Shown here: positions 1 through 64,000 of the stretch, piece after piece | Numbering within the stretch: position 1 is the stretch's first letter | Layout: each line of letters starts with the position of its first letter | Origin: Pseudonocardia broussonetiae | Lineage (GTDB): Bacteria; Actinomycetota; Actinomycetes; Mycobacteriales; Pseudonocardiaceae | Direction of reading: 5' to 3' | Length of the DNA stretch: 64,000 nucleotides | Assembly (NCBI RefSeq): GCF_013155125.1 | Contig: NZ_CP053564.1 | Span: 3,045,501 to 3,109,500, forward strand | Notes under the pieces: model-generated | Told to the model about the DNA's origin: nothing | Databases searched by the model: none | The model's input: the letters and a program-made list of their open reading frames with translations, nothing else | Made by a program: the position numbers and the translations under genes

Positions 1-83
1 GGCATCCTGCTCCGATCACTGGGAAGTCGGCACGGTCGGACGACCGGCGAGTTCAGCCGTAGATCGGACGGGTGACGCTCTCT

Positions 84-97
84 GTTACCCCGATAGC
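84..97 (+). promoter_or_regulatory. GTTACC plus -10-like hexamer upstream of the SLT gene
   Basis: GTTACC (84-89) is followed after two bases by GATAGC (92-97), a possible -10 element. The same arrangement recurs at 35741-35755 and 57197-57212. Positions 1-83 contain no reading frame I can assign; they may be the tail of an intergenic region. The assignment rests on pattern only. Confidence 0.3.
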
Positions 98-181
98 GGA
101 GCGTCCACGAAGGGAGGACAGAACTCCTCGTCGGAGCGACTGTGCGTGATCACCTGCGGGTTCTCGGGGGAGCATCCGGGT

Positions 182-913
182 GTGCCGCTCCGAGCCGCGG
201 CCGGCGTCGCGGTGGCCCTGTGCCTGGCCGTCGCGGTCCCGGTCCCCACGCCCCCCGCGCCCGTCGCCGCGTCCGCGGTCGTGGGTGCGCCCGTCCTCGG
301 TGTGGCGGTGCTGCCTCCCGGAGCCCCGCTCCCGTCCGACGGGGACTGCGCCCGCTCGACCCGCCGCGACCCCTGGGAGCCGCGGCCGGAGAACACCGGG
401 GCGAACCGCACGGTGCCGCCCGGGCCGGTCGCCTCGCGGGCCTGGGGCGGTCCCGCGGCCGAGGCGCTGCGCACCCGCGTCACCGGCCGCTTCACCGGCA
501 CGACCGACGAGATCATCCGCTGGGCCTCGTGCAAGTGGGGGTTCGACCCGGACGTCACGCGGGCCCAGGCGGTCCAGGAGTCCGGCTGGGTCCAGTCGGC
601 GCGCGGCGACGGCGGCGTCAGCCTCGGCCTGCTCCAGATCAAGTCGACGGTGTGGACCGGCACCGCCCCCTGGTCGGCCACGAGCACCGCGTTCAACGTG
701 GACTGGTCGCTGGGCCTGCGGCGGGCCTGCTACGAGGGCCAGCTCTCCCCGGCTCCGCAGGGCCGCGGGGACCTGTGGGGGTGCGTCGGCATGCACTACT
801 CCGGGGGGTGGCGCGACGCGCCGGCGCTGGCCTACGTCGCCGGGGTGCAGGCGCACCTGGAGCGCCGCGCGTGGCGGGAGTGGCCGAGCGCGACGGGTTG
901 GCCACCGGCGTGA
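182..913 (+). CDS. Secreted SLT-domain (lytic transglycosylase-like) protein
   Basis: This is a predicted exported cell-wall protein. From the GTG at 182 the protein has 243 residues and opens with a signal-peptide-like stretch: one Arg, then Ala/Val/Leu, then VAASA. After a low-complexity linker, the C-terminal half carries a lysozyme-like (SLT) core. The presumed catalytic Glu lies in AQAVQESGW (about residue 133), followed by SLGLLQIK, matching the ES...GLxQI pattern of lytic transglycosylases, which cleave peptidoglycan. Two Cys in the core could form a disulfide. I chose GTG 182 because GGGGGAG lies about 9 bases upstream and the signal peptide then starts correctly. GTG 146 is an in-frame alternative adding 12 residues. 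Specific activity is inferred from the fold motif only. Confidence 0.72.
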   Translation: MPLRAAAGVAVALCLAVAVPVPTPPAPVAASAVVGAPVLGVAVLPPGAPLPSDGDCARSTRRDPWEPRPENTGANRTVPPGPVASRAWGGPAAEALRTRVTGRFTGTTDEIIRWASCKWGFDPDVTRAQAVQESGWVQSARGDGGVSLGLLQIKSTVWTGTAPWSATSTAFNVDWSLGLRRACYEGQLSPAPQGRGDLWGCVGMHYSGGWRDAPALAYVAGVQAHLERRAWREWPSATGWPPA

Positions 914-926
914 GCGGGCACCGTGT

Positions 927-1793
927 TCAGCCGGTGGGGTGCGGGTAGTGGTCCCACGTCCGCAACCGGCCCCCGGTGAAGCCCAGCACCCAGGTGCTGG
1001 CCTTGCGGCTCGGCACGTCGTCGAGTCCGCTCAGGGCGCCGACGACGTCGGGGATCACACCGCCCTGGCTGCAGACCAGGCTGACGCCGGGCTGCGCGGC
1101 GATCTCGCGGAAGCGGGCGAGGCCGGCGGCGGGGTCGTCCCAGTAGCCCTCCTCGCCCAGGAGCGGCTCGTCGGCCACGGGGAGGCCGTGGGCCGCGGCG
1201 ATCGGCGCGATGGTGTCGCGGCAGCGGATCGGCGGGGCGGAGGCGAGGCGGTCGGGGCCGAACAGGGGGAGCAGGGTCGCGAGCTGGCGGGCCTGCTCGC
1301 GGCCGGTGCCCGACAGCGGGCGGTCCTCGTCGGGGCCGTCCCACTGGTTGCGGCTGCCGGCCTTGGCGTGGCGCACCAGCACGACCACCGAGTCGGGCGG
1401 GCCGGTGTCGGCGAAGCGGGCGAGGACGTCGAGGTCGCGGCGGTAGGACAGCAGTGCGGCGGCGTCGTCGGGGGAGCACCAGCGCAGCTCGTCGGTCTCC
1501 GCGTTGGGCTCGAAGGCGCCCGAGCAGGCCTGCGCGGCCCAGTACCGCACGACCTTGGGGCCCTCGATGACGTCGTAGTGCACGTCGAGCAGGAGCGGTC
1601 CGAGCCGGGCGGCGAAGCCGGTCTCCTCCGCGGTCTCGCGGACGGCGGCGTGCGGCATCGACTCGCCGCGGTCGAGCTTGCCCTTGGGCAGCGACCAGTC
1701 GTCGTAGCGCGGGCGGTGCACCAGCGCCACCTCGGCACCGGACCCGGCGCGGCGCCAGAGGACGGCGCCGGCCGCGAGGATCGGCGTGCTCAT
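927..1793 (-). CDS. mutT1: MutT1-type Nudix hydrolase with C-terminal histidine phosphatase domain
   Basis: This 288-residue two-domain enzyme has an N-terminal Nudix domain with the complete Nudix box (about residues 38-60: G, E at 44, then RETAEETGF). It is followed by a histidine phosphatase domain starting [10 protein letters not shown] (RH at 141-142), with a later Arg-containing [10 protein letters not shown] segment. The arrangement matches mycobacterial MutT1, which hydrolyses 8-oxo-dGTP/8-oxo-GTP and diadenosine polyphosphates to protect the nucleotide pool. Its start overlaps the stop of ppk by 4 bases (ATGA), so the two are probably co-transcribed, as they are neighbours in mycobacteria. 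ATG at 1793 is the natural start because the Nudix beta-strand follows directly. It acts in the cytoplasm. Confidence 0.93.
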
Positions 1794-4138
1794 TCCGACT
1801 CGGCCACCAGCGCGTGGCGCAGCATCATCTCGGCCTGGTGGTCGCGGACGGGGGAGACGCCGGAGTCGAGCGGCGGCGAGGGCTCCCAGCGCCCGTCGGC
1901 CTGCAGCGTCCAGCACCGCGTGGCCGGGTCCATGCAGCTGTCGATCATCTCGCCGAGCTGCGCGGCGAGCGCGGGGTCGGCGACGCGCAGCAGCACCTCG
2001 ACGCGGCGGTCGAGGTTGCGGTGCATCATGTCGGCGCTGCCGAGCCAGTACTCGTCGGCGGAGCCGAAGTGGAAGACCCGGCTGTGCTCCAGGAACCGGC
2101 CCAGGATCGACCGCACGCTGATGTTCTCGCTGAGGCCCTCGCGGCCCGGACGCAGCGCGCAGATGCCGCGCACGACCACGTCGACGGGCACCCCCGCCTG
2201 CGACGCCCGGTACAGCGCGTCGATCACCTGCTCGTCGACCAGCGAGTTGACCTTGACCCGGACGCACGCGCCCGGCTGGCCCGCCCGGTGCGCCTCGATC
2301 TCGTCCTCGATGCGCCGCACGATGCCGCGCCGCACGCCGTAGGGCGCGACGAGCAGCGACCGGTAGGAGGTCTGGCGGGAGTAGCCGGTGAGGGAGTTGA
2401 ACAGGTCGGTGAGGTCGGCGCCGATCGTCGGGTCGGCCGTGAGCACGCCGACGTCCTCGTAGAGCCGCGCGGTCTTGGGGTGGTAGTTCCCGGTGCCGAT
2501 GTGGCAGTAGCGGCGGATCGACTCGCCCTCCTGGCGCACGACGAGCGAGGTCTTGCAGTGCGTCTTGAGCCCCACCAGCCCGTAGACGACGTGCACGCCC
2601 GCCTTCTCCAGCTCGCGCGCCCAGCGGATGTTGGCCTGCTCGTCGAACCGGGCCTTGATCTCCACCAGCGCGACAACCTGCTTGCCGGCGGCGGCGGCGT
2701 CGACCAGGGCGTCGACGATGGGGGAGTCGCCGGAGGTGCGGTAGAGCGTCTGCTTGATCGCGAGCACGTGCGGGTCGGCGGCGGCCTGCTCGATGAAGCG
2801 CTGCACCGACGTCGAGAACGAGTCGTAGGGGTGGTGCACCAGGACGTCGCCCTCGCGCAGGGTGGCGAAGATGCTGCGCGGGGTCTCCCGCTCGGCGAAC
2901 GCCGGGTGCGTGGCGGGGACGAAGGGGTCGTCCTTGAGGTCGGGGCGGTCGACGCCGTGCACGGCCCACAGCGCGGTGAGGTCGAGCAGGCCCGGGACCG
3001 TGACGACGTCGCCGGGGTGCACGTCGAGCTCGCGCAGCAGCAGCTCCAGGACGTGCTCGCTCATGGTGTCGGTGACCTCGAGGCGCACCGGCGGGCCGAA
3101 GCGGCGCCGCGCGAGCTCGCGCTCGAGGGACTGCAGCAGGTCCTCGTCGCGGTCCTCCTCGACCTCGACGTCGGCGTTGCGGGTGACGCGGAACGCGTGC
3201 ACCTCCGCGACCTCCATGCCGGTGAACAGGTCACCGAGGTGCGCGGAGATGAGGTCCTCGATCGGCAGGAACGTGATCGTGTCGTCCTCGGTGGCGACGT
3301 TGACCAGCCGCGGCACGTTGTTGGGCACCTTGACGCGCGCGAACCGCTCGGTGCGCCCTTCCGGGTCGCGCACGGTGACGGCGAGGTTGAGGGAGAGCCC
3401 GGAGATGTAGGGGAACGGGTGCGCCGGGTCGACGGCCAGCGGCGTCAGCACCGGGAAGACCTGCGCGGAGAAGTAGGCCGACAGCCGCACGCGCTGGTCG
3501 TGGGACAGGTCGCTCCAGCGCAGGATGTTGATGCCCTGCTGGGCGAGCTCGGGGCGGACGTGGTCGAGGAACACCCGCGCGTGCGCCTCGGCGATCGCCT
3601 GCGTGCGCGCGGCGATGCGGGTGAGCTGCGCGGTGGGGGACAGGCCGTCGGCGCTGCGGACGGCGAGGCCGGTGTCGTCGCGGCGCTTCAGCCCGGCCAC
3701 GCGGACCATGTAGAACTCGTCGAGGTTGCTCGCGAAGATCGCCAGGAACTTGGCCCGCTCCAGCAGCGGCTGGCTGGTGTCCTCGGCCAGGGCCAGCACG
3801 CGGGCGTTGAAGTCGAGCCAGGACAGCTCGCGGTTGAGGTACCGGTCGTCGGGCAGGCCCGAGCCGGGCACGGGCGTGCGCGCGGGCGGGCTGACGGGCA
3901 CCGCGGCGCCCGCGGTGTCGGTGCGGGCCCCGGTGGCCGCGGCCGTCGGGCCCGGCTGGTCGAGGATCTCGAGCCCGGCGTCGACGGTGGCGGTGCTCAG
4001 CGGCCGCGCGGCCGCGTGCACCCGGCGGGTCGACGGGCGCGGGGCCCGCTTCGACGCGCTGTCCCGGGCCTTGCGACGACCGCCCGGCGTCGGTTCGGGC
4101 CCTGCTGAACCGTTCACGTCTGCACCCACACGGGCCAT
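1790..4138 (-). CDS. ppk1: Polyphosphate kinase 1
   Basis: This enzyme reversibly transfers the gamma-phosphate of ATP to polyphosphate. The conserved core begins with [20 protein letters not shown] at about residue 100. Phospholipase-D-like C-terminal domains follow, with the presumed phosphorylated His in [11 protein letters not shown] (about residue 527) and the [18 protein letters not shown] segment. With the ATG at 4138 the protein has 782 residues, somewhat longer than the usual 690-740 because of an Ala/Pro/Arg-rich N-terminal extension of about 95 residues. An in-frame GTG at 4183 would add 15 residues; neither start has an ideally spaced Shine-Dalgarno sequence (GGGAGG is about 17 bases from ATG 4138). 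Its 3' end overlaps mutT1 by 4 bases. It diverges from the acyltransferase at 4209 across a 70-base gap. Confidence 0.96.
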
Positions 4139-4208
4139 TGTTGCCCACTGGTGTCCCTCCCGTCTCATCCCGAGGGTGTCCACCAGGTGAACCGGGGCGT
4201 AACGCGAG

Positions 4209-5501
4209 GTGCGTCACCCCCGATCGGGTGGGGTGACCTCCGCTCCCCGGTACGGCACGGTCCAGGCGCTGCGCGCCGTCGCCGCGCTGCTCGTCGTCGG
4301 CGCCCACCTCGGGGGGCCGACCGGCTTCGAGGACAAGCTCTTCGGCTCCCCGGTGCTGCTGGGCTGGACCGAGCACGTGGGGCCGATGGGCGTCGACCTC
4401 TTCTTCGTGGTGAGCGGCTTCATCATGGCCGTGACCACGCGGAACGTGGCCTCCGGCCTGCAGCCCGCCTCGGCGTTCCTGCTGCGGCGGGTCACGCGGA
4501 TCTACCCCTGCTACGTGCTGGTCACCGCGGCGGTCCTGGCCGTCTTCCTCTGGCGGCCGGACCTGGTGAACTCCAGCGAGGACGTCCGCCCCGACGTCCT
4601 GGCGTCGTTCCTGCTGCTGCCGCAGGCGGGGCTGCCGCTGCTGCTCGTGGGCTGGACGCTGGTCTACGAGATGCTCTTCTACGTCGTCCTCGGGGCGACG
4701 CTGCTGGTGCGCCGCTCGTGGCTGTGGTGGGCGCTCGGGACGTGGGTGGCGCTGATCGTCGTCCTGGCGCCGCTGGAGCAGGCGTCGTCGAACCTGTGGG
4801 TCGGGCTGCTGCTGGGCCCGCGCAACCTCGAGTTCGTGCTGGGCGTGGGCCTCGCGGCGCTGGTGCTCGCCGGCCGGATCACGGCGCCGCGGCTGCTGTG
4901 CCCGCTGGCGGTGGCGCTGCTGGTGGTCGCGGCCGCGCTGGGGCCCGTCGACGGGCCGGTCGAGGGCTGGCTGCGCCTGGCCGCCGTCGGGCTGCCGACG
5001 ACGCTGCTGGTGTACGGCGTCGTCGGCGGCGAGCTGCGGCACGGGTGGCGGGCGCCGCGGTCGCTCGTGGCGGCCGGGGACGCGTCCTACTCGCTGTACC
5101 TCGTGCACGTGCCGGTGCTCAAGGTCGTCGGCATCGCGCTGGGTCTGGTGGTCGCCGAGGTCGTGCTGCCGGTGCGCCTGCTGCTGCTCGTGCTGGTCGC
5201 GGCCGTCGCCGTGGCCGGCGGGATGCTGTTCTACCGGTGGGTCGAGGCGCCGCTGATCACCCTGGTGCACGACCGGGCGCCGCGCCCGCGCCGCGCCCCG
5301 GCGCCGGTCGTGCCGGCGCCGCGGACGGGGGCGCACCGGCCGGAGCGGGTCGCGCTGCGCTCCTCAGGGGTGCGCGCAGGGCGCCAGGACGCCGCGGGTG
5401 CGCCCGCCCAGGCCGAGCAGGCCCGCCGCGGCCAAGTCGGCGGGGGTGTCGACGTCCCGGCGCAGGCCCGGCCACTCACCGACCAGCGGAACCGCGCCTG
5501 A
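4209..5501 (+). CDS. Acyltransferase 3 family membrane protein
   Basis: This 430-residue integral membrane protein has about ten hydrophobic segments. It has the hallmarks of the acyltransferase-3 family (OafA/ExoZ type): an early Arg-rich [17 protein letters not shown] helix with the conserved His, then [16 protein letters not shown] and [12 protein letters not shown]. These proteins O-acylate exported sugars or lipids at the membrane, so it may decorate a surface glycan. The start could be GTG 4209 or GTG 4233; both lack a strong ribosome site, and the family homology begins just after the second. The last ~60 residues are Pro/Arg/Ala-rich. Their codons overlap the 3' end of cofC on the other strand by 138 bases, so the tail is probably non-conserved. 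Confidence 0.85.
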
Positions 5502-6002
5502 CGCGGCGTGGTCGGCGGCCGAGCCGACGCCGAACCGCGGGTCGAGGTCGACGCCCGCGGCGGCGGTGAGCAGCGCGGTGCCGGTGCCGTCGGCGTCGGC
5601 GACGAACGCGCGGGCGAACCCCGTGGCGGCGGCGAGGGCGGCGTCGAGCTCCTCGGGACGCAGGGCGGGGAGGTCGGCCTGCAGCGCGGCGACCGGGACC
5701 CCGGGGCGGCGGGCCCGCAGGACGGCGGCGCCGTGGGAGTAGGCGGCGTTCAGGCCGGGCTCGGGACCGTCCGGGACGACCTCGACGCCCGCGGCGGTGA
5801 GCTCGAGGGTCACCACCGGGTCGGAGCTGACGACGAGCAGCCGGTGCACGAGGCGCGCGGCGCGGGCGGCGGCGACGGTGTCGTGGGCCAGCGCGAGGGC
5901 GAGGCGGGCGTGCGCGGCGGGGTCGTCACCGGCGGCGCCGCGCAGCCGGGTCTTCGCCTCGACCAGCCGCTTGACCGGCACCACCAGATCCACGGGGTCC
6001 AT
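5364..6002 (-). CDS. cofC: 2-phospho-L-lactate / phosphoenolpyruvate guanylyltransferase (F420 biosynthesis)
   Basis: This 212-residue MobA-like nucleotidyltransferase begins VDLVVPVKRLVEAKTRL, with the Lys-rich loop typical of CofC/FbiD, and contains DLPALRPEEL and [17 protein letters not shown]. The family joins GTP to 2-phospholactate (archaea) or phosphoenolpyruvate (actinobacterial FbiD) to give the activated side-chain precursor of coenzyme F420. The position close to ppk matches mycobacteria, where fbiD follows ppk1. ATG 6002 is the only reasonable start. Its 3' end overlaps the acyltransferase gene (5364-5501) in convergent orientation, an unusually long overlap. Its presence argues for F420-dependent redox chemistry in the host. 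Confidence 0.92.
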   Translation of the reverse strand: MDPVDLVVPVKRLVEAKTRLRGAAGDDPAAHARLALALAHDTVAAARAARLVHRLLVVSSDPVVTLELTAAGVEVVPDGPEPGLNAAYSHGAAVLRARRPGVPVAALQADLPALRPEELDAALAAATGFARAFVADADGTGTALLTAAAGVDLDPRFGVGSAADHAASGAVPLVGEWPGLRRDVDTPADLAAAGLLGLGGRTRGVLAPCAHP

Positions 6003-6087
6003 CGTCGCAGGCTGCGGGGCGGGGGCTCACGGAGCCCGACTCGGGCGCAGCGAGAGCCCGACTCGCGGGAGGAGAGGGAGGGGACGG

Positions 6088-6840
6088 TCAGTAGGCGCCG
6101 CGGCCGCCGAGGACGGCGCGGGCGGTGCCGGCGACGATGTGCATCTCGAGGCCGAGGGTCCACTCGTCGACGTAGCGCAGGTCCAGGGCGATCGACTCGT
6201 CCCAGGAGAGGTCGCTGCGGCCGCTGACCTGCCACAGGCCGGTCATGCCCGGGCGGACCGAGAGGCGGCGGCGCTCGCGGGCGGTGTAGGTCTCGGCCTC
6301 CTGCGGGAGCGGGGGGCGCGGGCCGATCAGCGACATCGAGCCGTTGAGCACGTTGAACAGCTGGGGCAGCTCGTCGATCGAGTAGCGGCGCAGGACGCTG
6401 CCGACCCGGGTGATGCGGGGGTCGCGGCGCATCTTGAACAGCGGGCCGGCGCCCTCGTCGTCGGCGGCGAGCAGGGCGCGGTGCTTCTCGGCGTCGACGA
6501 CCATCGAGCGGAACTTGACCATGCGGAACGCGCGGCCGTCGCGGCCGATGCGGGTCTGCAGGAAGAACACGGGGCCGCCGTCGAGCTTCACGGCGAGGGC
6601 GACGACCAGGAGCACCGGCGCGACGAGCAGCAGGAGCAGGGCGGTGGCCGTGACGTCGACCACGACCTTCGCGACCCCGACGAACCCGCGCACCGCGCGG
6701 CCGGGGACCAGGGGGGCGTCGACCGGAGCCGGGGCGGGGTTCTCCACGAGCCGCAGCGTCGGAACGATCCGCGCGGGCTCGCGCAGGTCGGTAACCCTGT
6801 TCAGGGGGTGCACCGTGGCGGTCTGCACTGCGGCCGTCAT
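6088..6840 (-). CDS. Short phosphoglycosyl transferase (bacterial sugar transferase domain only)
   Basis: This 250-residue protein carries the catalytic domain of polyprenyl-phosphate sugar-phosphate transferases (WbaP/WcaJ C-terminal part). It has one hydrophobic re-entrant helix (about residues 60-85), KLDGGPVFFLQTRIGRDG, FRMVKFRSMV, the DELPQLFNVL and SLIGPRPPLP signatures, and RPGMTGLWQVSGRS. It lacks the four-helix and nucleotide-binding-like N-terminal half seen in the paralogue at 34152-35627, with which it shares the closing GAY residues. It would transfer a sugar-1-phosphate from a nucleotide sugar to undecaprenyl phosphate, starting a glycan. I chose ATG 6840 because GAAGGAC lies about 6 bases upstream; GTG 6858 is an alternative. 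It stands alone among housekeeping genes. Confidence 0.9.
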   Translation of the reverse strand: MTAAVQTATVHPLNRVTDLREPARIVPTLRLVENPAPAPVDAPLVPGRAVRGFVGVAKVVVDVTATALLLLLVAPVLLVVALAVKLDGGPVFFLQTRIGRDGRAFRMVKFRSMVVDAEKHRALLAADDEGAGPLFKMRRDPRITRVGSVLRRYSIDELPQLFNVLNGSMSLIGPRPPLPQEAETYTARERRRLSVRPGMTGLWQVSGRSDLSWDESIALDLRYVDEWTLGLEMHIVAGTARAVLGGRGAY

Positions 6841-7022
6841 CACTGTCCTTCTCTTCACCGGGTACTGCCGTAACTGGTCCTCACAACCAGAGACGTGCCG
6901 CGCCGGGGGAGGTTGCGTCGGGTTCGGGAAAAGATCTCCACGATCGGGTCGGGTGGACCGGCGGGCCGGTCACCGGGGACACTTCCGGCAGGTTGTGGTG
7001 CCCGGCGTGAGGAGTGCATGGG

Positions 7023-7724
7023 GTGAGGCGTGAGAAGCGCGGCTTCTGGATCGCGTTCTGCGCGGTCTTCTTCTACCCGATCGGCTGGCTCACGGGTCGC
7101 AGCCGCTACGAGGGCCGCGAGCACATCCCGGCGCACGGCGGTGCTCTCCTGGTCGCCAACCACATCTCGCACCTCGACCCGATCTTCTCGGGGCTGATCG
7201 TCGAGCGCTCCGGGCGCGTGCCGCGGTTCCTGGCCAAGCACAGCCTGTGGAAGGTGCCCGTGCTCGGGCAGGCGCTGGCCGGCAGCGGGCAGATCCCGGT
7301 CTACCGCGAGTCGGCCGACGCCCAGCAGAGCCTGCGCGAGGGCACCGCGGCGCTGCAGGAGGGCAAGGTCGTCATCATCTACCCGGAGGGGACGATCACC
7401 CGCGACCCGCAGACCTGGCCGATGCACGCGCGCACCGGCGTCGCGCGCCTGGCGCTGACGGCCGACGTGCCGGTCGTGCCGATGGTCCACTGGGGCACCC
7501 ACCGCGTCCTCGACGGCTACAACAAGAAGTTCCGGCCGCTGCCGCGCGGGCCGATCGTGGTGCGCTGCGGCGAGCCCGTCGACCTGTCGGACTACCGGGG
7601 GAAGCCGATCGACGCGGCGCTGCTGCGGGAGGTCACCGACCTGCTGATGGGGCGGGTGCGCGACCTGCTCGCCGAGGTGCGCGGGGAACCGGCGCCCACC
7701 GCGTTCTTCCGGAGGGCCTCGTGA
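7023..7724 (+). CDS. plsC: 1-acyl-sn-glycerol-3-phosphate acyltransferase-like protein
   Basis: This 233-residue PlsC-fold enzyme carries the catalytic NHISHLD (HX4D) motif near residue 50, then [13 protein letters not shown], and YPEGTITRD as the substrate-binding EGT motif. The family acylates lysophosphatidate to phosphatidate at the inner face of the membrane. The N-terminal [16 protein letters not shown] segment should anchor it. I chose GTG 7023 because GAGGAG sits 8 bases upstream; GTG 7014 in the same frame lacks one. It overlaps gpsA by 4 bases (GTGA), so acyl acceptor supply (GpsA) and acylation are co-expressed. Acyl or acceptor specificity cannot be read from the sequence. Confidence 0.9.
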
Positions 7725-8731
7725 GCGGGCAGGTCCGGCGCGTCGCCGTGCTGGGCGGCGGCTCGTGGGGCACGGCGTTCGCGAAGGTGCTGGCCGACTC
7801 CGGGCGCGAGGTCCGCCTGTGGGCGCGCCGGCCCGAGGTCGCGGCGGCGGTCAACGAGCGGCACACCAACCCCGACTACCTGCCCGGCATCGAGCTCCCC
7901 GGGCTGCTCTCGGCCACGACCAACGCCGCGGCCGCGCTCGACGGCGTCGACGCGGTGGTGCTCGCCGTGCCCTCGCAGACCCTGCGCTCCAACCTCGACG
8001 GCTGGCGGCACCTGCTGCCCCCCGGCGTCACGCTCGTCAGCCTGGCGAAGGGGGTGGAGCTGGGCACGCTCAAGCGGATGAGCGAGGTGGTCGTCGAGGT
8101 CGCGGGCGTCACGCCCGACCAGGTGGCCGTGGTGTCCGGCCCGAACCTGGCGCGCGAGATCGCCGCGGAGGAGCCGACCGCCACGGTCATCGCGTGCGCC
8201 GACCACGACCGCGCCGTCGCCCTGCAGCACGCCTGCACCACCGGCTACTTCCGCGCCTACACCAACACCGACGTCGTGGGGTGCGAGGTCGGCGGGGCGG
8301 GCAAGAACGTCATCGCGCTGGCCACCGGCATGGCGGCGGGCATGGGCTTCGGCGACAACACCCGCGCGTCGCTGATCACGCGCGGGCTGGCCGAGACCGC
8401 GCGCCTGGGCGTCGCGCTGGGGGCCGACCCGATCACGTTCGCCGGGCTCGCCGGGCTGGGCGACCTCGTCGCCACCTGCTCGTCGCCGCTGTCGCGCAAC
8501 CGGACGTTCGGGGAGCGGCTGGGGCGCGGGGAGTCGCTCGCGCAGGCCGAGGAGGCCAACCACGGGCAGGTCGCGGAGGGCGTGAAGTCGTGCACGTCGA
8601 TCTGCGAGCTGGGCCTGCGCCACGGGGTGGAGCTGCCGATCGCCGACGCCGTGCGCCGCGTGTGCCACGAGGGCCTGTCGGCGGCGGAGATGGGCAAGGA
8701 GCTGATCAGCCGGGCGCCGCGTCCGGAGTGA
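7721..8731 (+). CDS. gpsA: NAD(P)-dependent glycerol-3-phosphate dehydrogenase
   Basis: This 336-residue enzyme reduces dihydroxyacetone phosphate to sn-glycerol-3-phosphate for phospholipid synthesis. The N-terminal Rossmann motif is [18 protein letters not shown]. The conserved [17 protein letters not shown] and [17 protein letters not shown] segments follow, with the catalytic Lys in GGAGKN, and then [11 protein letters not shown]. The length is typical. GTG 7721 overlaps the plsC stop and has GGAGGG about 6 bases upstream. Mycobacteria have a gpsA gene in the same ppk-fbiD neighbourhood, so the synteny supports the call. A perfect 42-base palindrome follows directly (8734-8775) and may end the transcript. 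Confidence 0.96.
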
Positions 8732-8733
8732 CC

Positions 8734-8775
8734 CGTGAGTGGCAACGAGTGCCAGGGCACTCGTTGCCACTCACG
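8734..8775. repeat. Perfect 20-bp inverted repeat downstream of gpsA
   Basis: Two perfectly complementary 20-base arms (8734-8753 and 8756-8775) are separated by only AG. As RNA it would form a very stable hairpin. No U-tract follows, so it could act as an intrinsic-like terminator, an mRNA 3'-end stabiliser or a dispersed palindromic repeat. The end of gpsA lies 3 bases upstream and the next gene begins 17 bases downstream. Confidence 0.85.
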
Positions 8776-8792
8776 ACCGTAGGGTGCGGGGC

Positions 8793-9887
8793 GTGAGCGG
8801 CGACGGGACGCGGTGCGTGCACGGCGGACACCCACCCGGCGCGCCGGGGGACCCCCTGCACCCCGGACCAGTGCTGTCGTCCACCTTCGACCTCGGTGCC
8901 GACGAGCCGCTGCCCACCGACTTCTACGGCCGGGCGGGCAATCCGACGTGGCGGGCGCTGGAGTCGGCCATCGGCGACCTCGACGGCGGCGAGTGCGTCC
9001 TGTTCTCCTCCGGCATGGCCGCGATCGGGGCCGTCCTGCGCCTCACCGGCCGCGACGGCGCGCTGGTCCTGCCCTCGGACGGCTACTACCTCGCCCGCGC
9101 GCTGGCCCACGGCGAGCTCGCGCCGCTCGGCGTGCCGGTGCGGGAGGTGCCCACCACGGGCCCCTTCGACGGGCTGGCGGGCGCCGCGCTCGTGCTGGTG
9201 GAGACGCCCTCCAACCCGGGGCTCGACGTCGCCGACATCGCCGCCGCCGCGGCCGCCGCGCACGCGGTGGGGGCGCTGCTCGCCGTGGACAACACCACGG
9301 CCACGCCGCTGGGCCAGCGCCCGCTCGACCTCGGCGCCGACCTGGTCGTCGCCAGCGACACCAAGGCGCTCGCCGGGCACGGCGACGTCGTGCTCGGCCA
9401 CGTCAGCACCCGCGACCCCGGCCTCGCCGCCTCGCTGCGGGAGGCCCGCTCGCGCGGCGGCGCCGTGCCGGGGCCGATGGAGGCCTGGCTCGCCCACCGC
9501 GGGCTCGGGACGCTCGACCTGCGGCTGGAGCGCCAGGCCGGCAACGCCCGCGCCGTCGTCGACGCGCTGCTCGGGCACCCGGCCGTCACCGACGTCCGGT
9601 GGCCGGGACACGTGGGCGACCCCGCCCACGCCGTCGCCGCCCGCCAGATGCGGCGGTGGAACGGGGTGCTGCGGTTCACCCTCGACTCCCAGCAGGCGGT
9701 GGGGCGGTTCCTCGCGGCGAGCCGGCTGGTCGGCTCGGCCACCAGCTTCGGCGGCCTGCGCAGCACGGCCGACCGGCGGGCGCGGTGGGGCGACGACGTG
9801 GCCCCGGGCCTGCTGCGGTTCTCGGCGGGGTGCGAGGACCCCGACGACCTGGTGGCGGACGTGGTGGCGGCGCTGGAGGCGGTCTGA
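8793..9887 (+). CDS. Cystathionine gamma-lyase / gamma-synthase family PLP enzyme
   Basis: This 364-residue Cys/Met-metabolism PLP-dependent enzyme has FYGRAGNPTWRALESAIGDL (phosphate-binding Tyr/Arg), FSSGMAAIGAVL, VETPSNPGLDV, AVDNTTATPLGQRPL, and the PLP-Lys in VVASDTKALAGHGDVVLG. The family performs beta- or gamma-elimination or replacement on cystathionine-like substrates. Whether it is a lyase or a synthase cannot be decided from motifs. GTG 8793 was chosen because the N-terminal CVHGG segment follows at once; the longer frame runs back into the palindrome at 8734-8775 and is not credible. It is separated from wecB by 122 bases and appears monocistronic. Confidence 0.88.
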   Translation: MSGDGTRCVHGGHPPGAPGDPLHPGPVLSSTFDLGADEPLPTDFYGRAGNPTWRALESAIGDLDGGECVLFSSGMAAIGAVLRLTGRDGALVLPSDGYYLARALAHGELAPLGVPVREVPTTGPFDGLAGAALVLVETPSNPGLDVADIAAAAAAAHAVGALLAVDNTTATPLGQRPLDLGADLVVASDTKALAGHGDVVLGHVSTRDPGLAASLREARSRGGAVPGPMEAWLAHRGLGTLDLRLERQAGNARAVVDALLGHPAVTDVRWPGHVGDPAHAVAARQMRRWNGVLRFTLDSQQAVGRFLAASRLVGSATSFGGLRSTADRRARWGDDVAPGLLRFSAGCEDPDDLVADVVAALEAV

Positions 9888-10009
9888 CGGTGCCGGTGGC
9901 GGCCGGGGCGTGCCGAACGGGGTAGCGCTGGTCACTCCTTCCGGCCGAAACGTTCCGGGCCGTCCGGCCGACCTGATCAGTGATCGCTCCCCGGCCCCGG
10001 AGGTCCGCC

Positions 10010-11200
10010 ATGCCCACCGCACCCCGCGTGCACCTCGTGATCGGCACGCGGCCGGAGGCGGTGAAGATGGCGCCCCTGGCGCTCGCGCTGCGCCGGGCGG
10101 GGGTGCTGGAGCCGGTGCTCGTCGCCACCGGCCAGCACCCGACGATGGTGGCGCAGGCGCTGGAGGCGTTCGGGCTGGCGCCCGACGTCGTCTGCGCGCT
10201 GCACCGGACGACGGGGGAGCAGGCGGAGCTCGTCGCGCAGCTGGTGCCCGCGCTCGACGCGGTGGTCGCCGAGGGGTCGGCGGCGGTGGTCGTGCAGGGC
10301 GACACCACGTCCGCCCTGGTGGGCGGCCTGGTGGCGATGTGGCGGCGGGTGCCGGTGGTGCACCTGGAGGCGGGCCTGCGCTCGGGCGACCTGGCCGCGC
10401 CGTTCCCGGAGGAGGCCAACCGCCGCCTGCTCGGGGTGTTCGCCGACCTGCACCTCGCGCCCACCCGGCGGGCCGCCGACGCGCTGCGCGCCGAGGCCGC
10501 GGCCGTCGGCGCGGGCACCGACCGGGTGCTGCTCGTCGGCAACACCGTCGTCGACGCCGTGCTGGAGGTGGCGGCGTCGGTGATCGCCGCCGACGCCCCG
10601 GCGCCGCAGGACCCGCGCCTGGCGGCCGTGCACGAGGCCGTCACCGCGGGGCGCTCGCGCCTGCTGCTGGTCACCGCGCACCGCCGCGAGTCGTGGGGCG
10701 CGCCGCTGGACCGGGTGCTGGCCGCGACCCGCCAGGTCGTCGACGCCCACCCCGACCTCGTCTGCGTGCTCCCCGCGCACGCCAACCCGGCCGTGCGCGC
10801 CCAGGTCGACGCCGCGCTCGGCGACCACCCGCGCGTCGTCGTCACCGACCCGCTGCCCTACCCGGAGCTCTGCCGCCTGCTGGCCCGCGCCGCGCTCGTG
10901 CTCAGCGACTCCGGCGGCATCCAGGAGGAGGCGCCCTCGTTCGGGGTGCCGGTGGTGGTGCTGCGCGAGGTCACCGAGCGGATGGAGGCCGTCGACGTCG
11001 GCTGGGCGCAGCTCGTCGGCACCGACACCGCCCGGATCGTCGCGGCGGCCAAGGGCGTCCTCGACGGCGACCGCACCGTCCCGCGCACGGGCAACCCGTT
11101 CGGGGACGGCCGCGCCGCGCGGCGCAGCGCCGACGCCCTGGCCTGGCTGCTCGGCCTCGGCGACCGTCCCGCGGACTTCGCGGTGGATCACGCTGGGTGA
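10010..11200 (+). CDS. wecB: UDP-N-acetylglucosamine 2-epimerase (non-hydrolysing)
   Basis: This 396-residue GT-B-fold epimerase interconverts UDP-GlcNAc and UDP-ManNAc. It shows VIGTRPEAVKMAPL at the N-terminus, QGDTTSALVGGL, HLEAGLRSGD, PFPEEANRR, and the UDP-binding VLSDSGGIQEEAPSFGVPV. The product, UDP-ManNAc, is a precursor of ManNAc or ManNAcA in surface glycans, which fits the many polysaccharide genes downstream. ATG 10010 is preceded by GGAGG at 7-8 bases; the longer GTG at 9980 is not needed. Upstream (9888-10009) I see no gene. Confidence 0.94.
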   Translation: MPTAPRVHLVIGTRPEAVKMAPLALALRRAGVLEPVLVATGQHPTMVAQALEAFGLAPDVVCALHRTTGEQAELVAQLVPALDAVVAEGSAAVVVQGDTTSALVGGLVAMWRRVPVVHLEAGLRSGDLAAPFPEEANRRLLGVFADLHLAPTRRAADALRAEAAAVGAGTDRVLLVGNTVVDAVLEVAASVIAADAPAPQDPRLAAVHEAVTAGRSRLLLVTAHRRESWGAPLDRVLAATRQVVDAHPDLVCVLPAHANPAVRAQVDAALGDHPRVVVTDPLPYPELCRLLARAALVLSDSGGIQEEAPSFGVPVVVLREVTERMEAVDVGWAQLVGTDTARIVAAAKGVLDGDRTVPRTGNPFGDGRAARRSADALAWLLGLGDRPADFAVDHAG

Positions 11201-11232
11201 CCATTCGGTCGCGAAACACTAGGCCGATCGGT

Positions 11233-11267
11233 GTAACGTCTCGTACTTCCGTGACGATCACGTGATC
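11233..11267 (+). promoter_or_regulatory. GTAACG motif and 12-bp palindrome upstream of the DUF4397-sortase pair
   Basis: In the 139-base gap before the DUF4397 gene, GTAACG (11233-11238) is followed by a perfect palindrome, GATCACGTGATC (11256-11267). The palindrome lies about 73 bases before the start codon, a position suitable for an operator. No convincing -35/-10 pair is visible. Confidence 0.3.
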
Positions 11268-11339
11268 AGAAAGGTCGATCCACTGCGGACGGTGCGCACG
11301 AACGTCCCGGCAGACCACCTCGATCACCGGGAGATCACC

Positions 11340-12317
11340 ATGGGCCAGCACCGCGCCGCCGGGCGCCCTGCTCCGCGCCGCACGCACCGCGCGAGCGGCA
11401 TCGTCGGCCTGCTGATGCTCGGCACGGCCTCGCTGCTCGCCGCGGTCCCCGCGCACGCGGCGCAGGCCCCCGAGACCGGGCAGGTGCGCCTGGGGCACCT
11501 CTCGCCCAGCACGCCCGCCGTCGACGTCTACCTGACGGAACCGGGCGCGGTCGCCTCACGCACCCCGCTCGTCGCCGACGCCGGGTACGGCGCGGTCACC
11601 CCGTACCAGTCGCTGACGGCCGGTCGCTGGACCGTGGAGATGCGGCCCGCCGGCACCTCGCCCGACACCCCGGCCCCGCTCAGCGCGGCGCTGGAGGTCT
11701 CACCCGGCTCGGCGCAGTCGCTGCTGTTCTTCGACACCGGTGAGGGCGGCACCGTGCAGGGGCAGCTCCTCACCGACGACCTGGCGGTCGCCCCGGCCGG
11801 CTCCGGCCGCGTCCGGATCATCCAGGGCGCCGAGGGCGGCGCCCCGGTCGAGATGCAGGCCGCGGGCGGTCCCCGGCTGGCCACCGACCTGGCGTACGGC
11901 TCGGTCACCGACTACGCCACCGTCGACGCCCGCGCCTGGGACGTCGCCATCGCCTCGGGCGAGGAGCGGCTGCAGGCCACCCTCGACGTGACCGACGGCT
12001 CGGTGAGCACGGTCGTCCTCACCCGCGACGCCGCGGGCACGCTGGCCGTCACCCCGCTCGCCGACGTCACCGGCAGCCTCGCCCCGGCCCTGCCCGGCCT
12101 CCCCGAGCTCAGCGGCGCCCCCGTCGCCGGGCCCGGCGAGGAGGAGGCGCCCGCCGCCACCGGTCCCGCGCTGCCCCAGGGCGGCGTCCCCGCCGGCGGC
12201 GGTGCGACGGCCGGCGGGTCCGACCCCGGGCCGATCCTGCTCGCCCTGGCCGGAGCGCTGCTGCTGGTCTTCGGCGTCTCCGGATCGTCCCCGCTGCGCC
12301 GCTCGCGGCACCGCTGA
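11340..12317 (+). CDS. DUF4397 domain surface protein with C-terminal membrane anchor
   Basis: This 325-residue exported protein has a signal peptide (residues 1-40, ending AVPAHA) and a DUF4397-type domain starting VRLGHLSPSTPAVDVYL, with repeated beta-strand-rich segments (YGAVTPYQSL, YGSVTDYATV). A Pro/Gly/Ala-rich linker follows, then a hydrophobic helix (about 296-315) and a short basic tail, RRSRHR. That C-terminus is organised like a cell-wall sorting signal, with LPQGGVPAGGG before the helix instead of a canonical LPXTG. A class F sortase gene starts 5 bases after its stop, so it is the probable sortase substrate. ATG 11340 has GGGAG at 7 bases. The domain's function is unknown; a surface or adhesive role is an inference. 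Confidence 0.85.
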   Translation: MGQHRAAGRPAPRRTHRASGIVGLLMLGTASLLAAVPAHAAQAPETGQVRLGHLSPSTPAVDVYLTEPGAVASRTPLVADAGYGAVTPYQSLTAGRWTVEMRPAGTSPDTPAPLSAALEVSPGSAQSLLFFDTGEGGTVQGQLLTDDLAVAPAGSGRVRIIQGAEGGAPVEMQAAGGPRLATDLAYGSVTDYATVDARAWDVAIASGEERLQATLDVTDGSVSTVVLTRDAAGTLAVTPLADVTGSLAPALPGLPELSGAPVAGPGEEEAPAATGPALPQGGVPAGGGATAGGSDPGPILLALAGALLLVFGVSGSSPLRRSRHR

Positions 12318-12321
12318 CCCG

Positions 12322-12993
12322 GTGAGCGCGCCGACGCTGGGCCGGCACTCCGCCGACCAGGGAGCCGCCCCGTCCGCACCGCCCCCGCGGTCGTCCGCCC
12401 CGCTGCGGGCCACCGCGGCGGCGCTGCTGATCTGCGTGCCGCTGATGGGCCCGTTCGACCTGTTCGGCGTCGACGAGCCGGAGGCGGTCACCACCGAGGT
12501 GCCGCTCGCGTCGGCCGCCCGGGTCGTGCGGGTCGACCAGCCGGCGCCCGCCGCGCGGCCGGTCGGGCTCACCGTGCCCGCCATCGGGCTGGCCGAGCCC
12601 GCGCTCGTCGACCTGGGCATCGCCGGCGACGGCCGCCTGCAGGCGCCGGAGGACTTCTCCCGCGTCGGCTGGTACACCGGCGGCGTCGCCCCGGGCGACC
12701 CCGGCCCCGCGGTCCTGGTCGGCCACGTCGACTCCTGGCGCGGGCCGGCCGTGTTCTTCCGGATCCGCGAGCTGACGCCGGGCGCGGAGGTCCTCGTGCC
12801 GCGCGAGGACGGCAGCACGGCCCGGTTCGTCGTCGACGCCGTGGAGCAGTACCCCAAGGACGGCTTCCCCACCGAGCGCGTCTACGGCCCCACGGCCGAC
12901 GCGCAGCTGCGGCTCATCACGTGCGGCGGCAGCTTCGACCGGGCGGCGCGCTCCTACCGCGACAACATCGTCGTCTACGCCTCGCTGCGCTGA
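12322..12993 (+). CDS. Class F sortase
   Basis: This 223-residue transpeptidase has an N-terminal membrane segment (about 29-45), then a sortase beta-barrel. The catalytic His lies in VLVGHVDSW (H135), Cys in LRLITCGGSF (C201), and Arg in SYRDNIVVY (about R213). Class F sortases of actinobacteria attach proteins to the cell wall or surface polymers. The gene starts 5 bases after the DUF4397 protein stop and is probably translationally coupled with it. GTG 12322 gives a normal length; upstream in-frame codons overlap the preceding gene. That the DUF4397 protein is its substrate is inferred from adjacency and the C-terminal anchor. Confidence 0.9.
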   Translation: MSAPTLGRHSADQGAAPSAPPPRSSAPLRATAAALLICVPLMGPFDLFGVDEPEAVTTEVPLASAARVVRVDQPAPAARPVGLTVPAIGLAEPALVDLGIAGDGRLQAPEDFSRVGWYTGGVAPGDPGPAVLVGHVDSWRGPAVFFRIRELTPGAEVLVPREDGSTARFVVDAVEQYPKDGFPTERVYGPTADAQLRLITCGGSFDRAARSYRDNIVVYASLR

Positions 12994-13121
12994 GTAGGCA
13001 GCTGCTCACGCTCGCGACCAGCGGTTATGTCCTGGGTCACCCGCGCTAACGGCGGTCGACCCGGACGCGACTGAACGGACGAACCGGGTCTGCTCCGACC
13101 CGCCGCAGGAGGGACAGGCCC

Positions 13122-13988
13122 GTGCCGGACGTCATCGGGGAGTACGGGGGCTACGCCCTCCTCGTCCTCTCGGCCCTGGCCGCCGCGGTCGGCATCGTCG
13201 CGCAGACGGTCGCCGCGCGGCGCACCGAGCAGCGCGACGCCGTCGACCCCGGCATCCTCGTGCGGCTGGCCACCGACCGCGTGTACCTGTTCGGGTTCGG
13301 CTCCCAGGTCCTCGCCTTCCTCGCCCGCGCGACGCTGCCGCTCTACATCGTGCAGGCCGGTTCGTCCTCGGCCGTCGGCCTCGCCGCGGTGATCGGGCTG
13401 GTCGTGCTGGGCTGGCGGGTCAGCGGCCGGGAGATCGCCGCGCTCGGCGTCCTGGCGGTCGGGCTGCTGCTCCTCGTGGGAGCCGCCGAGTCGTCGGTGG
13501 CCGCCCCGATGCCGCCCGCGCTGGGGTTCGGCCTGCTCGCCGCGCTGCTCGCCGTCGTCGCCCTCGCGTTCCCGGCCGCCCGGATCCCCGGCGCGCCGGG
13601 GGCCGTCGCGATGGGCGCGCTGGCCGGCGTCGCGTTCGCCGTGCTCGCCCTCTGCGGGCGCCCGCTCGCCGCGGGCCCGCTGCTGGAGCTCCCGCTGCAG
13701 CCACTGGCCTGGCTGATGGTCGCCTCCGCGCTCGTCGGGCAGGCGCTGCTGGCCGCCGCGCTGCAGCGCTCGTCCACGACCGTCGCCGCCGCCTCGATGG
13801 ACGCCACCACCGTCGTCCTCGCCTCCGTCCTCGGCGTCACCGTGCTCGGCGACCAGATCGCCGCCGGTCGCGGCTGGTGGGTCGCCGCGGGCCTGACGCT
13901 GGTGGTCGCGGCCGTCGTCGCCATGGCCGTCGTCGGCCGCCCCTCGCGCGAGCAGCTGCCCGCGCCCGTCGCGGGAGTCGCCGCGTGA
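13122..13988 (+). CDS. Multi-pass membrane protein, DMT/EamA-like
   Basis: This 288-residue hydrophobic protein has nine or ten predicted helices and no large soluble domain. The pattern of paired helices, a conserved-looking FGSQVLAFLARATLPLYIVQ segment and the C-terminal LASVLGVTVLGDQ recall drug/metabolite transporter (EamA) proteins, but the match is not strong enough to name a substrate. GTG 13122 is preceded by AGGAGGGA. It overlaps the downstream deacetylase by 4 bases, so the two are co-translated; a role in export or supply for glycan modification is possible but speculative. Confidence 0.75.
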   Translation: MPDVIGEYGGYALLVLSALAAAVGIVAQTVAARRTEQRDAVDPGILVRLATDRVYLFGFGSQVLAFLARATLPLYIVQAGSSSAVGLAAVIGLVVLGWRVSGREIAALGVLAVGLLLLVGAAESSVAAPMPPALGFGLLAALLAVVALAFPAARIPGAPGAVAMGALAGVAFAVLALCGRPLAAGPLLELPLQPLAWLMVASALVGQALLAAALQRSSTTVAAASMDATTVVLASVLGVTVLGDQIAAGRGWWVAAGLTLVVAAVVAMAVVGRPSREQLPAPVAGVAA

Positions 13989-14938
13989 CCCGCCCCACCG
14001 CGAGCGTCTCGCTCGACCTCGACAACCTCTGGGCCTACCTCAAGACCCACGGCGACCCGGGCTGGGAGTCCCGTCCGAGCTTCCTGCCCACCGCCGTCCC
14101 GCGGCTGCTGGAGCTGCTCGGCGAGCACCGCCTCGCCACCACGGTGTTCGTGGTCGGCGCCGACGCCGAGCGCGAGGACGGCGCGAAGGCCGTGGCCGCG
14201 ATCGCCGCGGCCGGGCACGAGGTCGCCAACCACAGCTGGGGCCACGAGCCCTGGCTGCACCGCTACGGCCCCGACGAGCTGGAGGCCGAGCTCTCCCGCA
14301 CCGAGGACGCGATCGTGGCCGCCGGCGCGCCCCGCCCGGTCGGGTTCCGCGGCCCGGGCTACAGCATCACCCCGGAGCTGCTGGCGCTGCTGCACCGCCG
14401 CGGGTACCTCTACGACGCCACGACGCTGCCCACCTGGATCGGCCCGCTGGCCCGCGCCTACCACTACCGCGGCACGCCGAAGGAGGAGCGCGGCGAGCTG
14501 TTCGGCCCGGTCTCCGACGTCCGCGCGCCGATCCACCCGTACCGCTGGAGCGACGCGGGCGGCCTCGTCGAGCTGCCGGTCACCACCATGCCGCTCACCC
14601 GCCTGCCCATCCACGGCTCCTACCTGCTGCAGCTGCACCAGGCCTCGCCGCGGCTGGCGCGGGCCTACCTCGCCACCGCGCTGGCGCTGTGCCGGCTGCG
14701 CGGCGTGCAGCCCTCGCTGCTGCTGCACCCCACCGACGTGCTCGACGCCGCCGAGGCGCCCGGCATGGAGTTCTTCCCCGGCATGGCGGTGCCCGGGCGC
14801 GAGAAGGCCGCGCTGCTGGGCCACGTGCTGGCCTCGCTGCGGTCCCGGTTCGACGTCGTCGGCACCGGCGAGCACGTCGCCCGCCTGCGCGACGCCGGCA
14901 TCCGGCGCCACCGCGGCACGGCCGCGGTGGCGCGCTAG
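13985..14938 (+). CDS. NodB-like polysaccharide deacetylase
   Basis: This 317-residue metal-dependent deacetylase fold begins ASVSLDLDNLW (the usual DD metal/acid motif as DLD). It continues with the His pair in HEVANHSWGHEP, GFRGPGYSIT, and a C-terminal LLLHPTDVLD segment. Family members remove N- or O-acetyl groups from glycans such as chitin, poly-GlcNAc or peptidoglycan. No signal peptide is visible, so it is probably cytoplasmic or acts on a lipid-linked intermediate. It overlaps the upstream membrane protein (GTGA) and ends 5 bases before the convergent Wzz-like gene. Residue spacing fits the family, but substrate is unknown. Confidence 0.85.
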   Translation: MTRPTASVSLDLDNLWAYLKTHGDPGWESRPSFLPTAVPRLLELLGEHRLATTVFVVGADAEREDGAKAVAAIAAAGHEVANHSWGHEPWLHRYGPDELEAELSRTEDAIVAAGAPRPVGFRGPGYSITPELLALLHRRGYLYDATTLPTWIGPLARAYHYRGTPKEERGELFGPVSDVRAPIHPYRWSDAGGLVELPVTTMPLTRLPIHGSYLLQLHQASPRLARAYLATALALCRLRGVQPSLLLHPTDVLDAAEAPGMEFFPGMAVPGREKAALLGHVLASLRSRFDVVGTGEHVARLRDAGIRRHRGTAAVAR

Positions 14939-14943
14939 CCGGC

Positions 14944-15876
14944 TCAGTCCAGCACGACCGCGATCACGGCGGACTTCTCGGGGAGGGTGGCGGTGGCGGC
15001 AGCGAGCTCGTCGGGCGTGGTCGCCCGCGCGTCGAGCACGGCCACCACCGAGGCCGGGGCGCGCACCGCCGTCGGGTCGGCGTCGTCGCCGTCGACGGGC
15101 ACGTCGTGCTCGCCCAGCCCGCGCCGGATCTCCACCACCCGGTCGGCCCGGCCGGGGCCCACCGCGAGCACGCGGACGGGGCGCCCGCTGGCGCGCTGCA
15201 GGGCGGAGATGCGGTCGCCGAGCGTGCGGTCGCTGCCGTCGAGGACGGCCACCGGCGGGTGCCCGGCGCGCTCCAGCGCCGCCTGGATGCCCTGGACGTC
15301 GGTGGCCCGCGAGCGCAGCCGGCCCGCGACCAGCGCCGCCACCAGCCCCGCGACGATCGCGGCGGCCAGCCCGATCGCGAGCGCCGACGCGGGCGTCGGG
15401 CCGACGTCGCTGACGCGCGGGGTGTCGTCGAGCGCCTCGAAGCGCGCGGCGGGCTCGAGCACGTCGGTGGCGATCAGCGCCTCGACCACGGCGACGGTGA
15501 GCGCGCCCGCGAGCTCCGCGCTGGCGGCGCGGACCGTCACCCGCGCGACGCCGGCCCCCGGCACCAGCGCGACGTCGACGTCCCCGGCCAGCTCGTCGGC
15601 GGACGGCGCGCCGGGCACCGCGGCGACGACGCGGCCGAGCACCGTCGGGCTCGCGGCCAGCTCGGGCAGCGCGGGCAGCCCCAGCGCGACGACCTCGCCG
15701 AACTGCGTCGAGGCGGGCGTGAGGATGTCGGAGACCGGGCGGGCGATCAGGCTGGACTCGCCCTCGAACACCGCGGGGCGGGCCAGCAGGGCGCCGGCGA
15801 CGGCGGCGCCCACCAGCACCCCTGCCACCAGCCCGGCGACGAGCCGCTGCCTGCGGTCGGCGCGCAGCACGTTCAC
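14944..15876 (-). CDS. Wzz-like chain-length/polysaccharide export regulator
   Basis: This 310-residue protein has a first membrane helix (about 10-32), an extracytoplasmic stretch with QFGEVVALGLPALPELAASP, a second helix (about 162-184) and a C-terminal cytosolic domain. This is the layout of polysaccharide co-polymerases (Wzz/CapA). The cytosolic part looks like a P-loop or Rossmann-type domain but has no Walker A motif, so it is probably not a tyrosine kinase. It is clearly paralogous to the C-terminal half of the fusion gene at 17361-19376. The GTG at 15876 lacks a ribosome site. A 16-codon reading frame upstream (15873-15923) ends in an overlapping TGA and might couple translation. Confidence 0.8.
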   Translation of the reverse strand: MNVLRADRRQRLVAGLVAGVLVGAAVAGALLARPAVFEGESSLIARPVSDILTPASTQFGEVVALGLPALPELAASPTVLGRVVAAVPGAPSADELAGDVDVALVPGAGVARVTVRAASAELAGALTVAVVEALIATDVLEPAARFEALDDTPRVSDVGPTPASALAIGLAAAIVAGLVAALVAGRLRSRATDVQGIQAALERAGHPPVAVLDGSDRTLGDRISALQRASGRPVRVLAVGPGRADRVVEIRRGLGEHDVPVDGDDADPTAVRAPASVVAVLDARATTPDELAAATATLPEKSAVIAVVLD

Positions 15877-15923
15877 GACGGGACCGGGGCGGCGGCGATG
15901 CGGGTCGCGGCGATGTGGGTCAT
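15873..15923 (-). other. Possible 16-codon upstream reading frame of the Wzz-like gene
   Basis: An ATG at 15923 opens a 16-residue frame whose TGA overlaps the GTG start of the Wzz-like gene. Because that GTG has no Shine-Dalgarno sequence, translation might be coupled to or started from this short frame. The peptide has no recognisable motif; this is a weak inference. Confidence 0.25.
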
Positions 15924-16098
15924 GGTCGCGGGATCGTAGCGCTCTCCGCAACGCGCTCCACGCGCCGGTGACCTGCACGAGCACCCGTATGGGGAGGATC
16001 ACCACTGCGCAGATCGGGCTAACGTCCGCTGGTCCGGCAGCGACGGCATCGACGACGGGTCCGCAGGCCCGGCGCGCCGCCGGCGCGGAGGAGGCGGG

Positions 16099-17364
16099 AT
16101 GAGCGTGTCGCAGGCCCTCGTGGCCGGTCCGAGCCTCGGCCCGGCGCCCGCGGCCCGGCGCCCGCTCGACGAGCGCCTGGTGCACCTCACGGCGCTGCTC
16201 GTCGTCGGGCTCGCGCCCGTCGAGGGCTACCTGCTCGACCTCGGCGGCCAGCTCGCCAAGGTGCCCACCGTCCTGTTCGTCCTCGCGTGGGCCGCGTCCC
16301 GGGTGCGGCAGCGCTCCCGGCCGCGGCTGCACGGGGTGCACGTGCTCGTCGCCGCGCTCGCCGCGGTCGTGCTCGTCTCCACCGCGGTGCACCTGCGCGA
16401 GCCCTACGCGGTGGAGTACGCGATCCGCTGGCTGCCGTTCCTGGCGCTGGCCGCGCTGCTGGTCGACGTCGCCGGGCGGGACGTGCCGGTGCGCCACCTG
16501 CTCGCCGCCGCCGTCGTCGGTGCCTGCGCGGCCGGGTTCGGCGCCGTCTACAGCGTCCTGGTCCTGGGCGAGGCGCGGGCCTCGGGCCCGCTCGAGGACC
16601 CCAACGACCTGGCGTGCGTGCTCGTCGCGGCGCTGCCGCTGCTGGTGGCGCTCACCCCCGGGCCGGGTGCCCGCCGCCTGCCGGCCGTCGCGCGCGGGAC
16701 GCTGCTGCTCCTGGCCGCCGCCGTGCTCGTCGTCGGCGCCGGGATCACGTTCTCCCGCGGTGGGGGCTTCGCCGCGGCGGCCGCGGTGGCGGTGCTGCTG
16801 GCCCGCCGGGCGGTCCCGGCGAGGGCGATCGGCGGCGTGCTGGCGCTGGTCGCGGTCGGGGCCGGGATGCTGCTGCTGGTGGCGCCCGCGCAGCTCGACC
16901 GGGCGCTGGACGAGAAGGCCTACATCGCCGGCACCAACATCGACACCCGCGAGCTGCGCTGGCAGGCCGCCGCCCGGATGCTCGCCGGCGACCCGCTGCT
17001 GGGCGTCGGCCCCGGCGGGTTCCGCTCCGAGTACGCCGAGGCGTCGCACGTCGCCGAGCTGGTCGAGCAGACGCCGGTGGCGCACTCCATGTACCTCGAG
17101 GTCGGCGCGGAGCTGGGCCTGCCGGGCCTGCTGCTGTTCCTGGGCGTCGTCGCGTCGGGGTTCGTCGCGTCGGAGCGCGCGCTGCGCCTGGGCGCCGACC
17201 GCCGGGTGGTCGCGGCGGTGCAGGCGAGCCTGGTGGCCGTCGTCGTCGCGTCGATCTTCCTGTCCGAGCAGTACTACCTACCGCTGTGGTCGCTCGTGGC
17301 CGTGGCCTGTGGGCTCGAGCTGTCGCAACGGCAGCAGGGCCGAGCGAGAGGACGGTCCCGGTGA
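16099..17364 (+). CDS. O-antigen ligase / Wzy-like polymerase
   Basis: This 421-residue polytopic membrane protein has about ten to twelve hydrophobic segments. The large extracytoplasmic loop near residues 275-335 has TRELRWQAAARMLAGDPLLGVGPGGFRSEY and then a conserved His (VAHSMYLEVGAELGLPG). That loop is the signature of Wzy_C/O-antigen ligase proteins, which polymerise or ligate lipid-linked oligosaccharide repeats outside the membrane. ATG 16099 has GGAGGAGG at about 6 bases. It is the first gene of a plus-strand operon to 24319; its stop overlaps the next GTG by 4 bases. Polymerase rather than ligase is favoured because a flippase and Wzz-like domains are nearby. Confidence 0.87.
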   Translation: MSVSQALVAGPSLGPAPAARRPLDERLVHLTALLVVGLAPVEGYLLDLGGQLAKVPTVLFVLAWAASRVRQRSRPRLHGVHVLVAALAAVVLVSTAVHLREPYAVEYAIRWLPFLALAALLVDVAGRDVPVRHLLAAAVVGACAAGFGAVYSVLVLGEARASGPLEDPNDLACVLVAALPLLVALTPGPGARRLPAVARGTLLLLAAAVLVVGAGITFSRGGGFAAAAAVAVLLARRAVPARAIGGVLALVAVGAGMLLLVAPAQLDRALDEKAYIAGTNIDTRELRWQAAARMLAGDPLLGVGPGGFRSEYAEASHVAELVEQTPVAHSMYLEVGAELGLPGLLLFLGVVASGFVASERALRLGADRRVVAAVQASLVAVVVASIFLSEQYYLPLWSLVAVACGLELSQRQQGRARGRSR

Positions 17365-19376
17365 CGGAACTGCGCGTGCTGCACCTCATCAGCGAGATGG
17401 GTGTCGGCGGGGCGGAGTCGCTGGTCGGTGAGCTGGTGCGGCGCGGTCGCGACCGCGGCTGGACCTCGGCGGTGGCCAGCTCGGGCGGCGTGCGCGCCGA
17501 CGAGCTCGCCGCCGAGGGGTTCGCGCTGCACACCGTGCCGACCGCCGGGCGGTCCCCGTTCGGCGTGCTGCGCGCCGCGCTCGCGGCCCGGCGCGCGGTG
17601 CGCGCCGCGCGCCCGGACGTCGTCGTCGCCCACAACGTCGGGGCCACGGTCGTCGGGCGGCTCGCCTCCCGCGGCGCGGTCCCGCTCGTCACGGTCTTCC
17701 ACGGCGTCGCCGCCGGGGACTACCCGCGCGCCGCGCGGCTGCTGTCCCGCAGCTCCGGTGCCGTCGTCGCGGTCTCCGACGTGATCGCCCGCCGGCTGCG
17801 CGACGCCGGGCTCGACGAGCCCGCGCCCGTCGTCGTCCGCAACGCGGTGACCGCCCGCACCGCCTCGCCGCGCGCCGCGGCCCGCAAGGCGCTCGGCCTC
17901 GCCGCCACCGCGCCCGTCGCGCTGTGCATGGCCCGGCTGGTGCCGCAGAAGCGCCACGACGTGCTCCTCGACGCGTGGGCCGAGCTCGTCGCGGGCGCCG
18001 GCGCGCGGAAGAAGGCCGTCCTGCTCGTCGCCGGCGACGGCCCGCTGCGCGCCGACCTGGAGGCGCAGGCCGGGCGTCTCGGCATCACCGGGTCCGTCCG
18101 CTTCCTGGGCAACCGCGACGACGTGCCCGACCTGCTCGCCGCGGCCGACGCCACCGTGCTCACCAGCGACTGGGAGGGCCTGCCCGTCTCGGTGCTGGAG
18201 TCGCTCGCGTCGGGTACGCCCGTCGTGGCCAGCGACGTCGACGGCGTGGCCGAGGTGCTCGGCTCGGGCGGCGGCGTGCTCGTGCCGCCGCGGCACCCCG
18301 CGGCCGTCGCCGAGGCGCTCGGGACGCTGCTCACCGACAAGGCGGCCCGCACCGCGGCCGCCGACGCCGGCCTGCGCACGATCGCCCGCGACTACGACCC
18401 CGCCGTGATGGTCGCGCGCTACGAGGACCTGCTGACCCGCCGCCGCCCGGTGCCGCGCCCACTGGCCGGTCGCCGCACCGCCACCGCCGCCCTGGCCCTG
18501 CTCGCCGCCGTGCTCGTCGGCGCCGGCACCTACGGCGCCGTGGCGCTGCAGGCCCCGGAGTACCAGGGGCGGGTCGGGCTGGTCGCCGGGCCGACGCTGC
18601 AGCGCGACGGCGTGCCGGCGGGCGGCGCGCAGTTCGGTGAGGTCGTGCAGCTCGCCATGCCCGCCGTCGCCGAGCTCGTGCGCACCCCGACGGTCCTGGA
18701 GGCCGCGACGCGCGCCGTGCCCGGCACCGACGCCGGGGAGCTGGGCGGCGCGATCGCCGTCGAGTACGTCGAGGACACCGGCGTCGCCCGGATCACCGTC
18801 CTGGCCGACACGCCCGAGCACGCCGACGCGCTGGCGATGGCCGTCGCGGGCGGGGTCGTCGACGCCGACGTCCTCGCGCCGGTCGCGCAGCTGCGCACGC
18901 TCGACGTCCGCGCCGACGTCAGCCAGGTCAGTCCCGACGGCCTGCTGGCCACCGGCCTCGCGCTGGTGGCGGCCCTGATCGCCGCGGTCGTGGTGCTCGC
19001 GCTGCGCCACCTCGCGGCCCCGTCGCCCGCCCGACGCCTGCGCATCACCGACGCGCTCACCCTCGCCGGGGCGCCGCGCCCGGTCACCGTCCTCGACGCC
19101 GCCGACCCCGACCTCGTGGCCCGCCTGTCGGTGCTCCAGCAGGTCTCCGCCCGCCCGCTGCGGGTGGTCGGCACCGGCCCCGGGTCGCTGGCCCGCGCCG
19201 AGTCGCTCACCGGGCGGCTGCACGCCGGGGGAGCGGTCCTGCAGGTCAACGGGCACGCCGACCGGGCGGCCGTCGTGGCCGTGCTGGACCGGACCCGCAC
19301 CGCCGAGGAGGACATCGACGCCGCGGTCGGCGCGCTGCCCGACACGTCGGCGCTGGTCGCGGTGGTGCTGACGTGA
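17361..19376 (+). CDS. GT4 glycosyltransferase fused to a Wzz-like membrane domain
   Basis: This 671-residue protein joins two normally separate functions in one uninterrupted frame. Residues 1 to about 360 are a GT4 (GT-B) glycosyltransferase: VLHLISEMGVGGAESLV at the N-terminus, CMARLVPQKRHDVLLDAW, LLVAGDGPL, and the donor-binding EGLPVSVLESLASGTPVV. Then a transmembrane helix (about 372-392), an extracytoplasmic stretch with AQFGEVVQLAMPAVAELV, a second helix (about 530-552) and a cytosolic tail without Walker A form a Wzz-like half. That half is paralogous to the protein at 14944-15876. An in-frame GTG at 18450 could give a separate Wzz product, but no stop intervenes. The start overlaps the polymerase stop, with GAGAGGAC upstream. 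It may couple sugar addition to chain-length control. Confidence 0.88.
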   Translation: MTELRVLHLISEMGVGGAESLVGELVRRGRDRGWTSAVASSGGVRADELAAEGFALHTVPTAGRSPFGVLRAALAARRAVRAARPDVVVAHNVGATVVGRLASRGAVPLVTVFHGVAAGDYPRAARLLSRSSGAVVAVSDVIARRLRDAGLDEPAPVVVRNAVTARTASPRAAARKALGLAATAPVALCMARLVPQKRHDVLLDAWAELVAGAGARKKAVLLVAGDGPLRADLEAQAGRLGITGSVRFLGNRDDVPDLLAAADATVLTSDWEGLPVSVLESLASGTPVVASDVDGVAEVLGSGGGVLVPPRHPAAVAEALGTLLTDKAARTAAADAGLRTIARDYDPAVMVARYEDLLTRRRPVPRPLAGRRTATAALALLAAVLVGAGTYGAVALQAPEYQGRVGLVAGPTLQRDGVPAGGAQFGEVVQLAMPAVAELVRTPTVLEAATRAVPGTDAGELGGAIAVEYVEDTGVARITVLADTPEHADALAMAVAGGVVDADVLAPVAQLRTLDVRADVSQVSPDGLLATGLALVAALIAAVVVLALRHLAAPSPARRLRITDALTLAGAPRPVTVLDAADPDLVARLSVLQQVSARPLRVVGTGPGSLARAESLTGRLHAGGAVLQVNGHADRAAVVAVLDRTRTAEEDIDAAVGALPDTSALVAVVLT

Positions 19377-20653
19377 GCGCCGGCCCCGCCCCGACCGGCC
19401 GCGCGACGCTCGTCGTGGCCGTGGTCGCCGGGCTGGCCGCCCTGGCCGGCGCGGCCCGCGCGCTGCTGCCCGCGTTCACCGTCGCCGAGCCGACGGCGGC
19501 CAACCGGGCGCTGGTGCCGATGCAGGACTTCCGCGACGCCACCTACTTCCCGGTGCGCGAGTTCCTCGCGGGCGGCGACCCGTACCAGCCCGACGTCATG
19601 CTGGAGACCTGGCCGGTGCGCCAGACGTTCAACCTCTACCAGCCCTACCACCTGGCCCTGCACCTGCCGTTCGGGCTCGGCTCCTACACCGCGGGGGCGG
19701 CCGCGTTCGCGCTGGTCTCGCTCGCGCTGCTGGTGCTGCTCGCCGTCCTCTCGGCCCGGGAGCTGCGCCGCTGGGTGCCCGTGCCGGTGCTGGTGGGTAC
19801 CGCGGTCGTCGCGGCGCTGCTGCTGTCGAGCCAGCTGGGCAAGGCGCAGCTCTACCTCGGCCAGATCAACCCGCTCGTCGCCGTCGGCGCGGCGGGCGCG
19901 CTCGTGCTGACCCGCACGCACCCCGCCTGGGCGGCCGCCGCGCTCGGCGTCGCGTGGATCAAGCCGCAGTTCGGGCTGCCCCTGGCGCTGCTGCTGGCCG
20001 CGCGCGGCTCGTGGCGCACCGCGCTGGGTGGCACCGGCATCGCCGCGCTGGCCAGCCTGCCGGTGGTCGGGATCCTCGTCGCCCGCGCGGGCGGCGTCGG
20101 CGGCTTCCTCCACGTCATCGCGGCCAACCTCGGCCACGCCCAGGGCACCACCTACGGCGCGGTCGACTCGCCGATCGCCGAGCGCGTCGACGTCGCCGCG
20201 GTCGTCTTCCGCGTCACCGGGTCCGTGCCCTCGGAGGCGTTCGTGCTCGTCGCGGTGCTGGGCGCCACGGCGGTGCTCGCGCGGCTGCTCGACCGGCGCG
20301 AGGACCCGGTGCTGGGCGACCTGCTCGTCGGGGTCGGCGTCGTCGTCGCCCTGGTGCACCAGCCCGGTGACGTGCTCATCGCGCTGCCCGCCGCCGTCGG
20401 CGCCGCCGGCTGGTGGTGGGTCCGCCGCCACGAGCACGGGGCAGCCCGGCTCGTGCCGGTGGCCCTGCTGCTCATGGCCGTGCCGCACCTGCACCTCTAC
20501 GCCGTCGACGTCCCGGTCCGGGCCGCGCTGGGCGACCGGTTCGCCGTCACGGTCGACGGGGTCGCGCTCGTCGCCTGCTGGGCCGTCCTGGTGGCGCTGG
20601 CCGTGCTGCGGGTGCGCCGCGCCGCGCCGGTACCGGTCGCGGTGTCGGGGTGA
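19373..20653 (+). CDS. GT87-type (GT-C) membrane glycosyltransferase
   Basis: This 426-residue multi-helix protein carries a first extracytoplasmic loop with MQDFRDATYFPVREFLAGGD, whose acidic residues resemble the catalytic loop of GT-C mannosyltransferases (GT87/DUF2029). A later segment, AWIKPQFGLPLALLLAARG, is typical of the same family. Such enzymes use polyprenyl-phosphate mannose (or another lipid-linked sugar) on the outer face of the membrane. GTG 19373 overlaps the stop of the GT4-Wzz fusion; its own stop overlaps the flippase start. The sugar is unknown, but a GT2 enzyme of the polyprenyl-phosphate-mannose synthase type lies at 27298. Confidence 0.82.
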   Translation: MSAGPAPTGRATLVVAVVAGLAALAGAARALLPAFTVAEPTAANRALVPMQDFRDATYFPVREFLAGGDPYQPDVMLETWPVRQTFNLYQPYHLALHLPFGLGSYTAGAAAFALVSLALLVLLAVLSARELRRWVPVPVLVGTAVVAALLLSSQLGKAQLYLGQINPLVAVGAAGALVLTRTHPAWAAAALGVAWIKPQFGLPLALLLAARGSWRTALGGTGIAALASLPVVGILVARAGGVGGFLHVIAANLGHAQGTTYGAVDSPIAERVDVAAVVFRVTGSVPSEAFVLVAVLGATAVLARLLDRREDPVLGDLLVGVGVVVALVHQPGDVLIALPAAVGAAGWWWVRRHEHGAARLVPVALLLMAVPHLHLYAVDVPVRAALGDRFAVTVDGVALVACWAVLVALAVLRVRRAAPVPVAVSG

Positions 20654-22104
20654 CCACCGCCCTGGGCGCCAGCGCCGCCCGCGGGACGCTCTGGCTCGGC
20701 CTGGTCAACCTGGTCAGCAAGGGCAGCCAGATGGCCGTCACCGTGGTGCTGGCCGCGTTCCTCACCGAGACCGAGCTCGGCCTGGCGACGCTGGCCGTGT
20801 CGCTGGTGAACATCGGGCAGGTCGTCCAGTCGATGGGCGTCTACGACGTCATCACCCGCACCCGCCGCGACCCCGGCGCGATGGCCGGGACGGTGCTCAC
20901 CGCGAGCGTCGCGGTCGGGCTGGTGCTCGCCGCGGTCGGCGTGCTGGCCGCCGACCCGATCGCCGCCGCGCTCGGCGCCCCCGCCGCGGCCCCGCTCGTC
21001 GTGCTCACCGCGCTCAGCCTGCCCTTCACCGCCGCGGGCGGCGTGCAGATGGGCGTGCTGCACCGCGCGCTGGACTTCCGCCGCCGGATGCTGCCCGACG
21101 CCGGGAGCGCCGTCGTCGGCGCCGGTGTCACGGTGGCGCTGGCCGTGGCGGGCGTCGGCTCGTACTCGCTGGCGGTAGGGCTGCTGGTCAGCGCCGTGCT
21201 GCAGCCGGTGTTCGGCACGCTCGCCGGGGTCCGGGTGCGCCCGCGCTGGGACGCGGCCGCCGCCGCCGAGGCCGGGCGCTGGACCGCCGTGGTCGGGCCG
21301 GCCGCCGTCGTCGCGATCCTGCTGATCTCGGTGCACTACCCGCTGGTCTCCCGGGTGCTCGGGCCGGACGCGGTCGGCGTCTACTCGCTGGCGTTCCGGA
21401 TCGCCTGGGTGCCCTACATCATGATCGCGATCGTGCTGGGCGCCGTGGCGTTCCCGGTCTACACCCGGCTGCTCGCCGAGCGCGGCCCGGCGGAGCTGCC
21501 GGCGGCCGTCGGGCGGTTCACGCACGTCCTGCTCGTCGTCGTCGGCGGCCTCTACGCGATCACCGCGCTGCTGGCCGACCGGATCGTCGTGCTGGGGGAG
21601 CGGTGGGCGCCCGCGGTGCCGGTGCTCGTGCTGCTCTGCCTCTACGGCCTCGCGATCAGCGTGCTGCAGACCTGGTACGAGGCGATCCGCGCGGCGGGGC
21701 GGCCGCGCTGGTACCTCGCGCTGCAGGTCTCCCACCTGGTCCTGCTCGTCGCCGGGCTGCTCGTGGCCACCCCCCACGGCCTGGTCGCCGCGGCCGGCGC
21801 GCAGCTCGCCGCCGCGGCCGTGCTGGTGCCCGTCGCGTGGGTGGCGCTGTGGCGCGCCGGGGCCGCACCGCGCGCCCGGGTCCTGCTGCGCGGGCTGCTC
21901 GGCCCCGTCCTGGGCGCGCTGGTCTGCCTCGCCGCCGTCCGCGCCGCGGGGGCGCTGGGCCTGCTCGGCGCCCCGTCGTCGCTGCCCGGGGCGCTCGTCG
22001 AGGGCGTCCTGCTGGTGGCCTGCTACGCCGGCGTCGTGGCCGTCGTCGACCGCGGTGCGCTGCGCGAGCTGCGCACCATGCTCCGACCGGAGGTGCCCGC
22101 GTGA
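20650..22104 (+). CDS. Wzx-type polysaccharide flippase (MOP superfamily)
   Basis: This 484-residue protein has twelve to fourteen hydrophobic helices. The N-terminal ARGTLWLGLVNLVSKGSQMA segment and the central VVGPAAVVAILLISVHYPL and YSLAFRIAWVPYIMIAI segments are typical of RfbX/Wzx flippases. These move undecaprenyl-linked oligosaccharides across the membrane before Wzy polymerisation, and the polymerase is encoded three genes upstream. GTG 20650 and the stop both overlap neighbours by 4 bases. It is one of three flippases in the window (others at 31778 and 54182), which suggests separate glycans. Confidence 0.9.
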   Translation: MTTALGASAARGTLWLGLVNLVSKGSQMAVTVVLAAFLTETELGLATLAVSLVNIGQVVQSMGVYDVITRTRRDPGAMAGTVLTASVAVGLVLAAVGVLAADPIAAALGAPAAAPLVVLTALSLPFTAAGGVQMGVLHRALDFRRRMLPDAGSAVVGAGVTVALAVAGVGSYSLAVGLLVSAVLQPVFGTLAGVRVRPRWDAAAAAEAGRWTAVVGPAAVVAILLISVHYPLVSRVLGPDAVGVYSLAFRIAWVPYIMIAIVLGAVAFPVYTRLLAERGPAELPAAVGRFTHVLLVVVGGLYAITALLADRIVVLGERWAPAVPVLVLLCLYGLAISVLQTWYEAIRAAGRPRWYLALQVSHLVLLVAGLLVATPHGLVAAAGAQLAAAAVLVPVAWVALWRAGAAPRARVLLRGLLGPVLGALVCLAAVRAAGALGLLGAPSSLPGALVEGVLLVACYAGVVAVVDRGALRELRTMLRPEVPA

Positions 22105-23213
22105 GCCCCGTCGTCCTGCACGTCAGCCAGCCCGTCACGGCGGGCGTGGCCGTCGTCGTCACCCAGCTCGTCGCCGACCAGGTCGAGCGCGGCTGGGACG
22201 TCCACGTCGCCTCCCCCGAGGGGTGGCTCGCCGAGCGGGCGGCCGCGCTCGGCGCCGTCGTGCACCCCTGGGCCGCGGGCCGCTCGCCGGGCCCCGGCGT
22301 GCTGGGGGAGACCCGCCGCCTGGCCGCGGTGGTCGACGCCGTCGCCCCCGACGTGGTGCACCTGCACAGCTCCAAGGCCGGCCTCACCGGGCGGCTCGCG
22401 GTCCGCGGCCGGATCCCCACGGTCTTCCAGCCGCACATGTGGTCGTTCCAGGCGTCGTCCGGGCCGGTCGGGGCGGCGTCGCTGGCCTGGGAGCGCGCCG
22501 GGGCGCGCTGGACGCACCGGCTGCTCTGCGTCGGCGCCGACGAGCTCGCCGCCGGGCGGGCCGCGGGCGTCACGGGGGAGGCGGTCGTCGTGCCCAACGG
22601 CGTCGACACCGCGGTGCTGCGCCCGGCCGACCGCGCCGCCGCCCGCCGCGCGCACGGGCTGCCGACCGCCCCCACCGTGGTCTGCGTCGGTCGCCTCGCC
22701 GAGCAGAAGGGCCAGGACCTGCTGCTCGCCGCCTGGCCCGCCGTGCTCGACGCGGTGCCGGACGCCCGGCTCGTGCTCGTCGGGGAGGGCCCGATGCAGG
22801 CGCGCTGGCGCGCCGCGCACCCGGACTCGCCGTCGGTGCGCTGGGCGGGCCCGACCGACGACCCGGGGTCCTGGTTCGCCGCCGCCGACGTCGTCGCGCT
22901 GCCCTCGCGCTCGGAGGGGATGGCGCTCGTGCCGCTGGAGGCGATGTCCTGCGCGCGGTCCGTCGTCGCGTTCGACGTGGGCGGGGTGCGGGAGAGCCTG
23001 GGCGAGGGCACCGGCGCCGTCGTCGCCCGGGGTGACGTCGACGCGCTGGCGGCCGCGCTGGTGAGCCGCCTCGCCGACCCCACCTCCGCCGACCTGGAGG
23101 GCGTGCGCGGCCGCGACCGCGCCGTCCGCGGGTTCGACCGCCGCCGCGTGGCCGCCCAGGTGGCCGACGTCGTCGCGGCGCTCGCCGTCCCCGCCGCCGC
23201 GGGCGGCCGCTGA
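22101..23213 (+). CDS. GT4 family glycosyltransferase
   Basis: This 370-residue GT-B enzyme begins VVLHVSQPVTAGVAVVVTQL and has the Gly-rich acceptor loop. It continues with DVVHLHSSKAGLTGRLA, CVGRLAEQKGQDLLLAAW, LVLVGEGPMQARW, and the nucleotide-binding RSEGMALVPLEAMSCARSVV, in which the usual E-x7-E motif is present. It transfers a sugar from a nucleotide donor to a cytoplasmic lipid-linked acceptor. GGAGG precedes GTG 22101. It overlaps the flippase upstream, and its TGA overlaps the next ATG (TGATG). Donor specificity cannot be read from the sequence. Confidence 0.9.
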   Translation: MSPVVLHVSQPVTAGVAVVVTQLVADQVERGWDVHVASPEGWLAERAAALGAVVHPWAAGRSPGPGVLGETRRLAAVVDAVAPDVVHLHSSKAGLTGRLAVRGRIPTVFQPHMWSFQASSGPVGAASLAWERAGARWTHRLLCVGADELAAGRAAGVTGEAVVVPNGVDTAVLRPADRAAARRAHGLPTAPTVVCVGRLAEQKGQDLLLAAWPAVLDAVPDARLVLVGEGPMQARWRAAHPDSPSVRWAGPTDDPGSWFAAADVVALPSRSEGMALVPLEAMSCARSVVAFDVGGVRESLGEGTGAVVARGDVDALAAALVSRLADPTSADLEGVRGRDRAVRGFDRRRVAAQVADVVAALAVPAAAGGR

Positions 23214-24319
23214 TGGCGCCCCGGATCGCCTACCTGCTCACCCAGGACCGCGGCGGCCCCGTCGACGTCACCGTGCGCCTGGCCGCGGAGCTGCTCTCCT
23301 CGGGCTCCGCGGAGGTGCGGGTGTTCGGCCCGAAACCCGCGCGCGACGCCGACCTGCTCGACGGGCACCTCGAGGCCGTCGCCGTCGACAGCAAGGGCAG
23401 CCTCGGAGCGGCCCGCGCGGCCCGTGCCGCGCTGCGCGCCTGGCGCCCCGACGTCGTGCACGCCCAGGACCGCCGCGCCGGGCTGGTCGCGGCCGGGCTC
23501 GAGCGCACCCGCGGCGGCCCCGCCGCCGTCGTGCACACCTACCACGGCGTGCCCGACGACGTGACCGAGCCGTGGTTCCGCGGCACCCCCGGCACGCCCG
23601 CGCCGAGCCGCTACACGCGCGCGGTGCTCGCCGCCGACGCCCTCGTCGCGCGGGCGGTGGCCACCACCGTGGTGCCGTCGCCGTCGATGGGGGAGTTCCT
23701 GCGGAGCCGGCTGCGGGTGCCGGCCGGGAAGGTCGTGCACGTCGACAACGCGGTGGGGCTGCCGCCGTCCTCACCGCCCGCCGCGCCCGTCCGGCACCTG
23801 CTGTTCGTCGGGCTGCTGGTCGAGCGCAAGGGCCTGGCCGACCTGGTCGACGCCCTCGCGCGCCCCGGCGCCTTCCCCGCCGGCTGCGACCTCACCGTCG
23901 CCGGTGACGGCCCCGAGCGCGCCGCGCTGGAGCGCCGGGCCGCGCCGCTGGGCGACCGCGTCCGGTTCCTGGGCTTCCGGTCCGACGTCCCCGCGCTGCT
24001 CGCCGACGCCGACGCGCTCGTGCTGCCGTCGCGCATGGAGCAGCAGCCCCTCGTCGTCGCCGAGGCGATGGCCGCGGGCAAGCCCGTGCTGGCCACCCGG
24101 TGCGGCGGCGTCGCCGACATGCTCACCGTGCCCGGCGCGGCCTCTTGGCTCGCCGAGCCCGGCGACGTCGACGACCTGGCGGCGCGCCTGCGCGAGCTCC
24201 TCGCCGACCCCGACCCGGCGCGGACCGGGCGCCTGCTCGCCGAGCGGGCCCGGCAGCGGTTCGCCGCCCCGGTCTGCGCGCGCGCCCACCTCGACCTCTA
24301 CGCGGGGCTGCTCGCCTGA
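23213..24319 (+). CDS. GT4 family glycosyltransferase, last gene of the operon
   Basis: This 368-residue GT-B enzyme has RIAYLLTQDRGGPVDVTVRL at the N-terminus, DVVHAQDRRAGLVAAG, FVGLLVERKGLADLVDAL, VAGDGPERAALE, and the donor-binding EQQPLVVAEAMAAGKPVLA. The acceptor half contains VHTYHGVPDDVTEPW, as in enzymes that extend lipid-linked glycans. Its start shares one base with the previous stop. The gene ends in a 7-bp hairpin (24316-24333) that also contains the stop of the convergent gene, so transcription of the operon probably ends here. It is likely to act late in the repeat-unit assembly. Confidence 0.88.
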   Translation: MAPRIAYLLTQDRGGPVDVTVRLAAELLSSGSAEVRVFGPKPARDADLLDGHLEAVAVDSKGSLGAARAARAALRAWRPDVVHAQDRRAGLVAAGLERTRGGPAAVVHTYHGVPDDVTEPWFRGTPGTPAPSRYTRAVLAADALVARAVATTVVPSPSMGEFLRSRLRVPAGKVVHVDNAVGLPPSSPPAAPVRHLLFVGLLVERKGLADLVDALARPGAFPAGCDLTVAGDGPERAALERRAAPLGDRVRFLGFRSDVPALLADADALVLPSRMEQQPLVVAEAMAAGKPVLATRCGGVADMLTVPGAASWLAEPGDVDDLAARLRELLADPDPARTGRLLAERARQRFAAPVCARAHLDLYAGLLA

Positions 24320-24333
24320 GCGACAGCGCTCAG
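24316..24333. terminator. Bidirectional hairpin spanning two convergent stop codons
   Basis: CTGAGCG (24316-24322) and CGCTCAG (24327-24333) pair as a 7-bp stem with the loop ACAG. The TGA of the GT4 gene and the TGA of the minus-strand hydrolase-like gene both lie inside the stem. No T-run follows, so termination strength is uncertain. Confidence 0.55.
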
Positions 24334-25523
24334 ACCGGCGGGCGCACCAGCAGCACGCCGTCCCCGGCCTCGAGCCGCAGCGTCCCCCGCACCGCGGCGC
24401 CGTCGGCGGTGGCCAGCCCGGCCGGCGGGTCGACGTCGACCGCGCCCGTCGTGGGGTTGACCGCGGCCCAACCACGGGCGAACTCGCGGACCCACACCCC
24501 GCCCCCGGCCTCCCGCGCCGGGCCCCGCGTGGCGCCCAGCGTCAGCTCCTGCGTGCGCGTCCACTCCGGGACGAGGTAGCCCGGCTCCGTCGACGCGCTC
24601 CAGCAGGTGCCGGGGGCGGCGAGCAGGGCGGCGGCCGCGTCGCCGGTGCGCGCCTGCGCCTCGCCGCCCGCCGTGACCAGCAGCGTCAACCGGTCGGGGT
24701 CGGCCGCGGTGGCCAGCAGCTCGGTCCAGCCGGCGCCCTGCCAGGTGAGCAGGCCGTCGTCGCCGCGCAGGGCGAAGTTCTCGTCCATCGCGCCGCCGAA
24801 GCGCGAGTGCGTGGTCCAGCGCCCGGGGAACAGCCGGGCCTCGGACACGTTGGGCACGAACACCTTCCCCTCCGCGGCGAGGTGCTCGCCCGCGGTGGTG
24901 ACGAGCCCGTCGAGGCCGTCGCGGACCAGGCGGTCGGTGGCCGCGGCGTCGGCGGTGCCCTCGAGCACGGCGTCGGAGTAGAAGCGCAGGCTGGCGAAGT
25001 CGTTGTCGGCGAACACGCCGTCCCAGCCCTGCTCCACGGCCTCCGCGGTGACGTCCTGCGCCCACGCGCGCTGGTAGGACGGGTCCCACACCGCCATCTG
25101 CCAGTGCTGCGGGTACGGGCCCCACTCGATGCGCGCGCCCGCGGAGTCGCGGGCGAACCACCCCGGTTCCTCCCGCTCGGCCCGGGCGAACCCGACGCCG
25201 GTCGGCAGCCGCTCCGCGTCCTCGCCGGGGCCGCGCAGCGCGCCCGCGTAGTCGCGGGTGGAGGAGAGGTCCTTGTAGACCAGGACGGTGGTGTCCGGGG
25301 CGCGGTCCTTGATCCGGCGCAGCGCCGCGGTCTCCCAGGCGTTGAGGACGACCACGCCGTAGCGGCCCGCGGCGTCGTCGAGCTCGGCGTCGGTGGGGGT
25401 GTCGCCGATGCCGTACCAGAGCGCGCACCGGTCGCCCGCCGGCCCGCGGGGCGCGGCCGCGCCCGCGGCGCACGCACCCGCCAGCACGAGGACGAGCGCG
25501 ATCACCAGCCCGGCCCGTCGCAC
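24330..25523 (-). CDS. Predicted secreted glycoside hydrolase-like protein
   Basis: This 397-residue exported protein has an N-terminal Arg-Arg, a hydrophobic stretch and AGACAAG, which could be a weak lipobox or a signal peptidase I site. The body resembles putative glycoside hydrolases of the GHL15 type, with a TIM-barrel layout: WYGIGDTPTDAELDDAAGRY, VVLNAWETAALRRIK, VYKDLSSTRDY, DGVFADNDFASLRFY (a likely catalytic Asp) and MDENFALR. It probably trims or degrades the polysaccharide made by neighbouring genes, but no enzymatic activity is proven for this type. GTG 25523 gives the signal peptide; no strong ribosome site is visible. Its 3' end converges with the GT4 operon. Confidence 0.7.
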   Translation of the reverse strand: MRRAGLVIALVLVLAGACAAGAAAPRGPAGDRCALWYGIGDTPTDAELDDAAGRYGVVVLNAWETAALRRIKDRAPDTTVLVYKDLSSTRDYAGALRGPGEDAERLPTGVGFARAEREEPGWFARDSAGARIEWGPYPQHWQMAVWDPSYQRAWAQDVTAEAVEQGWDGVFADNDFASLRFYSDAVLEGTADAAATDRLVRDGLDGLVTTAGEHLAAEGKVFVPNVSEARLFPGRWTTHSRFGGAMDENFALRGDDGLLTWQGAGWTELLATAADPDRLTLLVTAGGEAQARTGDAAAALLAAPGTCWSASTEPGYLVPEWTRTQELTLGATRGPAREAGGGVWVREFARGWAAVNPTTGAVDVDPPAGLATADGAAVRGTLRLEAGDGVLLVRPPV

Positions 25524-25554
25524 GATGATCAGTATGGCCCGTCGGTCGCCGGCG

Positions 25555-27018
25555 TCAGTGCTGCCCGCCGCGGAAGACCTCGCGGATCGTCAGCAGCAGG
25601 ATCTTGAGGTCGAGCCACAGCGACCAGTTGGCGATGTAGTAGTTGTCGTAGCGGCTGCGGTCGGCGATCGAGGTGTCGCCGCGCAGGCCGTTGACCTGCG
25701 CGAGCCCGGTGAGCCCGGCCGGCACGCGGTGCCGCGCCCAGTAGCGGTCGTGCACCTGGGAGAACTCGGCGACGAACCCGGGCCGCTCGGGGCGGGGGCC
25801 GACCAGGCTCATGTCGCCGCGGAGGATGTTCCACAGCTGGGGCAGCTCGTCGAGCGAGGTGCGGCGCAGGACGCGGCCCACGGGGCCGATGCGCGGGTCG
25901 CCCGCGATGTTCCAGCGCGTCTGCGACTCGGTCTCGTCGGCGGGGCGCATGCTGCGCAGCTTGAGCAGTGGGAAGGTCCGGCCGTCGAGGCCGACGCGCT
26001 CCTGGCGGAACAGGATCGGGCGCCCGCTCTCGATCACGACCGCGGCGGCCGCGGCGATCAGCACCGGCGACAGGGCGACGAGCGCGACGGCGGCGATCAG
26101 CGAGTCCAGAGCGCGCTTGACCCACCAGCTCGGGCGCTCGGTCGGCGCCGTGGCGACGCGGACGAGCGGGTAGCCGCGCAGCCGCTCGATGTCCGCGGAG
26201 TCGGGGTAGAGCTCCCACATGCGGGGGACCATGAGGATGGTCGCGCCCTGGCTGTGCGCGGTGATCGTGGCGTCGACGATCTGGGCGTCGGTCGCGTTGG
26301 TGAAGGCGATGACGACCACGCCGGCGCGGTGCGCGGCGATGGCGTCGTGCAGCGTGGCGCCGAGCAGCGGGACGGGGAGCTCGGTGCCGCCCGCGGGCGG
26401 CGAGGGGTCGATGAAGCCGACCGGGCGCAGTCCGAACTCGGGCAGGTCCAGCATCGAGCCCGCGAGGGCGACGCCCATCGCACCGGTGCCGAGCACGATC
26501 GTGCGCTCGCCGCGGCCGAAGCGGCGCCGGGCCCAGCGGCCGACCTGGAAGACCGTCCCGCGCGGGACGGCGGCGATCAGGAAGAACAGGACGACGACCT
26601 CGCCGATCGAGCGGATGGTGGCGTCGTGCTGGCCGGCGAGCAGCGCGACGGCGGCGACGAGCCCGAAGGCGGCGGCCGCGGCGGCGATCGAGCGCGGGAG
26701 GTCGTGGTAGTAGGACAGCCACAGCCGCCTGCGGTACAGGCGCGCGGCCACCCGCGAGGCGATGAGGACCGCCCCGGTGACGAGGCCCCAGATCCACTGC
26801 GGGGAGACGAGGAGGACCGCGACGGCCACCGCGGCGAGGTCGACGGCCGCGAGCAGGACGGTGACGCCGCTGACGCGCTCGTCGAGCGGGCGCTCGGCCG
26901 CGGCGGGCCGGCCGGCCGGGCGCGGGGGGACCGCGACGGGGACCGCCGTCTCCGCGGTGGACAGGGGACGGACGACCAGCGACCCGGGGGTCCGGCTGGG
27001 GCTGTCGGTGGTCGTCAA
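25555..27018 (-). CDS. Full-length polyprenyl glycosylphosphotransferase (WcaJ/WbaP type)
   Basis: This protein of about 487 residues starts an undecaprenyl-linked glycan. It has four N-terminal helices, a middle nucleotide-binding-like domain (TIVLGTGAMGVALAGSML, VVVIAFTNATDAQIVDA), a re-entrant helix, and the catalytic domain: PILFRQERVGLDGRTF, LLKLRSMRPAD, DELPQLWNIL, SLVGPRPERPGF, YWARHRVPAGLTGLAQVNG. It differs from the other two phosphoglycosyl transferases in the window by its R-P-E-R-P motif and YDNYYIANWSLWLDLKIL end. TTG 27018 is preferred because AGGGAG lies about 8 bases upstream; GTG 27048 adds 10 residues without a ribosome site. It is divergent from the GT2 gene. Confidence 0.92.
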   Translation of the reverse strand: MTTTDSPSRTPGSLVVRPLSTAETAVPVAVPPRPAGRPAAAERPLDERVSGVTVLLAAVDLAAVAVAVLLVSPQWIWGLVTGAVLIASRVAARLYRRRLWLSYYHDLPRSIAAAAAAFGLVAAVALLAGQHDATIRSIGEVVVLFFLIAAVPRGTVFQVGRWARRRFGRGERTIVLGTGAMGVALAGSMLDLPEFGLRPVGFIDPSPPAGGTELPVPLLGATLHDAIAAHRAGVVVIAFTNATDAQIVDATITAHSQGATILMVPRMWELYPDSADIERLRGYPLVRVATAPTERPSWWVKRALDSLIAAVALVALSPVLIAAAAAVVIESGRPILFRQERVGLDGRTFPLLKLRSMRPADETESQTRWNIAGDPRIGPVGRVLRRTSLDELPQLWNILRGDMSLVGPRPERPGFVAEFSQVHDRYWARHRVPAGLTGLAQVNGLRGDTSIADRSRYDNYYIANWSLWLDLKILLLTIREVFRGGQH

Positions 27019-27048
27019 CGTGCTGTCTCCCTGGAGGCGGGTGATCAC

Positions 27049-27297
27049 CGTGCGCTACTGCGCGTTACGTCGTGCCAGGTGTAGTGCTCGTTCGGTCTAA
27101 CCGAGACCGACGCACGGAGTGGCTGTGCGGCAGACGTTTGCTCGTCGAGTGTGCACGCGTTGTTAGCTTCTTGTGATGCGCGTCTCGATGGGTCGTGCAC
27201 GACCGGAAGGCTAATCCGTCCTGAGCTGGTGTTTCAGGCGGGGCCTTCGTCAGTTCTCCTGACGTACGGCCGCACGGTGTAACGCGGCCTCGGACGT
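27049..27297. promoter_or_regulatory. Divergent control region with two hairpins and GTAACG motifs
   Basis: This gap of about 250 bases between divergent genes is less GC-rich than its surroundings. It holds CGTTAC (27063-27068), an inverted repeat CGGTCT/AGACCG (27093-27109), a second hairpin CGTCAG/CTGACG (27248-27264) in the possible leader of the GT2 gene, and GTGTAACG (27277-27284). No convincing promoter hexamers can be assigned, though the TTGTTAGCTTCTTGTGATG stretch is unusually AT-rich. Confidence 0.4.
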
Positions 27298-28182
27298 ATG
27301 CGAGTCGTCCATGAGATCACGTTCCGTGGTCGCACTCCTTCCGAACGGGTGAATGACGTGACCGAGCAACTGTTCGAGCGGCCGAGCTCCGTCGCCGGCT
27401 CCCGGGCACTGCCCCAGCCCTCCGCGACCGGGGGCGTCGCCCACGTCGTGCTCCCCGCGTACAACGAGGAGGGCTCGCTGCCCTCGCTGCTCGCGCGGCT
27501 CGCGCAGACCGCGCGCACCGAGCGGATCGTCGCCTGGGTGATCGACGACGGCTCCGCCGACCGCACCGCCGAGATCGCCGCCGCGGGCGAGCCCGGGCTG
27601 GACGTCCGCCTCGTGAGCCACCCGCGGAACCTCGGCCTCGGCCAGGCCGTGCAGTCCGGCATCCGCGCCGTGCTCGCCGCCGCCGACCCCGACGACTTCG
27701 TGGTCGTGATGGACGCCGACGACACCCACGACCCGGCGATGATCGCCGAGATGCACCGCGGCCTCGACGCGGGATCCGACGTCGTCATCTGCTCGCGGTT
27801 CGTCGAGGGCGGCGACGACTCGACCGTCCCCCCGTTCCGCCGACTGCTCTCCCGCGGTGCCGCCGTCACGTTCAAGCGGGCGCTGCAGGTCGAGGGCGTC
27901 AACGACTTCACCAGCGGCTTCCGCGCCTACCGCGTCAGCATCCTGGCCCGCGCCGCCAAGCACTGGGGCGAGCGCCTGGTCGAGGAGCAGGGCTTCGCGT
28001 GCATGGTCGAGCTGCTGCTCAAGCTGCGACACTGCGACCCCGTCATCTCGGAGGTGCCGCTCGTGCTCCAGTACGACCGCAAGCAGGGCGAGAGCAAGCT
28101 GCGCCTCAAGCGCACGATGGGGCAGTACGTGAAGCTCCTCGTCCGCGACCGCCTCGCGCCCGCCCCGTACCGGGCGCTGTGA
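27298..28182 (+). CDS. GT2 family glycosyltransferase, polyprenyl-phosphate hexose synthase-like
   Basis: This GT-A enzyme of about 294 residues has VAHVVLPAYNEEGSLPSLL, VIDDGSADRTAEIA, the DXD-type VVVMDADDTHDP, ICSRFVEGGDDS, and SGFRAYRVSIL near the end. The pattern resembles dolichol/polyprenyl-phosphate mannose or glucose synthases without a C-terminal membrane domain. Its product could feed the GT-C enzyme at 19373. ATG 27298 is the first start, but it lacks a ribosome site; GTG 27349 or 27358 are possible and would remove 17-20 residues that precede the fold. The FAD protein starts 1 base after its stop. Confidence 0.88.
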   Translation: MRVVHEITFRGRTPSERVNDVTEQLFERPSSVAGSRALPQPSATGGVAHVVLPAYNEEGSLPSLLARLAQTARTERIVAWVIDDGSADRTAEIAAAGEPGLDVRLVSHPRNLGLGQAVQSGIRAVLAAADPDDFVVVMDADDTHDPAMIAEMHRGLDAGSDVVICSRFVEGGDDSTVPPFRRLLSRGAAVTFKRALQVEGVNDFTSGFRAYRVSILARAAKHWGERLVEEQGFACMVELLLKLRHCDPVISEVPLVLQYDRKQGESKLRLKRTMGQYVKLLVRDRLAPAPYRAL

Positions 28183-28183
28183 C

Positions 28184-29500
28184 GTGGCGGATCGGGAGAC
28201 GGCCCGGGTGATCGTCGTCGGCGGCGGGATCTCCGGCCTCGCCGCCACCCACCGGCTCGTCCGGGCCGGGGTGTCCGTCACGCTGCTCGAGGCCTCCGAC
28301 CAGCTCGGCGGGCTCGGCACGTTCTTCGAGCGCGAGGGCCGCACGGTCGAGCGCTTCTACCACTGCGTCATGCCCAGCGACGAGCACCTGCTGCCGCTGC
28401 TCGACGAGCTCGGGCTCGCCGACACCGTCGACTGGGCGCCGACGCGGATGGGCATGGTCGTCGAGGGCGAGCGCTACCCGTTCAACACGGCGTTCGACCT
28501 GCTGCGGTTCACGCCGCTGACGCTGGTCCAGCGCGTGCGCTTCGGCGTCGTGTCGCTGCTGCTGCGCTTCCTGGGCCGCGGCCGCGACCTCGACAACCTG
28601 CGCACCGAGGACTGGCTGCGCCGCCTCTACGGCGACGTCATCTGGGAGCGGCTGTTCTCCCCGATGTTCGGCTCCAAGTTCGGTGCCGCCTTCGGGGACG
28701 TCCCGGCGCTGTACCTGTGGCAGCGGCTGGGCCGGGAGAAGAACGTGGCCGTCCGCGGCTACCCCTCCGGCGGCTACGAGTCGATCATCGACGCCCTGCG
28801 CGCGGCGATCGAGGCGGGCGGCGGCACGGTGCGCACCGGCGTGCCGGTGGCCGAGCTGAGCGCCGCGGCCGACGGCGTCGCCGTCACGCTGGCGTCGGGG
28901 GAGCGGCTCACGGCCGACTGGGCGATCTCCACGCTCCCGCTGCCGACCCTGCGCGCGGTGGCCGACGAGGCGCTCGCGCCCGCGCTGCCGACCGTGCAGC
29001 TCGCGTACCAGGGCGTCGTCAACGCGCTGTTCTTCCTGCGCCGCGGCCTCGACGGGCACTACTGGGCCCCGGTGCTGCACTCGGGCACCGACTTCGACGG
29101 CGTCATCGAGATGTCGGCGCTCAACGGCACGCACGACGGCCTGCACCTCGCGTACGCGATGCACTACTGCGACCGCACGAGTGAGCTCTACCGCACCGAC
29201 CCCGAGGAGATCGCCCGCCGCTGGACCGCCCAGCTGCTCGCGACCTACCCCGACCTGCTCACCGCCGAGGACGTCGTCGACGTCCGGGTGTTCACCGCGC
29301 CCTTCGTGGAGCCGGTGTACCCCCTGGGCTACGCCGCGGCCAAGCCGTCGGCGGAGGTGCCGGGCACCCGGCTGCTGCTGGCGACGACGGCGCAGATCTA
29401 TCCCGACGTCACGAGCTGGAACTCCAGCACGGGCCTGTCGAACCGGGTGGTGGACGGGCTCCTGGAGCGGCTCGGGGCGGAGGCGCCGGCGCGGGTGTGA
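28184..29500 (+). CDS. FAD-dependent amine-oxidase-fold oxidoreductase
   Basis: This 438-residue flavoprotein has a dinucleotide-binding N-terminus (VIVVGGGISGLAATHRLVRAG, then EASDQLGGLGTFFE). The segment FYHCVMPSDEHLLPLLDELG and the C-terminal FAD contact region GLSNRVVDGLLERL place it with protoporphyrinogen-oxidase or UDP-galactopyranose-mutase-like NAD(P)/FAD proteins. Similar proteins sit beside GT2 genes in actinobacterial glycan loci, where they may oxidise a polyprenyl-linked sugar, but no activity is certain. GTG 28184 starts 1 base after the GT2 stop; GTG 28208 with GGGAG nearby is an alternative that still keeps the FAD motif. Confidence 0.85.
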   Translation: MADRETARVIVVGGGISGLAATHRLVRAGVSVTLLEASDQLGGLGTFFEREGRTVERFYHCVMPSDEHLLPLLDELGLADTVDWAPTRMGMVVEGERYPFNTAFDLLRFTPLTLVQRVRFGVVSLLLRFLGRGRDLDNLRTEDWLRRLYGDVIWERLFSPMFGSKFGAAFGDVPALYLWQRLGREKNVAVRGYPSGGYESIIDALRAAIEAGGGTVRTGVPVAELSAAADGVAVTLASGERLTADWAISTLPLPTLRAVADEALAPALPTVQLAYQGVVNALFFLRRGLDGHYWAPVLHSGTDFDGVIEMSALNGTHDGLHLAYAMHYCDRTSELYRTDPEEIARRWTAQLLATYPDLLTAEDVVDVRVFTAPFVEPVYPLGYAAAKPSAEVPGTRLLLATTAQIYPDVTSWNSSTGLSNRVVDGLLERLGAEAPARV

Positions 29501-29575
29501 GCCCGGGCCCCGCCCCCCGCGCCTGCCCCGCCTCGCCAGCCCCTCGCCCTCGCCCCCCGCCCCCGCCCCGAAAAC

Positions 29576-29630
29576 TTGCAGCAAGGCCACCTTGTGGATG
29601 GTTCGTTGCGTGAAGGTGGCCTTGCTGCAA
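29576..29630. repeat. Palindromic repeat, copy 1 (18-bp arms, 19-base loop)
   Basis: Perfect 18-base arms (29576-29593, 29613-29630) flank a 19-base loop (29594-29612). A nearly identical element lies inverted at 30844-30902; the two loops differ by one base. The whole region 29501-29761 contains no gene I can support. Confidence 0.88.
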
Positions 29631-29761
29631 CTCGGCGGCGGGGATGCGCGGCGGGTGGGAACGGGTGTGCGGTGGTGGTTGGCGGCGGGACGGGGTGTGC
29701 GGCCGCAACGTCTTCCGCCGAAACGCCTCCGGACGCGGCCGACGTGGGCAGCATCCGCGCC

Positions 29762-30736
29762 ATGACCTCCTCCCGCGCCCGCACCCGCCTCGACCTCCGC
29801 GCCCGCTTCCCGCACGGCGTCGCCAGCGCCCGCCAGCTCGAGGCGTGCGGGGTGCCGCAGCGCACCACCTACCACCGGTGCAGACCGGGCGGGCCGTGGC
29901 AGCGCCCGCTGCCGGGGATCATCGTGCTGTCGTCGGGGCACGTCACCGACGACCAGGTCGTCATGGCCGCGCTGCTGCTCGGCGGACCGGACGCGGTGGT
30001 GTCGGGCATGGAGGCCTGCCGCCGCTACGGGCTGCGCCGCGGGCCGGCGGCGCTGCGCCGGGCCGGCCCACCCCCGGAGGTGGAGCTGATCCTCCCGCAC
30101 GGCCGGCAGGTGCGCGGCGTGGGTTTCGTGCACGTCGAGCGCACGCACCGCATGCCCGAGCCGCGGCTGCACGGCGGCTTCCCGCTGGCCCCGCCCGAGC
30201 GGGCCCTCCTGGCCGTGGCCCGCAGGCTGCACGACTACCGGGAGATCGCGGAGCTGTTCTCCGAGGCCGTGCAGCGCGGGCTCACGACCGTCGGCGCGCT
30301 GTGGACGGAGATGGAGCTGGGCAGCCGGCGCGGAACGGCGAACCCGCGGGCGGTGCTGCGCGAGGTCAGCGAGGGCGTCCGGTCGGCGGCGGAGCTCGAC
30401 GCGAAGAAGCTGCTCGCCCGGGCCGGTCTGCCGCCGGCCGTGTGGAACGTCGAGGTGTTCGACGCCCGGGGTCGGCTGCTCGGCGTCGCCGACTGCTGGT
30501 TCGACGACGTCGCGCTCGCCTGGGAGATCGACTCCACCGAGTGGCACCTCAGCCCGGCCGACCACGACCGCACGGTGCGCCGGGCGGCGGCCTTCGGCGC
30601 GGCGGGGGCGATCGTGTTCCCGAGCAAGCCCGGCGACGTCCGACGGGCGGGGGCCGCGGTGATCGCGCAGCTGCGGGCGGCGCACGCCCACGCGGCCACC
30701 CGCCCGCGCCCCGCCCTGACGATCCGGCCGCGCTGA
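29762..30736 (+). CDS. AbiEi-like / DUF559-type protein of unknown function
   Basis: This 324-residue protein has an N-terminal helix-rich region (RTRLDLRARFPHGVASARQL, PQRTTYHRCRPGGPWQRPLPGI), like the winged-helix part of AbiEi-type antitoxins. The C-terminal part resembles DUF559/Vsr-like PD-(D/E)XK folds: ELDAKKLLARAGLP, GVADCWFDDVALAWEIDSTEWH and IVFPSKPGDVRRAG. The acidic residues in DCWF and WEID sit where the nuclease core would be, but the Lys of a classical ExK is replaced. No toxin partner gene is adjacent, so a toxin-antitoxin function is not supported here. ATG 29762 is preferred; the frame upstream runs through the repeat at 29576 and is not credible. Two inverted palindromes flank it. 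Confidence 0.72.
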   Translation: MTSSRARTRLDLRARFPHGVASARQLEACGVPQRTTYHRCRPGGPWQRPLPGIIVLSSGHVTDDQVVMAALLLGGPDAVVSGMEACRRYGLRRGPAALRRAGPPPEVELILPHGRQVRGVGFVHVERTHRMPEPRLHGGFPLAPPERALLAVARRLHDYREIAELFSEAVQRGLTTVGALWTEMELGSRRGTANPRAVLREVSEGVRSAAELDAKKLLARAGLPPAVWNVEVFDARGRLLGVADCWFDDVALAWEIDSTEWHLSPADHDRTVRRAAAFGAAGAIVFPSKPGDVRRAGAAVIAQLRAAHAHAATRPRPALTIRPR

Positions 30737-30778
30737 CGCCGACCGGCGCTGACGCCGACCCGCGCTGACGCCGACCCG
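30731..30778 (+). repeat. Three tandem copies of a 16-bp unit at a stop codon
   Basis: The unit CGCTGACGCCGACCSG is repeated at 30731, 30747 and 30763, then decays. The first copy contains the TGA stop of the gene ending at 30736, so copy-number change would not alter the protein. Confidence 0.75.
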
Positions 30779-30843
30779 CGCCGACCTCCGACCCGCGACG
30801 GCCCCCCACCTGCGCCACCTCCGCCCGCGCCGACCCCGCCTCG

Positions 30844-30902
30844 AGTTGCAGCAAGGCCACCTTCACGCAACGAACCGTCCACAAGGTGGCCTTCCTGCAA
30901 CT
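30844..30902. repeat. Palindromic repeat, copy 2 (20-bp arms, one mismatch), inverted relative to copy 1
   Basis: Arms at 30844-30863 and 30883-30902 pair with a single mismatch around a 19-base loop. The loop is the reverse complement of copy 1's loop except for one base. The surrounding stretch 30737-31020 holds this repeat and a possible promoter but no gene. Confidence 0.85.
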
Positions 30903-30971
30903 GGGCGGGGTGGGTGGGGGCCGGGCACCGCCGCGGCGTCGCGCCGCCGCGGCGTCGCCGCGATATCACAC

Positions 30972-30996
30972 TTACGTAACCCACCCCCTCTATGGT
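30972..30996 (+). promoter_or_regulatory. Possible promoter of the HNH endonuclease gene
   Basis: The 8-base palindrome TTACGTAA (30972-30979) and TATGGT (30991-30996) form the least GC-rich stretch before the gene. TATGGT could be a -10 element about 25 bases before the GTG start; a matching -35 at standard distance is not clear. Confidence 0.3.
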
Positions 30997-31020
30997 CTGA
31001 TTCGCCAGGGAGGTGGTCGC

Positions 31021-31614
31021 GTGAAGCATCGACAACCGGACCCCACCGGTACCGACCCCGATCCAGGGGAGGTGCCGGGGATCGCGCCAGTCCCGGGCGT
31101 GATCCCGACGGGGTCCCGGGTACTGCTCCTCAACGCCACGTTCGAGCCGCTGGCGGTCGTCACCGCCAAGCGCGCCGTGGTGCTCATGCTCTCCGGCAAG
31201 GCCGAGTGCGTCGAAGCCGCCGTCGGCGGCGCCTTCCACTCCGAGAACCTCACGCTCCCCGCTCCGTCGGTCATGCGGCTGTCCCGGTACGTGCGCGTGC
31301 CCTACCGCCGCGCCGTCCCGATGACCCGCGCCGGCGTGCTCCGCCGCGACGCGCGCCGCTGCGCCTACTGCACCCGCCGCGCCGACACCATCGACCACGT
31401 CGTCCCGCGCAGCCGCGGGGGCTCGCACTCGTGGGACAACTGCGTGGCCGCCTGCAAGGCCTGCAACTCCAAGAAGGCCGACCGGATGCTCGACGAGCTG
31501 GGCTGGTCCCTGCCCTTCGTGCCGCGCCCGCCCAACCGGGCGGCGGGAGGCGTCCTCGTGCTCGCCGTGGAGCCGCTGCCGTCCTGGGAGCCCTGGCTGA
31601 CGACCGCGGCCTGA
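31021..31614 (+). CDS. HNH endonuclease
   Basis: This 197-residue protein contains a complete HNH zinc-nuclease core. It has RCAYCTRRADTIDHVVPRSR, with the first Cys pair and the His of the HNH motif, then GGSHSWDNCVAACKACNSKK with the Asn and the second Cys pair. The N-terminal half (VLLLNATFEPLAVVTAKRAV, MLSGKAECVEA) is the conserved actinobacterial extension of this family, found in many genomes as a stand-alone gene. Its cellular role is unknown; it is not a restriction enzyme with a visible partner methylase. GTG 31021 is preceded by GGGAGGTGG at a good distance. Confidence 0.9.
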   Translation: MKHRQPDPTGTDPDPGEVPGIAPVPGVIPTGSRVLLLNATFEPLAVVTAKRAVVLMLSGKAECVEAAVGGAFHSENLTLPAPSVMRLSRYVRVPYRRAVPMTRAGVLRRDARRCAYCTRRADTIDHVVPRSRGGSHSWDNCVAACKACNSKKADRMLDELGWSLPFVPRPPNRAAGGVLVLAVEPLPSWEPWLTTAA

Positions 31615-31734
31615 CCCGGCCGGGACGCGGGTAACGCCCGGTGCCCCCGCGACGACCCCACCCCTGATCGCACGCCCGGCCGCGCGCCGGACGACCGAGG
31701 TGGCGGCCACGGCCCCGGGGACAGGGAGGGGCGC

Positions 31735-31770
31735 ATGACGCTCAGCCGGACCGACCGCGGGCGCGGCTAG
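31735..31770 (+). other. Possible 11-codon leader reading frame upstream of the flippase
   Basis: An ATG at 31735 is preceded by a strong AGGGAGGGG ribosome site and reads 11 codons to TAG, ending 7 bases before the flippase GTG at 31778, which itself has a weak site. It may be a leader peptide coupling translation, or the flippase start may be assigned wrongly. It is too short for homology evidence. Confidence 0.3.
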
Positions 31771-31777
31771 GTCCGCG

Positions 31778-33061
31778 GTGGCCGGATCCCGCCGCGCCGT
31801 GCTCGACCGCCTGCGCCACCGCACGGCGCAGCGGGCGGTGGTGACCCTCGCCGACCAGGTCGTCTCCTCGGCGTCCAACTTCCTGCTCGGCGTCCTCGTC
31901 GCCCGTGCGGGCGGCGCCGAGGGCCTCGGCACGTTCGGCATCGCCTTCCTGGTGTTCCTGGCCGCTGTGGGGTTGAACCGCGCGCTGGTCACCGAGCCGA
32001 TGACGGTCGGCGGGAGCGGCACCCGCGAGGACGCGGACCTGCCCGAGGGGCTCCTGTCCGTGCTGCTGGTCGGGATCGTGGCGGGCGGCGGGATCGCCGG
32101 CGTCGGGATCCTCATGCACCTGGGCGGCGTCGGTACGGCGGCGCTGGTGTCGGTGGCGGTGTGGATCCCGAGCCTGCTCGCGCAGGACTACTGCCGGTCC
32201 ATGGCGTTCCGGCTGCGGCGTCCCGACCATGCGCTGGTCAGCGATACGGTCTTCGCCGTCGTGCAGGTGGCGGTGTCGTGCGCCCTCTACCTCGGCGGCG
32301 TGCGGAGCACGGCCGCGTTCATCTCCGCGTGGGGCCTGGGCGCGACGGCCGGCGCCGTCGCCGGGGTGCTGCTGCTGCGCATCCGCCCGACGGTGCGGGG
32401 CGGCCCGGCCCACCTGCGCCGCCTGTGGGGGCGCAGCCGCTGGTTCGTCGCGGAGTTCGGCACGGCGTTCCCCGCCGACCAGGGCTACCTGCTGCTCCTG
32501 CCCGTGCTGCTCGGGGCGGGACCGTTCGGCTACTTCCGCGCCGGGATGGGGCTGATCGGGCCGGTGGTCGTCGTGTTCATCGCGGGGGGCAACATCGGGC
32601 TCCCCGAGTCGGTCCGCCGGCTGCGCGACGGCGGGGCGGCCGCCCTGGCGGGCTACGCGCGCTCGCTCACGCTGGTCGTCCTGGCCGTCACCGTCCTCTA
32701 CTGCGGGTTCGTGGCGCTGGCGGCCGAGCCGCTGCTGCGCCTGGTCTACGGGGACGAGTTCGTGCCCGCCGCGGGTGTCACGCGCCTGATCGCCCTGCAG
32801 TACGTCCTCGTCGCGGTGAGCTTCGGTGCGGGCCAGGCCGTGAAGGCCGCGGGCCGGATGCGGCAGCTGTGGGCGGGACGGGCGGTGAGCGCCGTGCTGT
32901 CGATCGTGGCGGTGGTCGTGCTGACCACCGAGTTCGGCCTGCTCGGCGCCGGAGCGGCGAGCGTGACGGCCGGCCTCGCGTACAGCACCGGGGTGCTCGT
33001 CGTGCAGCACCGGATGCGCCGGTCGGACCTGCCCGTCACCGGGGGGACCGCGTGCCCGTGA
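31778..33061 (+). CDS. Polysaccharide flippase (Wzx-like, MOP superfamily)
   Basis: This 427-residue protein has about twelve helices. The N-terminus (VVTLADQVVSSASNFLLGVLVAR, GLGTFGIAFLVFLAAVGLNRAL) and the central RSRWFVAEFGTAFPADQGYLL segment fit flippases of the polysaccharide-export family, close in pattern to the protein at 54182. It would move lipid-linked repeats outward. GTG 31778 is weakly supported by its ribosome site, and a short upstream frame (31735) may couple it. Its stop overlaps the C-methyltransferase gene by 4 bases, which fits a shared role in one glycan. Confidence 0.85.
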   Translation: MAGSRRAVLDRLRHRTAQRAVVTLADQVVSSASNFLLGVLVARAGGAEGLGTFGIAFLVFLAAVGLNRALVTEPMTVGGSGTREDADLPEGLLSVLLVGIVAGGGIAGVGILMHLGGVGTAALVSVAVWIPSLLAQDYCRSMAFRLRRPDHALVSDTVFAVVQVAVSCALYLGGVRSTAAFISAWGLGATAGAVAGVLLLRIRPTVRGGPAHLRRLWGRSRWFVAEFGTAFPADQGYLLLLPVLLGAGPFGYFRAGMGLIGPVVVVFIAGGNIGLPESVRRLRDGGAAALAGYARSLTLVVLAVTVLYCGFVALAAEPLLRLVYGDEFVPAAGVTRLIALQYVLVAVSFGAGQAVKAAGRMRQLWAGRAVSAVLSIVAVVVLTTEFGLLGAGAASVTAGLAYSTGVLVVQHRMRRSDLPVTGGTACP

Positions 33062-34158
33062 TCCGCTGCCGCTCGTGCGCCGCCCCGTCGGGGCACCTCG
33101 TGCTCGACCTCGGCGAGCAGCCCGCCTGCGAGTACTTCCCCCCGCTGGAGGATCCCGGGCCCGAGCCGGTCTTCCCCCTGCGGCTGTGGCTGTGCGCCGC
33201 GTGCGGCCTCGCGCAGCTCCCCGACGACGCCGCCCTGCCCGACGAGCCCGTCGGCGCCGAGCCCGCGGCGCTGGCGCGACAGCGGGCCGACGCGATCGCG
33301 GCGGTGCGCGAGCGGGGGCTGCTGCCCGCGGGCGCCACCGTGACCGAGGGCGCGACGCCGCACGGCGGGTCCTGGCTGCCCGAGCTCGCGGCGCTGGGCG
33401 TGCACCCGGCCGCCGACGGGGAGCCGGCCGACCTCGTCGTCGACGCCACGTTCGGTCTCATGCACGAGCCGGACCAGCGCGCGGCGCTCGCGCGGCTCGT
33501 CGACGCCCTCGCCCCCGACGGCGTGCTCCTGTTCGGCTTCCACTCCCTGGCCGCGATCCTCGCGGGGGAGCAGTGGAACGCGGTCCGGCTGGGCCACTAC
33601 GCCTACTACTCCGCGCCCGCCGCCGTCGGCATGCTCGCCCGCGCCGGCCTGACCGTCACCGACGCTCTCTGGTTCCCCCTCTACGGCGGCACGGTGCTCC
33701 TCGTCGCGCGGCGGGGCGGGCGGCCCGACGCGTCCGTCGCCGCCCTGGTCGCCTCGGAGACCGCCGCGGGCGTGCTGGACGCCGGGGTCGTCGGGGGACT
33801 GCAGGACGCCGTGGCCCGGTCGACGGACGCGCTGCGCGTGCTCGTGCACGCCTGCCGCGACGCGGACGCGCCGGGCTTCGGCTACAGCGCGGCCTCCCGG
33901 GCGGTGGCGCTGGTCCACCTCGCGGGCCTGCGCCGCGCCGACCTGCCCGCCGTCGCCGACGCGTCCCCGGCCAAGCAGGGCCGCCGGATGCCGGGCACCG
34001 ACATCCCGATCGTGGCGCCGGAGCGGCTGCTGGCCGCCCGCCCGCGGACGGTCCTGCTGTTCGTCTCCGACCTGCTGCCCGAGGTCCGGCGCGCGCTGCC
34101 GGAGGTCGAGGCGTCGGGCGGTCGGTGGGTCGACTGCGGGGCGGGCCCGGCTCAGTAG
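33058..34158 (+). CDS. SAM-dependent C-methyltransferase-like protein (sugar C-methylation type)
   Basis: This 366-residue protein begins with a CxxC Zn-binding segment (IRCRSCAAPSGH, later LCAACG), as in NovU/TylC3-type sugar C-methyltransferases. A methyltransferase domain (VVDATFGLMHEPDQRAALARLVDAL) and a C-terminal domain (GFGYSAASRAVALVHLAGL, IPIVAPERLLAARP) follow. Compared with the standard family, the SAM-binding glycine motif is poorly conserved (VTEGATPHGGSW), so activity is uncertain. GTG 33058 overlaps the flippase stop; GTG 33052 is an alternative. Its stop overlaps the convergent phosphoglycosyl transferase by 7 bases. Confidence 0.78.
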   Translation: MIRCRSCAAPSGHLVLDLGEQPACEYFPPLEDPGPEPVFPLRLWLCAACGLAQLPDDAALPDEPVGAEPAALARQRADAIAAVRERGLLPAGATVTEGATPHGGSWLPELAALGVHPAADGEPADLVVDATFGLMHEPDQRAALARLVDALAPDGVLLFGFHSLAAILAGEQWNAVRLGHYAYYSAPAAVGMLARAGLTVTDALWFPLYGGTVLLVARRGGRPDASVAALVASETAAGVLDAGVVGGLQDAVARSTDALRVLVHACRDADAPGFGYSAASRAVALVHLAGLRRADLPAVADASPAKQGRRMPGTDIPIVAPERLLAARPRTVLLFVSDLLPEVRRALPEVEASGGRWVDCGAGPAQ

Positions 34159-35627
34159 GCCCCGTCCGACCGCAGCACCGCACCGACGGTCTTCCACAGG
34201 ATCAGCGCGTCGAGTGCCAGCGACCAGTTCTCGACGTAGCGCAGGTCCAGCCGCACCGACTCCTCCCACGACAGGTCGCTGCGCCCGCTGACCTGCCAGA
34301 GGCCGGTGAGGCCCGGCCGCACGCGGAGCTTCCGCTTGGCCGTCCGGTCGTAGGTGGCGACCTCCTCGGGCAGCGGCGGGCGGGGCCCGATCAGCGACAT
34401 CGACCCGCCGAGGACGTTGAACAGCTGGGGCAGCTCGTCGAGGGAGTAGCGCCGCAGCCACGCCCCGACGCGCGTGACGCGCGGGTCCTCACGGATCTTG
34501 AACAGCGGGCCGTCGCCGTCGTTGGCGGGGGCGAGCTCGGTGCGCCGGGACTCCGCGTCGGGCACCATCGACCGGAACTTGATCATCGTGAAGGACCGGC
34601 CGTGACGCCCGATCCGGGTCTGGCGGAAGAAGGCCGGCCCGCCGTCGAGCTTGACCGCGGCGGCGATCCCGACGAGCAGCGGCGTGACCAGCGCCAGCAC
34701 CAGCGCGGCGCCGATCCGGTCGATCACGGCCTTGACGACGCGGGGCAGGCCGGTCAGCGACGGCTGGGTGAGCCTCAGCAGCGGCAGGCCGTCGACCGGG
34801 GCGACGTGCAGGCGCGGCCCGGCGACCTCCATCAGCCCCGGGTCGACGACGAGGTCCGCGCCGAGCCCCTCCAGGTCCCAGGCGAGCTGGTGCAGCCGCC
34901 GGGGCGTCCAGCCCGGGGCGCGACCGATCGCGACCACCCGGTAGCCGCCGGCGCGGACGGCCTCCGCGACGGCGTCGAGGTCGCCGATGACCGGCACCCC
35001 GAGGATGTCGGCGCCGTCCTCCGCGCCACGGCCGGGCGTGCACGCGCCGTGCACCACCCAGCCGTTGGACCGCTCCCGCCGCGTGCGGTGGATGAGGTCG
35101 GAGATCGACTCCGGTGACCCGACGGCCAGCGCGTGGTGCACGCACCGCCCCTCGAAGCGGTGGGCGTGCAGCTTGCGGCGCAGGGCGTAGCGGCCGAGCA
35201 GCGCCAGCAGGCCCATGGCCGGGATCAGGCCGAACGCCCACGGCCGGACGGACGGCACCTGCAGCGCGAGACCGCCCATGCCGACGAGGACCGAGCTGCC
35301 GCCGACCCCCCGTGCCAGCCGGCTGAGCTCCTCGGACCCCTGCCCGAGCACCGGCGGGTCCCAGGCCCGGGCGAGCAGCAGGCACACGATCGTCACCAGG
35401 CCGCAGAACAGCGGCAGCCAGGGGGAGACGAGGCCGCCGTAGTTGAGGTCGTTCGTGCCCAGCTCCAGCCAGATGCCGGCGGGGACCACGACCGCGACGG
35501 CCAGGACGTCGCCGGCGACGACCGCCGCGGCGTAGCGGCGGACCCAGCCCGCGGGCGGTATCGGCGTCGGTGGACGGACCGGTGCGTGACCGGTGACCCG
35601 TCCGTTCGCCATGACTTCCGACGTCAT
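34152..35627 (-). CDS. Full-length polyprenyl glycosylphosphotransferase (third in the window)
   Basis: This protein of about 491 residues has N-terminal helices (YAAAVVAGDVLAVAVVVPAG, LPLFCGLVTIVCLLLA), a middle nucleotide-binding-like domain (ALAVGSPESISDLIHRTRR, VVAIGRAPGWTPRRLHQLAW), and the catalytic domain: LDGGPAFFRQTRIGRHG, FTMIKFRSMVPDAE, DELPQLFNVLGGS, SLIGPRPPLPEE, RPGLTGLWQVSGRS. It is closely related to the short enzyme at 6088-6840. ATG 35627 was chosen for its GAGGAC site; ATG 35651, ATG 35657 and GTG 35726 are possible. It probably starts the repeat unit of the 36-55 kb polysaccharide, divergent from the Wzz-like gene. Confidence 0.9.
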   Translation of the reverse strand: MTSEVMANGRVTGHAPVRPPTPIPPAGWVRRYAAAVVAGDVLAVAVVVPAGIWLELGTNDLNYGGLVSPWLPLFCGLVTIVCLLLARAWDPPVLGQGSEELSRLARGVGGSSVLVGMGGLALQVPSVRPWAFGLIPAMGLLALLGRYALRRKLHAHRFEGRCVHHALAVGSPESISDLIHRTRRERSNGWVVHGACTPGRGAEDGADILGVPVIGDLDAVAEAVRAGGYRVVAIGRAPGWTPRRLHQLAWDLEGLGADLVVDPGLMEVAGPRLHVAPVDGLPLLRLTQPSLTGLPRVVKAVIDRIGAALVLALVTPLLVGIAAAVKLDGGPAFFRQTRIGRHGRSFTMIKFRSMVPDAESRRTELAPANDGDGPLFKIREDPRVTRVGAWLRRYSLDELPQLFNVLGGSMSLIGPRPPLPEEVATYDRTAKRKLRVRPGLTGLWQVSGRSDLSWEESVRLDLRYVENWSLALDALILWKTVGAVLRSDGAY

Positions 35628-35740
35628 CCACGTCCTCAGCTCTGCCGTCATCGGCATGCCCCGGAACCCGCGCCCGACCGCGGTGTCCTGTCCGTCCTCG
35701 TCCTGCGTGCAGGGCGGGGGTCGCACGAGGGGCGCTCACC

Positions 35741-35755
35741 GTTACCTGCTATAGC
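35741..35755. promoter_or_regulatory. GTTACC and TATAGC in the divergent gap of the second polysaccharide locus
   Basis: In the 298-base gap between 35627 and 35926, GTTACC (35741-35746) precedes TATAGC (35750-35755), which lies in the self-complementary GCTATAGC and could serve both strands. GTAACG (35782-35787), the palindrome ACTCGTTCGAGT (35772-35783) and a direct repeat GCGCTCACC (35732, 35791) are also present. No gene is seen in this gap. Confidence 0.4.
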
Positions 35756-35925
35756 GCGATCCGTTCCGTTCACTCGTTCGAGTAACGCTCGCGCTCACCC
35801 CAGCGAGCATGTCGCCGAGCGTGAGCACGCCACGCCGGCAGTAGGCCGAACGGATTGACGCGGCAGTTCGGGGACGAGGGGATCGACATGGGTGATCAGC
35901 GGATCCGGGACCGGAGGACGTGACC

Positions 35926-37347
35926 GTGGACGACGTCGTGCGGCTGTCGGTCGTGTCTGCCGTCGCCGGTCGCTACCGACGGTCACTGGCCGTCCTCGTG
36001 GTGATCGGCGCGCTGCTGGGGTCCGCGGCGTGGCTGGTGCTCGCGCCGGGGTGGACCGCGGCCAGCGAGGTGCTGCTGATCGGGTCGGTCGAGGAGGAGG
36101 AGATCGCCGCCGAGGCGCAGATCGCGTCGAGCCTGACCGTGCTCGACCGCACCGCGCAGGACGTCGGGCGCGGCGGCACCGGCGCCGACCTGCGGGGCAG
36201 CGTGCAGGCGTCCGTGGTGGAGGGCAGCGTCGTGCGGATCGCGGCGACCGCCGGCACCCCCGCCGAGGCGGCGCGCCTCGCCGAGTCGGCCACCCGCTCG
36301 TACATGGAGTTCTCCGCCGAGCTCGTCGGCCAGGCCGCGAGCGCGGCGACCGCGGTGCTCGACCGCCGCCGCGAGGACCTCGAGAAGCGCATCGACGAGA
36401 TCCGGGGCGACATCACGACGCTGCAGGGCTCACAGGCCGTGACCGCGGCGACCCCTGACGGCGTGCGGGCCCGCGCCGAGCTGGACCGGCTCGGCGACAG
36501 CCTGACCAGCACGACCACGGAGATGCAGGACGTGGAGGGCCGCGCGCAGGAGGCCGCGGCCGAGGCCGCGGCGGGCCAGGGCCGGTTCGCGGTGCTGGAG
36601 TCGGCCGTGCCGGTCGGCGCGGCGTCGCCGACGTTCGTGCAGTCCGTCGTCGGAGGGGCACTGCTGCTCCCGCTGCTCGGGCTGGTCGCGCTGCTGGTGG
36701 CCCGGCACACCGACCGGCGCCTGCGCGACCCGCACCGCATCGGCGAGGCGCTGGGCGCCCCGCTGCTGGCCGACCCGCCGCTCGCGGTGGCCACGGCCGA
36801 CGGCGACCGGCCGGCCGCACCGCGCGGTCCCGTGCGGCGCGTCGGCGCGGCCCTGCGCGCGCTGCGGCACCCGGCGGCCCTGGTGGACGCCCTGCGCGGC
36901 GACGGGTCGTGGGACCCCGGAGCGCCGGCCGACCGACCGGAGGACCCCGTGCGGCTGCGCCGCGTGCTCGACCGGGCGGTCCCCGCGGTGCCGGACGCGC
37001 GCACGGTGCTGCTCGTCCCCGCCGCCGACCCGTTCGTGCGACGCGCCGCGGAGGCGGTCGCCGACGGACGCGACCCGCGGCCCGACGTCGTCGAGGTCGA
37101 CCTGGACCGGCCGCGCCCCGATCTCGGGGACGGCCCGGTGGCGGCCGTCGTCGTCGTCGCGGTGGGTACCGCCACGGCCTGGCAGCTCCTCGGCGTGGCC
37201 GCGGCGCTCGCCGAGGCGGGAACGGCGCTGCGCGGGGTCGTCGCGGTGGCGCCCGCGGTGTCGTCGCCGGACGACGACCCGGCGCCCGGGGAACCGGCCG
37301 TCGACGGCGCGGAGCCGACCGACGCGGCGCTGGCGGGCACGTCGTGA
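35926..37347 (+). CDS. Wzz-like polysaccharide co-polymerase with degenerate cytosolic domain
   Basis: This 473-residue protein has a first helix (about 20-42), an extracytoplasmic region with a coiled-coil (LDRRREDLEKRIDEIRGDIT), a second helix (about 240-262) and a long cytosolic domain. The N-terminal WTAASEVLLIG segment fits Wzz/CapA chain-length regulators. The cytosolic part (ARTVLLVPAADPFVRRAAEAV, VVEVDLDRPRPD) looks like a BY-kinase remnant without Walker A. GTG 35926 has GGAGG at 8 bases; GTG 35920 is too close. It is the first gene of the long operon, and its stop overlaps the next Wzz-like gene. Confidence 0.82.
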   Translation: MDDVVRLSVVSAVAGRYRRSLAVLVVIGALLGSAAWLVLAPGWTAASEVLLIGSVEEEEIAAEAQIASSLTVLDRTAQDVGRGGTGADLRGSVQASVVEGSVVRIAATAGTPAEAARLAESATRSYMEFSAELVGQAASAATAVLDRRREDLEKRIDEIRGDITTLQGSQAVTAATPDGVRARAELDRLGDSLTSTTTEMQDVEGRAQEAAAEAAAGQGRFAVLESAVPVGAASPTFVQSVVGGALLLPLLGLVALLVARHTDRRLRDPHRIGEALGAPLLADPPLAVATADGDRPAAPRGPVRRVGAALRALRHPAALVDALRGDGSWDPGAPADRPEDPVRLRRVLDRAVPAVPDARTVLLVPAADPFVRRAAEAVADGRDPRPDVVEVDLDRPRPDLGDGPVAAVVVVAVGTATAWQLLGVAAALAEAGTALRGVVAVAPAVSSPDDDPAPGEPAVDGAEPTDAALAGTS

Positions 37348-39029
37348 GCACCCCGACGGCCACCGCGCCCCAGCCCCTGGTCGACCTGAGCGGCCTGGCC
37401 GCCGGGCTCCGCTGGCGCCGCCGCACCTGGCTGGGCCTGGCCCTGCTCGGCCTGCTCCTCGGCGTCGCGAGCACGGTGGTGCTGCCCGCCGGCAGCACGG
37501 CCGTCACCCGCGTGTACGTGGCGCACGAGGAGGAGTCGTTCACCAACGCGACGACGATCGGTGAGACCGACGTCGCGCTGTTCGAGACCACGCAGGTGGC
37601 CGCGCGGGCTCTCGACGTGCTCGGCACCACCGACGTCCGCCCGCAGGACCTGCTGGGTGACTACCGGGTCCGGTCGGTCGCGGCGAACATCCTGGAGCTG
37701 ACGGTGACCGGGCGCGACGGCCCCGACGCGCTGGCCAGGGCGCAGGCCCTCGCCGAGGCCTACATCGCCACGCACGTCGCCCGCATCCAGGCCGCCGCCG
37801 ACGCGGAGGCCGCCGCGCTCTCCGAGCGGCGCGCCACGGCCCGGTCGCAGCTCGACGAGCTGGGCGACCAGATCGCCGACGTCGCCGCACAGGCCGCGAC
37901 ACCGGCGACGGCCGCCCAGCTCGAGGCGCTCTACGCCGCCCGGGCGGGTCTCGACGGGCAGATCCAGGACCTCGGGCAGCGGGCCGAGGAGGCCGGCATC
38001 GGCGCGCCGCGGGTCGCCGCGGGGACGACGATCGTGGACGCGCCGCGGATCTCCGGGCGCTCGCCGCTCGTCGCCGCGGGCATCGCGGGCGCGGTGGGGC
38101 TGCTGCTCGGGCTGGGGCTCGGGCTGGGCCTCGCGCTCGTCGGAGCCGTCGTCGCGGACCGCCCGGTGCTGCGCCGCGACGTCGCCGCGCACCTCGGGGC
38201 GTCGGTCGTCGCCCAGCTGCCCGCTCCGCTGCGCGGGCCGTCGCGGCTGTGGCGGCGGTCCCGGCCGGTGTCGGAGCGGCGGCGGGCGGCGGCCGTCCTC
38301 GCCCGGCTCGTCACGACGGCGCCCGGTCCCGTGTCGCTGCTGGAGCTGGGCTGCGCCCGGCTCGCGGCCTCGCTCGCCGCCGACATCGCGGCCGAGCTCG
38401 CCGTCGACCACGACGTCGTCGTCGTCGACGACCTGCCCGGCCGCGAGGTGCAGGCACTGGGCGTGGAGGCCCCGGTCGAGGTCGTCGACGGCGCAGCGCA
38501 CCCGACCGTTCCGGCTGCGGAGGGCACCCTCCACCTCGGGGTGGGCTCGGCCGGGCCCGGCACGTCGTGGACCGACCTCGCGCGGCTCGGCGGCGAGACG
38601 CTGCTGGTGGTGCGGGCCGGGGCGGAGTCGACGGCCCGGCTGCACGAGGTGGCGCGGCAGCTCGCGGACGTCGGCATCCACGTCCTCGGCGTCGTGCTCG
38701 TGCACCCGGATCCGCGCGACCGCACCGACGGCACCCTCTGGGACGGCCTGCACCACGCCCTGCGCGGCCGGGCGGCGGCGGCGGAGCGGCACCCCGACGA
38801 GCTGGTGCTCGTGCCCGCGGCCGACCCCGCGGCCCAGGAAGACGCGGACGGCGGCGGGAACGGTGCCGGGGACGACAGGACGACGGACCGCGGGACGAGC
38901 AAGCGGACGAAGAACGGCGGGACGAGGAACGGCGCGGGCGGGAACGGCGCCGCGGAGAAGAACGGCACGAGGAACGGGACGGATCCGGCCGTGGGCGTCA
39001 CGGCGGGCGATGGCGTGGAGGTCACGTGA
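37344..39029 (+). CDS. Wzz-like protein with degenerate BY-kinase-like domain and hydrophilic tail
   Basis: This 561-residue protein has two membrane helices (about 27-50 and 242-270) flanking an extracytoplasmic region with a coiled-coil (SERRATARSQLDELGDQIAD). A cytosolic domain follows that follows the BY-kinase plan: a hydrophobic strand, LASLAADIAAELAVDHDVVVVDDLP. The Walker A Gly-Lys-Ser/Thr is absent and Walker A' is only VVVVDD, so kinase activity is unlikely. The C-terminus is an Asn/Gly/Arg/Lys-rich repetitive tail of about 50 residues (RNGAGGNGAAEKNGTRNG). In the family, such tails often carry Tyr clusters; here there is no Tyr. It overlaps both neighbours by 4 bases. Confidence 0.82.
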   Translation: MSTPTATAPQPLVDLSGLAAGLRWRRRTWLGLALLGLLLGVASTVVLPAGSTAVTRVYVAHEEESFTNATTIGETDVALFETTQVAARALDVLGTTDVRPQDLLGDYRVRSVAANILELTVTGRDGPDALARAQALAEAYIATHVARIQAAADAEAAALSERRATARSQLDELGDQIADVAAQAATPATAAQLEALYAARAGLDGQIQDLGQRAEEAGIGAPRVAAGTTIVDAPRISGRSPLVAAGIAGAVGLLLGLGLGLGLALVGAVVADRPVLRRDVAAHLGASVVAQLPAPLRGPSRLWRRSRPVSERRRAAAVLARLVTTAPGPVSLLELGCARLAASLAADIAAELAVDHDVVVVDDLPGREVQALGVEAPVEVVDGAAHPTVPAAEGTLHLGVGSAGPGTSWTDLARLGGETLLVVRAGAESTARLHEVARQLADVGIHVLGVVLVHPDPRDRTDGTLWDGLHHALRGRAAAAERHPDELVLVPAADPAAQEDADGGGNGAGDDRTTDRGTSKRTKNGGTRNGAGGNGAAEKNGTRNGTDPAVGVTAGDGVEVT

Positions 39030-40354
39030 ACGTCACACTGTTCGGACTCGGCTACGTCGGGTCGGTCACCGCCACGTGCCTGGCGAGTCGCGGGCACCAC
39101 GTCGTCGGCGTCGACACCGACCCCGGCAAGGTGGCGGCGCTCAACGCCGGCGTCCCGCCGGTCCTGGAGGCCGGACTCGACGCGCTGCTCGTCGACGTCG
39201 TCGCCCGTGGCGCCCTGCGGGCCACCGACTCGGTGCGCGACGCGCTCGCCGACTCCGACGTCTCGCTCATCTGCGTCGGCACGCCGTCGGCGCACAACGG
39301 CAGCACCGACCTGCGGCAGGTCGAACGGGTGGTGCGCGAGATCGGGTCCGTGCTGGCCGGCTCGACGCGGCCGCACACCGTGGTGGTCCGCTCGACGGTG
39401 CCGCCCGGCACGGTCGAGGAGGTCGTCGCGCCGCTGCTCGAGGAGGCGTCGGGCCGGCGCATCGGCGACGACCTGCAGGTCGCGATGTGCCCGGAGTTCC
39501 TGCGCGAGGGCACGAGCGTGGCCGACTTCTTCGACCCGCCGTTCCTGGTGGTCGGCGGCTCGCCCGGAGCGGCGGCCGTGGTGCGCGAGCTGTTCGGGTT
39601 CGTGCGCGGCCCCGTGCACGAGGTGGAGCTCCGCTCGGCGGAGAGCCTCAAGTACGCCTGCAACGCCTTCCACGCGCTCAAGGTGTCGTTCACCAACGAG
39701 CTGTCCCGGCTCTACCGGCTGCTCGACGTCGACAGCCGGGAGGTGATGGAGGTCTTCGTCGGCGACCGCCAGCTCAACATCTCGCCGGCCTACCTGCGGC
39801 CCGGCTTCGCGTTCGGCGGCTCCTGCCTGCCCAAGGACCTGCGCAGCCTGCTGCACCTGGCCCGGATGAACTGCGTCGACCTGCCGGTGCTGCAGGGCGC
39901 GCTCGCGTCCAACGAGATGGTCGTGCGCGACGTGGCCGAGCGCGTCCTGGACGCCGTCGAGTCCGGCGGCGGCCAGAACCGCCGCGTGGCACTGCTCGGG
40001 CTGTCGTTCAAGCACAACACCGACGACCTGCGGGAGAGCCCGAACGTCGCGCTCGCCGAGATGATGCTCGGCAAGGGCCTGGACGTGCGGATACACGATC
40101 CGCACGTCAACACGGCGATGCTCACCGGGGCGAACCTGCGCTACGTCCACGCCCGCCTGCCGCACCTGCAGAAGGTGCTCCACGACGACGCCGCCGACGC
40201 CCTGCGCGACGCGCAGGTGGTGCTGGTCTCCACCAGCGACCCGTCCGTCGTCGCCACCGTGCTGGCCGCCGCGCCGCCGGTGGTCATCGACCTCGACGGC
40301 CGCCTCGGCCGCTCCGTCGAGTCCCTCGCCGGCTACCAGGGGGTGGGGTGGTGA
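39026..40354 (+). CDS. AlgD-like GDP-mannose 6-dehydrogenase (nucleotide-sugar dehydrogenase)
   Basis: This 442-residue enzyme oxidises a nucleotide hexose to the uronic acid with two NAD+. It has the Rossmann start NVTLFGLGYVGSVTATCLA, VRSTVPPGTVEEVV, and PEFLREG. The catalytic Cys lies in PGFAFGGSCLPKDLRSL (about C267). Then come LLGLSFKHNTDDLRESPNVA and a final aromatic Trp. Active-site spacing, the RPGFAFGGSCLPKD motif and the closing Trp match Pseudomonas AlgD (GDP-mannose to GDP-mannuronate) better than UDP-glucose dehydrogenase, though the substrate should be tested. It lies between Wzz-like and GT4 genes, with overlapping stops, indicating a uronate in the polymer. Confidence 0.9.
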   Translation: MNVTLFGLGYVGSVTATCLASRGHHVVGVDTDPGKVAALNAGVPPVLEAGLDALLVDVVARGALRATDSVRDALADSDVSLICVGTPSAHNGSTDLRQVERVVREIGSVLAGSTRPHTVVVRSTVPPGTVEEVVAPLLEEASGRRIGDDLQVAMCPEFLREGTSVADFFDPPFLVVGGSPGAAAVVRELFGFVRGPVHEVELRSAESLKYACNAFHALKVSFTNELSRLYRLLDVDSREVMEVFVGDRQLNISPAYLRPGFAFGGSCLPKDLRSLLHLARMNCVDLPVLQGALASNEMVVRDVAERVLDAVESGGGQNRRVALLGLSFKHNTDDLRESPNVALAEMMLGKGLDVRIHDPHVNTAMLTGANLRYVHARLPHLQKVLHDDAADALRDAQVVLVSTSDPSVVATVLAAAPPVVIDLDGRLGRSVESLAGYQGVGW

Positions 40355-41544
40355 GCGCCCGCGGGAAGCACGTCTGCATCGTCGTCCAGAACCTCCCGGT
40401 GCCCTTCGACCGGCGGGTCTGGCTGGAGTGCCGGGCACTGCGGGACGCGGGCTACACCGTGTCCGTCGTCTGCCCGAAGGGTCCGGGGGACCCCGCGTTC
40501 GAGGAGCTGGAGGGGGTGGCGCTGCACAAGTACCGCGCCTTCCCACCGATCACACGCAAGATCATGTTCGTCGCCGAGTACCTGTGGTCGATCCTCGCCA
40601 CCTTCGTGATGCTGACGCGGGTGTGGCGGCGGGAGCCGATCACCGTCGTGCAGGTCTGCAACCCGCCGGACGTGCTGTGGGTGGCGGTGCTGCCGTTCCT
40701 GCTGCGCGGCGCGCGCATGGTCTACGACCAGCACGACCTGTGCCCGGAGCTGTACCTGTCGCGGTTCGGCGGCTCCACCGGCCTGCCCTACCGGGCGCTG
40801 CAGCTCGCGGAGCGGGTCACCTACCTGCTGGCCGCGCACGTGATCTCCACCAACGACTCCTACCGGGAGGTGGCGCTCACGCGCGGGCGCAAGCGGCCCG
40901 CGGACGTCACGGTGGTGCGGACCGGGCCCGACCCGGAGCGGATGCGCCGCGTCGACGAGGACGAGGAGCTCCGTCGCGGCCACCCGTTCCTGCTGGTCTA
41001 CCTCGGGGTCATGGGCCCGCAGGACGGGGTCGACCACGCACTGCGCGCGATGCACCAGATCGTGCACGTGCACGGGCGCACCGACGTCGCGCTCACCCTG
41101 ATCGGCGACGGCGACTCGGGCGCCGACCTGCGCCGCCTGGCCGAGGACCTCGAGCTCGGCGAGCACGTCCACTTCACCGGCCGCGCTCCCGACGCGCTCG
41201 TCGCGACGCTGCTGTCGACCGCCGACATCGGTCTGTCGCCGGACCCGCGCAACCCGCTCAACGACGTGTCGACCATGAACAAGACCATGGAGTACATGGC
41301 GTTCGAGCTGCCGGTCGTCGCGTACGACCTGGTGGAGACGCGGGTCTCGGCGGCCGGTGCCGCCGTGTACGCCGAGCCCAACCGCGTCGACGTCTACGCC
41401 GCGGCGATCCTCGAGCTGCTCGGTGACGAGGTGCGCCGCAAGGAGATGGGCGAGGCGGGTCGCCGCCGCGTCGAGGACCTCCTGGCGTGGCGCCACCAGA
41501 TCCCGCCGTACGTCGACGTGTACGACCGGCTGACCGGGCGATAG
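40351..41544 (+). CDS. GT4 family glycosyltransferase
   Basis: This 397-residue GT-B enzyme has CIVVQNLPVPFDRRVWLECR at the N-terminus, typical of WbuB/WcaI-type enzymes. It continues with VVQVCNPPDVLWVAVLPFLL, VYDQHDLCPELYLSRFG, VVRTGPDPERMRR, LVYLGVMGPQDGVDHALRAM, TLIGDGDSGADL, and the donor region NDVSTMNKTMEYMAFELPVV. It probably adds a sugar to a lipid-linked intermediate in the uronate-glycan pathway. GTG 40351 overlaps the dehydrogenase stop; the asparagine synthase-like gene follows after 12 bases. Confidence 0.9.
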   Translation: MSARGKHVCIVVQNLPVPFDRRVWLECRALRDAGYTVSVVCPKGPGDPAFEELEGVALHKYRAFPPITRKIMFVAEYLWSILATFVMLTRVWRREPITVVQVCNPPDVLWVAVLPFLLRGARMVYDQHDLCPELYLSRFGGSTGLPYRALQLAERVTYLLAAHVISTNDSYREVALTRGRKRPADVTVVRTGPDPERMRRVDEDEELRRGHPFLLVYLGVMGPQDGVDHALRAMHQIVHVHGRTDVALTLIGDGDSGADLRRLAEDLELGEHVHFTGRAPDALVATLLSTADIGLSPDPRNPLNDVSTMNKTMEYMAFELPVVAYDLVETRVSAAGAAVYAEPNRVDVYAAAILELLGDEVRRKEMGEAGRRRVEDLLAWRHQIPPYVDVYDRLTGR

Positions 41545-41556
41545 GGAGCACGGACG

Positions 41557-43512
41557 ATGTGCGGTGTCGCAGGCACCTACCTCTGGCCGGGCGGCGGCGC
41601 GCTCACGCGGCGGATGACCGCCGCGGTCGCCCACCGCGGCCCCGACGGGTCGGGCCTCTACCGCCACCGGGCCGGGCCCGGTGAGGTGCACCTCGGGCAT
41701 CGGCGGCTCTCGATCGTCGACCTGTCGCCGACCGGGGCGCAGCCGATGGTGTCCGACGGCCTCGCGCTGACCTACAACGGCGAGCTGTACAACGCCGCCG
41801 AGCTGCGGACGGACCTGCGGGCGCTGGGCGTGCGGTTCCGCGGCACCTCCGACACGGAGGTGCTGCTGGAGGCCTGGCGCCGCTGGGGGACGGCGTGCCT
41901 GCCGCGGCTGCGCGGGATGTTCGCGTTCGGCGTCTTCGACGAGCGGACCGGCGAGCTGGTGCTGGTGCGCGACCAGCTGGGCATCAAGCCGCTGTTCCTG
42001 GTGCGCCGCGACGGCGGGGTCGCGTTCGCCTCGGAGCTCAAGGCGCTCGCGGGCTCGCTCGGCCCCGGCCTGACCGTCGACGACACCTCGCTGGTGGCGT
42101 CGCTGCTCTACTACTGGGTGCCCGACAGCCGGTGCATGTTCCGGGAGGCGGAGAAGCTGCAGCCGGGCACCTGGCTGCGGCTGAGCCCGGACGGCCGGTC
42201 CGCGAGCGGCACGTGGTACTCGCTGCGCGACACCGCCGAGGAGGCCGCGGCCGACCCGCACGGCGGCCCGGACCTGCACGACGTGATCGCCGGGTCGACC
42301 CGCCGGCACCTCACCGCCGACGTCCCGGTGGCCACGTTCCTCTCCGGCGGGCTCGACTCCAGCTACCTCACCGCCATCGCGGCGCAGCAGAACCCGGGCA
42401 TCGCCGCGTACACCGTCGGCTTCCGCGCGCAGGACGCCCGCTTCGAGGCGATGCCCGACGACCTGCGCTACGCCCGCAGCGTCGCGCGGCGGTACGGCGT
42501 CGACCTGCACGAGATCGAGATCGCGCCGGACGTCACCGAGCTGCTGCCGCTGCTCGCCCACCACCTCGACGAGCCGATCGGCGACCCGGCGGCGATCAAC
42601 ACCTACCTCATCTGCCGCGCCGCGCGCGAGGCCGGGGTGCGGGTGATGCTCTCGGGGATGGGGGCCGACGAGCTGTTCGGCGGGTACCGCAAGCACCTGG
42701 CCAACACCCTCGCGGTCCGCTACCGGGGCCTACCGGCGGGCCTGCGCGGGGCGATCGGGGCCGGGGTGGGACGGCTGCCGGTGGCGAGCGCCCGCCGCGG
42801 CTACCGGTCCGTGCGGTTCGCCAAGCGCTTCCTGAGCTTCGCCGACCTGCCCGAGGAGACCGCCTTCCGGCGCAGCTACACGATGTACGACCGCGGCGAC
42901 CTGCTCGACCTGGTGCACCCCGATCTCGCGGGACCGGTCGACGAGGTGCTGGCCGAGCACGCCGAGGTCTACGCCGACAGCGCGCTGACCGACCACGTGA
43001 ACCGGATGTGCCTGACCGACGCCCGGCTGTTCCTGCCCGGGCTGAACCTCACTTACACCGACCGCGCCAGCATGGCGGCGTCGGTCGAGGTGCGGGTGCC
43101 GTTCGTGGACGTCGAGGTGGTGCGGGCCGCGTTCCGGATCCCGGGGAACCGCAAGATCGTCGGGCGCCAGGGCAAGGCCGCGCTCAAGCGGGCCGCGCTC
43201 GGCACCCTGCCCCGCGAGATCGTCCACCGGCCCAAGGGCCTGTTCAGCGCCCCGCTGCGGGCCTGGATGCGCCGCGACCTGGCCACCGAGGTGCGCGAGG
43301 TCGTGCACGAGGGGCTGCTGGTGTCGTCGGGCCTGCTCTCGCGCGACGCGCTCGTCCGGCTCGTCGCCGAGGACGCGGCGGGCCGGGAGGACCACTCCAA
43401 GCACCTGTGGCACGTGCTCACGCTCGAGCACTGGTACCGCGACGCCGTCGCCCTCGGCGCGGGTGGCGCCGTCGGCGCCCCGTCCGGCGACACGACCGCC
43501 TCCCTGGCCTGA
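41557..43512 (+). CDS. asnB: Asparagine synthase (glutamine-hydrolysing) family amidotransferase
   Basis: This 651-residue protein has the N-terminal glutaminase nucleophile Cys2 (MCGVAGTYLWPGG) with HRGPDGSG and YNGELYN. A synthase domain follows with the ATP pyrophosphatase loop VPVATFLSGGLDSS (about residue 260) and LSGMGADELFGGYRKH (about 365). All catalytic residues of AsnB appear present. In exopolysaccharide loci, AsnB-like proteins are thought to amidate uronic acids or to act on a sugar carboxylate, and the AlgD-like gene two genes upstream supports this. Lasso-peptide cyclases are homologous but lack an active glutaminase. ATG 41557 has GGGAGC upstream. Confidence 0.9.
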   Translation: MCGVAGTYLWPGGGALTRRMTAAVAHRGPDGSGLYRHRAGPGEVHLGHRRLSIVDLSPTGAQPMVSDGLALTYNGELYNAAELRTDLRALGVRFRGTSDTEVLLEAWRRWGTACLPRLRGMFAFGVFDERTGELVLVRDQLGIKPLFLVRRDGGVAFASELKALAGSLGPGLTVDDTSLVASLLYYWVPDSRCMFREAEKLQPGTWLRLSPDGRSASGTWYSLRDTAEEAAADPHGGPDLHDVIAGSTRRHLTADVPVATFLSGGLDSSYLTAIAAQQNPGIAAYTVGFRAQDARFEAMPDDLRYARSVARRYGVDLHEIEIAPDVTELLPLLAHHLDEPIGDPAAINTYLICRAAREAGVRVMLSGMGADELFGGYRKHLANTLAVRYRGLPAGLRGAIGAGVGRLPVASARRGYRSVRFAKRFLSFADLPEETAFRRSYTMYDRGDLLDLVHPDLAGPVDEVLAEHAEVYADSALTDHVNRMCLTDARLFLPGLNLTYTDRASMAASVEVRVPFVDVEVVRAAFRIPGNRKIVGRQGKAALKRAALGTLPREIVHRPKGLFSAPLRAWMRRDLATEVREVVHEGLLVSSGLLSRDALVRLVAEDAAGREDHSKHLWHVLTLEHWYRDAVALGAGGAVGAPSGDTTASLA

Positions 43513-43525
43513 GAGGAACCGACCG

Positions 43526-45742
43526 ATGAAGCAGGTCGTGCAGAACTACCGCTCGGGCGAGCTCGCGCTGCTCGAGGTGCCCGAGCCGCGGTGCCGGCCG
43601 GGCGGGGTGCTCGTCCGCACCCGGTACTCGCTGATCTCCACCGGCACCGAGCTGATGAAGGTCGGCGAGGCGAGCATGTCGCTGCTCGCGAAGGCCCGGG
43701 CGCGCCCCGACCAGGTCGCGAAGGTCCTGCAGAGCGCGTCGACGGTCGGCGTGGCCGCCACCTACCGCAAGGTCACCACGAAGCTCGACTCCTGGACCCC
43801 GCTGGGCTACTCGCTGGCGGGCGTCGTCGAGGAGGTGGGCGAGGGCGTCACCGAGGTGGTGGCCGGGGACCTCGTGGCCTGCGCGGGCAACGAGCACGCG
43901 CTGCACGGCGAGCTGAACTGGGTGCCGCGCAACCTGTTCTGCCGCGTGCCGGCCGGGGTCGCGGCCGAGCACGCCGCCTTCGGCACCGTCGGCGCGATCG
44001 CCATGCAGGGCGTGCGCCGCGGCGAGCCGCAGCTCGGCGAGGCCGCGCTGGTGATCGGGCTCGGGTTGGTCGGGCAGCTCGTCGTGCAGCTGCTCGTGGC
44101 GGCGGGCGTGCGGGTCGTGGGCGTCGACCCGGACCCGGGGCGGTGCGCGCTGGCCGAGTCGCTCGGCGCGCTCGTGTGCGCCGACCCGGGGTCGGGCGTC
44201 GTCGACGCGGCCGTCGCGGAGATCACCGGGGGCCACGGCGCCGACCAGGTGTACCTGGCCGCGGGCGGCGGCAGCAACCAGCCCGTCGAGCTGGCCGCCG
44301 CGCTGGCGCGGGACCGCGGGCGGGTCGTCGACATCGGCAAGTGCCGCCTCGACCTGCCGTGGAACGCCTACTACGAGAAGGAGCTCGACGTCCGGTTCTC
44401 CCGCTCGTACGGTCCGGGCCGCTACGACCCGTCCTACGAGCTCGAGGGCCGTGACTACCCGATCGGCTACGTGCGCTGGACCGAGCGCCGCAACCTCGAG
44501 TGCGTGCTGGACCTGATGGCCCGCGGTCGGCTCGACGTGGCCCCGCTGACCAGCCACGTCGCCCCGTTCGACGACGCGGTCGCGACCTACCGCGCGCTGG
44601 GGTCGGGCTCCCTGTCGGCCGTCGCGGTCCTGTTCCGCTACGCCGACGCGCAGCCCGTCGAGCCGCCGGTGACCGCCCCGCCCGCCGTCACCGCCGTCCC
44701 CGCCGGGCGCCCCGCGCCGCCGGTGCCGGGCGGGCGTCCGGTCCGCCTCGCGTTCGTGGGCGCCGGGAACTACGCCTCGTCGATGCTGCTGCCGCACCTC
44801 GCCGGGCGCCCCGACGTGGAGCTGGCCCGGGTGGTCACCACGTCGGCGCTGTCGGCGGCCAACGCGCAGCGGCGGTTCGGCTTCGCCGCGTGCGGCACCG
44901 ACGTCGAGGCCGTGTTCGACGACCCGGCGGTCGACGCGGTCGTCGTCGCCACCCGGCACGCCACGCACGCGGCGCTCACCCGCCGCGCCCTGCTCGCCGG
45001 CCGGGCCGTGTTCGTGGAGAAGCCGCTCGCGCTGACGCCCGACGAGCTGGACTCGGTCCTCGACGCCGTCGCCGAGTCGGGCAACGACCGGGTCCAGGTC
45101 GGGTTCAACCGCCGCTTCGCGCCGCTGCTGGTGGCGGCCCGCGAGCGGTTCGGGCGCCGCACCGGCCCCGCCACGGTCCGCTACCTGGTCAACGCGGGGC
45201 GACTCGAGCACGGCAGCTGGTACCTCGACGCCGCGGGGGAGGGGTCGCGGTTCACCGGGGAGGGCGGCCACTTCGTCGACACCGTGAGCTGGCTGCTGGG
45301 CGCCTCCCCGGAGTCGGTCTTCGCCACCGGCACCCCCGGCGGCACCGACCTGCAGGTCCTGCTCGGCTACCCGGACGGCTCGAACGCGGTGATCACCTAC
45401 TCCACCGCGGGTCACAGCGCGTTCCCCAAGGAGACCCTGGACCTGCTCGCCGACGGCCGGGTGCTGCACCTGGACGACTTCGCCCGCGCGGCCGTGCACG
45501 GGCGCGGGCGCTGGTCCTCGCCGCGGATCCCGCGCGGCCGGGACAAGGGCCAGGCCGCGCAGCTCGAGGCCTTCCTCGCGGCCGTGCGCTCCGGCGGCCC
45601 GATGCCGGTGCCGCTCACCGACCTCGTCGCCACCACCCGCGCCACACTCGCCGTCGCGACCAGCCTCGCGTCCGGGGTGCCGGTGCGGCCGGCCGGGGCG
45701 GTGCGCGCGCCGCTGCCGGAGCCGGTGGGGGCGCTGCCGTGA
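43526..45742 (+). CDS. Two-domain oxidoreductase (MDR dehydrogenase plus Gfo/Idh/MocA)
   Basis: This 738-residue fusion has an N-terminal zinc-type alcohol dehydrogenase fold (MDR; residues 1-370), with STGTELMKVGEASMSLL, LAGVVEEVGEGVTEVVAGDLV, GTVGAIAMQGVRRG, and ALVIGLGLVGQLVVQLLVAAG. A Gfo/Idh/MocA domain follows from about residue 405 (RLAFVGAGNYASSMLLPHL, FVEKPLALTPDELDSVLDA, GFNRRFAPL). Such bi-domain oxidoreductases recur beside AsnB and heparinase II/III genes in exopolysaccharide clusters; the reaction is not known but is thought to involve uronate or sugar redox chemistry. ATG 43526 is preceded by GAGAGGAA. Its stop overlaps the heparinase-type gene. Confidence 0.92.
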   Translation: MKQVVQNYRSGELALLEVPEPRCRPGGVLVRTRYSLISTGTELMKVGEASMSLLAKARARPDQVAKVLQSASTVGVAATYRKVTTKLDSWTPLGYSLAGVVEEVGEGVTEVVAGDLVACAGNEHALHGELNWVPRNLFCRVPAGVAAEHAAFGTVGAIAMQGVRRGEPQLGEAALVIGLGLVGQLVVQLLVAAGVRVVGVDPDPGRCALAESLGALVCADPGSGVVDAAVAEITGGHGADQVYLAAGGGSNQPVELAAALARDRGRVVDIGKCRLDLPWNAYYEKELDVRFSRSYGPGRYDPSYELEGRDYPIGYVRWTERRNLECVLDLMARGRLDVAPLTSHVAPFDDAVATYRALGSGSLSAVAVLFRYADAQPVEPPVTAPPAVTAVPAGRPAPPVPGGRPVRLAFVGAGNYASSMLLPHLAGRPDVELARVVTTSALSAANAQRRFGFAACGTDVEAVFDDPAVDAVVVATRHATHAALTRRALLAGRAVFVEKPLALTPDELDSVLDAVAESGNDRVQVGFNRRFAPLLVAARERFGRRTGPATVRYLVNAGRLEHGSWYLDAAGEGSRFTGEGGHFVDTVSWLLGASPESVFATGTPGGTDLQVLLGYPDGSNAVITYSTAGHSAFPKETLDLLADGRVLHLDDFARAAVHGRGRWSSPRIPRGRDKGQAAQLEAFLAAVRSGGPMPVPLTDLVATTRATLAVATSLASGVPVRPAGAVRAPLPEPVGALP

Positions 45743-47751
45743 CCGGCGCGCCCGCGGGCGGCGCCGGGTGGTACCTCCGGCGGCTCTCGCGGATGGGCCC
45801 CGCCGAGGTCGCCGGGCGGGTCGTCACCGCGCGGCGCGTCCACCAGTGGCGGCGCGAGGCGGACCGGTCCGACGCGGTGCTGCCGCGGCGCCGGTTCACC
45901 GCGACCCTGCCGGCCGGGCTCGCCGACCTGCTCCCGCTGGAGCCCGCCGCGGGGCTGGTCGGCACGGCCGACCGGCTGATGGACGGCGTCGCGGAGTACT
46001 TCGGGGTGCTGCGCGACGACATGGTCGACCCGGACTGGTCCCGCGACCCGAAGACGGGCCTGCGCAGTCCCTCGGACCTCTACGCCTTCGACGTCCCCTA
46101 CCGCGACGAGCAGGCCGTGGGCGACGTCAAGCAGCTCTGGGAGCCCTCGCGCCACCAGCACCTCACCGTGCTGGCCGCGGCGTACGCGCTGACCGGCGAC
46201 GAGCGCTACGCCCACCGGGTCGCCGAGCACCTCGCGTCGTGGTGGGCGGCCAACCCCCCGATGCGGGGCGTGCACTGGACCAGCGGGATCGAGCTGGGCA
46301 TCCGGCTGATCTCCTGGGCGTGGACGCGGCGCCTGCTCGACGGCTGGCCGGGCGCCCCCGCCCTGTTCGAGCACAACCCGGAGGCGCTGCACCAGATCCG
46401 CTTCCACCAGCGCTGGCTCGAGGCGTTCCCCAGCCGGGGGACCTCGGCCAACAACCACGTCGTCGCGGAGCTGGCCGGGCAGGTCGTGGCGTCCTGCGCG
46501 TTCGGCTGGTTCCCCGAGTCGGGCCGCTGGGGCCGTGCGGCGATGCAGTCGCTGGAGGTGCACCTGGCCCGCAACACCTTCCCGTCCGGGCTGAACCGGG
46601 AGCAGGCCTCCGAGTACCACGGCCTGGTCCTGGAGCTGGGGATCGCGGCCGTCGTCGAGGCCGACGCGGCCGGGCTGCCCGTGCCGGGCCCGGTGTGGGC
46701 GACGCTGTCGCGCATGTCCGACGCGCTGGCCGCCGTCGTGGACGCGTCGGGGCGCCCGCCCCGCCAGGGCGACGGCGACGACGGGCGCGGCCTCGTCCTC
46801 GACGGCGACGGCACCGACCGCTGGGCCTCGCTGCTCTCCACCGGGGCCGCGCTGTTCGGCGCGCTGCCCTGGTGGCCCACCCCCCTCGGCGACGACCTGG
46901 CGACGCCGCTGCTCACGGCGCTCGCCCACCCGCGGCCCCCGCTCACCGGGCGGCCCGCGACGCGCCCGCACCACTTCGCCGACGCCGGGCTGACGCTGCT
47001 GCGCGCCCCCGCGTGCGGCAGCGCCGCGGAGCTGTGGTGCCGCTGCGATGGCGGCCCGCACGGCTTCGGCGCGATCGCCGCCCACGCCCACGCCGACGCG
47101 CTGTCGGTGGAGGTGCGCCACGGCGGCGTCGACGTCCTCGCCGACCCCGGCACCTACTGCTACCACGGCGAGCCGGAGTGGCGGGCCTGGTTCCGCTCCA
47201 CGCTGGGCCACAACACCCTCGAGCTGCACGGCACCGACCAGAGCCGCTCCGGCGGGCCGTTCCTGTGGATGCGCCACGCGCGCAGCCGCGTCCTGCTCGC
47301 CGAGGACCGGCCGGACGGCACCTCGCGCTGGCGGGCCGAGCACGACGGCTACGCCGCCCGCGGGCGCCCGGTCGTGCACCGCCGCACCGTCGAGCTCGAC
47401 GCCGCCGCGCGCGAGCTGCGCATCCACGACGAGGTCCGCGGGCCCGGGCGGCAGCCGTGCCGGCTCGCCCTGCACCTGGGCCCGGCCGTCACGGCCGAGC
47501 TGGCCGGCCACCGCGTCCTGCTGAGCTGGACCGGCGGCCCGTCGCACGACGGGCTGCTGGAGCTGCCCGGCGAGCTCACCTGGACCGCGCACCGCGGCGA
47601 GACCGACCCGCCGCGCGGCTGGTACTCGCCCGGCTTCGGCCGCCGCGAGCCCGCCGTGACCCTGATCGGCTCCGGCGAGGTCGGCCCGTCCGGGCTCGCG
47701 ACCGTCCTGTGCTTCGCCGACGTGCCCCGCCCGGAGAGGACCCACCCGTGA
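45739..47751 (+). CDS. Heparinase II/III family protein (alginate lyase-like)
   Basis: This 670-residue protein has an all-alpha toroid N-terminal half (SRHQHLTVLAAAYALTGD, PSRGTSANNHVVAELAGQVV, with the NNH residues) and a C-terminal beta-domain. The beta-domain includes HAHADALSVEVRHGGVDVLA (about residue 449) and YCYHGEPEWRAWFRSTLGHNT. The family uses Tyr/His residues for beta-elimination of uronic-acid-containing glycans. No signal peptide is visible, so it may act on a cytoplasmic or lipid-linked intermediate, or assist synthesis in a non-lytic way, as proposed for cluster members elsewhere. It overlaps both neighbours (GTGA). Its presence supports a uronate polymer. Confidence 0.88.
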   Translation: MTGAPAGGAGWYLRRLSRMGPAEVAGRVVTARRVHQWRREADRSDAVLPRRRFTATLPAGLADLLPLEPAAGLVGTADRLMDGVAEYFGVLRDDMVDPDWSRDPKTGLRSPSDLYAFDVPYRDEQAVGDVKQLWEPSRHQHLTVLAAAYALTGDERYAHRVAEHLASWWAANPPMRGVHWTSGIELGIRLISWAWTRRLLDGWPGAPALFEHNPEALHQIRFHQRWLEAFPSRGTSANNHVVAELAGQVVASCAFGWFPESGRWGRAAMQSLEVHLARNTFPSGLNREQASEYHGLVLELGIAAVVEADAAGLPVPGPVWATLSRMSDALAAVVDASGRPPRQGDGDDGRGLVLDGDGTDRWASLLSTGAALFGALPWWPTPLGDDLATPLLTALAHPRPPLTGRPATRPHHFADAGLTLLRAPACGSAAELWCRCDGGPHGFGAIAAHAHADALSVEVRHGGVDVLADPGTYCYHGEPEWRAWFRSTLGHNTLELHGTDQSRSGGPFLWMRHARSRVLLAEDRPDGTSRWRAEHDGYAARGRPVVHRRTVELDAAARELRIHDEVRGPGRQPCRLALHLGPAVTAELAGHRVLLSWTGGPSHDGLLELPGELTWTAHRGETDPPRGWYSPGFGRREPAVTLIGSGEVGPSGLATVLCFADVPRPERTHP

Positions 47752-48653
47752 ACGAGAGCGACGTCCGAGAGTTCTGGAACGCCCACCCCTGCGGCGACCA
47801 CATCGTCGGCGGGCTGCACGGCGGCTTCGCCGACGACCACGAGCGCTTCTTCGCCGCCTACGACGCCTGGCGCTACGACCAGGAGGGCCACATCCCGGCG
47901 TGCCTGGACCACTTCGACTTCCGCGACCGGCGGGTGCTGGAGATCGGGCTCGGGCAGGGCGCGGAGTCCGAGCAGCTGATCCGCCGCGGGGCCCGCTGGT
48001 CGGGGCTCGACCTCACCCCCGAGTCCGTCGAGCGCGTCCGCACCCGGCTGGCGCTGCGCCGCCTGCCGCACGTCGACCTGCGCCAGGGCAGCGCGACCGC
48101 GATCCCGTGGCCCGACGACTCGTTCGACGTCGTGTTCAGCCACGGGGTGCTGCACCACGTACCGGACATCCGGGCGGCGCAGGCCGAGATCCACCGCGTG
48201 CTGCGGCCCGGCGGCACGCTGGTGGCGATGGTGTACGCGCGCCGGTCGCTCAACTACCAGGTGAGCATCCGCGTGCTGCGCCGCGCGGTCCTCGCCGCCG
48301 CCTACCCGCTGCGCCGCACGCGGCTCATGCGGGCGGCGCCGCCGCTGCTGCGCGCGCACCTCGACGGGGCCGAGCGGGCCGGGCTGCGCCGCTACCTGGA
48401 CCTCGACGCGTTCACCCACCGCAGCACCGACGGCCCGCACAACCCCTACGCCCGGGTGTACTCCCCGCGCGAGGTGGTCGCCGACTTCCCCGACTTCACA
48501 CTCGTGGAGTCGTTCCGCCGCTACCTGCACGCCCCCCCGCTGCCGGTGCGCAGGCTGCCCGGGGCCGCGCGGCTCGAACGGCACCTCGGCTGGCACCTCT
48601 GGCTGCGGCTGCAGGCCAGGGGCGGGCCGATCACCCCGGCGGGGGCGGCATGA
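47748..48653 (+). CDS. Class I SAM-dependent methyltransferase
   Basis: This 301-residue protein has VREFWNAHPCGDHIVGG at the N-terminus, a SAM-binding VLEIGLGQGAESEQLIRRGA motif, and FDVVFSHGVLHHVPDIRAAQAEIHRVLRPGG. This places it among the UbiE/Coq5-like (Methyltransf_11) enzymes. Within this operon it could O-methylate a sugar residue. GTG 47748 overlaps the heparinase-type stop and has GGAGAGGA upstream. Its stop overlaps the polymerase start (ATGA). The C-terminal FRRYLHAPPLPVRRLPGAARL segment is not conserved in my reading. The acceptor is unknown. Confidence 0.88.
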   Translation: MNESDVREFWNAHPCGDHIVGGLHGGFADDHERFFAAYDAWRYDQEGHIPACLDHFDFRDRRVLEIGLGQGAESEQLIRRGARWSGLDLTPESVERVRTRLALRRLPHVDLRQGSATAIPWPDDSFDVVFSHGVLHHVPDIRAAQAEIHRVLRPGGTLVAMVYARRSLNYQVSIRVLRRAVLAAAYPLRRTRLMRAAPPLLRAHLDGAERAGLRRYLDLDAFTHRSTDGPHNPYARVYSPREVVADFPDFTLVESFRRYLHAPPLPVRRLPGAARLERHLGWHLWLRLQARGGPITPAGAA

Positions 48654-49876
48654 CGGCCCCGGTCCCGGCGGCGGAGCCGGCCGACCCACCCCGCCTGCTC
48701 CCGGTGGTCTGGGGGCTCCTCCTGGTCAACGTCCTGGGCTTCCTGCCCAGCGCCGGCACCGTCATCCCGATCCCCAAGGCGGGCGGGCAGGTGATCACGA
48801 TGGGGGCGCTGGCCGTCGCGTTCGGGCTGGCGCTGCTCATGAACCCGCGGATCCGGGTGCGGCCCTCGGCGTACCTGGTGCTGCTCGCCGCGCTGGCGCT
48901 GGTGGCCGTCGCGTCGAGCATGCTGCTGGAGTCCGGCGCCGGGGCGCTGCTGCGCACGGCGCGGCTCGTGGTGTTCGTGGCGACGCTGTGGCTGATCGGG
49001 TGCTGGTGGCGCCCGGACCTCGTGCTGGTGCGCACCCACCTGCGCGCGATCGGGGGCGTGCTGCTGGTCGTGCTGCTGGGCATCGTCGTCACGCCGGGTC
49101 CGGCGTTCTCCGGCCCGGACGGGCGGCTGGTCGGGGCGCTGTGGCCGATCCCCGCGCCGCAGGTCGGGCAGTACTGCGCGGTGGCCATCGGGCTCGCGGT
49201 GCTCCTCGGCATCGCGGGGCGGCTGCGCGGGCGCGACGTGCTGCTCGTGGTGGCGCCCGCCGTCGTCATGCTCCTGCTCAGCCACACCCGCACCGCGCTC
49301 GCCGGGCTCGTCGCCGGGCTCGCCGTCGCCGTGCTGAGCATGGTGGCGTCCGACGGGCGCGCCCGCCGCGCCCTGCTCGGGGCCGCCGCCGTCGGCCTGG
49401 TCGGGGCGGTGGTGGTCGGGGACGCGGTGCTGACCTGGCTCGCCCGCGGCCAGGACGCCGACGAGCTGGTCGGGCTCACCGGGCGCCAGAAGGTGTGGGA
49501 CGCGCTGCTCGCGGTCGACCGCACACCGCGCGAGCAGTTGCTCGGGATCGGGCTCACCGACAAGTCGTTCCGGGGTCTGGCCATCGACAGCAGCTGGCTC
49601 TCGGCCTACCACGAGCTCGGGATCCTCGGCGTGGCGATCACGGCCGCGATGCTGCTGGTGCTGCTCGGGGTGGCGCTGCTGCGCCCGCCCGGGCCCGCGC
49701 GGGCGTGCGCACTGTTCCTGGTCGTCTACTGCGCGGTGGCGTCCTACACCGAGGTCGGTCTGAGCGATGCGTCGGCCTACCTGCTGCACCTGGCCGTGGC
49801 GGCGTCGCTGCTGGTCCCGGGCCCGTCCCGGGCGGTGGCACCGCCCGGCCCGGTCGCGGTGCCGGTCGCGCCGTGA
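48650..49876 (+). CDS. Second Wzy-like O-antigen polymerase/ligase
   Basis: This 408-residue polytopic protein has about ten to eleven helices. The region LTGRQKVWDALLAVDRTPREQLLGIG, then DSSWLSAYHELGILGVAI, is the periplasmic-loop signature of Wzy_C/O-antigen ligase proteins, with the conserved His in YHELG. Upstream, LLSHTRTALAGLVAGLAVAV with its Arg fits the family. It would polymerise the uronate-containing repeats flipped by one of the Wzx proteins. The 4-base overlaps (ATGA, GTGA) fix both ends. It is not closely similar to the polymerase at 16099, which suggests two distinct repeats. Confidence 0.86.
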   Translation: MTAPVPAAEPADPPRLLPVVWGLLLVNVLGFLPSAGTVIPIPKAGGQVITMGALAVAFGLALLMNPRIRVRPSAYLVLLAALALVAVASSMLLESGAGALLRTARLVVFVATLWLIGCWWRPDLVLVRTHLRAIGGVLLVVLLGIVVTPGPAFSGPDGRLVGALWPIPAPQVGQYCAVAIGLAVLLGIAGRLRGRDVLLVVAPAVVMLLLSHTRTALAGLVAGLAVAVLSMVASDGRARRALLGAAAVGLVGAVVVGDAVLTWLARGQDADELVGLTGRQKVWDALLAVDRTPREQLLGIGLTDKSFRGLAIDSSWLSAYHELGILGVAITAAMLLVLLGVALLRPPGPARACALFLVVYCAVASYTEVGLSDASAYLLHLAVAASLLVPGPSRAVAPPGPVAVPVAP

Positions 49877-51198
49877 CGGCCCCGCTGCGCGTGCTCGTCG
49901 TCCACAACCGGTACCGGTCGGGGCAGCCCAGCGGGGAGGACCGGGTCGTCGACCGCGACGTCGAGCTGCTCACCGCGGGCGGGCACGCCGTCGAGCGCTA
50001 CGAGCGGCGCAGCGACGACATCGCCGCGCTGCCGCTCGCGCACCGCGCCGCGGTGCCGCTGCTCGTGCCGTGGAACCCCGCGGTCCGCGCCGACCTGCGG
50101 GCGCGCCTGCGCGCGTCGGCGCCCGACGTGGTGCACGTGCACAACGTCTTCCCGCTGCTGTCGGCGTCGGTCGTGGCGGCCTGCGCTGACGAGGGCGTGC
50201 CGGTCGTCGCGACGCTGCACAACTACCTGCAGGTGTGCCCCTCGGGCACGCTGCACCGCGACGGCGGGCCCTGCCGCGCCTGCGTCGGGCGCTCCCCGCT
50301 CCCGGCCGTCGCGCACGGCTGCTACCGCGGCTCCCGGATCGCCACGGTGCCGCTCGCGATCGGCCACGCCGTCAACCGCCGCCGCTGGTGGGACGGGGTC
50401 GACACCTTCCTCTGCATCTCCGCCGCCCAGCGCCGCGAGCTGGTGGACGCGGGGATGCCCGCCGGCAAGCTCGTCGTGCGCCACAACGTGGTGCCCGAGC
50501 CCGCGCAGCGCCGTGCGGGCCCCGGTGAGCACGTGCTGTTCCTGGGACGGCTCACGGCGGAGAAGGGCGTGCCGCTGCTCATGGCGGCGTGGGACGAGAT
50601 CGCCGCGTCGGGCGGGATCGGGCTGCCGCTCGTGCTAGCCGGCGCCGGGCCGCTGGAGGCGCAGGTGCGCGCGTGGGCCGCGGGGCGCGACGACGTGCGC
50701 TTCCACGGCCTGCTCGACGCCGGCGCGTGCGCCACCCTCACCGCCCGCGCCGCCGCCGTGGCCGTGCCCTCGACGTGGCTGGAGGCGTTCGGCCTCGTGG
50801 TGGTGGAGGCGATGGCTGCGGGCGTGCCGGTGGTGGCGGCGGGGCACGGTGCGCCCGCCGAGCTGGTCGACGACGGCGTGACCGGCCTGCTGCACGGGCC
50901 GGGCGACGCCGGGTCGCTGGCCGCGGCCCTGCGCGCCGCCGTGGCCGATCCGGACCGCAACGCGGCCATGGGGGAGGCGGGCAGGCGGCGCTACGAGGCG
51001 GGGTTCACCCCTGCGGCCGGGCTCGACGCGCTCGAGCGGTGCTACCGGGAGGCGGTCGCCCGGGGTCGGGGATCGGGGCATCGGGGGAGGGGCGATCAGG
51101 GCACGGCCGGGCGCGGATCCGGGAGGCGCTCGTTGCCGATGCCCCGCGTCGCCGACGTGACGGTCCGGCCGACCAGCCAGCCGCCGAGCCGGCCGTAG
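49873..51198 (+). CDS. GT4 family glycosyltransferase with Arg/Gly-rich C-terminal extension
   Basis: This 441-residue GT-B enzyme has RVLVVHNRYRSGQPSGEDRV, DVVHVHNVFPLLSASVVAAC, VPVVATLHNYLQVCPSGTL, VLFLGRLTAEKGVPLLMAAW, and the donor region STWLEAFGLVVVEAMAAGVP. It resembles enzymes that add sugars during exopolysaccharide assembly. The last 45-50 residues are Arg/Gly/Pro-rich and unlike the family; they overlap the 3' end of the convergent GT2 gene by 103 bases. A recent stop loss or read-through extension is likely. GTG 49873 overlaps the polymerase stop. Confidence 0.87.
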   Translation: MTAPLRVLVVHNRYRSGQPSGEDRVVDRDVELLTAGGHAVERYERRSDDIAALPLAHRAAVPLLVPWNPAVRADLRARLRASAPDVVHVHNVFPLLSASVVAACADEGVPVVATLHNYLQVCPSGTLHRDGGPCRACVGRSPLPAVAHGCYRGSRIATVPLAIGHAVNRRRWWDGVDTFLCISAAQRRELVDAGMPAGKLVVRHNVVPEPAQRRAGPGEHVLFLGRLTAEKGVPLLMAAWDEIAASGGIGLPLVLAGAGPLEAQVRAWAAGRDDVRFHGLLDAGACATLTARAAAVAVPSTWLEAFGLVVVEAMAAGVPVVAAGHGAPAELVDDGVTGLLHGPGDAGSLAAALRAAVADPDRNAAMGEAGRRRYEAGFTPAAGLDALERCYREAVARGRGSGHRGRGDQGTAGRGSGRRSLPMPRVADVTVRPTSQPPSRP

Positions 51199-52064
51199 CA
51201 GGCGAGCCGGTCGCGGCGGCCCAGCGGCGCGCGGTGGATGGCGCTCGCGTAGGCCCAGACGTACTCGGCGAGCAGGCGCACGACGGGGTGGCGCAGCCGG
51301 TCGGCACGGCGCTCGTCGTAGCTCGCGCACCAGGCGCGGATGTCGCGGCGGCCCCGGCTGGACCGGGCCGCGTGCTCGCGCCGCACGTAGAGCCACTCGG
51401 GCACCTGCACGAACGGGCCGTGCAGCGCCAGCTCCGCGACCAGCGTGCGGTCGGCGTTGTAGAAGCTGTCGTAGGGCCGGACGCGGCGCAGCACCGACGA
51501 GCGGATCACCCCGTAGTCGTCGTCGCCGCCGCTGTCCCACAGCAGGCTGTGCAGCCGGTCGGCCGGGCGCGGGGCGGCGCTGGCCAGGGGGTAGGTCAGC
51601 GGCGTCGTCACGCCGGTGTCCTCGTCGAGCACGGCCGTGTAGCAGTGCGCGAGCACGGCCCCGGGCGTCGCGTCCAGTGCGGCCACGCAGCGGGCCAGCA
51701 GGTCCGGGTCGTACACGTCGTCGTCCGCGGCCCACTTGAACAGCTCCCCGCGCGAGAGCGCGAACACCGCGTTGTGGTTGCCGGCCAGCCCGATGTTGCG
51801 CGGCTGGCGGACGTAGCGCACGCGCGGGTCGCGCTCGGCGAACCCGCGGCAGATGGCTTCGGTGGCGTCGGTCGACCCGTTGTCGGAGACGACGAGCTCG
51901 AAGTCGGTGAAGCTCTGCCCGAGCAGCCCGCCCAGGGCCTCGGGCAGGTAGCGCTCGCCGTTGTAGACGGGCAGACCGATGCTCAGCCGCGGGGTGCGGG
52001 CCGCGGCCCCGGCCTCCGGCGGCGTCCGCGGGAGCGGGATCTCGCTCGTGCGCTGCTCGGTCAC
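51096..52064 (-). CDS. GT2 family glycosyltransferase
   Basis: This 322-residue GT-A enzyme has LSIGLPVYNGERYLPEALGG, VVSDNGSTDATEAICRGFAE, a DXD-type FKWAADDDVYDPDLLARC, and DDDYGVIRSSVLRRVRPYDS. It is a typical inverting GT2 that extends a lipid-linked oligosaccharide in the cytoplasm. GTG 52064 overlaps the methyltransferase stop (GTGA), as is usual here. It is the last gene of the minus-strand operon 55474-51096 and overlaps the GT4 gene on the other strand at its 3' end. Confidence 0.88.
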   Translation of the reverse strand: MTEQRTSEIPLPRTPPEAGAAARTPRLSIGLPVYNGERYLPEALGGLLGQSFTDFELVVSDNGSTDATEAICRGFAERDPRVRYVRQPRNIGLAGNHNAVFALSRGELFKWAADDDVYDPDLLARCVAALDATPGAVLAHCYTAVLDEDTGVTTPLTYPLASAAPRPADRLHSLLWDSGGDDDYGVIRSSVLRRVRPYDSFYNADRTLVAELALHGPFVQVPEWLYVRREHAARSSRGRRDIRAWCASYDERRADRLRHPVVRLLAEYVWAYASAIHRAPLGRRDRLACYGRLGGWLVGRTVTSATRGIGNERLPDPRPAVP

Positions 52065-52891
52065 CGGGCGGCCTCCGCGCGGGGGCCGCCGGCCCGGGTG
52101 AGCAGGAAGTAGGCGTAGCGCTCGTCGAGCTCGTTGCGCGGGACCAGGTGCACGGCGTGCGGGACGAGCCCGCAGTCGTGCGCCAGCTCCCAGAACTCGT
52201 CGATGCGGTAGGTCGTCATGCTGGCCAGCCGCGACCGGTAGTTGCGCCGCCGGGGCCGGGTGCCGAAGGACCCCGTGTCGTACTTGATCTGCACGAGCGC
52301 CAGGCCGTCGTCGGTGAGCAGGTCGGCGGCGATCCGCAGCAGCCGGGCGCCGTACTCCTGGGAGACGATGAGCTCGAAGACGTAGAAGCAGGTGAACACG
52401 TCGACGGTGCCGCGCAGCGCCGCCACCGCGGCCTCCGGCTCCGCGGGGTCGATCAGCACCGGGCGGAACGGTGTCGCCGTGACGGCGGCGACCTGCCGCC
52501 CGCACTCCTCGAGCGTGGCCGCCGACAGGTCGACGCCGACGAACGCGGTGGCCTCCGGGGCGAGGTGCACGGCGTTGGCGCCGCCGCCGCAGCCCCACTC
52601 CAGCACGGTGCCCCGCGGCCCGGGGTGCTCGACGACGCGGGCCATCCGCCGCAACAGGTCGAGGTGCCGGCGCCCGGTCTCCGACCACAGGTCGGTGCCC
52701 GCGAACACGCTCGCGTCGCGCCAGTGGGAGTCGGCGCGCCACCGGTCGCCGTCGGGCTGCTCCCAGTAGCGCCGGGCGTCCGCGCCGAGCTTCTCTGGGG
52801 ACTCGCCCAGTCCGGCCGCGGTGAGCGTCCGCTCGACGACGTCGAGCGCGGCGCCGCCCACCCGGCGGGCCCGGTCGATCACGGTGCCCAT
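52061..52891 (-). CDS. Class I SAM-dependent methyltransferase
   Basis: This 276-residue methyltransferase has a SAM-binding TVLEWGCGGGANAVHLAPEA motif, then FVGVDLSAATLEECGRQVAA and VDVFTCFYVFELIVSQEYGARLL. It resembles methyltransferases in surface-glycan loci, which cap or decorate glycans. The C-terminal YRIDEFWELAHDCGLVPHAV segment fits Methyltransf_25-type enzymes. ATG 52891 has no strong ribosome site. It lies 28 bases downstream of the pyruvyl transferase stop and overlaps the GT2 gene. The acceptor is not predictable. Confidence 0.86.
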   Translation of the reverse strand: MGTVIDRARRVGGAALDVVERTLTAAGLGESPEKLGADARRYWEQPDGDRWRADSHWRDASVFAGTDLWSETGRRHLDLLRRMARVVEHPGPRGTVLEWGCGGGANAVHLAPEATAFVGVDLSAATLEECGRQVAAVTATPFRPVLIDPAEPEAAVAALRGTVDVFTCFYVFELIVSQEYGARLLRIAADLLTDDGLALVQIKYDTGSFGTRPRRRNYRSRLASMTTYRIDEFWELAHDCGLVPHAVHLVPRNELDERYAYFLLTRAGGPRAEAAR

Positions 52892-52919
52892 CCCGTCCTC
52901 CTCCTGCTCCTCGTGCGGC

Positions 52920-54185
52920 TCATGCGGCGCTCCCCACGACCGGTGCCGCGGGCGGACGCTCCCCGAGCAGCTCCCCGCACAGGCCGGAGAGCTGGCGCCG
53001 CAGCCGGGCGACCACCACGGCCGCCCGGGCCGCGACGACCCCGCCCAGCTCCGCGCGCCGGGACTCCAGCTCCGCGAACTGCGCGGCCAGCCGGTCGGCG
53101 TCGGGGAAGCGGGCCGGGTGGCAGAACCCGGCGAGGCCCATCTCGGCCATCACCGCGTCGGTCTTGGGGGCGTACGACAGCGCCAGCACGGGCTTGCCGA
53201 GCCGCAGCGCCGCGACGACGTTGTGGTAGCGGGTGGCCACCACGACGTCGACGTCGTGCATCGCGCGCTCCAGGTCGTCCAGCGAGCGGACCGGGTCGGC
53301 CTCGACGGACAGCGGGGCGTGACCGGACCGGGCGGCGCGGACCGCGTCGAGGAGCCGGGCGGCGACGGCGTCGTCGACGGCGTCGCCGCCGAGCAGCCGC
53401 ACGCGCCGCCCCTCGTCGACGAGCCGGCCGACGAACTCGGTCATCGCGGCGAGGTAGGCGTCGTGGATCTCCCCGGCCCGGCGGCGGTCGCCGCTGCCGC
53501 CGCTCCACGCCATGAGTCCGACCCCCACGATCCCGGTCGGCTCCTCCGGCGGCCGCGCCACCGGAGGCAGGGCGAACGTGAGGTCGGCGCCCACCTCGTC
53601 GCCGGAGGTGTCGACACCCATGTCGCCCATGACCCGCCGGGAGTGCGCGTCGCGGAAGGAGCGGTGGTGGGCGAGCCGGGCGGCCGTGCGCACCAGCAGC
53701 CGGGTGGCCGGGCTGTCGATCACCTCGGCGCCGACGTCGAGCAGCGCGACCCGGGTGCCGACCAGGCGTCCCGAGAGGCACAGCAGGAACAGCGCGTACG
53801 GGAAGCCCCACGGGCGCACCGGCAGCGTCGCCTCCAGCACCCCGGCGCCCGGAACGACCACGGCGTCGTGGCGGCGCACCCAGGCCAGCGTCCGGCCCGC
53901 GTCGACGACCTTGCCCACACCCTTGAGCACGGCCGCCGCCGGGCCGCGGCGCTCCAGCCGGTAGGACGCCCACTGCTGCATCGGCGTGGCCGGCACGCCG
54001 TACCGCGCGGTGACCTGTTCGGGGCCGCTGCAGAAGCAGTCGAGCACGGCGTCGGGCCGCTCCGCCCGCAGGTGCGCGAGCACGGCCTCCATCGACCCGT
54101 CGTTGCCGATGTTGCCGCCGCCGAGCAGGCCGAACAGCCCGACGCGCGGGGGTCCGTCGCGGTGCGCGGTGTCGCGGGACGTCAT
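52920..54185 (-). CDS. Polysaccharide pyruvyl transferase family protein
   Basis: This 421-residue GT-B-like enzyme of the CsaB/WcaK family has an N-terminal GLFGLLGGGNIGNDGSMEAV, a later AVVVPGAGVLEATLPV, VVVATRYHNVVAALRLGKPV and ALSYAPKTDAVMAEMGL. It transfers pyruvate from phosphoenolpyruvate to sugar hydroxyls, forming acidic ketals on exopolysaccharides or cell-wall glycans. ATG 54185 overlaps the flippase stop (ATGA) and gives a typical length. Together with the uronic acid, such groups would make the polymer strongly anionic. Subfamily and acceptor are not resolved by motifs. Confidence 0.9.
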   Translation of the reverse strand: MTSRDTAHRDGPPRVGLFGLLGGGNIGNDGSMEAVLAHLRAERPDAVLDCFCSGPEQVTARYGVPATPMQQWASYRLERRGPAAAVLKGVGKVVDAGRTLAWVRRHDAVVVPGAGVLEATLPVRPWGFPYALFLLCLSGRLVGTRVALLDVGAEVIDSPATRLLVRTAARLAHHRSFRDAHSRRVMGDMGVDTSGDEVGADLTFALPPVARPPEEPTGIVGVGLMAWSGGSGDRRRAGEIHDAYLAAMTEFVGRLVDEGRRVRLLGGDAVDDAVAARLLDAVRAARSGHAPLSVEADPVRSLDDLERAMHDVDVVVATRYHNVVAALRLGKPVLALSYAPKTDAVMAEMGLAGFCHPARFPDADRLAAQFAELESRRAELGGVVAARAAVVVARLRRQLSGLCGELLGERPPAAPVVGSAA

Positions 54186-55474
54186 GGGGTCCTCCCGGTC
54201 GGGGGCGGCGCGAGCGCGGCCGGGTCGCGCAGGCCCGCGCGGAGCTGGGACCACCACACGGCGGCGGCCAGCGAGGTGGCGGCGACGAGGCCCCAGGCCG
54301 AGCCGGGGGCGCCGCCGAGGACCGCGCCCGCGATGCCGAGCACGGCGTAGGCCGCGGCGGCCACGAGTTGGGCGCGCAGGCTGCGCCGCGCCGCGCCGAG
54401 GGACCGCAGCCCGGTCATCGCGCCGCTGGAGAGGCTCGAGCCCATCACGGTGAGCGTCATCGGCACGATCAGCACCGCCGCCGCGGGCCAGACGTCGCCG
54501 AGCAGCGCGCGGCCCCAGGCGTCGGGCAGCACCAGCAGGAACGCCCCCCACACCGCGGCCGCGAGCGCCTGCACCGCGCCCAGGAGCAGGCAGAAGTGCA
54601 CCAGCCGGTGCGGTGCGGCCCGGCGCACCCGGGTGGCCTCGGGCACCGAGATCACCGAGATCCCCATGAGCAGGGCGAGGAACGGGCCGATCAGCAGCTC
54701 GCCGCCGCGGATCGCACCGACCGCGGCCAGCCCCGCGACCGCCCCGAGGCCGTAGAGCCGCAGCTGCGCGGCCCCGCTGAGGCTCACGTTCTCCACGAGG
54801 TAGCGCGGGCCGAGGTCGCGCTGCTCGCGGACCCACTGCAGGGACAGGTGCGGCCGGGGCCGGATCCCGGCCTGCAGGCACCCGAGCAGCCCGGCGAGCC
54901 CGCCCGAGAGGCCCCACGCCAGCACGAACGCGAACACCGACGGCCGGGCCGAGGCGATCGCGAGGGCCGGGACGAGCGCCACGGCCCAGGCGACGTCGTT
55001 GACGAAGGCGCGACGCCCGGTGCCGGCGGCGAAGAAGGCGAACCGCCAGGCGTCCTGCAGCAGGATCCCCGGCAGCACCAGGCCCAGCGCGACGAACGCC
55101 GCCCCGAGCCGGTCGCCCAGGCCTGCGCCGACCGCGGCGGTGACCGCACCCGCGACGGTCCCCACGAGCAGCGTGCAGCCCGTCATCCGGGCGACGGCCC
55201 GGGCGCGGTCGGCCGGGTCGGCGGCGCTGAACCGCACCGTGAACGGGTCGCTGCACAGGCCGCGCGAGACGTTGAGGACGACGCCGTAGGTGACCCACGC
55301 CAGCCCGAAGACGCCGAAGCCCGCCGGGTCGAGCGCCCGCGCGACGACGATGCCGAGCGCGAAGTTCGTCAGGCTGGAGACGCCCTGGTCGGCGATGCCC
55401 CAGCCGATGCGGCGGGCGGCCCGCAGGAGGCGGGACCGGTCGGCCGCGGGTGCGGTGCGGGCGGGCACGGCCAC
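54182..55474 (-). CDS. Polysaccharide flippase (Wzx-like, MOP superfamily)
   Basis: This 430-residue protein has about twelve helices and begins GWGIADQGVSSLTNFALGIVVARALDP. The segments LQWVREQRDLGPRYLVENVSL and ISVISVPEATRVRRAAPHRL fit the polysaccharide-exporter family, related in pattern to the flippase at 31778. It is the first gene of the minus-strand operon, and its stop overlaps the pyruvyl transferase start. A GGGGGGA ribosome site precedes GTG 55474. It should export one of the two or more glycans encoded here. Confidence 0.87.
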   Translation of the reverse strand: MAVPARTAPAADRSRLLRAARRIGWGIADQGVSSLTNFALGIVVARALDPAGFGVFGLAWVTYGVVLNVSRGLCSDPFTVRFSAADPADRARAVARMTGCTLLVGTVAGAVTAAVGAGLGDRLGAAFVALGLVLPGILLQDAWRFAFFAAGTGRRAFVNDVAWAVALVPALAIASARPSVFAFVLAWGLSGGLAGLLGCLQAGIRPRPHLSLQWVREQRDLGPRYLVENVSLSGAAQLRLYGLGAVAGLAAVGAIRGGELLIGPFLALLMGISVISVPEATRVRRAAPHRLVHFCLLLGAVQALAAAVWGAFLLVLPDAWGRALLGDVWPAAAVLIVPMTLTVMGSSLSSGAMTGLRSLGAARRSLRAQLVAAAAYAVLGIAGAVLGGAPGSAWGLVAATSLAAAVWWSQLRAGLRDPAALAPPPTGRTP

Positions 55475-55555
55475 TTCCGATCCCCCCGGCTCCCTCGTGG
55501 AACGGCCTTGCGGACGCGGGTGATGTCGATCCCGCGGGCGTGGGTGTTACCCCGT

Positions 55556-57124
55556 TCAGCAGCCCCCGGGGCCCGGGGAGAACGTGCTGCCGTCGTCCTG
55601 GGCGGTCTCCCCCGCCTGCCACTCGGTGACGGGCACCGAGCGGCCGGTGCTGCCCACGAGGAACGTCCAGGACCCGACGTAGGCGTTGTCGAACCACTGG
55701 ACGTCCTGGTCGCGCACGATCGCCTGCTGCACGACGTCGCCCTGGTAGGGGGACCAGTCGGGGTAGGTGCCGACGTTGGACAGCACGGCCATCCGGTCGG
55801 CGTAGCCCGGCGCGCACCCGGTGACCGCCGGGTCGGCGGTGAAGGTGTTGCCGTGGATGTCGACGCGCTGGGTCTTCCACCGGCAGTCCGAGTACAGCGG
55901 TTCGCTGGCGATGGCGGGCTGCGAGCAGGCCGTGACGTCGGGGACGAGCAGGGTGCAGTTGCCGGTGGAGGTGTTCGCGGCGCTGTTGCAGAACCGGTCG
56001 GCGTTCTCCCACAGCGTGATGCCCGACCAGTTGTCCTCGAACGCGTTGCCGGTGATCTCGATGCGGTCGGTGCGGGCCGGGACGCGCGGCTCCCCGCCCG
56101 ACTCGCTCAGGTACACCGAGCCGACCGGGAAGTCGTCGGTGTCCTGCGCGAAGGTCTTCCCGCTGACGATCGCGTTGCGGCGCACGACGTTGTCGCGGAA
56201 CACGAGGTTGTAGCTCGTCTCGTAGAAGAGGGCCTCGCCGTCGTTGTCCTCGATGACGTTGCCCTCGACGAGGAAGTCGTTGTTGTTGGTGTCGCCCCAC
56301 AGTCCGGGGCCGCGGTTGTCGTGCACCCAGTTGCCGCGGACGTCGGCCCCGTTCACGGCCCAGAACTTGACGCCCCCGGTGCAGCCGCAGCCCTCGACCC
56401 GCGCCTCCCAGTCGTCGGTGTTGTTGCCGACGATCTCGTTGCCCTCCACGAGGAGTCCGGTGATGCCGTTGCCGGGCTGGTAGGCGTTCATCCCGTACTG
56501 GCCGTTGGCGCGCAGGCAGTTGCCGCGCACCACCTGGCGGTCCCCCGCCATCATCCCGGCGCCCTTGTTCCCCTGGATCGTGTTGTGCTCGATGACCCAT
56601 CCGTCGCCCGAGTCGTGGTTGACCACTCCCTGGTCGGCGGGCGGCACGAACCCGGTGACGACGAGGTGCGCCACCGTCACGTCGACGGCGGTGGAGACGA
56701 AGGCGTACTGGTTGACCCCGCGCCCGTCGAGGACCGCGCCGGGCGCGCCGAGGAACGTGTCGCCGTCGCGCGGGGTGATCGACGCGTACTGGTCGGGGGT
56801 CAGGGTGTGGGTGCCGGGCTCGAGCCAGAACACCGCGCCGGGCGGACTGGCGTCGACCTGCGCGCGCAGGTCGCCGACGACCCCGGCGCGGACCACGACC
56901 GCGCCCGGCGGCGGTTCCGCGGGCCCGGGGACGGTGTTGTCGCAGACCGCGCCGACGGGTCCCGTGGGCAGGCCCGGTCCGGCGCCGGTGGGGCCGCCCT
57001 CCGCCCCGCCGCCCGGGGCGGCCGGCGGCGCGACCTGGCACGCGGTGATCAGCACGAGGCCGGCCACCGCCGACGCGAGCGCCGCGCCCCGGCGGCGTCG
57101 GCCGGTGGGCGTCGTGTGGCTCAT
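55556..57124 (-). CDS. Parallel beta-helix lipoprotein (polysaccharide epimerase/lyase-like)
   Basis: This 522-residue protein has a signal sequence and lipobox VLITAC (Cys29), so it should be membrane-anchored. A Pro/Gly linker precedes a right-handed parallel beta-helix domain with many repeats containing Asn and Gly turns (VVRGNCLRANGQYGMNAYQP, LLVEGNEIVGNN, DFLVEGNVIEDNDGEALFYE, VFRDNVVRRNAIVSGKTF). The fold is shared by mannuronan C5-epimerases (AlgG) and pectate/alginate lyases; an AlgD-like enzyme in the same locus makes that role attractive. Six or more Cys suggest disulfides (GCGCTGG, SDCRW). I cannot identify the catalytic DPHD-type motif of AlgG. Confidence 0.8.
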   Translation of the reverse strand: MSHTTPTGRRRRGAALASAVAGLVLITACQVAPPAAPGGGAEGGPTGAGPGLPTGPVGAVCDNTVPGPAEPPPGAVVVRAGVVGDLRAQVDASPPGAVFWLEPGTHTLTPDQYASITPRDGDTFLGAPGAVLDGRGVNQYAFVSTAVDVTVAHLVVTGFVPPADQGVVNHDSGDGWVIEHNTIQGNKGAGMMAGDRQVVRGNCLRANGQYGMNAYQPGNGITGLLVEGNEIVGNNTDDWEARVEGCGCTGGVKFWAVNGADVRGNWVHDNRGPGLWGDTNNNDFLVEGNVIEDNDGEALFYETSYNLVFRDNVVRRNAIVSGKTFAQDTDDFPVGSVYLSESGGEPRVPARTDRIEITGNAFEDNWSGITLWENADRFCNSAANTSTGNCTLLVPDVTACSQPAIASEPLYSDCRWKTQRVDIHGNTFTADPAVTGCAPGYADRMAVLSNVGTYPDWSPYQGDVVQQAIVRDQDVQWFDNAYVGSWTFLVGSTGRSVPVTEWQAGETAQDDGSTFSPGPGGC

Positions 57125-57196
57125 CGTCGGCTCCCGTCCACCCGGCCCGTCCCCGCGACGGGCCGCGCCCGTGGACTCGTCCCCGCGCCGGGCGCC

Positions 57197-57212
57197 GTTA
57201 CCGCCCTACACT
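57197..57212 (+). promoter_or_regulatory. Promoter-like site upstream of the nucleotidyltransferase gene
   Basis: GTTACC (57197-57202) lies four bases before TACACT (57207-57212), a good -10 candidate. The start codon at 57233 is about 20 bases further, which would give a short leader containing GGAGG. This is one of three similar arrangements in the window. Confidence 0.45.
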
Positions 57213-57232
57213 CACCGGCCGGAGGTCCGGGG

Positions 57233-58402
57233 ATGGCGCGCATGCTCTGCGGTGCGGGGGAGTACCCGGCCGGGCTGGCGGCGGTGGCCGCGCACCGGCT
57301 GCCCGAGCCGGCGCACGCGCTGCCGGCCCGGCCGCCGTCCGACGACGCGTTCGACGCGCTGGTGCGCGGGGCCGCCGCCCACCGGGTCACGGGTCTGCTG
57401 GCGGCGGCGGTGCGCGAGGGCGCGCTGCCCACCACGGCCGAGCAGGCGCGCCGCGCGGCCGCGGCCCACCGCGCCGGGCAGCTGCGGGTGCTCGCGCTGG
57501 AGCAGCAGCTCCTCGCCGTGACCGCGCTGCTGGCCGGGCACGGGCTCGGCGTGCGCGTGCTCAAGGGCGCCGCGCTGGCCCACCTCGACCACCCCGACCC
57601 GGCCCTGCGGTCGTTCGGCGACCTGGACCTGCTCGTGCGGCCCGCCGAGATCGATCGGGTCGTCGCCGTCCTGTCCGCGGCCGGCTTCCGGCGGACCCTG
57701 GCCGAGCCGCGCCCCGGGTTCGACCGGCGCTTCGACAAGGGCCTGACGATGGTGCCCGACGCGGGCTACGAGCTGGACCTGCACCGGACGTTCGTCCTGG
57801 GCCCGTGGGGCCGGCTCGTCGACCTCGACGCGCTGTGGAGCGGGCCCGGACAGGAGTTCACCGTCGCGGGGCGGCCGCTGCGGGCGCTCGACCGTCCGCA
57901 CCGCTTCCTGCACGCCTGCTTCCACGCCGCGCTGGGCGACTGGCCGCTGCGGCTGGGCTCGCTGCGCGACGTCGCGGAGCTGCTGCGGGGGCTGCGGTCA
58001 CCGGGCGGCGCCGACGACACCGCCCGGGTGCGGGCCGCCGCGGCCGGCTGGGGCGTCGAGGCCGTCGTGACGGCCGCGGTGGCCGACGCGCACCGGCTGC
58101 TCGGTGGCCCGGACGACGCGCTCACGGGGTGGGCGCGCGGGTTCGTGCCGAGCCGCCGCGACGAGCGCTGGCTCGCCCTGCACACCCGGGCGGACAAGAC
58201 GTTCGCGGCGCAGGCCCTCGCCACGGTGCCGGTGCTGCCGCGGTGGCGCGACCGCGCGGCCTACCTCTACGCCCTCGCGCTCCCGCAGCGCGGCTACACG
58301 GCGGGCCGCCACCGCACGCCCGCCGCCCGCCTGGCGTACGCCGTCGCGCAGGTCCGGGCCGGTCGCTCCCGGCGCGGGGCGCGCGACGAGCCGGGCGGCT
58401 GA
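57233..58402 (+). CDS. Nucleotidyltransferase family protein (NTP_transf_5-like)
   Basis: This 389-residue protein has a nucleotidyltransferase core with KGAALAHLDHPDPALRSFGDLDLLVRP (Lys, then DxD about residue 129). The helical region DRPHRFLHACFHAALGDWPL, found in NTP_transf_5 proteins, follows. These proteins occur beside PqqD-like, ABC transporter and HPr-kinase genes in exopolysaccharide loci and in some lasso-peptide clusters. The target is unknown. ATG 57233 has GGAGG at about 8 bases. The ABC transporter follows after 50 bases and a PqqD-like gene lies just beyond the IS element, so the three probably form one functional group. Confidence 0.82.
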   Translation: MARMLCGAGEYPAGLAAVAAHRLPEPAHALPARPPSDDAFDALVRGAAAHRVTGLLAAAVREGALPTTAEQARRAAAAHRAGQLRVLALEQQLLAVTALLAGHGLGVRVLKGAALAHLDHPDPALRSFGDLDLLVRPAEIDRVVAVLSAAGFRRTLAEPRPGFDRRFDKGLTMVPDAGYELDLHRTFVLGPWGRLVDLDALWSGPGQEFTVAGRPLRALDRPHRFLHACFHAALGDWPLRLGSLRDVAELLRGLRSPGGADDTARVRAAAAGWGVEAVVTAAVADAHRLLGGPDDALTGWARGFVPSRRDERWLALHTRADKTFAAQALATVPVLPRWRDRAAYLYALALPQRGYTAGRHRTPAARLAYAVAQVRAGRSRRGARDEPGG

Positions 58403-58452
58403 CCCCGGTCACGACGCGGACCCGGGCCGACCCGGGCGGCTACGATCTTGCG

Positions 58453-60231
58453 ATGCGCGCGACGGGGAGGGCGAGGTCGGTGGCCGCCGCGCCGCGCCTG
58501 GTCGTCGCCGCGGCCCGCGAGGTGCGCCGGGCCGACGCCCGCGGCACCGCCGTCGCCTGCGCCCTGCAGCTGGTCGGAGCCGTCGCGGCGCTCGGCGTCG
58601 TCGCCGCGGGCAAGCTCACCCTCGATGCCCTGCTGCAGCCGGCGACCGCCGACGTCGGGATCGGCCCGGCGCTGCTGGCCCTCGCGCTCGCCACCGCCCT
58701 GTCCGGTTCGGCCGGCTCGCTGCAGCGCCAGCAGCAGCGGCTGCTCGGCGAGCGGGTGTCGCTGCGCGTGTGGGACCGGCTGCTCGACACCACCACCCGC
58801 GTCGACCTGGCCACCTACGAGTCCGCGGGGTTCGCCACCGCGCTGGAGCGGGTGCAGCAGAACGCGCTGACCCGCCCGTTCCTCGTCACCACCTCGCTCC
58901 TGGGCCTGGGCGGGAGCGTGCTGGGCGTCGTCACGATGTCGGCCGTGCTGATCGGCGTCGAGCCGCTGCTGGTGCCGGTGCTGCTCGCCGCCGGTCTGCC
59001 CGCGGTGCTGCTGTCGCGCTGGGCCGGGGCCACCGAGTTCGCCTTCGCGCGCCGGATCACCGCCGCCCACCGCCGCCAGGTGTACCTGCGCGAGCTGCTC
59101 AGCACCCGCCCCTACGCCGCCGAGATGCGGGCGTTCGGCACGGCCGGCGTCCTGCGCGGGCGCTACGACGCGCTCGGGGCCGGCGTCGTCGGCGCCCTGC
59201 GCGGGCAGGTGCGGCGGCGCCAGTGGATCGGGCTGCTCACCACGCTCGGGGTCGGCCTCGCGCTGGCCGGGGCGCTGCTCGCGATCGTCGAGCTGGTCCG
59301 GGTCGGGCGCATCGACCTGGCCGAGGCCGGGGCCGCGGCCATCGCGGTGCGCCTGCTCAGCGGCCAGCTCGCCGTGGTGTTCGGCTCGATCGGCGAGCTG
59401 CTGGAGTCGGTGCCGTTCCTCGACGACCTGGAGGAGTTCGTCGCCCGCGCCCCGCGCGCCTCCGAGCCCGGGCGGGCGCTGCCGCTCACCGACCGGATCG
59501 CGCTGCGCGGCGTCGGCTTCCGGTACCCCGACCAGGCGCGGCCCGCGCTCGACGGCGTCGACCTGGAGGTCCGGGCGGGCGAGGTCGTCGCGCTGGTGGG
59601 GGAGAACGGTTCGGGGAAGACGACGCTGGCGAAGATCGTGGCCGGGCTGCTCGACCCCGCACCGGGCGTGCGGGAGTGGGACGGCGAGGAGGTGCCCGCC
59701 GCCGACGTCCGCGCGTCGGTCGGGGTCGTCCTGCAGGACTTCGTGCGCTACCAGATGACGCTGCGCCACAACATCGAGCTCGGCGACCCCGAGCGCCCCG
59801 CCGACGCCGCCGCGGTGCAGGCCGCGGCGGAGCGCGCGCGCCTGCTCGCGGCCGCGGACGAGCTGCCCGACGGGCTCGACACCATGCTCGGGCGCGACCT
59901 CGACGAGGGCACCGACCTGTCCGGCGGCCAGTGGCAGCGGGTCGCCCTGGCCCGGGCGCTCTACCGCGACGCGCCGGTGGTCGTGCTCGACGAGCCCGCA
60001 GCGGCCCTGGACCCCCGCGCCGAGCACGCCCTGTTCCGCGACGTCCGCGCGGTCCTCGACGGTCGCGCGGCCCTGCTCGTGTCGCACCGCTTCTCCAGCA
60101 CCCGCCTCGCCGACCGCATCTACGTGCTGGAGGCGGGCCGGGTCGTCGAGTGCGGCACCCACGACGAGCTCATGGCCCGCGCGGGGAGCTACGCGGAGCT
60201 CTACACGCTCCAGTCGTCGGCCTACGGCTAG
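58453..60231 (+). CDS. ABC transporter, fused membrane and ATPase domains
   Basis: This 592-residue half-transporter has six N-terminal helices (about 25-330) in a type-1 exporter layout (ATYESAGFATALERVQQNAL). The ATPase has Walker A GENGSGKTTLAKIVAGLLD (about residue 383), signature LSGGQWQRVALARALY (about 489), Walker B VVVLDEPAAALDP and the H-loop SHRF. It would work as a homodimer. The substrate is unknown; export of a peptide or lipid-linked compound is plausible because a PqqD-like protein and a nucleotidyltransferase are neighbours. ATG 58453 has no ribosome site but lies about 12 bases after TACGAT, so the mRNA may be leaderless. The TAG stop lies within the IS target duplication. 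Confidence 0.93.
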   Translation: MRATGRARSVAAAPRLVVAAAREVRRADARGTAVACALQLVGAVAALGVVAAGKLTLDALLQPATADVGIGPALLALALATALSGSAGSLQRQQQRLLGERVSLRVWDRLLDTTTRVDLATYESAGFATALERVQQNALTRPFLVTTSLLGLGGSVLGVVTMSAVLIGVEPLLVPVLLAAGLPAVLLSRWAGATEFAFARRITAAHRRQVYLRELLSTRPYAAEMRAFGTAGVLRGRYDALGAGVVGALRGQVRRRQWIGLLTTLGVGLALAGALLAIVELVRVGRIDLAEAGAAAIAVRLLSGQLAVVFGSIGELLESVPFLDDLEEFVARAPRASEPGRALPLTDRIALRGVGFRYPDQARPALDGVDLEVRAGEVVALVGENGSGKTTLAKIVAGLLDPAPGVREWDGEEVPAADVRASVGVVLQDFVRYQMTLRHNIELGDPERPADAAAVQAAAERARLLAAADELPDGLDTMLGRDLDEGTDLSGGQWQRVALARALYRDAPVVVLDEPAAALDPRAEHALFRDVRAVLDGRAALLVSHRFSSTRLADRIYVLEAGRVVECGTHDELMARAGSYAELYTLQSSAYG

Positions 60232-60232
60232 C
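60227..60232. repeat. Left target-site duplication GCTAGC
   Basis: GCTAGC is repeated at 61350-61355 and fits the NCTAGN target reported for IS481. It includes the TAG stop codon of the ABC transporter. Confidence 0.85.
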
Positions 60233-60254
60233 TGTACTGATCGGAGACGTTGGT
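60233..60254 (+). repeat. Left terminal inverted repeat of the IS481-type element
   Basis: This 22-base end begins TGTACTGATCGG. It matches the reverse complement of 61328-61349 at 20 of 22 positions. Confidence 0.9.
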
Positions 60255-60363
60255 CGAGGTCGTGTGACGACACGGTCTGACTGATCTTGATAGGTGAGGA
60301 CCCCCTGGGGTGGTGTGGAGCTGTCTGACGGCACCCACACCACGACCCCAGGAGGTCCTCACC

Positions 60364-61354
60364 GTGCACGCTAACGCTGCGCTGACCCCGACCGCACGAC
60401 TACGCCTGGGGAAGCTGGTCGTCGAGCAGGACTGGCCCGTCGCCCGGGCCGCGGAACGGTTCCAGGTGTCCTGGCCGACGGCGAAACGCTGGGCCGACCG
60501 CTACGCCTGCGAGGGCGAGGCCGGGATGCAGGACCGGTCCTCCCGCCCGCACCACTCGCCGCTGGCGACCCCGGCCCCGGCGGTGCGCAAAATCGTGCAC
60601 CTGCGCTGGAAGCAACGCCTGGGCCCGGTCGGGATCGCCGCGATCCTCGGGCTGTCGACCTCCACGGTGCACCGCATCCTGACCTCATGCCGGATCAACC
60701 GGCTCTCCCACCTGGATCGGGCCACCCGGGGAACCGGTGCGCCGCTACGAACACCCCCACCCCGGCGACCTGGCCCACGTGGATGTGAAGAAGCTGGGCA
60801 ACATCCCCGACGGCGGCGGATGGCGCTTCGTCGGACGAGCCCAAGGCAAGCGTCATCGAGCCGCGACCCCGGGCAAGCCGCGCAACCGCCACCACCAGCC
60901 CAAGATGGGCACCGGCTACCTGCACACCGTCCTCGACGACCACTCCCGCGTCGCCTACACCGAGATATGCGACGACGAAACCGCCACCACCGCGGTCGCG
61001 GTGCTACACCGGGCAGTGGCCTGGTTCGCCGCCCGCCACATCACCGTCCGAGCGGTCCTGACCGACAACGGAGCCTGCTACCGCTCACACCTGTGGCGCG
61101 AGGCCTGCGCCGAGCTCGAGATCCGCCACCGCCGCACCCGCCCCTACCGCCCGCAGACCAACGGCAAGGTCGAACGGTTTCACCGGACGCTGGTCGAGGG
61201 GTGGGCGTTCCGCCGGCTCTACGCCAGCGAAACCCACCGCCGCAAAGCCCTACCCGGCTGGATTCACGAGTACAACCATCACCGACCCCACACCGCCTGC
61301 GGCGGACACCCACCGATCACCAGGTTGACCAACCTGTCCGATCAGTACAGCTAG
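60364..61354 (+). pseudogene. IS481-type transposase, one-base frameshift
   Basis: The first part (from GTG 60364, with AGGAGG upstream) encodes the helix-turn-helix (LGKLVVEQDWPVARAAERFQ) to LSHLDRAT. A frame change near 60727 (one extra C in CCCGGGG) then breaks the frame. The second part continues as VRRYEHPHPGDLAHVDVKKL and the DDE core: DVKKLG, VLTDNGACYRS, RPYRPQTNGKVERFHRTLVE with the Glu. In intact relatives a single frame runs through this junction as DRATGEPVRRYEHPHPG, so the copy is probably inactive unless a frameshift is programmed or the base is a sequencing error. The stop TAG lies in the right GCTAGC duplication, just beyond the element. Confidence 0.88.
61328..61349 (-). repeat. 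Right terminal inverted repeat of the IS481-type element
   Basis: Its reverse complement differs from the left end at only two positions. The transposase reading frame runs through it. Confidence 0.9.
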
Positions 61355-61355
61355 C
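61350..61355. repeat. Right target-site duplication GCTAGC
   Basis: Identical to 60227-60232. It supplies the TAG that ends the transposase frame. Confidence 0.85.
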
Positions 61356-61357
61356 GC

Positions 61358-61609
61358 TCACCCGAGCAGCTGCACCTCGCGGAGCCGGCCGACGAACCGC
61401 TCCACGTCGCGGCGCGCGGTCACCGCGTCCACCTCGTACTCCGCCACGACGGTCTCGACCATCTCGTCCACAGTGGTCTCCGATGCGAGCAGCTCGAACA
61501 GCCGCGTCCCGACGCCGGTCACCGTGAAGTACCGCGACGTCGGCAGGCTGAGCACGATCGTCTCGTTCCCGATCGTGCGCGCCGAGTAGTCGCCCGCCCG
61601 CATCCGCAT
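61358..61609 (-). CDS. PqqD-like peptide-recognition protein
   Basis: This 83-residue protein begins MRMRAGDYSARTIGNETIVL. It continues with SLPTSRYFTVTGVGTRLFELL and a helical end (TVDEMVETVVAEYEVDAVTARRDVERFVGRL). This matches PqqD-family RRE proteins (winged-helix-like fold), which bind leader peptides or act as chaperones in RiPP pathways and sit in many surface-glycan loci. ATG 61609 gives a standard length; ATG 61627 adds six residues. No precursor peptide or radical-SAM partner is visible nearby. Before the IS insertion it converged with the ABC transporter gene, 3 bases apart, and the nucleotidyltransferase lies beyond that. Confidence 0.85.
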   Translation of the reverse strand: MRMRAGDYSARTIGNETIVLSLPTSRYFTVTGVGTRLFELLASETTVDEMVETVVAEYEVDAVTARRDVERFVGRLREVQLLG

Positions 61610-61649
61610 GCCCCGTGAGTCGGGCATCCGCCCGTGCCCGTTACACCTG

Positions 61650-62999
61650 TCAGGCGAACGGCCGGAACACCGGACGGACCGGGCGCCCGCCGCTCCACGG
61701 GGCGGGGTCGCCCACGTCGAGCGCGCGCCGGTACACCGCGCAGGCCCGCGCGACGACCTCGACCGTGCGGTCGACGTCGTCGTCGGAGAGCGCACTGCTG
61801 ACCACGAAGGACGGTCCGATCACCCCGCCCGCGAGCAGCTGCCGCAGGAACAGCGTGCGGTAGGCCTGCGACGGCCGGAGGTCGGCGTCGAGGGTCGCGA
61901 ACACGAGGTTGCTGGCCCGTCCGCGGACGAGCACGTGCTCGCCCACCCCCGCCGCGGCGGCGACCGCGCGCACACCGGCGGCGAGCCGGTCGCCCAGCGC
62001 GTGCATCCGGGCGACGACGCCCTCCTCGCGGTAGGTGCGCATCACCGCGATCGCCGCGGCCAGCGCGTGCGTCTCGGCACCGTGGGTGGTGGACAGCAGG
62101 AACACCCGCTCGCGTTCGTCGCGCAGGCCGCCCAGCTCCATGAGCTCGCGCCGACCGGCCAGCGCGGAGACGGCGAACCCGTTGCCCAGCGCCTTGCCGA
62201 ACGTCGACAGGTCCGGGGTGACGCCGTAGACCCCCTGCGCCCCGGCCTCCGACCAGCGGAAGCCGGTGATCATCTCGTCGAGCACGAGGACGCAGCCGTG
62301 CCGGTCGGCCAGCGCGCGCAGGCCCTGCAGGTAGCCCGGCGGCGGCTCGACGGCGGTGGCCGCCTCCAGGACCAGGCAGGCCACCCGGCCCGCGTGGAGC
62401 TCCAGCACCTCCGCGACGGCGTCGAGGTCGCCGTAGGGGAACGTGACGGTCAGGTCGGTGGTGACCGCGGGGATCCCCGCCGACATCGCCGTCGTGCCGA
62501 TGAACCAGTCGTCGGTGGAGAAGAAGGGCTGGTCGCGGCAGATCGCGACGAGCGGTCGCCCGGTCGCGGCGCGGGCCAGCCGGACCGCCGCCGTGGTCGC
62601 GTCCGACCCGTTCTTCGCGAACTTGACCATCTCCGCGGTCGGCACCGTCTCCAGGAACTCCTGGGCGGCCTCGGCCTCGATGGCGCTGGGCCGCACGAAG
62701 TTGGTGCCCCGGCCGACCTCGCGGCGCACCGCCTCGACGACCCGCGGGTGGGCGTGGCCCAGCCCGACCGACCGCAGGCCCGACCCGTACTCGATGTAGG
62801 CGTTGCCGTCGACGTCCCACACGTGCGCGCCGCGGCCGTGGGAGATGACCGGGGCCATGTCCTCGGGGTACTGGTCGTCGCCCTTGGCGTAGGTGTGGGA
62901 GCCGCCGGGCACCATCCGGTGCAGCCGGGCGGCGATCTCGGCGGAGCGCGGCACGGCGGAGCGGGCGACCGCCCCGTCGACGGGCGCGGTCGTGGTCAC
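61650..62999 (-). CDS. Class III aminotransferase, glutamate-1-semialdehyde aminomutase-like
   Basis: This 449-residue PLP enzyme has VPGGSHTYAKGDDQYPEDMA, VWDVDGNAYIEYGSGLRSVG, VKFAKNGSDATTAAVRLARA, LVLDEMITGFRWSEAGAQGV, and the PLP-Lys in LSTFGKALGNGFAVSALAG. It has the architecture of HemL but lies in a glycan context, with a sugar cytidylyltransferase two genes upstream. It therefore more likely aminates a keto-sugar or small polyol intermediate for surface decoration than makes aminolevulinate. GTG 62999 overlaps the PAP2 gene by 4 bases. Its stop precedes the PqqD-like gene by 40 bases. Confidence 0.85.
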   Translation of the reverse strand: MTTTAPVDGAVARSAVPRSAEIAARLHRMVPGGSHTYAKGDDQYPEDMAPVISHGRGAHVWDVDGNAYIEYGSGLRSVGLGHAHPRVVEAVRREVGRGTNFVRPSAIEAEAAQEFLETVPTAEMVKFAKNGSDATTAAVRLARAATGRPLVAICRDQPFFSTDDWFIGTTAMSAGIPAVTTDLTVTFPYGDLDAVAEVLELHAGRVACLVLEAATAVEPPPGYLQGLRALADRHGCVLVLDEMITGFRWSEAGAQGVYGVTPDLSTFGKALGNGFAVSALAGRRELMELGGLRDERERVFLLSTTHGAETHALAAAIAVMRTYREEGVVARMHALGDRLAAGVRAVAAAAGVGEHVLVRGRASNLVFATLDADLRPSQAYRTLFLRQLLAGGVIGPSFVVSSALSDDDVDRTVEVVARACAVYRRALDVGDPAPWSGGRPVRPVFRPFA

Positions 63000-63652
63000 G
63001 GCGGGTCCCCCCTCGGTGCGGCCGGCACGGCGGTGCGGGCCGGTACGGCGGCCACCAGGCGGACGGTGACGGTGACGGTGACGACGGCCAGGCACAGCCC
63101 GCCGAGGGTGTCGGTGGCGTAGTGGGCCGACAGCGCGACCTGCGCCACGGCCATGACGCCGGCCGCGACGACGGTGCCCGTGACGACCAGCGCCGCGGCC
63201 GCCAACCTCCCCGGCCGTACCAGGTCGACGAGGAGCAGCAGCAGGACCAGCGCGAGCACGGCGGCCGTGGCGGTGTGCCCGCTGGGGTAGGCCAGGTTCT
63301 CCGGGCCGTGGATCGTGCGGCCGATCAGCGGCTTCAGCGAGGCGACCGCCACCGCGGTCAGGGCCAGCGCGAGCGGCGCGACGGCGGCGAGGCGCGCGCG
63401 CCCGCACAGCAGGCAGGCGAGCGCGATCAGCACGGCCAGCCCGACCGCCACCACCGGTTCCCCGACGAGGTCGACGGCGAGGAGCAGGTCGTAGGAGGAC
63501 GCGGTCAGCCCGGCCGTCGCGGCCGCGGCCGCCCGGTCGACCGCCCACGGCGCGGTGCCGCCGAGCACGGCGAGCCCGAGCCCGAGCAGGACGAGCGCGC
63601 ACAGGGCCGCCGTCGCGTCGGCCGCCGACCGGCCGGTCCGGGCGGGCCGCAC
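62996..63652 (-). CDS. PAP2 superfamily lipid phosphatase
   Basis: This 218-residue protein has five or six helices and a full PAP2 motif set: KPLIGRTIHGP (K107, R112), YPSGHTAT (His126) and SAHYATDTLGG (H177, D181). Such enzymes dephosphorylate undecaprenyl pyrophosphate or phosphatidic-acid-type lipids on the outer face of the membrane. In this setting, recycling of the polyprenyl carrier used by the phosphoglycosyl transferases and flippases is plausible. GTG 63652 starts 1 base after the upstream stop and overlaps the aminotransferase by 4 bases. The C-terminal tail is Pro/Arg-rich. Confidence 0.9.
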   Translation of the reverse strand: MRPARTGRSAADATAALCALVLLGLGLAVLGGTAPWAVDRAAAAATAGLTASSYDLLLAVDLVGEPVVAVGLAVLIALACLLCGRARLAAVAPLALALTAVAVASLKPLIGRTIHGPENLAYPSGHTATAAVLALVLLLLLVDLVRPGRLAAAALVVTGTVVAAGVMAVAQVALSAHYATDTLGGLCLAVVTVTVTVRLVAAVPARTAVPAAPRGDPP

Positions 63653-63653
63653 C

Positions 63654-64000
63654 TCAGCGCGGGACCGGGACGGCGAGGGCGACGGGCGGGAGCGCCTCCT
63701 CGGCGGCGTGGTGCTCCCACAGCATCCACGGCCGGTGGCCGGTCTGGTAGGCGATCTCCAGCGCGTTGCGCTCCTTCACCGTGTCGGCCGGCTGCCAGAA
63801 CCCGCGGTGCCGGTGGGCGAGCATCCGGCCCTCCCGGGCGAGCGCGGCACAGGCGTCGGCGACGAGGTCCCCGCCCGGCGGCAGGTAGTCGAAGACCTCC
63901 GGCCGCAGCACGAAGTAGCCGCCGTTCTCCCAGAGCGGGAGCTGCTGCAGCGTGCTGATCGCCGAGATGCGGTCGTCGTCGCCCAGGTCGACGCAGTGGA
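63654..64000 (-). CDS. Sugar-phosphate cytidylyltransferase-like protein, C-terminal part (truncated by window end)
   Basis: The gene runs off the window; about 115 codons are visible. The sequence LQQLPLWENGGYFVLRPEVF, followed by EGRMLAHRHRGFWQPADTVKERNALEIAY, matches the C-terminal half of glucose-1-phosphate cytidylyltransferase (RfbF) and related sugar-nucleotide synthases. The H-x-G-F-W and DT residues fall in conserved places. The enzyme would make a CDP-sugar. It is upstream of the PAP2 and aminotransferase genes in the same direction, so a CDP-sugar that is then aminated is possible. The true start lies outside the window. Confidence 0.78.
   Translation of the reverse strand, partial: HCVDLGDDDRISAISTLQQLPLWENGGYFVLRPEVFDYLPPGGDLVADACAALAREGRMLAHRHRGFWQPADTVKERNALEIAYQTGHRPWMLWEHHAAEEALPPVALAVPVPR

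Follow-up and report, generated by a model that had tools for sequence, protein, structure and literature searches.

A recurrent actinomycete operon with a predicted role in making an amidated, mannuronate-containing surface polysaccharide

Results

Gene content and layout of the locus

The window, as we call the whole stretch of DNA analyzed here, comprises 64,000 nt of the Pseudonocardia broussonetiae genome (GCF_013155125.1, NZ_CP053564.1:3,045,501-3,109,500, forward strand). Its predicted genes include the following:

31778..33061, +, candidate Wzx-like flippase of 427 aa with 9 hydrophobic segments; HfsF match weak (E 3e-07) and well short of the cut-off; presumed cluster member
33052..34158, +, sugar C-methyltransferase type (Methyltransf_13/14); cluster member judging by position
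34152..35726, -, priming polyprenyl-phosphate sugar transferase (Bac_transf); PF02397 224.7 bits, cut-off 27
35920..37347, +, Wzz-like chain-length protein 1; weak EpsF match; relatives in other clusters
37344..39029, +, second Wzz-like chain-length protein; PF02706 23.3 bits, short of the cut-off of 25.5
39026..40354, +, AlgD-type nucleotide-sugar dehydrogenase, predicted GDP-mannose 6-dehydrogenase
40348..41544, +, GT4 glycosyltransferase, candidate mannuronosyltransferase, paired with the dehydrogenase
41557..43512, +, AsnB-type glutamine amidotransferase (TIGR01536), predicted uronate amidation
43526..45742, +, two-domain oxidoreductase, MDR half and Gfo/Idh/MocA half
45739..47751, +, Heparinase II/III (lyase/epimerase) fold protein, no visible signal peptide
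47748..48653, +, SAM-dependent methyltransferase (PF08241 1.5e-25)
48650..49876, +, Wzy/O-antigen-ligase-like polymerase, 11 hydrophobic segments; PF04932 20.8 bits, cut-off 31.7
49873..51198, +, GT4 glycosyltransferase, conserved in related loci
51096..52064, -, GT2 glycosyltransferase; its ORF and that of 49873-51198 share 103 bases at their ends
52061..52891, -, methyltransferase
52920..54185, -, polysaccharide pyruvyl transferase (PF04230 8.6e-26)
54182..55474, -, second candidate Wzx-like flippase of 430 aa with 8 hydrophobic segments; only PF13440 at E 0.56
55556..57124, -, lipoprotein with a right-handed beta-helix; signal and lipobox recognized by eye

The original prediction had described an overlapping series of four genes, for an AlgD-like dehydrogenase, AsnB, a two-domain oxidoreductase and a heparinase-type protein, and all four are confirmed on the plus strand at the coordinates listed above. 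The series is tight, with overlaps at the junctions between the second Wzz-like gene and the dehydrogenase gene (-4), the dehydrogenase and GT4 genes (-7) and the oxidoreductase and heparinase genes (-4), whereas short gaps separate GT4 from AsnB (+12) and AsnB from the oxidoreductase (+13). The GT4 gene at 40348-41544, between the dehydrogenase and AsnB genes, was absent from the earlier list. As none of the 18 window genes checked contains a TTA codon, control through bldA was rejected.

The matches to Wzx, Wzy and Wzz are weak throughout and below cut-offs, and a priming sugar-phosphate transferase is present, with a PF02397 score above the cut-off. The two flippase candidates share 31% identity over 280 columns. 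Both adjacent Wzz-like copies were found in 50 of 66 well-flanked related loci; the Bac_transf gene is inverted in the window and co-directional in the Streptomyces loci where it was found. Judging by this gene content, a Wzx/Wzy-like setting is plausible. A Pfam scan of 46 of the 52 predicted window genes, all but six small ORFs, gave no match to Alg8 or Alg44.

In most related loci the gene for the beta-helix lipoprotein follows the heparinase gene. An AlgG-like role for this protein was rejected, since the AlgG model scores 14.9 bits against a cut-off of 700 and the DPHD motif typical of AlgG was not seen by eye in its sequence.

Recurrence in other genomes

The best-scoring 80 genome loci were fetched, mostly from Streptomyces and relatives. 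Because 58 of them have the full set of four (AlgD-like, AsnB, oxidoreductase, heparinase-type), the four-gene series is more than a chance array, and most of the operon genes recur jointly in many other actinomycetes. Where there was enough flank, an AlgD-like gene is present in 59 of 66 loci; 56 of these 59 contain both AsnB and heparinase genes, and 58 have the heparinase gene immediately after that for the oxidoreductase.

The dehydrogenase and its glycosyltransferase partner

The best solved relative of the 39026-40354 protein is the GDP-mannose 6-dehydrogenase 1mfz (369.6 bits), compared with 247.3 bits for the best UDP-glucose dehydrogenase structure. In a phylogenetic tree the protein falls inside a clade of 23 rows that includes P. 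aeruginosa AlgD (1mfz; support 100/99), separate from the UDP-glucose and UDP-ManNAc dehydrogenases, with a tool warning of long branches where this clade and the WecC side join. Positions 217, 252, 256 and 259 belong to the AlgD substrate site, and the window protein retains residues there that distinguish AlgD from UDP-glucose enzymes. H217 and R259 (K259 in a few relatives) occur in the AlgD clade and in none of the UGD or WecC rows, N252 is shared by the AlgD clade and most WecC rows and is a gap in the UGD rows, and Y256 of AlgD is A in the window protein. The assignment to the AlgD type holds on these sequence comparisons, with oxidation of GDP-mannose as the predicted activity.

The pairing of the dehydrogenase and GT4 genes is also seen in proteobacterial loci (L089, L096, L097 and L099). 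GT4 is a retaining glycosyltransferase family. Since the donor gene accompanies a GT4 enzyme, a heteropolymer with an alpha-linked residue is a likelier product than a beta-mannuronan. For the same reason, and because the 46 window genes scanned gave no Alg8/Alg44 match, the description of the polymer as alginate-related is not supported.

The amidotransferase and the two-domain oxidoreductase

As had been proposed, the 41557-43512 protein is an AsnB-type enzyme: it scores 412.8 bits with the asparagine synthase model TIGR01536, above the curated cut-off of 267.1, and 451.3 bits with TIGR03108 (XrtA/PEP-CTERM amidotransferase), under the cut-off of 816.9. Of the solved structures, a hydroxyamidotransferase matches it best (177.3 bits; E. 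coli AsnB, 130.4). The genome holds further AsnB-type genes, one of which (C1:3837609-3839273) scores higher, at 479.7 bits.

The oxidoreductase consists of an MDR half (residues about 1-373) and a Gfo/Idh/MocA half (about 403-726). The MDR half is without the usual zinc ligands: in aligned pieces the GHE of zinc enzymes is replaced by GYS, and the GYS residues and S35/S38 are invariant across 31 relatives, with the Cys-to-Ser pairing taken from an alignment piece without significance. Given this replacement and a PF08240 score of 20.8 bits, below the cut-off of 23.5, a zinc-dependent alcohol dehydrogenase was rejected for this half. No solved structure of the whole two-domain protein was among the 50 matches listed, the best of which has a TM-score of 0.40 (query length).

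A nucleotide-sugar dehydrogenase gene lies within 10 kb of the oxidoreductase gene in 71 of 104 loci, as raw counts from a Streptomyces-dominated sample, and none was seen within that distance in the other 33. The 71 loci divide into 64 with an AlgD-type enzyme, 7 with a WecC-like enzyme and none with a UDP-glucose-type enzyme alone. "WecC-like" was assigned from motifs; of four proteins so classed, those of L164 and L169 pass the UDP-ManNAc dehydrogenase NCBIfam cut-off and those of L160 and L171 fail it. AsnB lies within 400 bp of the oxidoreductase gene, on the same strand, in 74 of the 104 loci and was unseen in 24, including the AlgD-bearing L096, L097 and L099. The heparinase gene was likewise unseen in 24, some of which are contig edges. 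The oxidoreductase looks to keep specific company across phyla, a point that is apparently new.

The heparinase-fold protein

The original prediction of a uronate-lyase-fold protein was right as to fold: both Hepar_II_III domains, N and C, are present (PF07940 179.4 bits, PF16889 45.7 bits), the C domain having its single match in this genome here. The NCBIfam HepC equivalog cut-off of 700 is missed, at 30.8 bits. By sequence the protein is closest to lyases (HepIII, E 4.6e-46), its fold is near that of PL17 alginate lyases, and a Foldseek search with its model ranks lyases first. No other fold class occurs among the best fold-search matches listed, an observation that excludes nothing. The fold is at the same time similar to that of dermatan sulfate epimerase, and the lyase/epimerase active site, with its His and double Tyr, is complete, which leaves epimerase and lyase undistinguished.

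No signal-like hydrophobic core was found in any of the 26 aligned members, in a check with our own start codons and threshold and without a positive control. The protein therefore probably acts in the cytoplasm, unlike AlgL, a point that again appears to be new, and an AlgL-like periplasmic role is unlikely in view of these 26 sequences. Together with AsnB and often the heparinase-fold protein, the oxidoreductase looks like part of a cytoplasmic module for manno-configured uronates.

Comparison with known systems

The S. coelicolor cluster SCO0381-SCO0401 ("deoxysugar/glycosyltransferase cluster") has the same gene kinds in near-identical order, as judged by setting a table in PMC3610822 against a Streptomyces KN37 cluster and the window. 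The table lists a glycosyltransferase, a dehydrogenase, a hypothetical protein, two EPS-transport genes, an asparagine synthetase, a bi-domain oxidoreductase, another hypothetical protein, a lipoprotein and so on (PMC3610822), and the KN37 cluster also has a gene named polysaccharide pyruvyl transferase. In the window, by contrast, the Wzz pair precedes the dehydrogenase gene, the priming transferase gene is inverted, a methyltransferase gene comes after that for the heparinase-fold protein, and the lipoprotein gene lies on the opposite strand at a distance of about 8 kb; SCO0383 and SCO0399 each contain a TTA codon, unlike the checked window genes. SCO0382 has been predicted to make GDP-mannuronate within an extracellular polysaccharide operon (PMC5982138), so the mannuronate idea for S. 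coelicolor is already in print (PMC5982138; PMC6629963). Another paper labels SCO0382 "ugd", against the AlgD reading (PMC2267785), and elsewhere the cluster is classed with secondary metabolism (PMC2000904, PMC3610822). The cluster thus offers a strong test case and is neither new in itself nor a new kind of system.

The window and the Pseudomonas alg operon both encode an AlgD-type GDP-mannose dehydrogenase along with proteins of lyase fold and of beta-helix type. The window differs in its GT4, Wzx/Wzy-like export, AsnB and two-domain oxidoreductase, and in a lyase-fold protein without visible signal peptide; no secreted AlgL-type lyase was seen, the Hepar_II_III protein showing no signal core. 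Compared with heparinase III, PL12 and PL17 lyases and dermatan sulfate epimerase 1, the window protein has an N-terminal helix extension and no visible signal peptide, and genes of its type lie in biosynthetic operons in the loci seen.

A similar pair exists in Vibrio vulnificus, where losing its heparinase-like member abolishes the capsule, and the authors pointed to lyases that degrade stray polymer (PMC6037467). The pair (YJ016 VV0357/VV0358) is likened to the window genes by annotation and serves a different polymer, and VV0357 was modelled with two transmembrane helices, of which the window protein suggests none (PMC6037467). The floc-forming EPS clusters of Zoogloea and Aquincola, large and conserved, contain two asparagine synthetase genes (PMC9012009); they are likened here by description, and theirs is a PEP-CTERM setting, whereas the window AsnB misses the TIGR03108 cut-off. 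In the open-access passages searched we found no reaction for the oxidoreductase/heparinase module or for any cluster member.

Discussion

Together, our data make it somewhat probable that the operon directs synthesis of a Wzx/Wzy-type surface heteropolysaccharide in which mannuronate would be amidated and likely reshaped in the cytoplasm before export. Judging by its family placement, the AlgD-type enzyme would oxidize GDP-mannose to GDP-mannuronate. The adjacent GT4 may then transfer mannuronate to a lipid-linked unit begun by the Bac_transf enzyme, and AsnB would convert the mannuronate carboxylate to an amide. From fold and family, the MDR and Gfo/Idh/MocA halves of the oxidoreductase could oxidize and re-reduce a ring hydroxyl of the residue. 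The heparinase-fold protein might remove and return the C5 proton, changing D-manno to L-gulo on the lipid-linked unit, much as dermatan sulfate epimerase 1 acts on glucuronate of its polymer. This C5-epimerization is our preferred reading and the most speculative step, and we put it forward tentatively. Finally, the Wzx-, Wzy- and Wzz-like proteins would export and polymerize the unit, and the beta-helix lipoprotein would act outside. More doubtful still is the generalization that proteins of this type, found across several phyla as "alginate lyase", are cytoplasmic uronamide C5-epimerases. With the oxidoreductase and AsnB they would convert D-mannuronate on the lipid carrier (in other phyla, D-ManNAc uronate) to an L-gulo-type, amidated residue ahead of the flipping step, as bacterial, intracellular counterparts of dermatan sulfate epimerase with a lyase fold.

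The main rival departs from this model at the fifth, epimerization step only. Here the heparinase-fold protein may instead be a lyase working in the cytoplasm, where it would trim or edit chains that have been returned and lipid-linked units that are wrong, and the oxidoreductase would carry out a separate sugar modification. In the alginate system, AlgL-type lyases remove stray polymer, and the closest solved relatives and the first-ranked Foldseek matches of the window protein are lyases. This reading is possible, if on the doubtful side: it does not lead one to expect the heparinase gene directly after the oxidoreductase gene in nearly all AlgD-bearing, well-flanked loci, nor the complete loss of the Vibrio vulnificus capsule, which is unexpected for clean-up (PMC6037467).

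That AsnB is an ordinary asparagine synthetase, in the operon by chance, would agree with its passing the TIGR01536 cut-off, and is improbable given the other AsnB-type genes of the genome (one with a higher score), the adjacency to the oxidoreductase gene in 74 loci and the better match to a hydroxyamidotransferase than to E. coli AsnB. Equally improbable is a small secreted glycoside or "deoxysugar" instead of a polymer, as the S. coelicolor label and its listing under secondary metabolism would have it (PMC2000904, PMC3610822), since the window encodes two Wzz-like proteins, a Wzy-like protein, a priming transferase and two flippase candidates, and PMC5982138 reads the S. coelicolor cluster as one for extracellular polysaccharide. 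Least probable is a polymannuronate of alginate-like, amidated type from a Wzy route. The AlgD-type enzyme, AsnB, a heparinase fold near PL17 alginate lyases and a nearby beta-helix lipoprotein speak for it. Against it stand the missing Alg8/Alg44 match in the 46 of 52 window genes scanned, the low AlgG score, the GT4 partner of AlgD, and a gene set (two GT4s, one GT2, several methyltransferases, one pyruvyl transferase) that points to a mixed repeat unit.

If the module does tailor manno-configured uronates in the cytoplasm, present database names are misleading: the relatives listed for the two proteins are mostly called "bi-domain-containing oxidoreductase", "alginate lyase family protein" or "heparinase", names that state no reaction. 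A tailoring step would then be predictable in many surface polysaccharides, including that of the developmentally regulated Streptomyces cluster, for whose product the literature passages held no description. The module would also offer a bacterial setting for asking what separates lyase from epimerase in the heparinase fold. Scored database matches number at least 7,996 for the two-domain oxidoreductase and at least 6,234 for the heparinase-fold protein, partial relatives possibly among them.

Gene content of the locus

Gene prediction by codon usage gave 52 genes in the window, of which 46 were scanned against Pfam. It agrees with the positions in the original prediction, which had placed the dehydrogenase, AsnB-type, oxidoreductase and heparinase-type genes in one operon, within the following arrangement.

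Main run and adjoining genes of the locus
35920-51198, plus strand: the whole run, starting with two Wzz-like proteins (weak matches)
39026-40354, plus: NDP-sugar dehydrogenase (PF03721, 186.5 bits)
40348-41544, plus: GT4 (Pfam)
41557-43512, plus: AsnB-type protein (PF00733, 307 bits)
43526-45742, plus: two-domain protein, zinc-ADH-like half and Gfo/Idh/MocA half (Pfam)
45739-47751, plus: Hepar_II_III protein (PF07940, 179.4 bits)
End of the run, plus: methyltransferase, Wzy-like membrane protein, GT4 (Pfam)
51096-57124, minus (opposite to the main run): five genes, GT2, methyltransferase, pyruvyl transferase, Wzx-like, beta-helix lipoprotein

Because the junctions across the named genes are -4, -7, +12, +13 and -4 bases, their description as an overlapping series is nearly right: the overlaps are there, but two junctions are short gaps. 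The five opposite-strand genes are probably part of the same locus.

As a cluster, the locus is not new: it belongs to an actinomycete type that is known but uncharacterised. The same set of genes occurs in Streptomyces sp. KN37 (identity 74% for AsnB, 72% for the oxidoreductase, 66% for the heparinase protein), where pyruvyl transferase and beta-helix protein genes are annotated as well. A table in PMC3610822 lists the same succession of gene kinds for S. coelicolor SCO0381-SCO0401, including "Asparagine synthetase" and "Bi-domain-containing oxidoreductase", with all transcripts raised in multinucleated mycelium; the likeness to our locus is one of gene order and kind. In PMC2000904 the 21 genes of this S. 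coelicolor cluster are taken as possibly forming one bldA-affected operon, and a table in PMC5826349 shows several transcripts of the cluster lost without the SCO4117 sigma factor. For the dehydrogenase SCO0382, a prediction in PMC5982138 gives GDP-mannuronate as product and an extracellular polysaccharide as product of the operon; a table in PMC6629963 likewise assigns the GDP-mannuronate reaction, and one in PMC2267785 labels the gene ugd.

Substrate of the dehydrogenase

Among solved structures, the window dehydrogenase matched GDP-mannose 6-dehydrogenase best (1mfz, 369.6 bits), followed by UDP-glucose 6-dehydrogenase (3vtf, 247.3 bits). A 40-row tree (39 distinct rows) puts the enzyme in a 23-row clade with AlgD (support 100/99), with the UDP-glucose and WecC-type enzymes outside. 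The tree tool flagged the junction with the WecC side as a meeting point of long branches, where the grouping may be spurious. Identity to AlgD is 44% over aligned columns. The clade carries H 217, N 252, R or K 259 and C 268 (AlgD numbering), whereas position 217 is L in the UDP-glucose rows, which are gapped at 252, and R in the WecC rows; AlgD Y256 is replaced by A in the window enzyme. The structure match, the clade and its residues together make GDP-mannose the likely substrate, as predicted from sequence, and the AlgD reading stands. The label "alginate-related" does not.

Three other dehydrogenases of the genome (assembly 7.29 Mb; window at C1:3045501-3109500) score above the family cut-off; two of them group with UDP-glucose enzymes, the third on the WecC side. 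No more than about 11 kb from the window, one on either side, lie two nucleotide-sugar dehydrogenases (C1:3034315-3035529 and 3116859-3118100), one placed by the tree on the WecC side, the other UDP-glucose-type with Thr at the catalytic Cys position.

Conservation of the gene set

AlgD-like, AsnB, oxidoreductase and heparinase genes occur together in 58 of 80 loci, the best 80 of at least 572 relatives in a species-genome pattern scan; one of the 58 is from an alphaproteobacterial MAG (L089). Of these 80, 66 have 7 kb or more of sequence upstream and 2.5 kb or more downstream; among the 66, AlgD-like genes occur in 59, AsnB in 59 and heparinase in 62. The AlgD-bearing ones have both AsnB and heparinase in 56/59 cases, and heparinase directly after the oxidoreductase in 58/59. 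Seven of the 66 are without an AlgD-like gene (L082, L105, L107, L110, L111, L112, L114).

The nearest named oxidoreductase among the matches listed is from Pseudonocardia petroleophila (86% identity). Of 35 other genomes in the genus, 8 carry it at 73% identity or more, one as a fragment (G006), and one more at 43%. The dehydrogenase is present at 69% or more in seven of the eight and in none of the rest of the 35; the eighth (G028) has a 49% dehydrogenase on the same contig as the oxidoreductase, and another genome, G034, a 48% dehydrogenase without a full oxidoreductase match. In the phylum sample, 30 of 396 genomes, our own included, have an oxidoreductase match at 1e-60.

Neighbours of the oxidoreductase

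We pooled 104 loci: the 80 (best of at least 572), 20 from the phylum, among them the short stretches L135 and L147, and four from plasmids (L032-L035); the KN37 locus was left out. Profile models built from the loci themselves place AsnB and heparinase each in 80/104 within 10 kb of the oxidoreductase. A nucleotide-sugar dehydrogenase is present in 71/104, 64 AlgD-type and 7 WecC-like (raw counts, with classes called by active-site-loop motifs). By the same motifs and distance, a UDP-glucose-type enzyme alone was found in none of the 104; one AlgD-type locus (L101) has one too, on the other strand. Markers of a manno-configured donor, WecB included, occur in 80/104. The pooled loci are mostly from Streptomyces and relatives and not independent, except for a diverse subset of 50 (12 AlgD-type, 7 WecC-like, 31 without dehydrogenase; 27 with AsnB, 28 with heparinase). 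Four WecC-like proteins were compared with the NCBIfam UDP-ManNAc dehydrogenase cut-off: those of L164 and L169 lie above it and those of L160, which has a WecB gene nearby, and L171 below. Within these limits, our main new result is that in the pooled loci the module appears to track manno-configured uronates irrespective of the nucleotide.

In seven loci (L033, L105, L109, L115, L159, L168, L171), oxidoreductase and AsnB are adjacent with no heparinase gene in the stretch, some stretches being short, and the pair may therefore be able to stand alone. In a Mesobacillus locus (L036, 4631-8475), the oxidoreductase halves look like separate adjoining genes (zinc-binding alcohol dehydrogenase and Gfo/Idh/MocA), next to a sugar uptake system.

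AsnB-type and lyase-fold proteins

AsnB-like enzymes amidate uronates in O-antigens. The window AsnB matches a hydroxyamidotransferase best among solved structures (7ylz, 177.3 bits; E. coli AsnB, 130.4 bits), and is not the top scorer among the several AsnB-type genes of its genome.

A genetic parallel comes from Vibrio vulnificus YJ016 (PMC6037467), which has two genes close to its capsule cluster, VV0357, annotated as a zinc-binding dehydrogenase, and the heparinase II/III-like VV0358. Deletion of either abolishes the capsule, and complementation largely restores wild-type phenotypes. We liken VV0357 to the two-domain oxidoreductase by annotation only, and modelling in the same paper gives it two transmembrane helices. 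The authors pointed to lyases degrading stray polymer; total loss of the capsule fits a required building step better. The lyase-fold protein is probably cytoplasmic, and with its oxidoreductase partner is worth following.

Other genes in the window

A second polysaccharide cluster (16099-24319, plus) has its own Wzy-like (PF04932, 58.3 bits) and Wzx-like (PF13440, 123.2 bits) proteins, GT87 and GT4; a GHL15 "hypothetical glycosyl hydrolase" (24330-25505, minus; 182.2 bits) adjoins it. Three Bac_transf priming sugar transferases (6088-6843, 25555-27048 and 34152-35726, all minus) in one window suggest that it encodes more than one polymer. The polysaccharide region also holds a 330-aa protein without a match in the Pfam scan (29744-30736, plus) and an HNH endonuclease gene (31072-31614, plus). 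Elsewhere, a sortase gene comes after that of a DUF4397 protein (11292-12993, plus), and an uncharacterised nucleotidyltransferase (PF14907, 134 bits) precedes an ABC transporter (57233-60231, plus).
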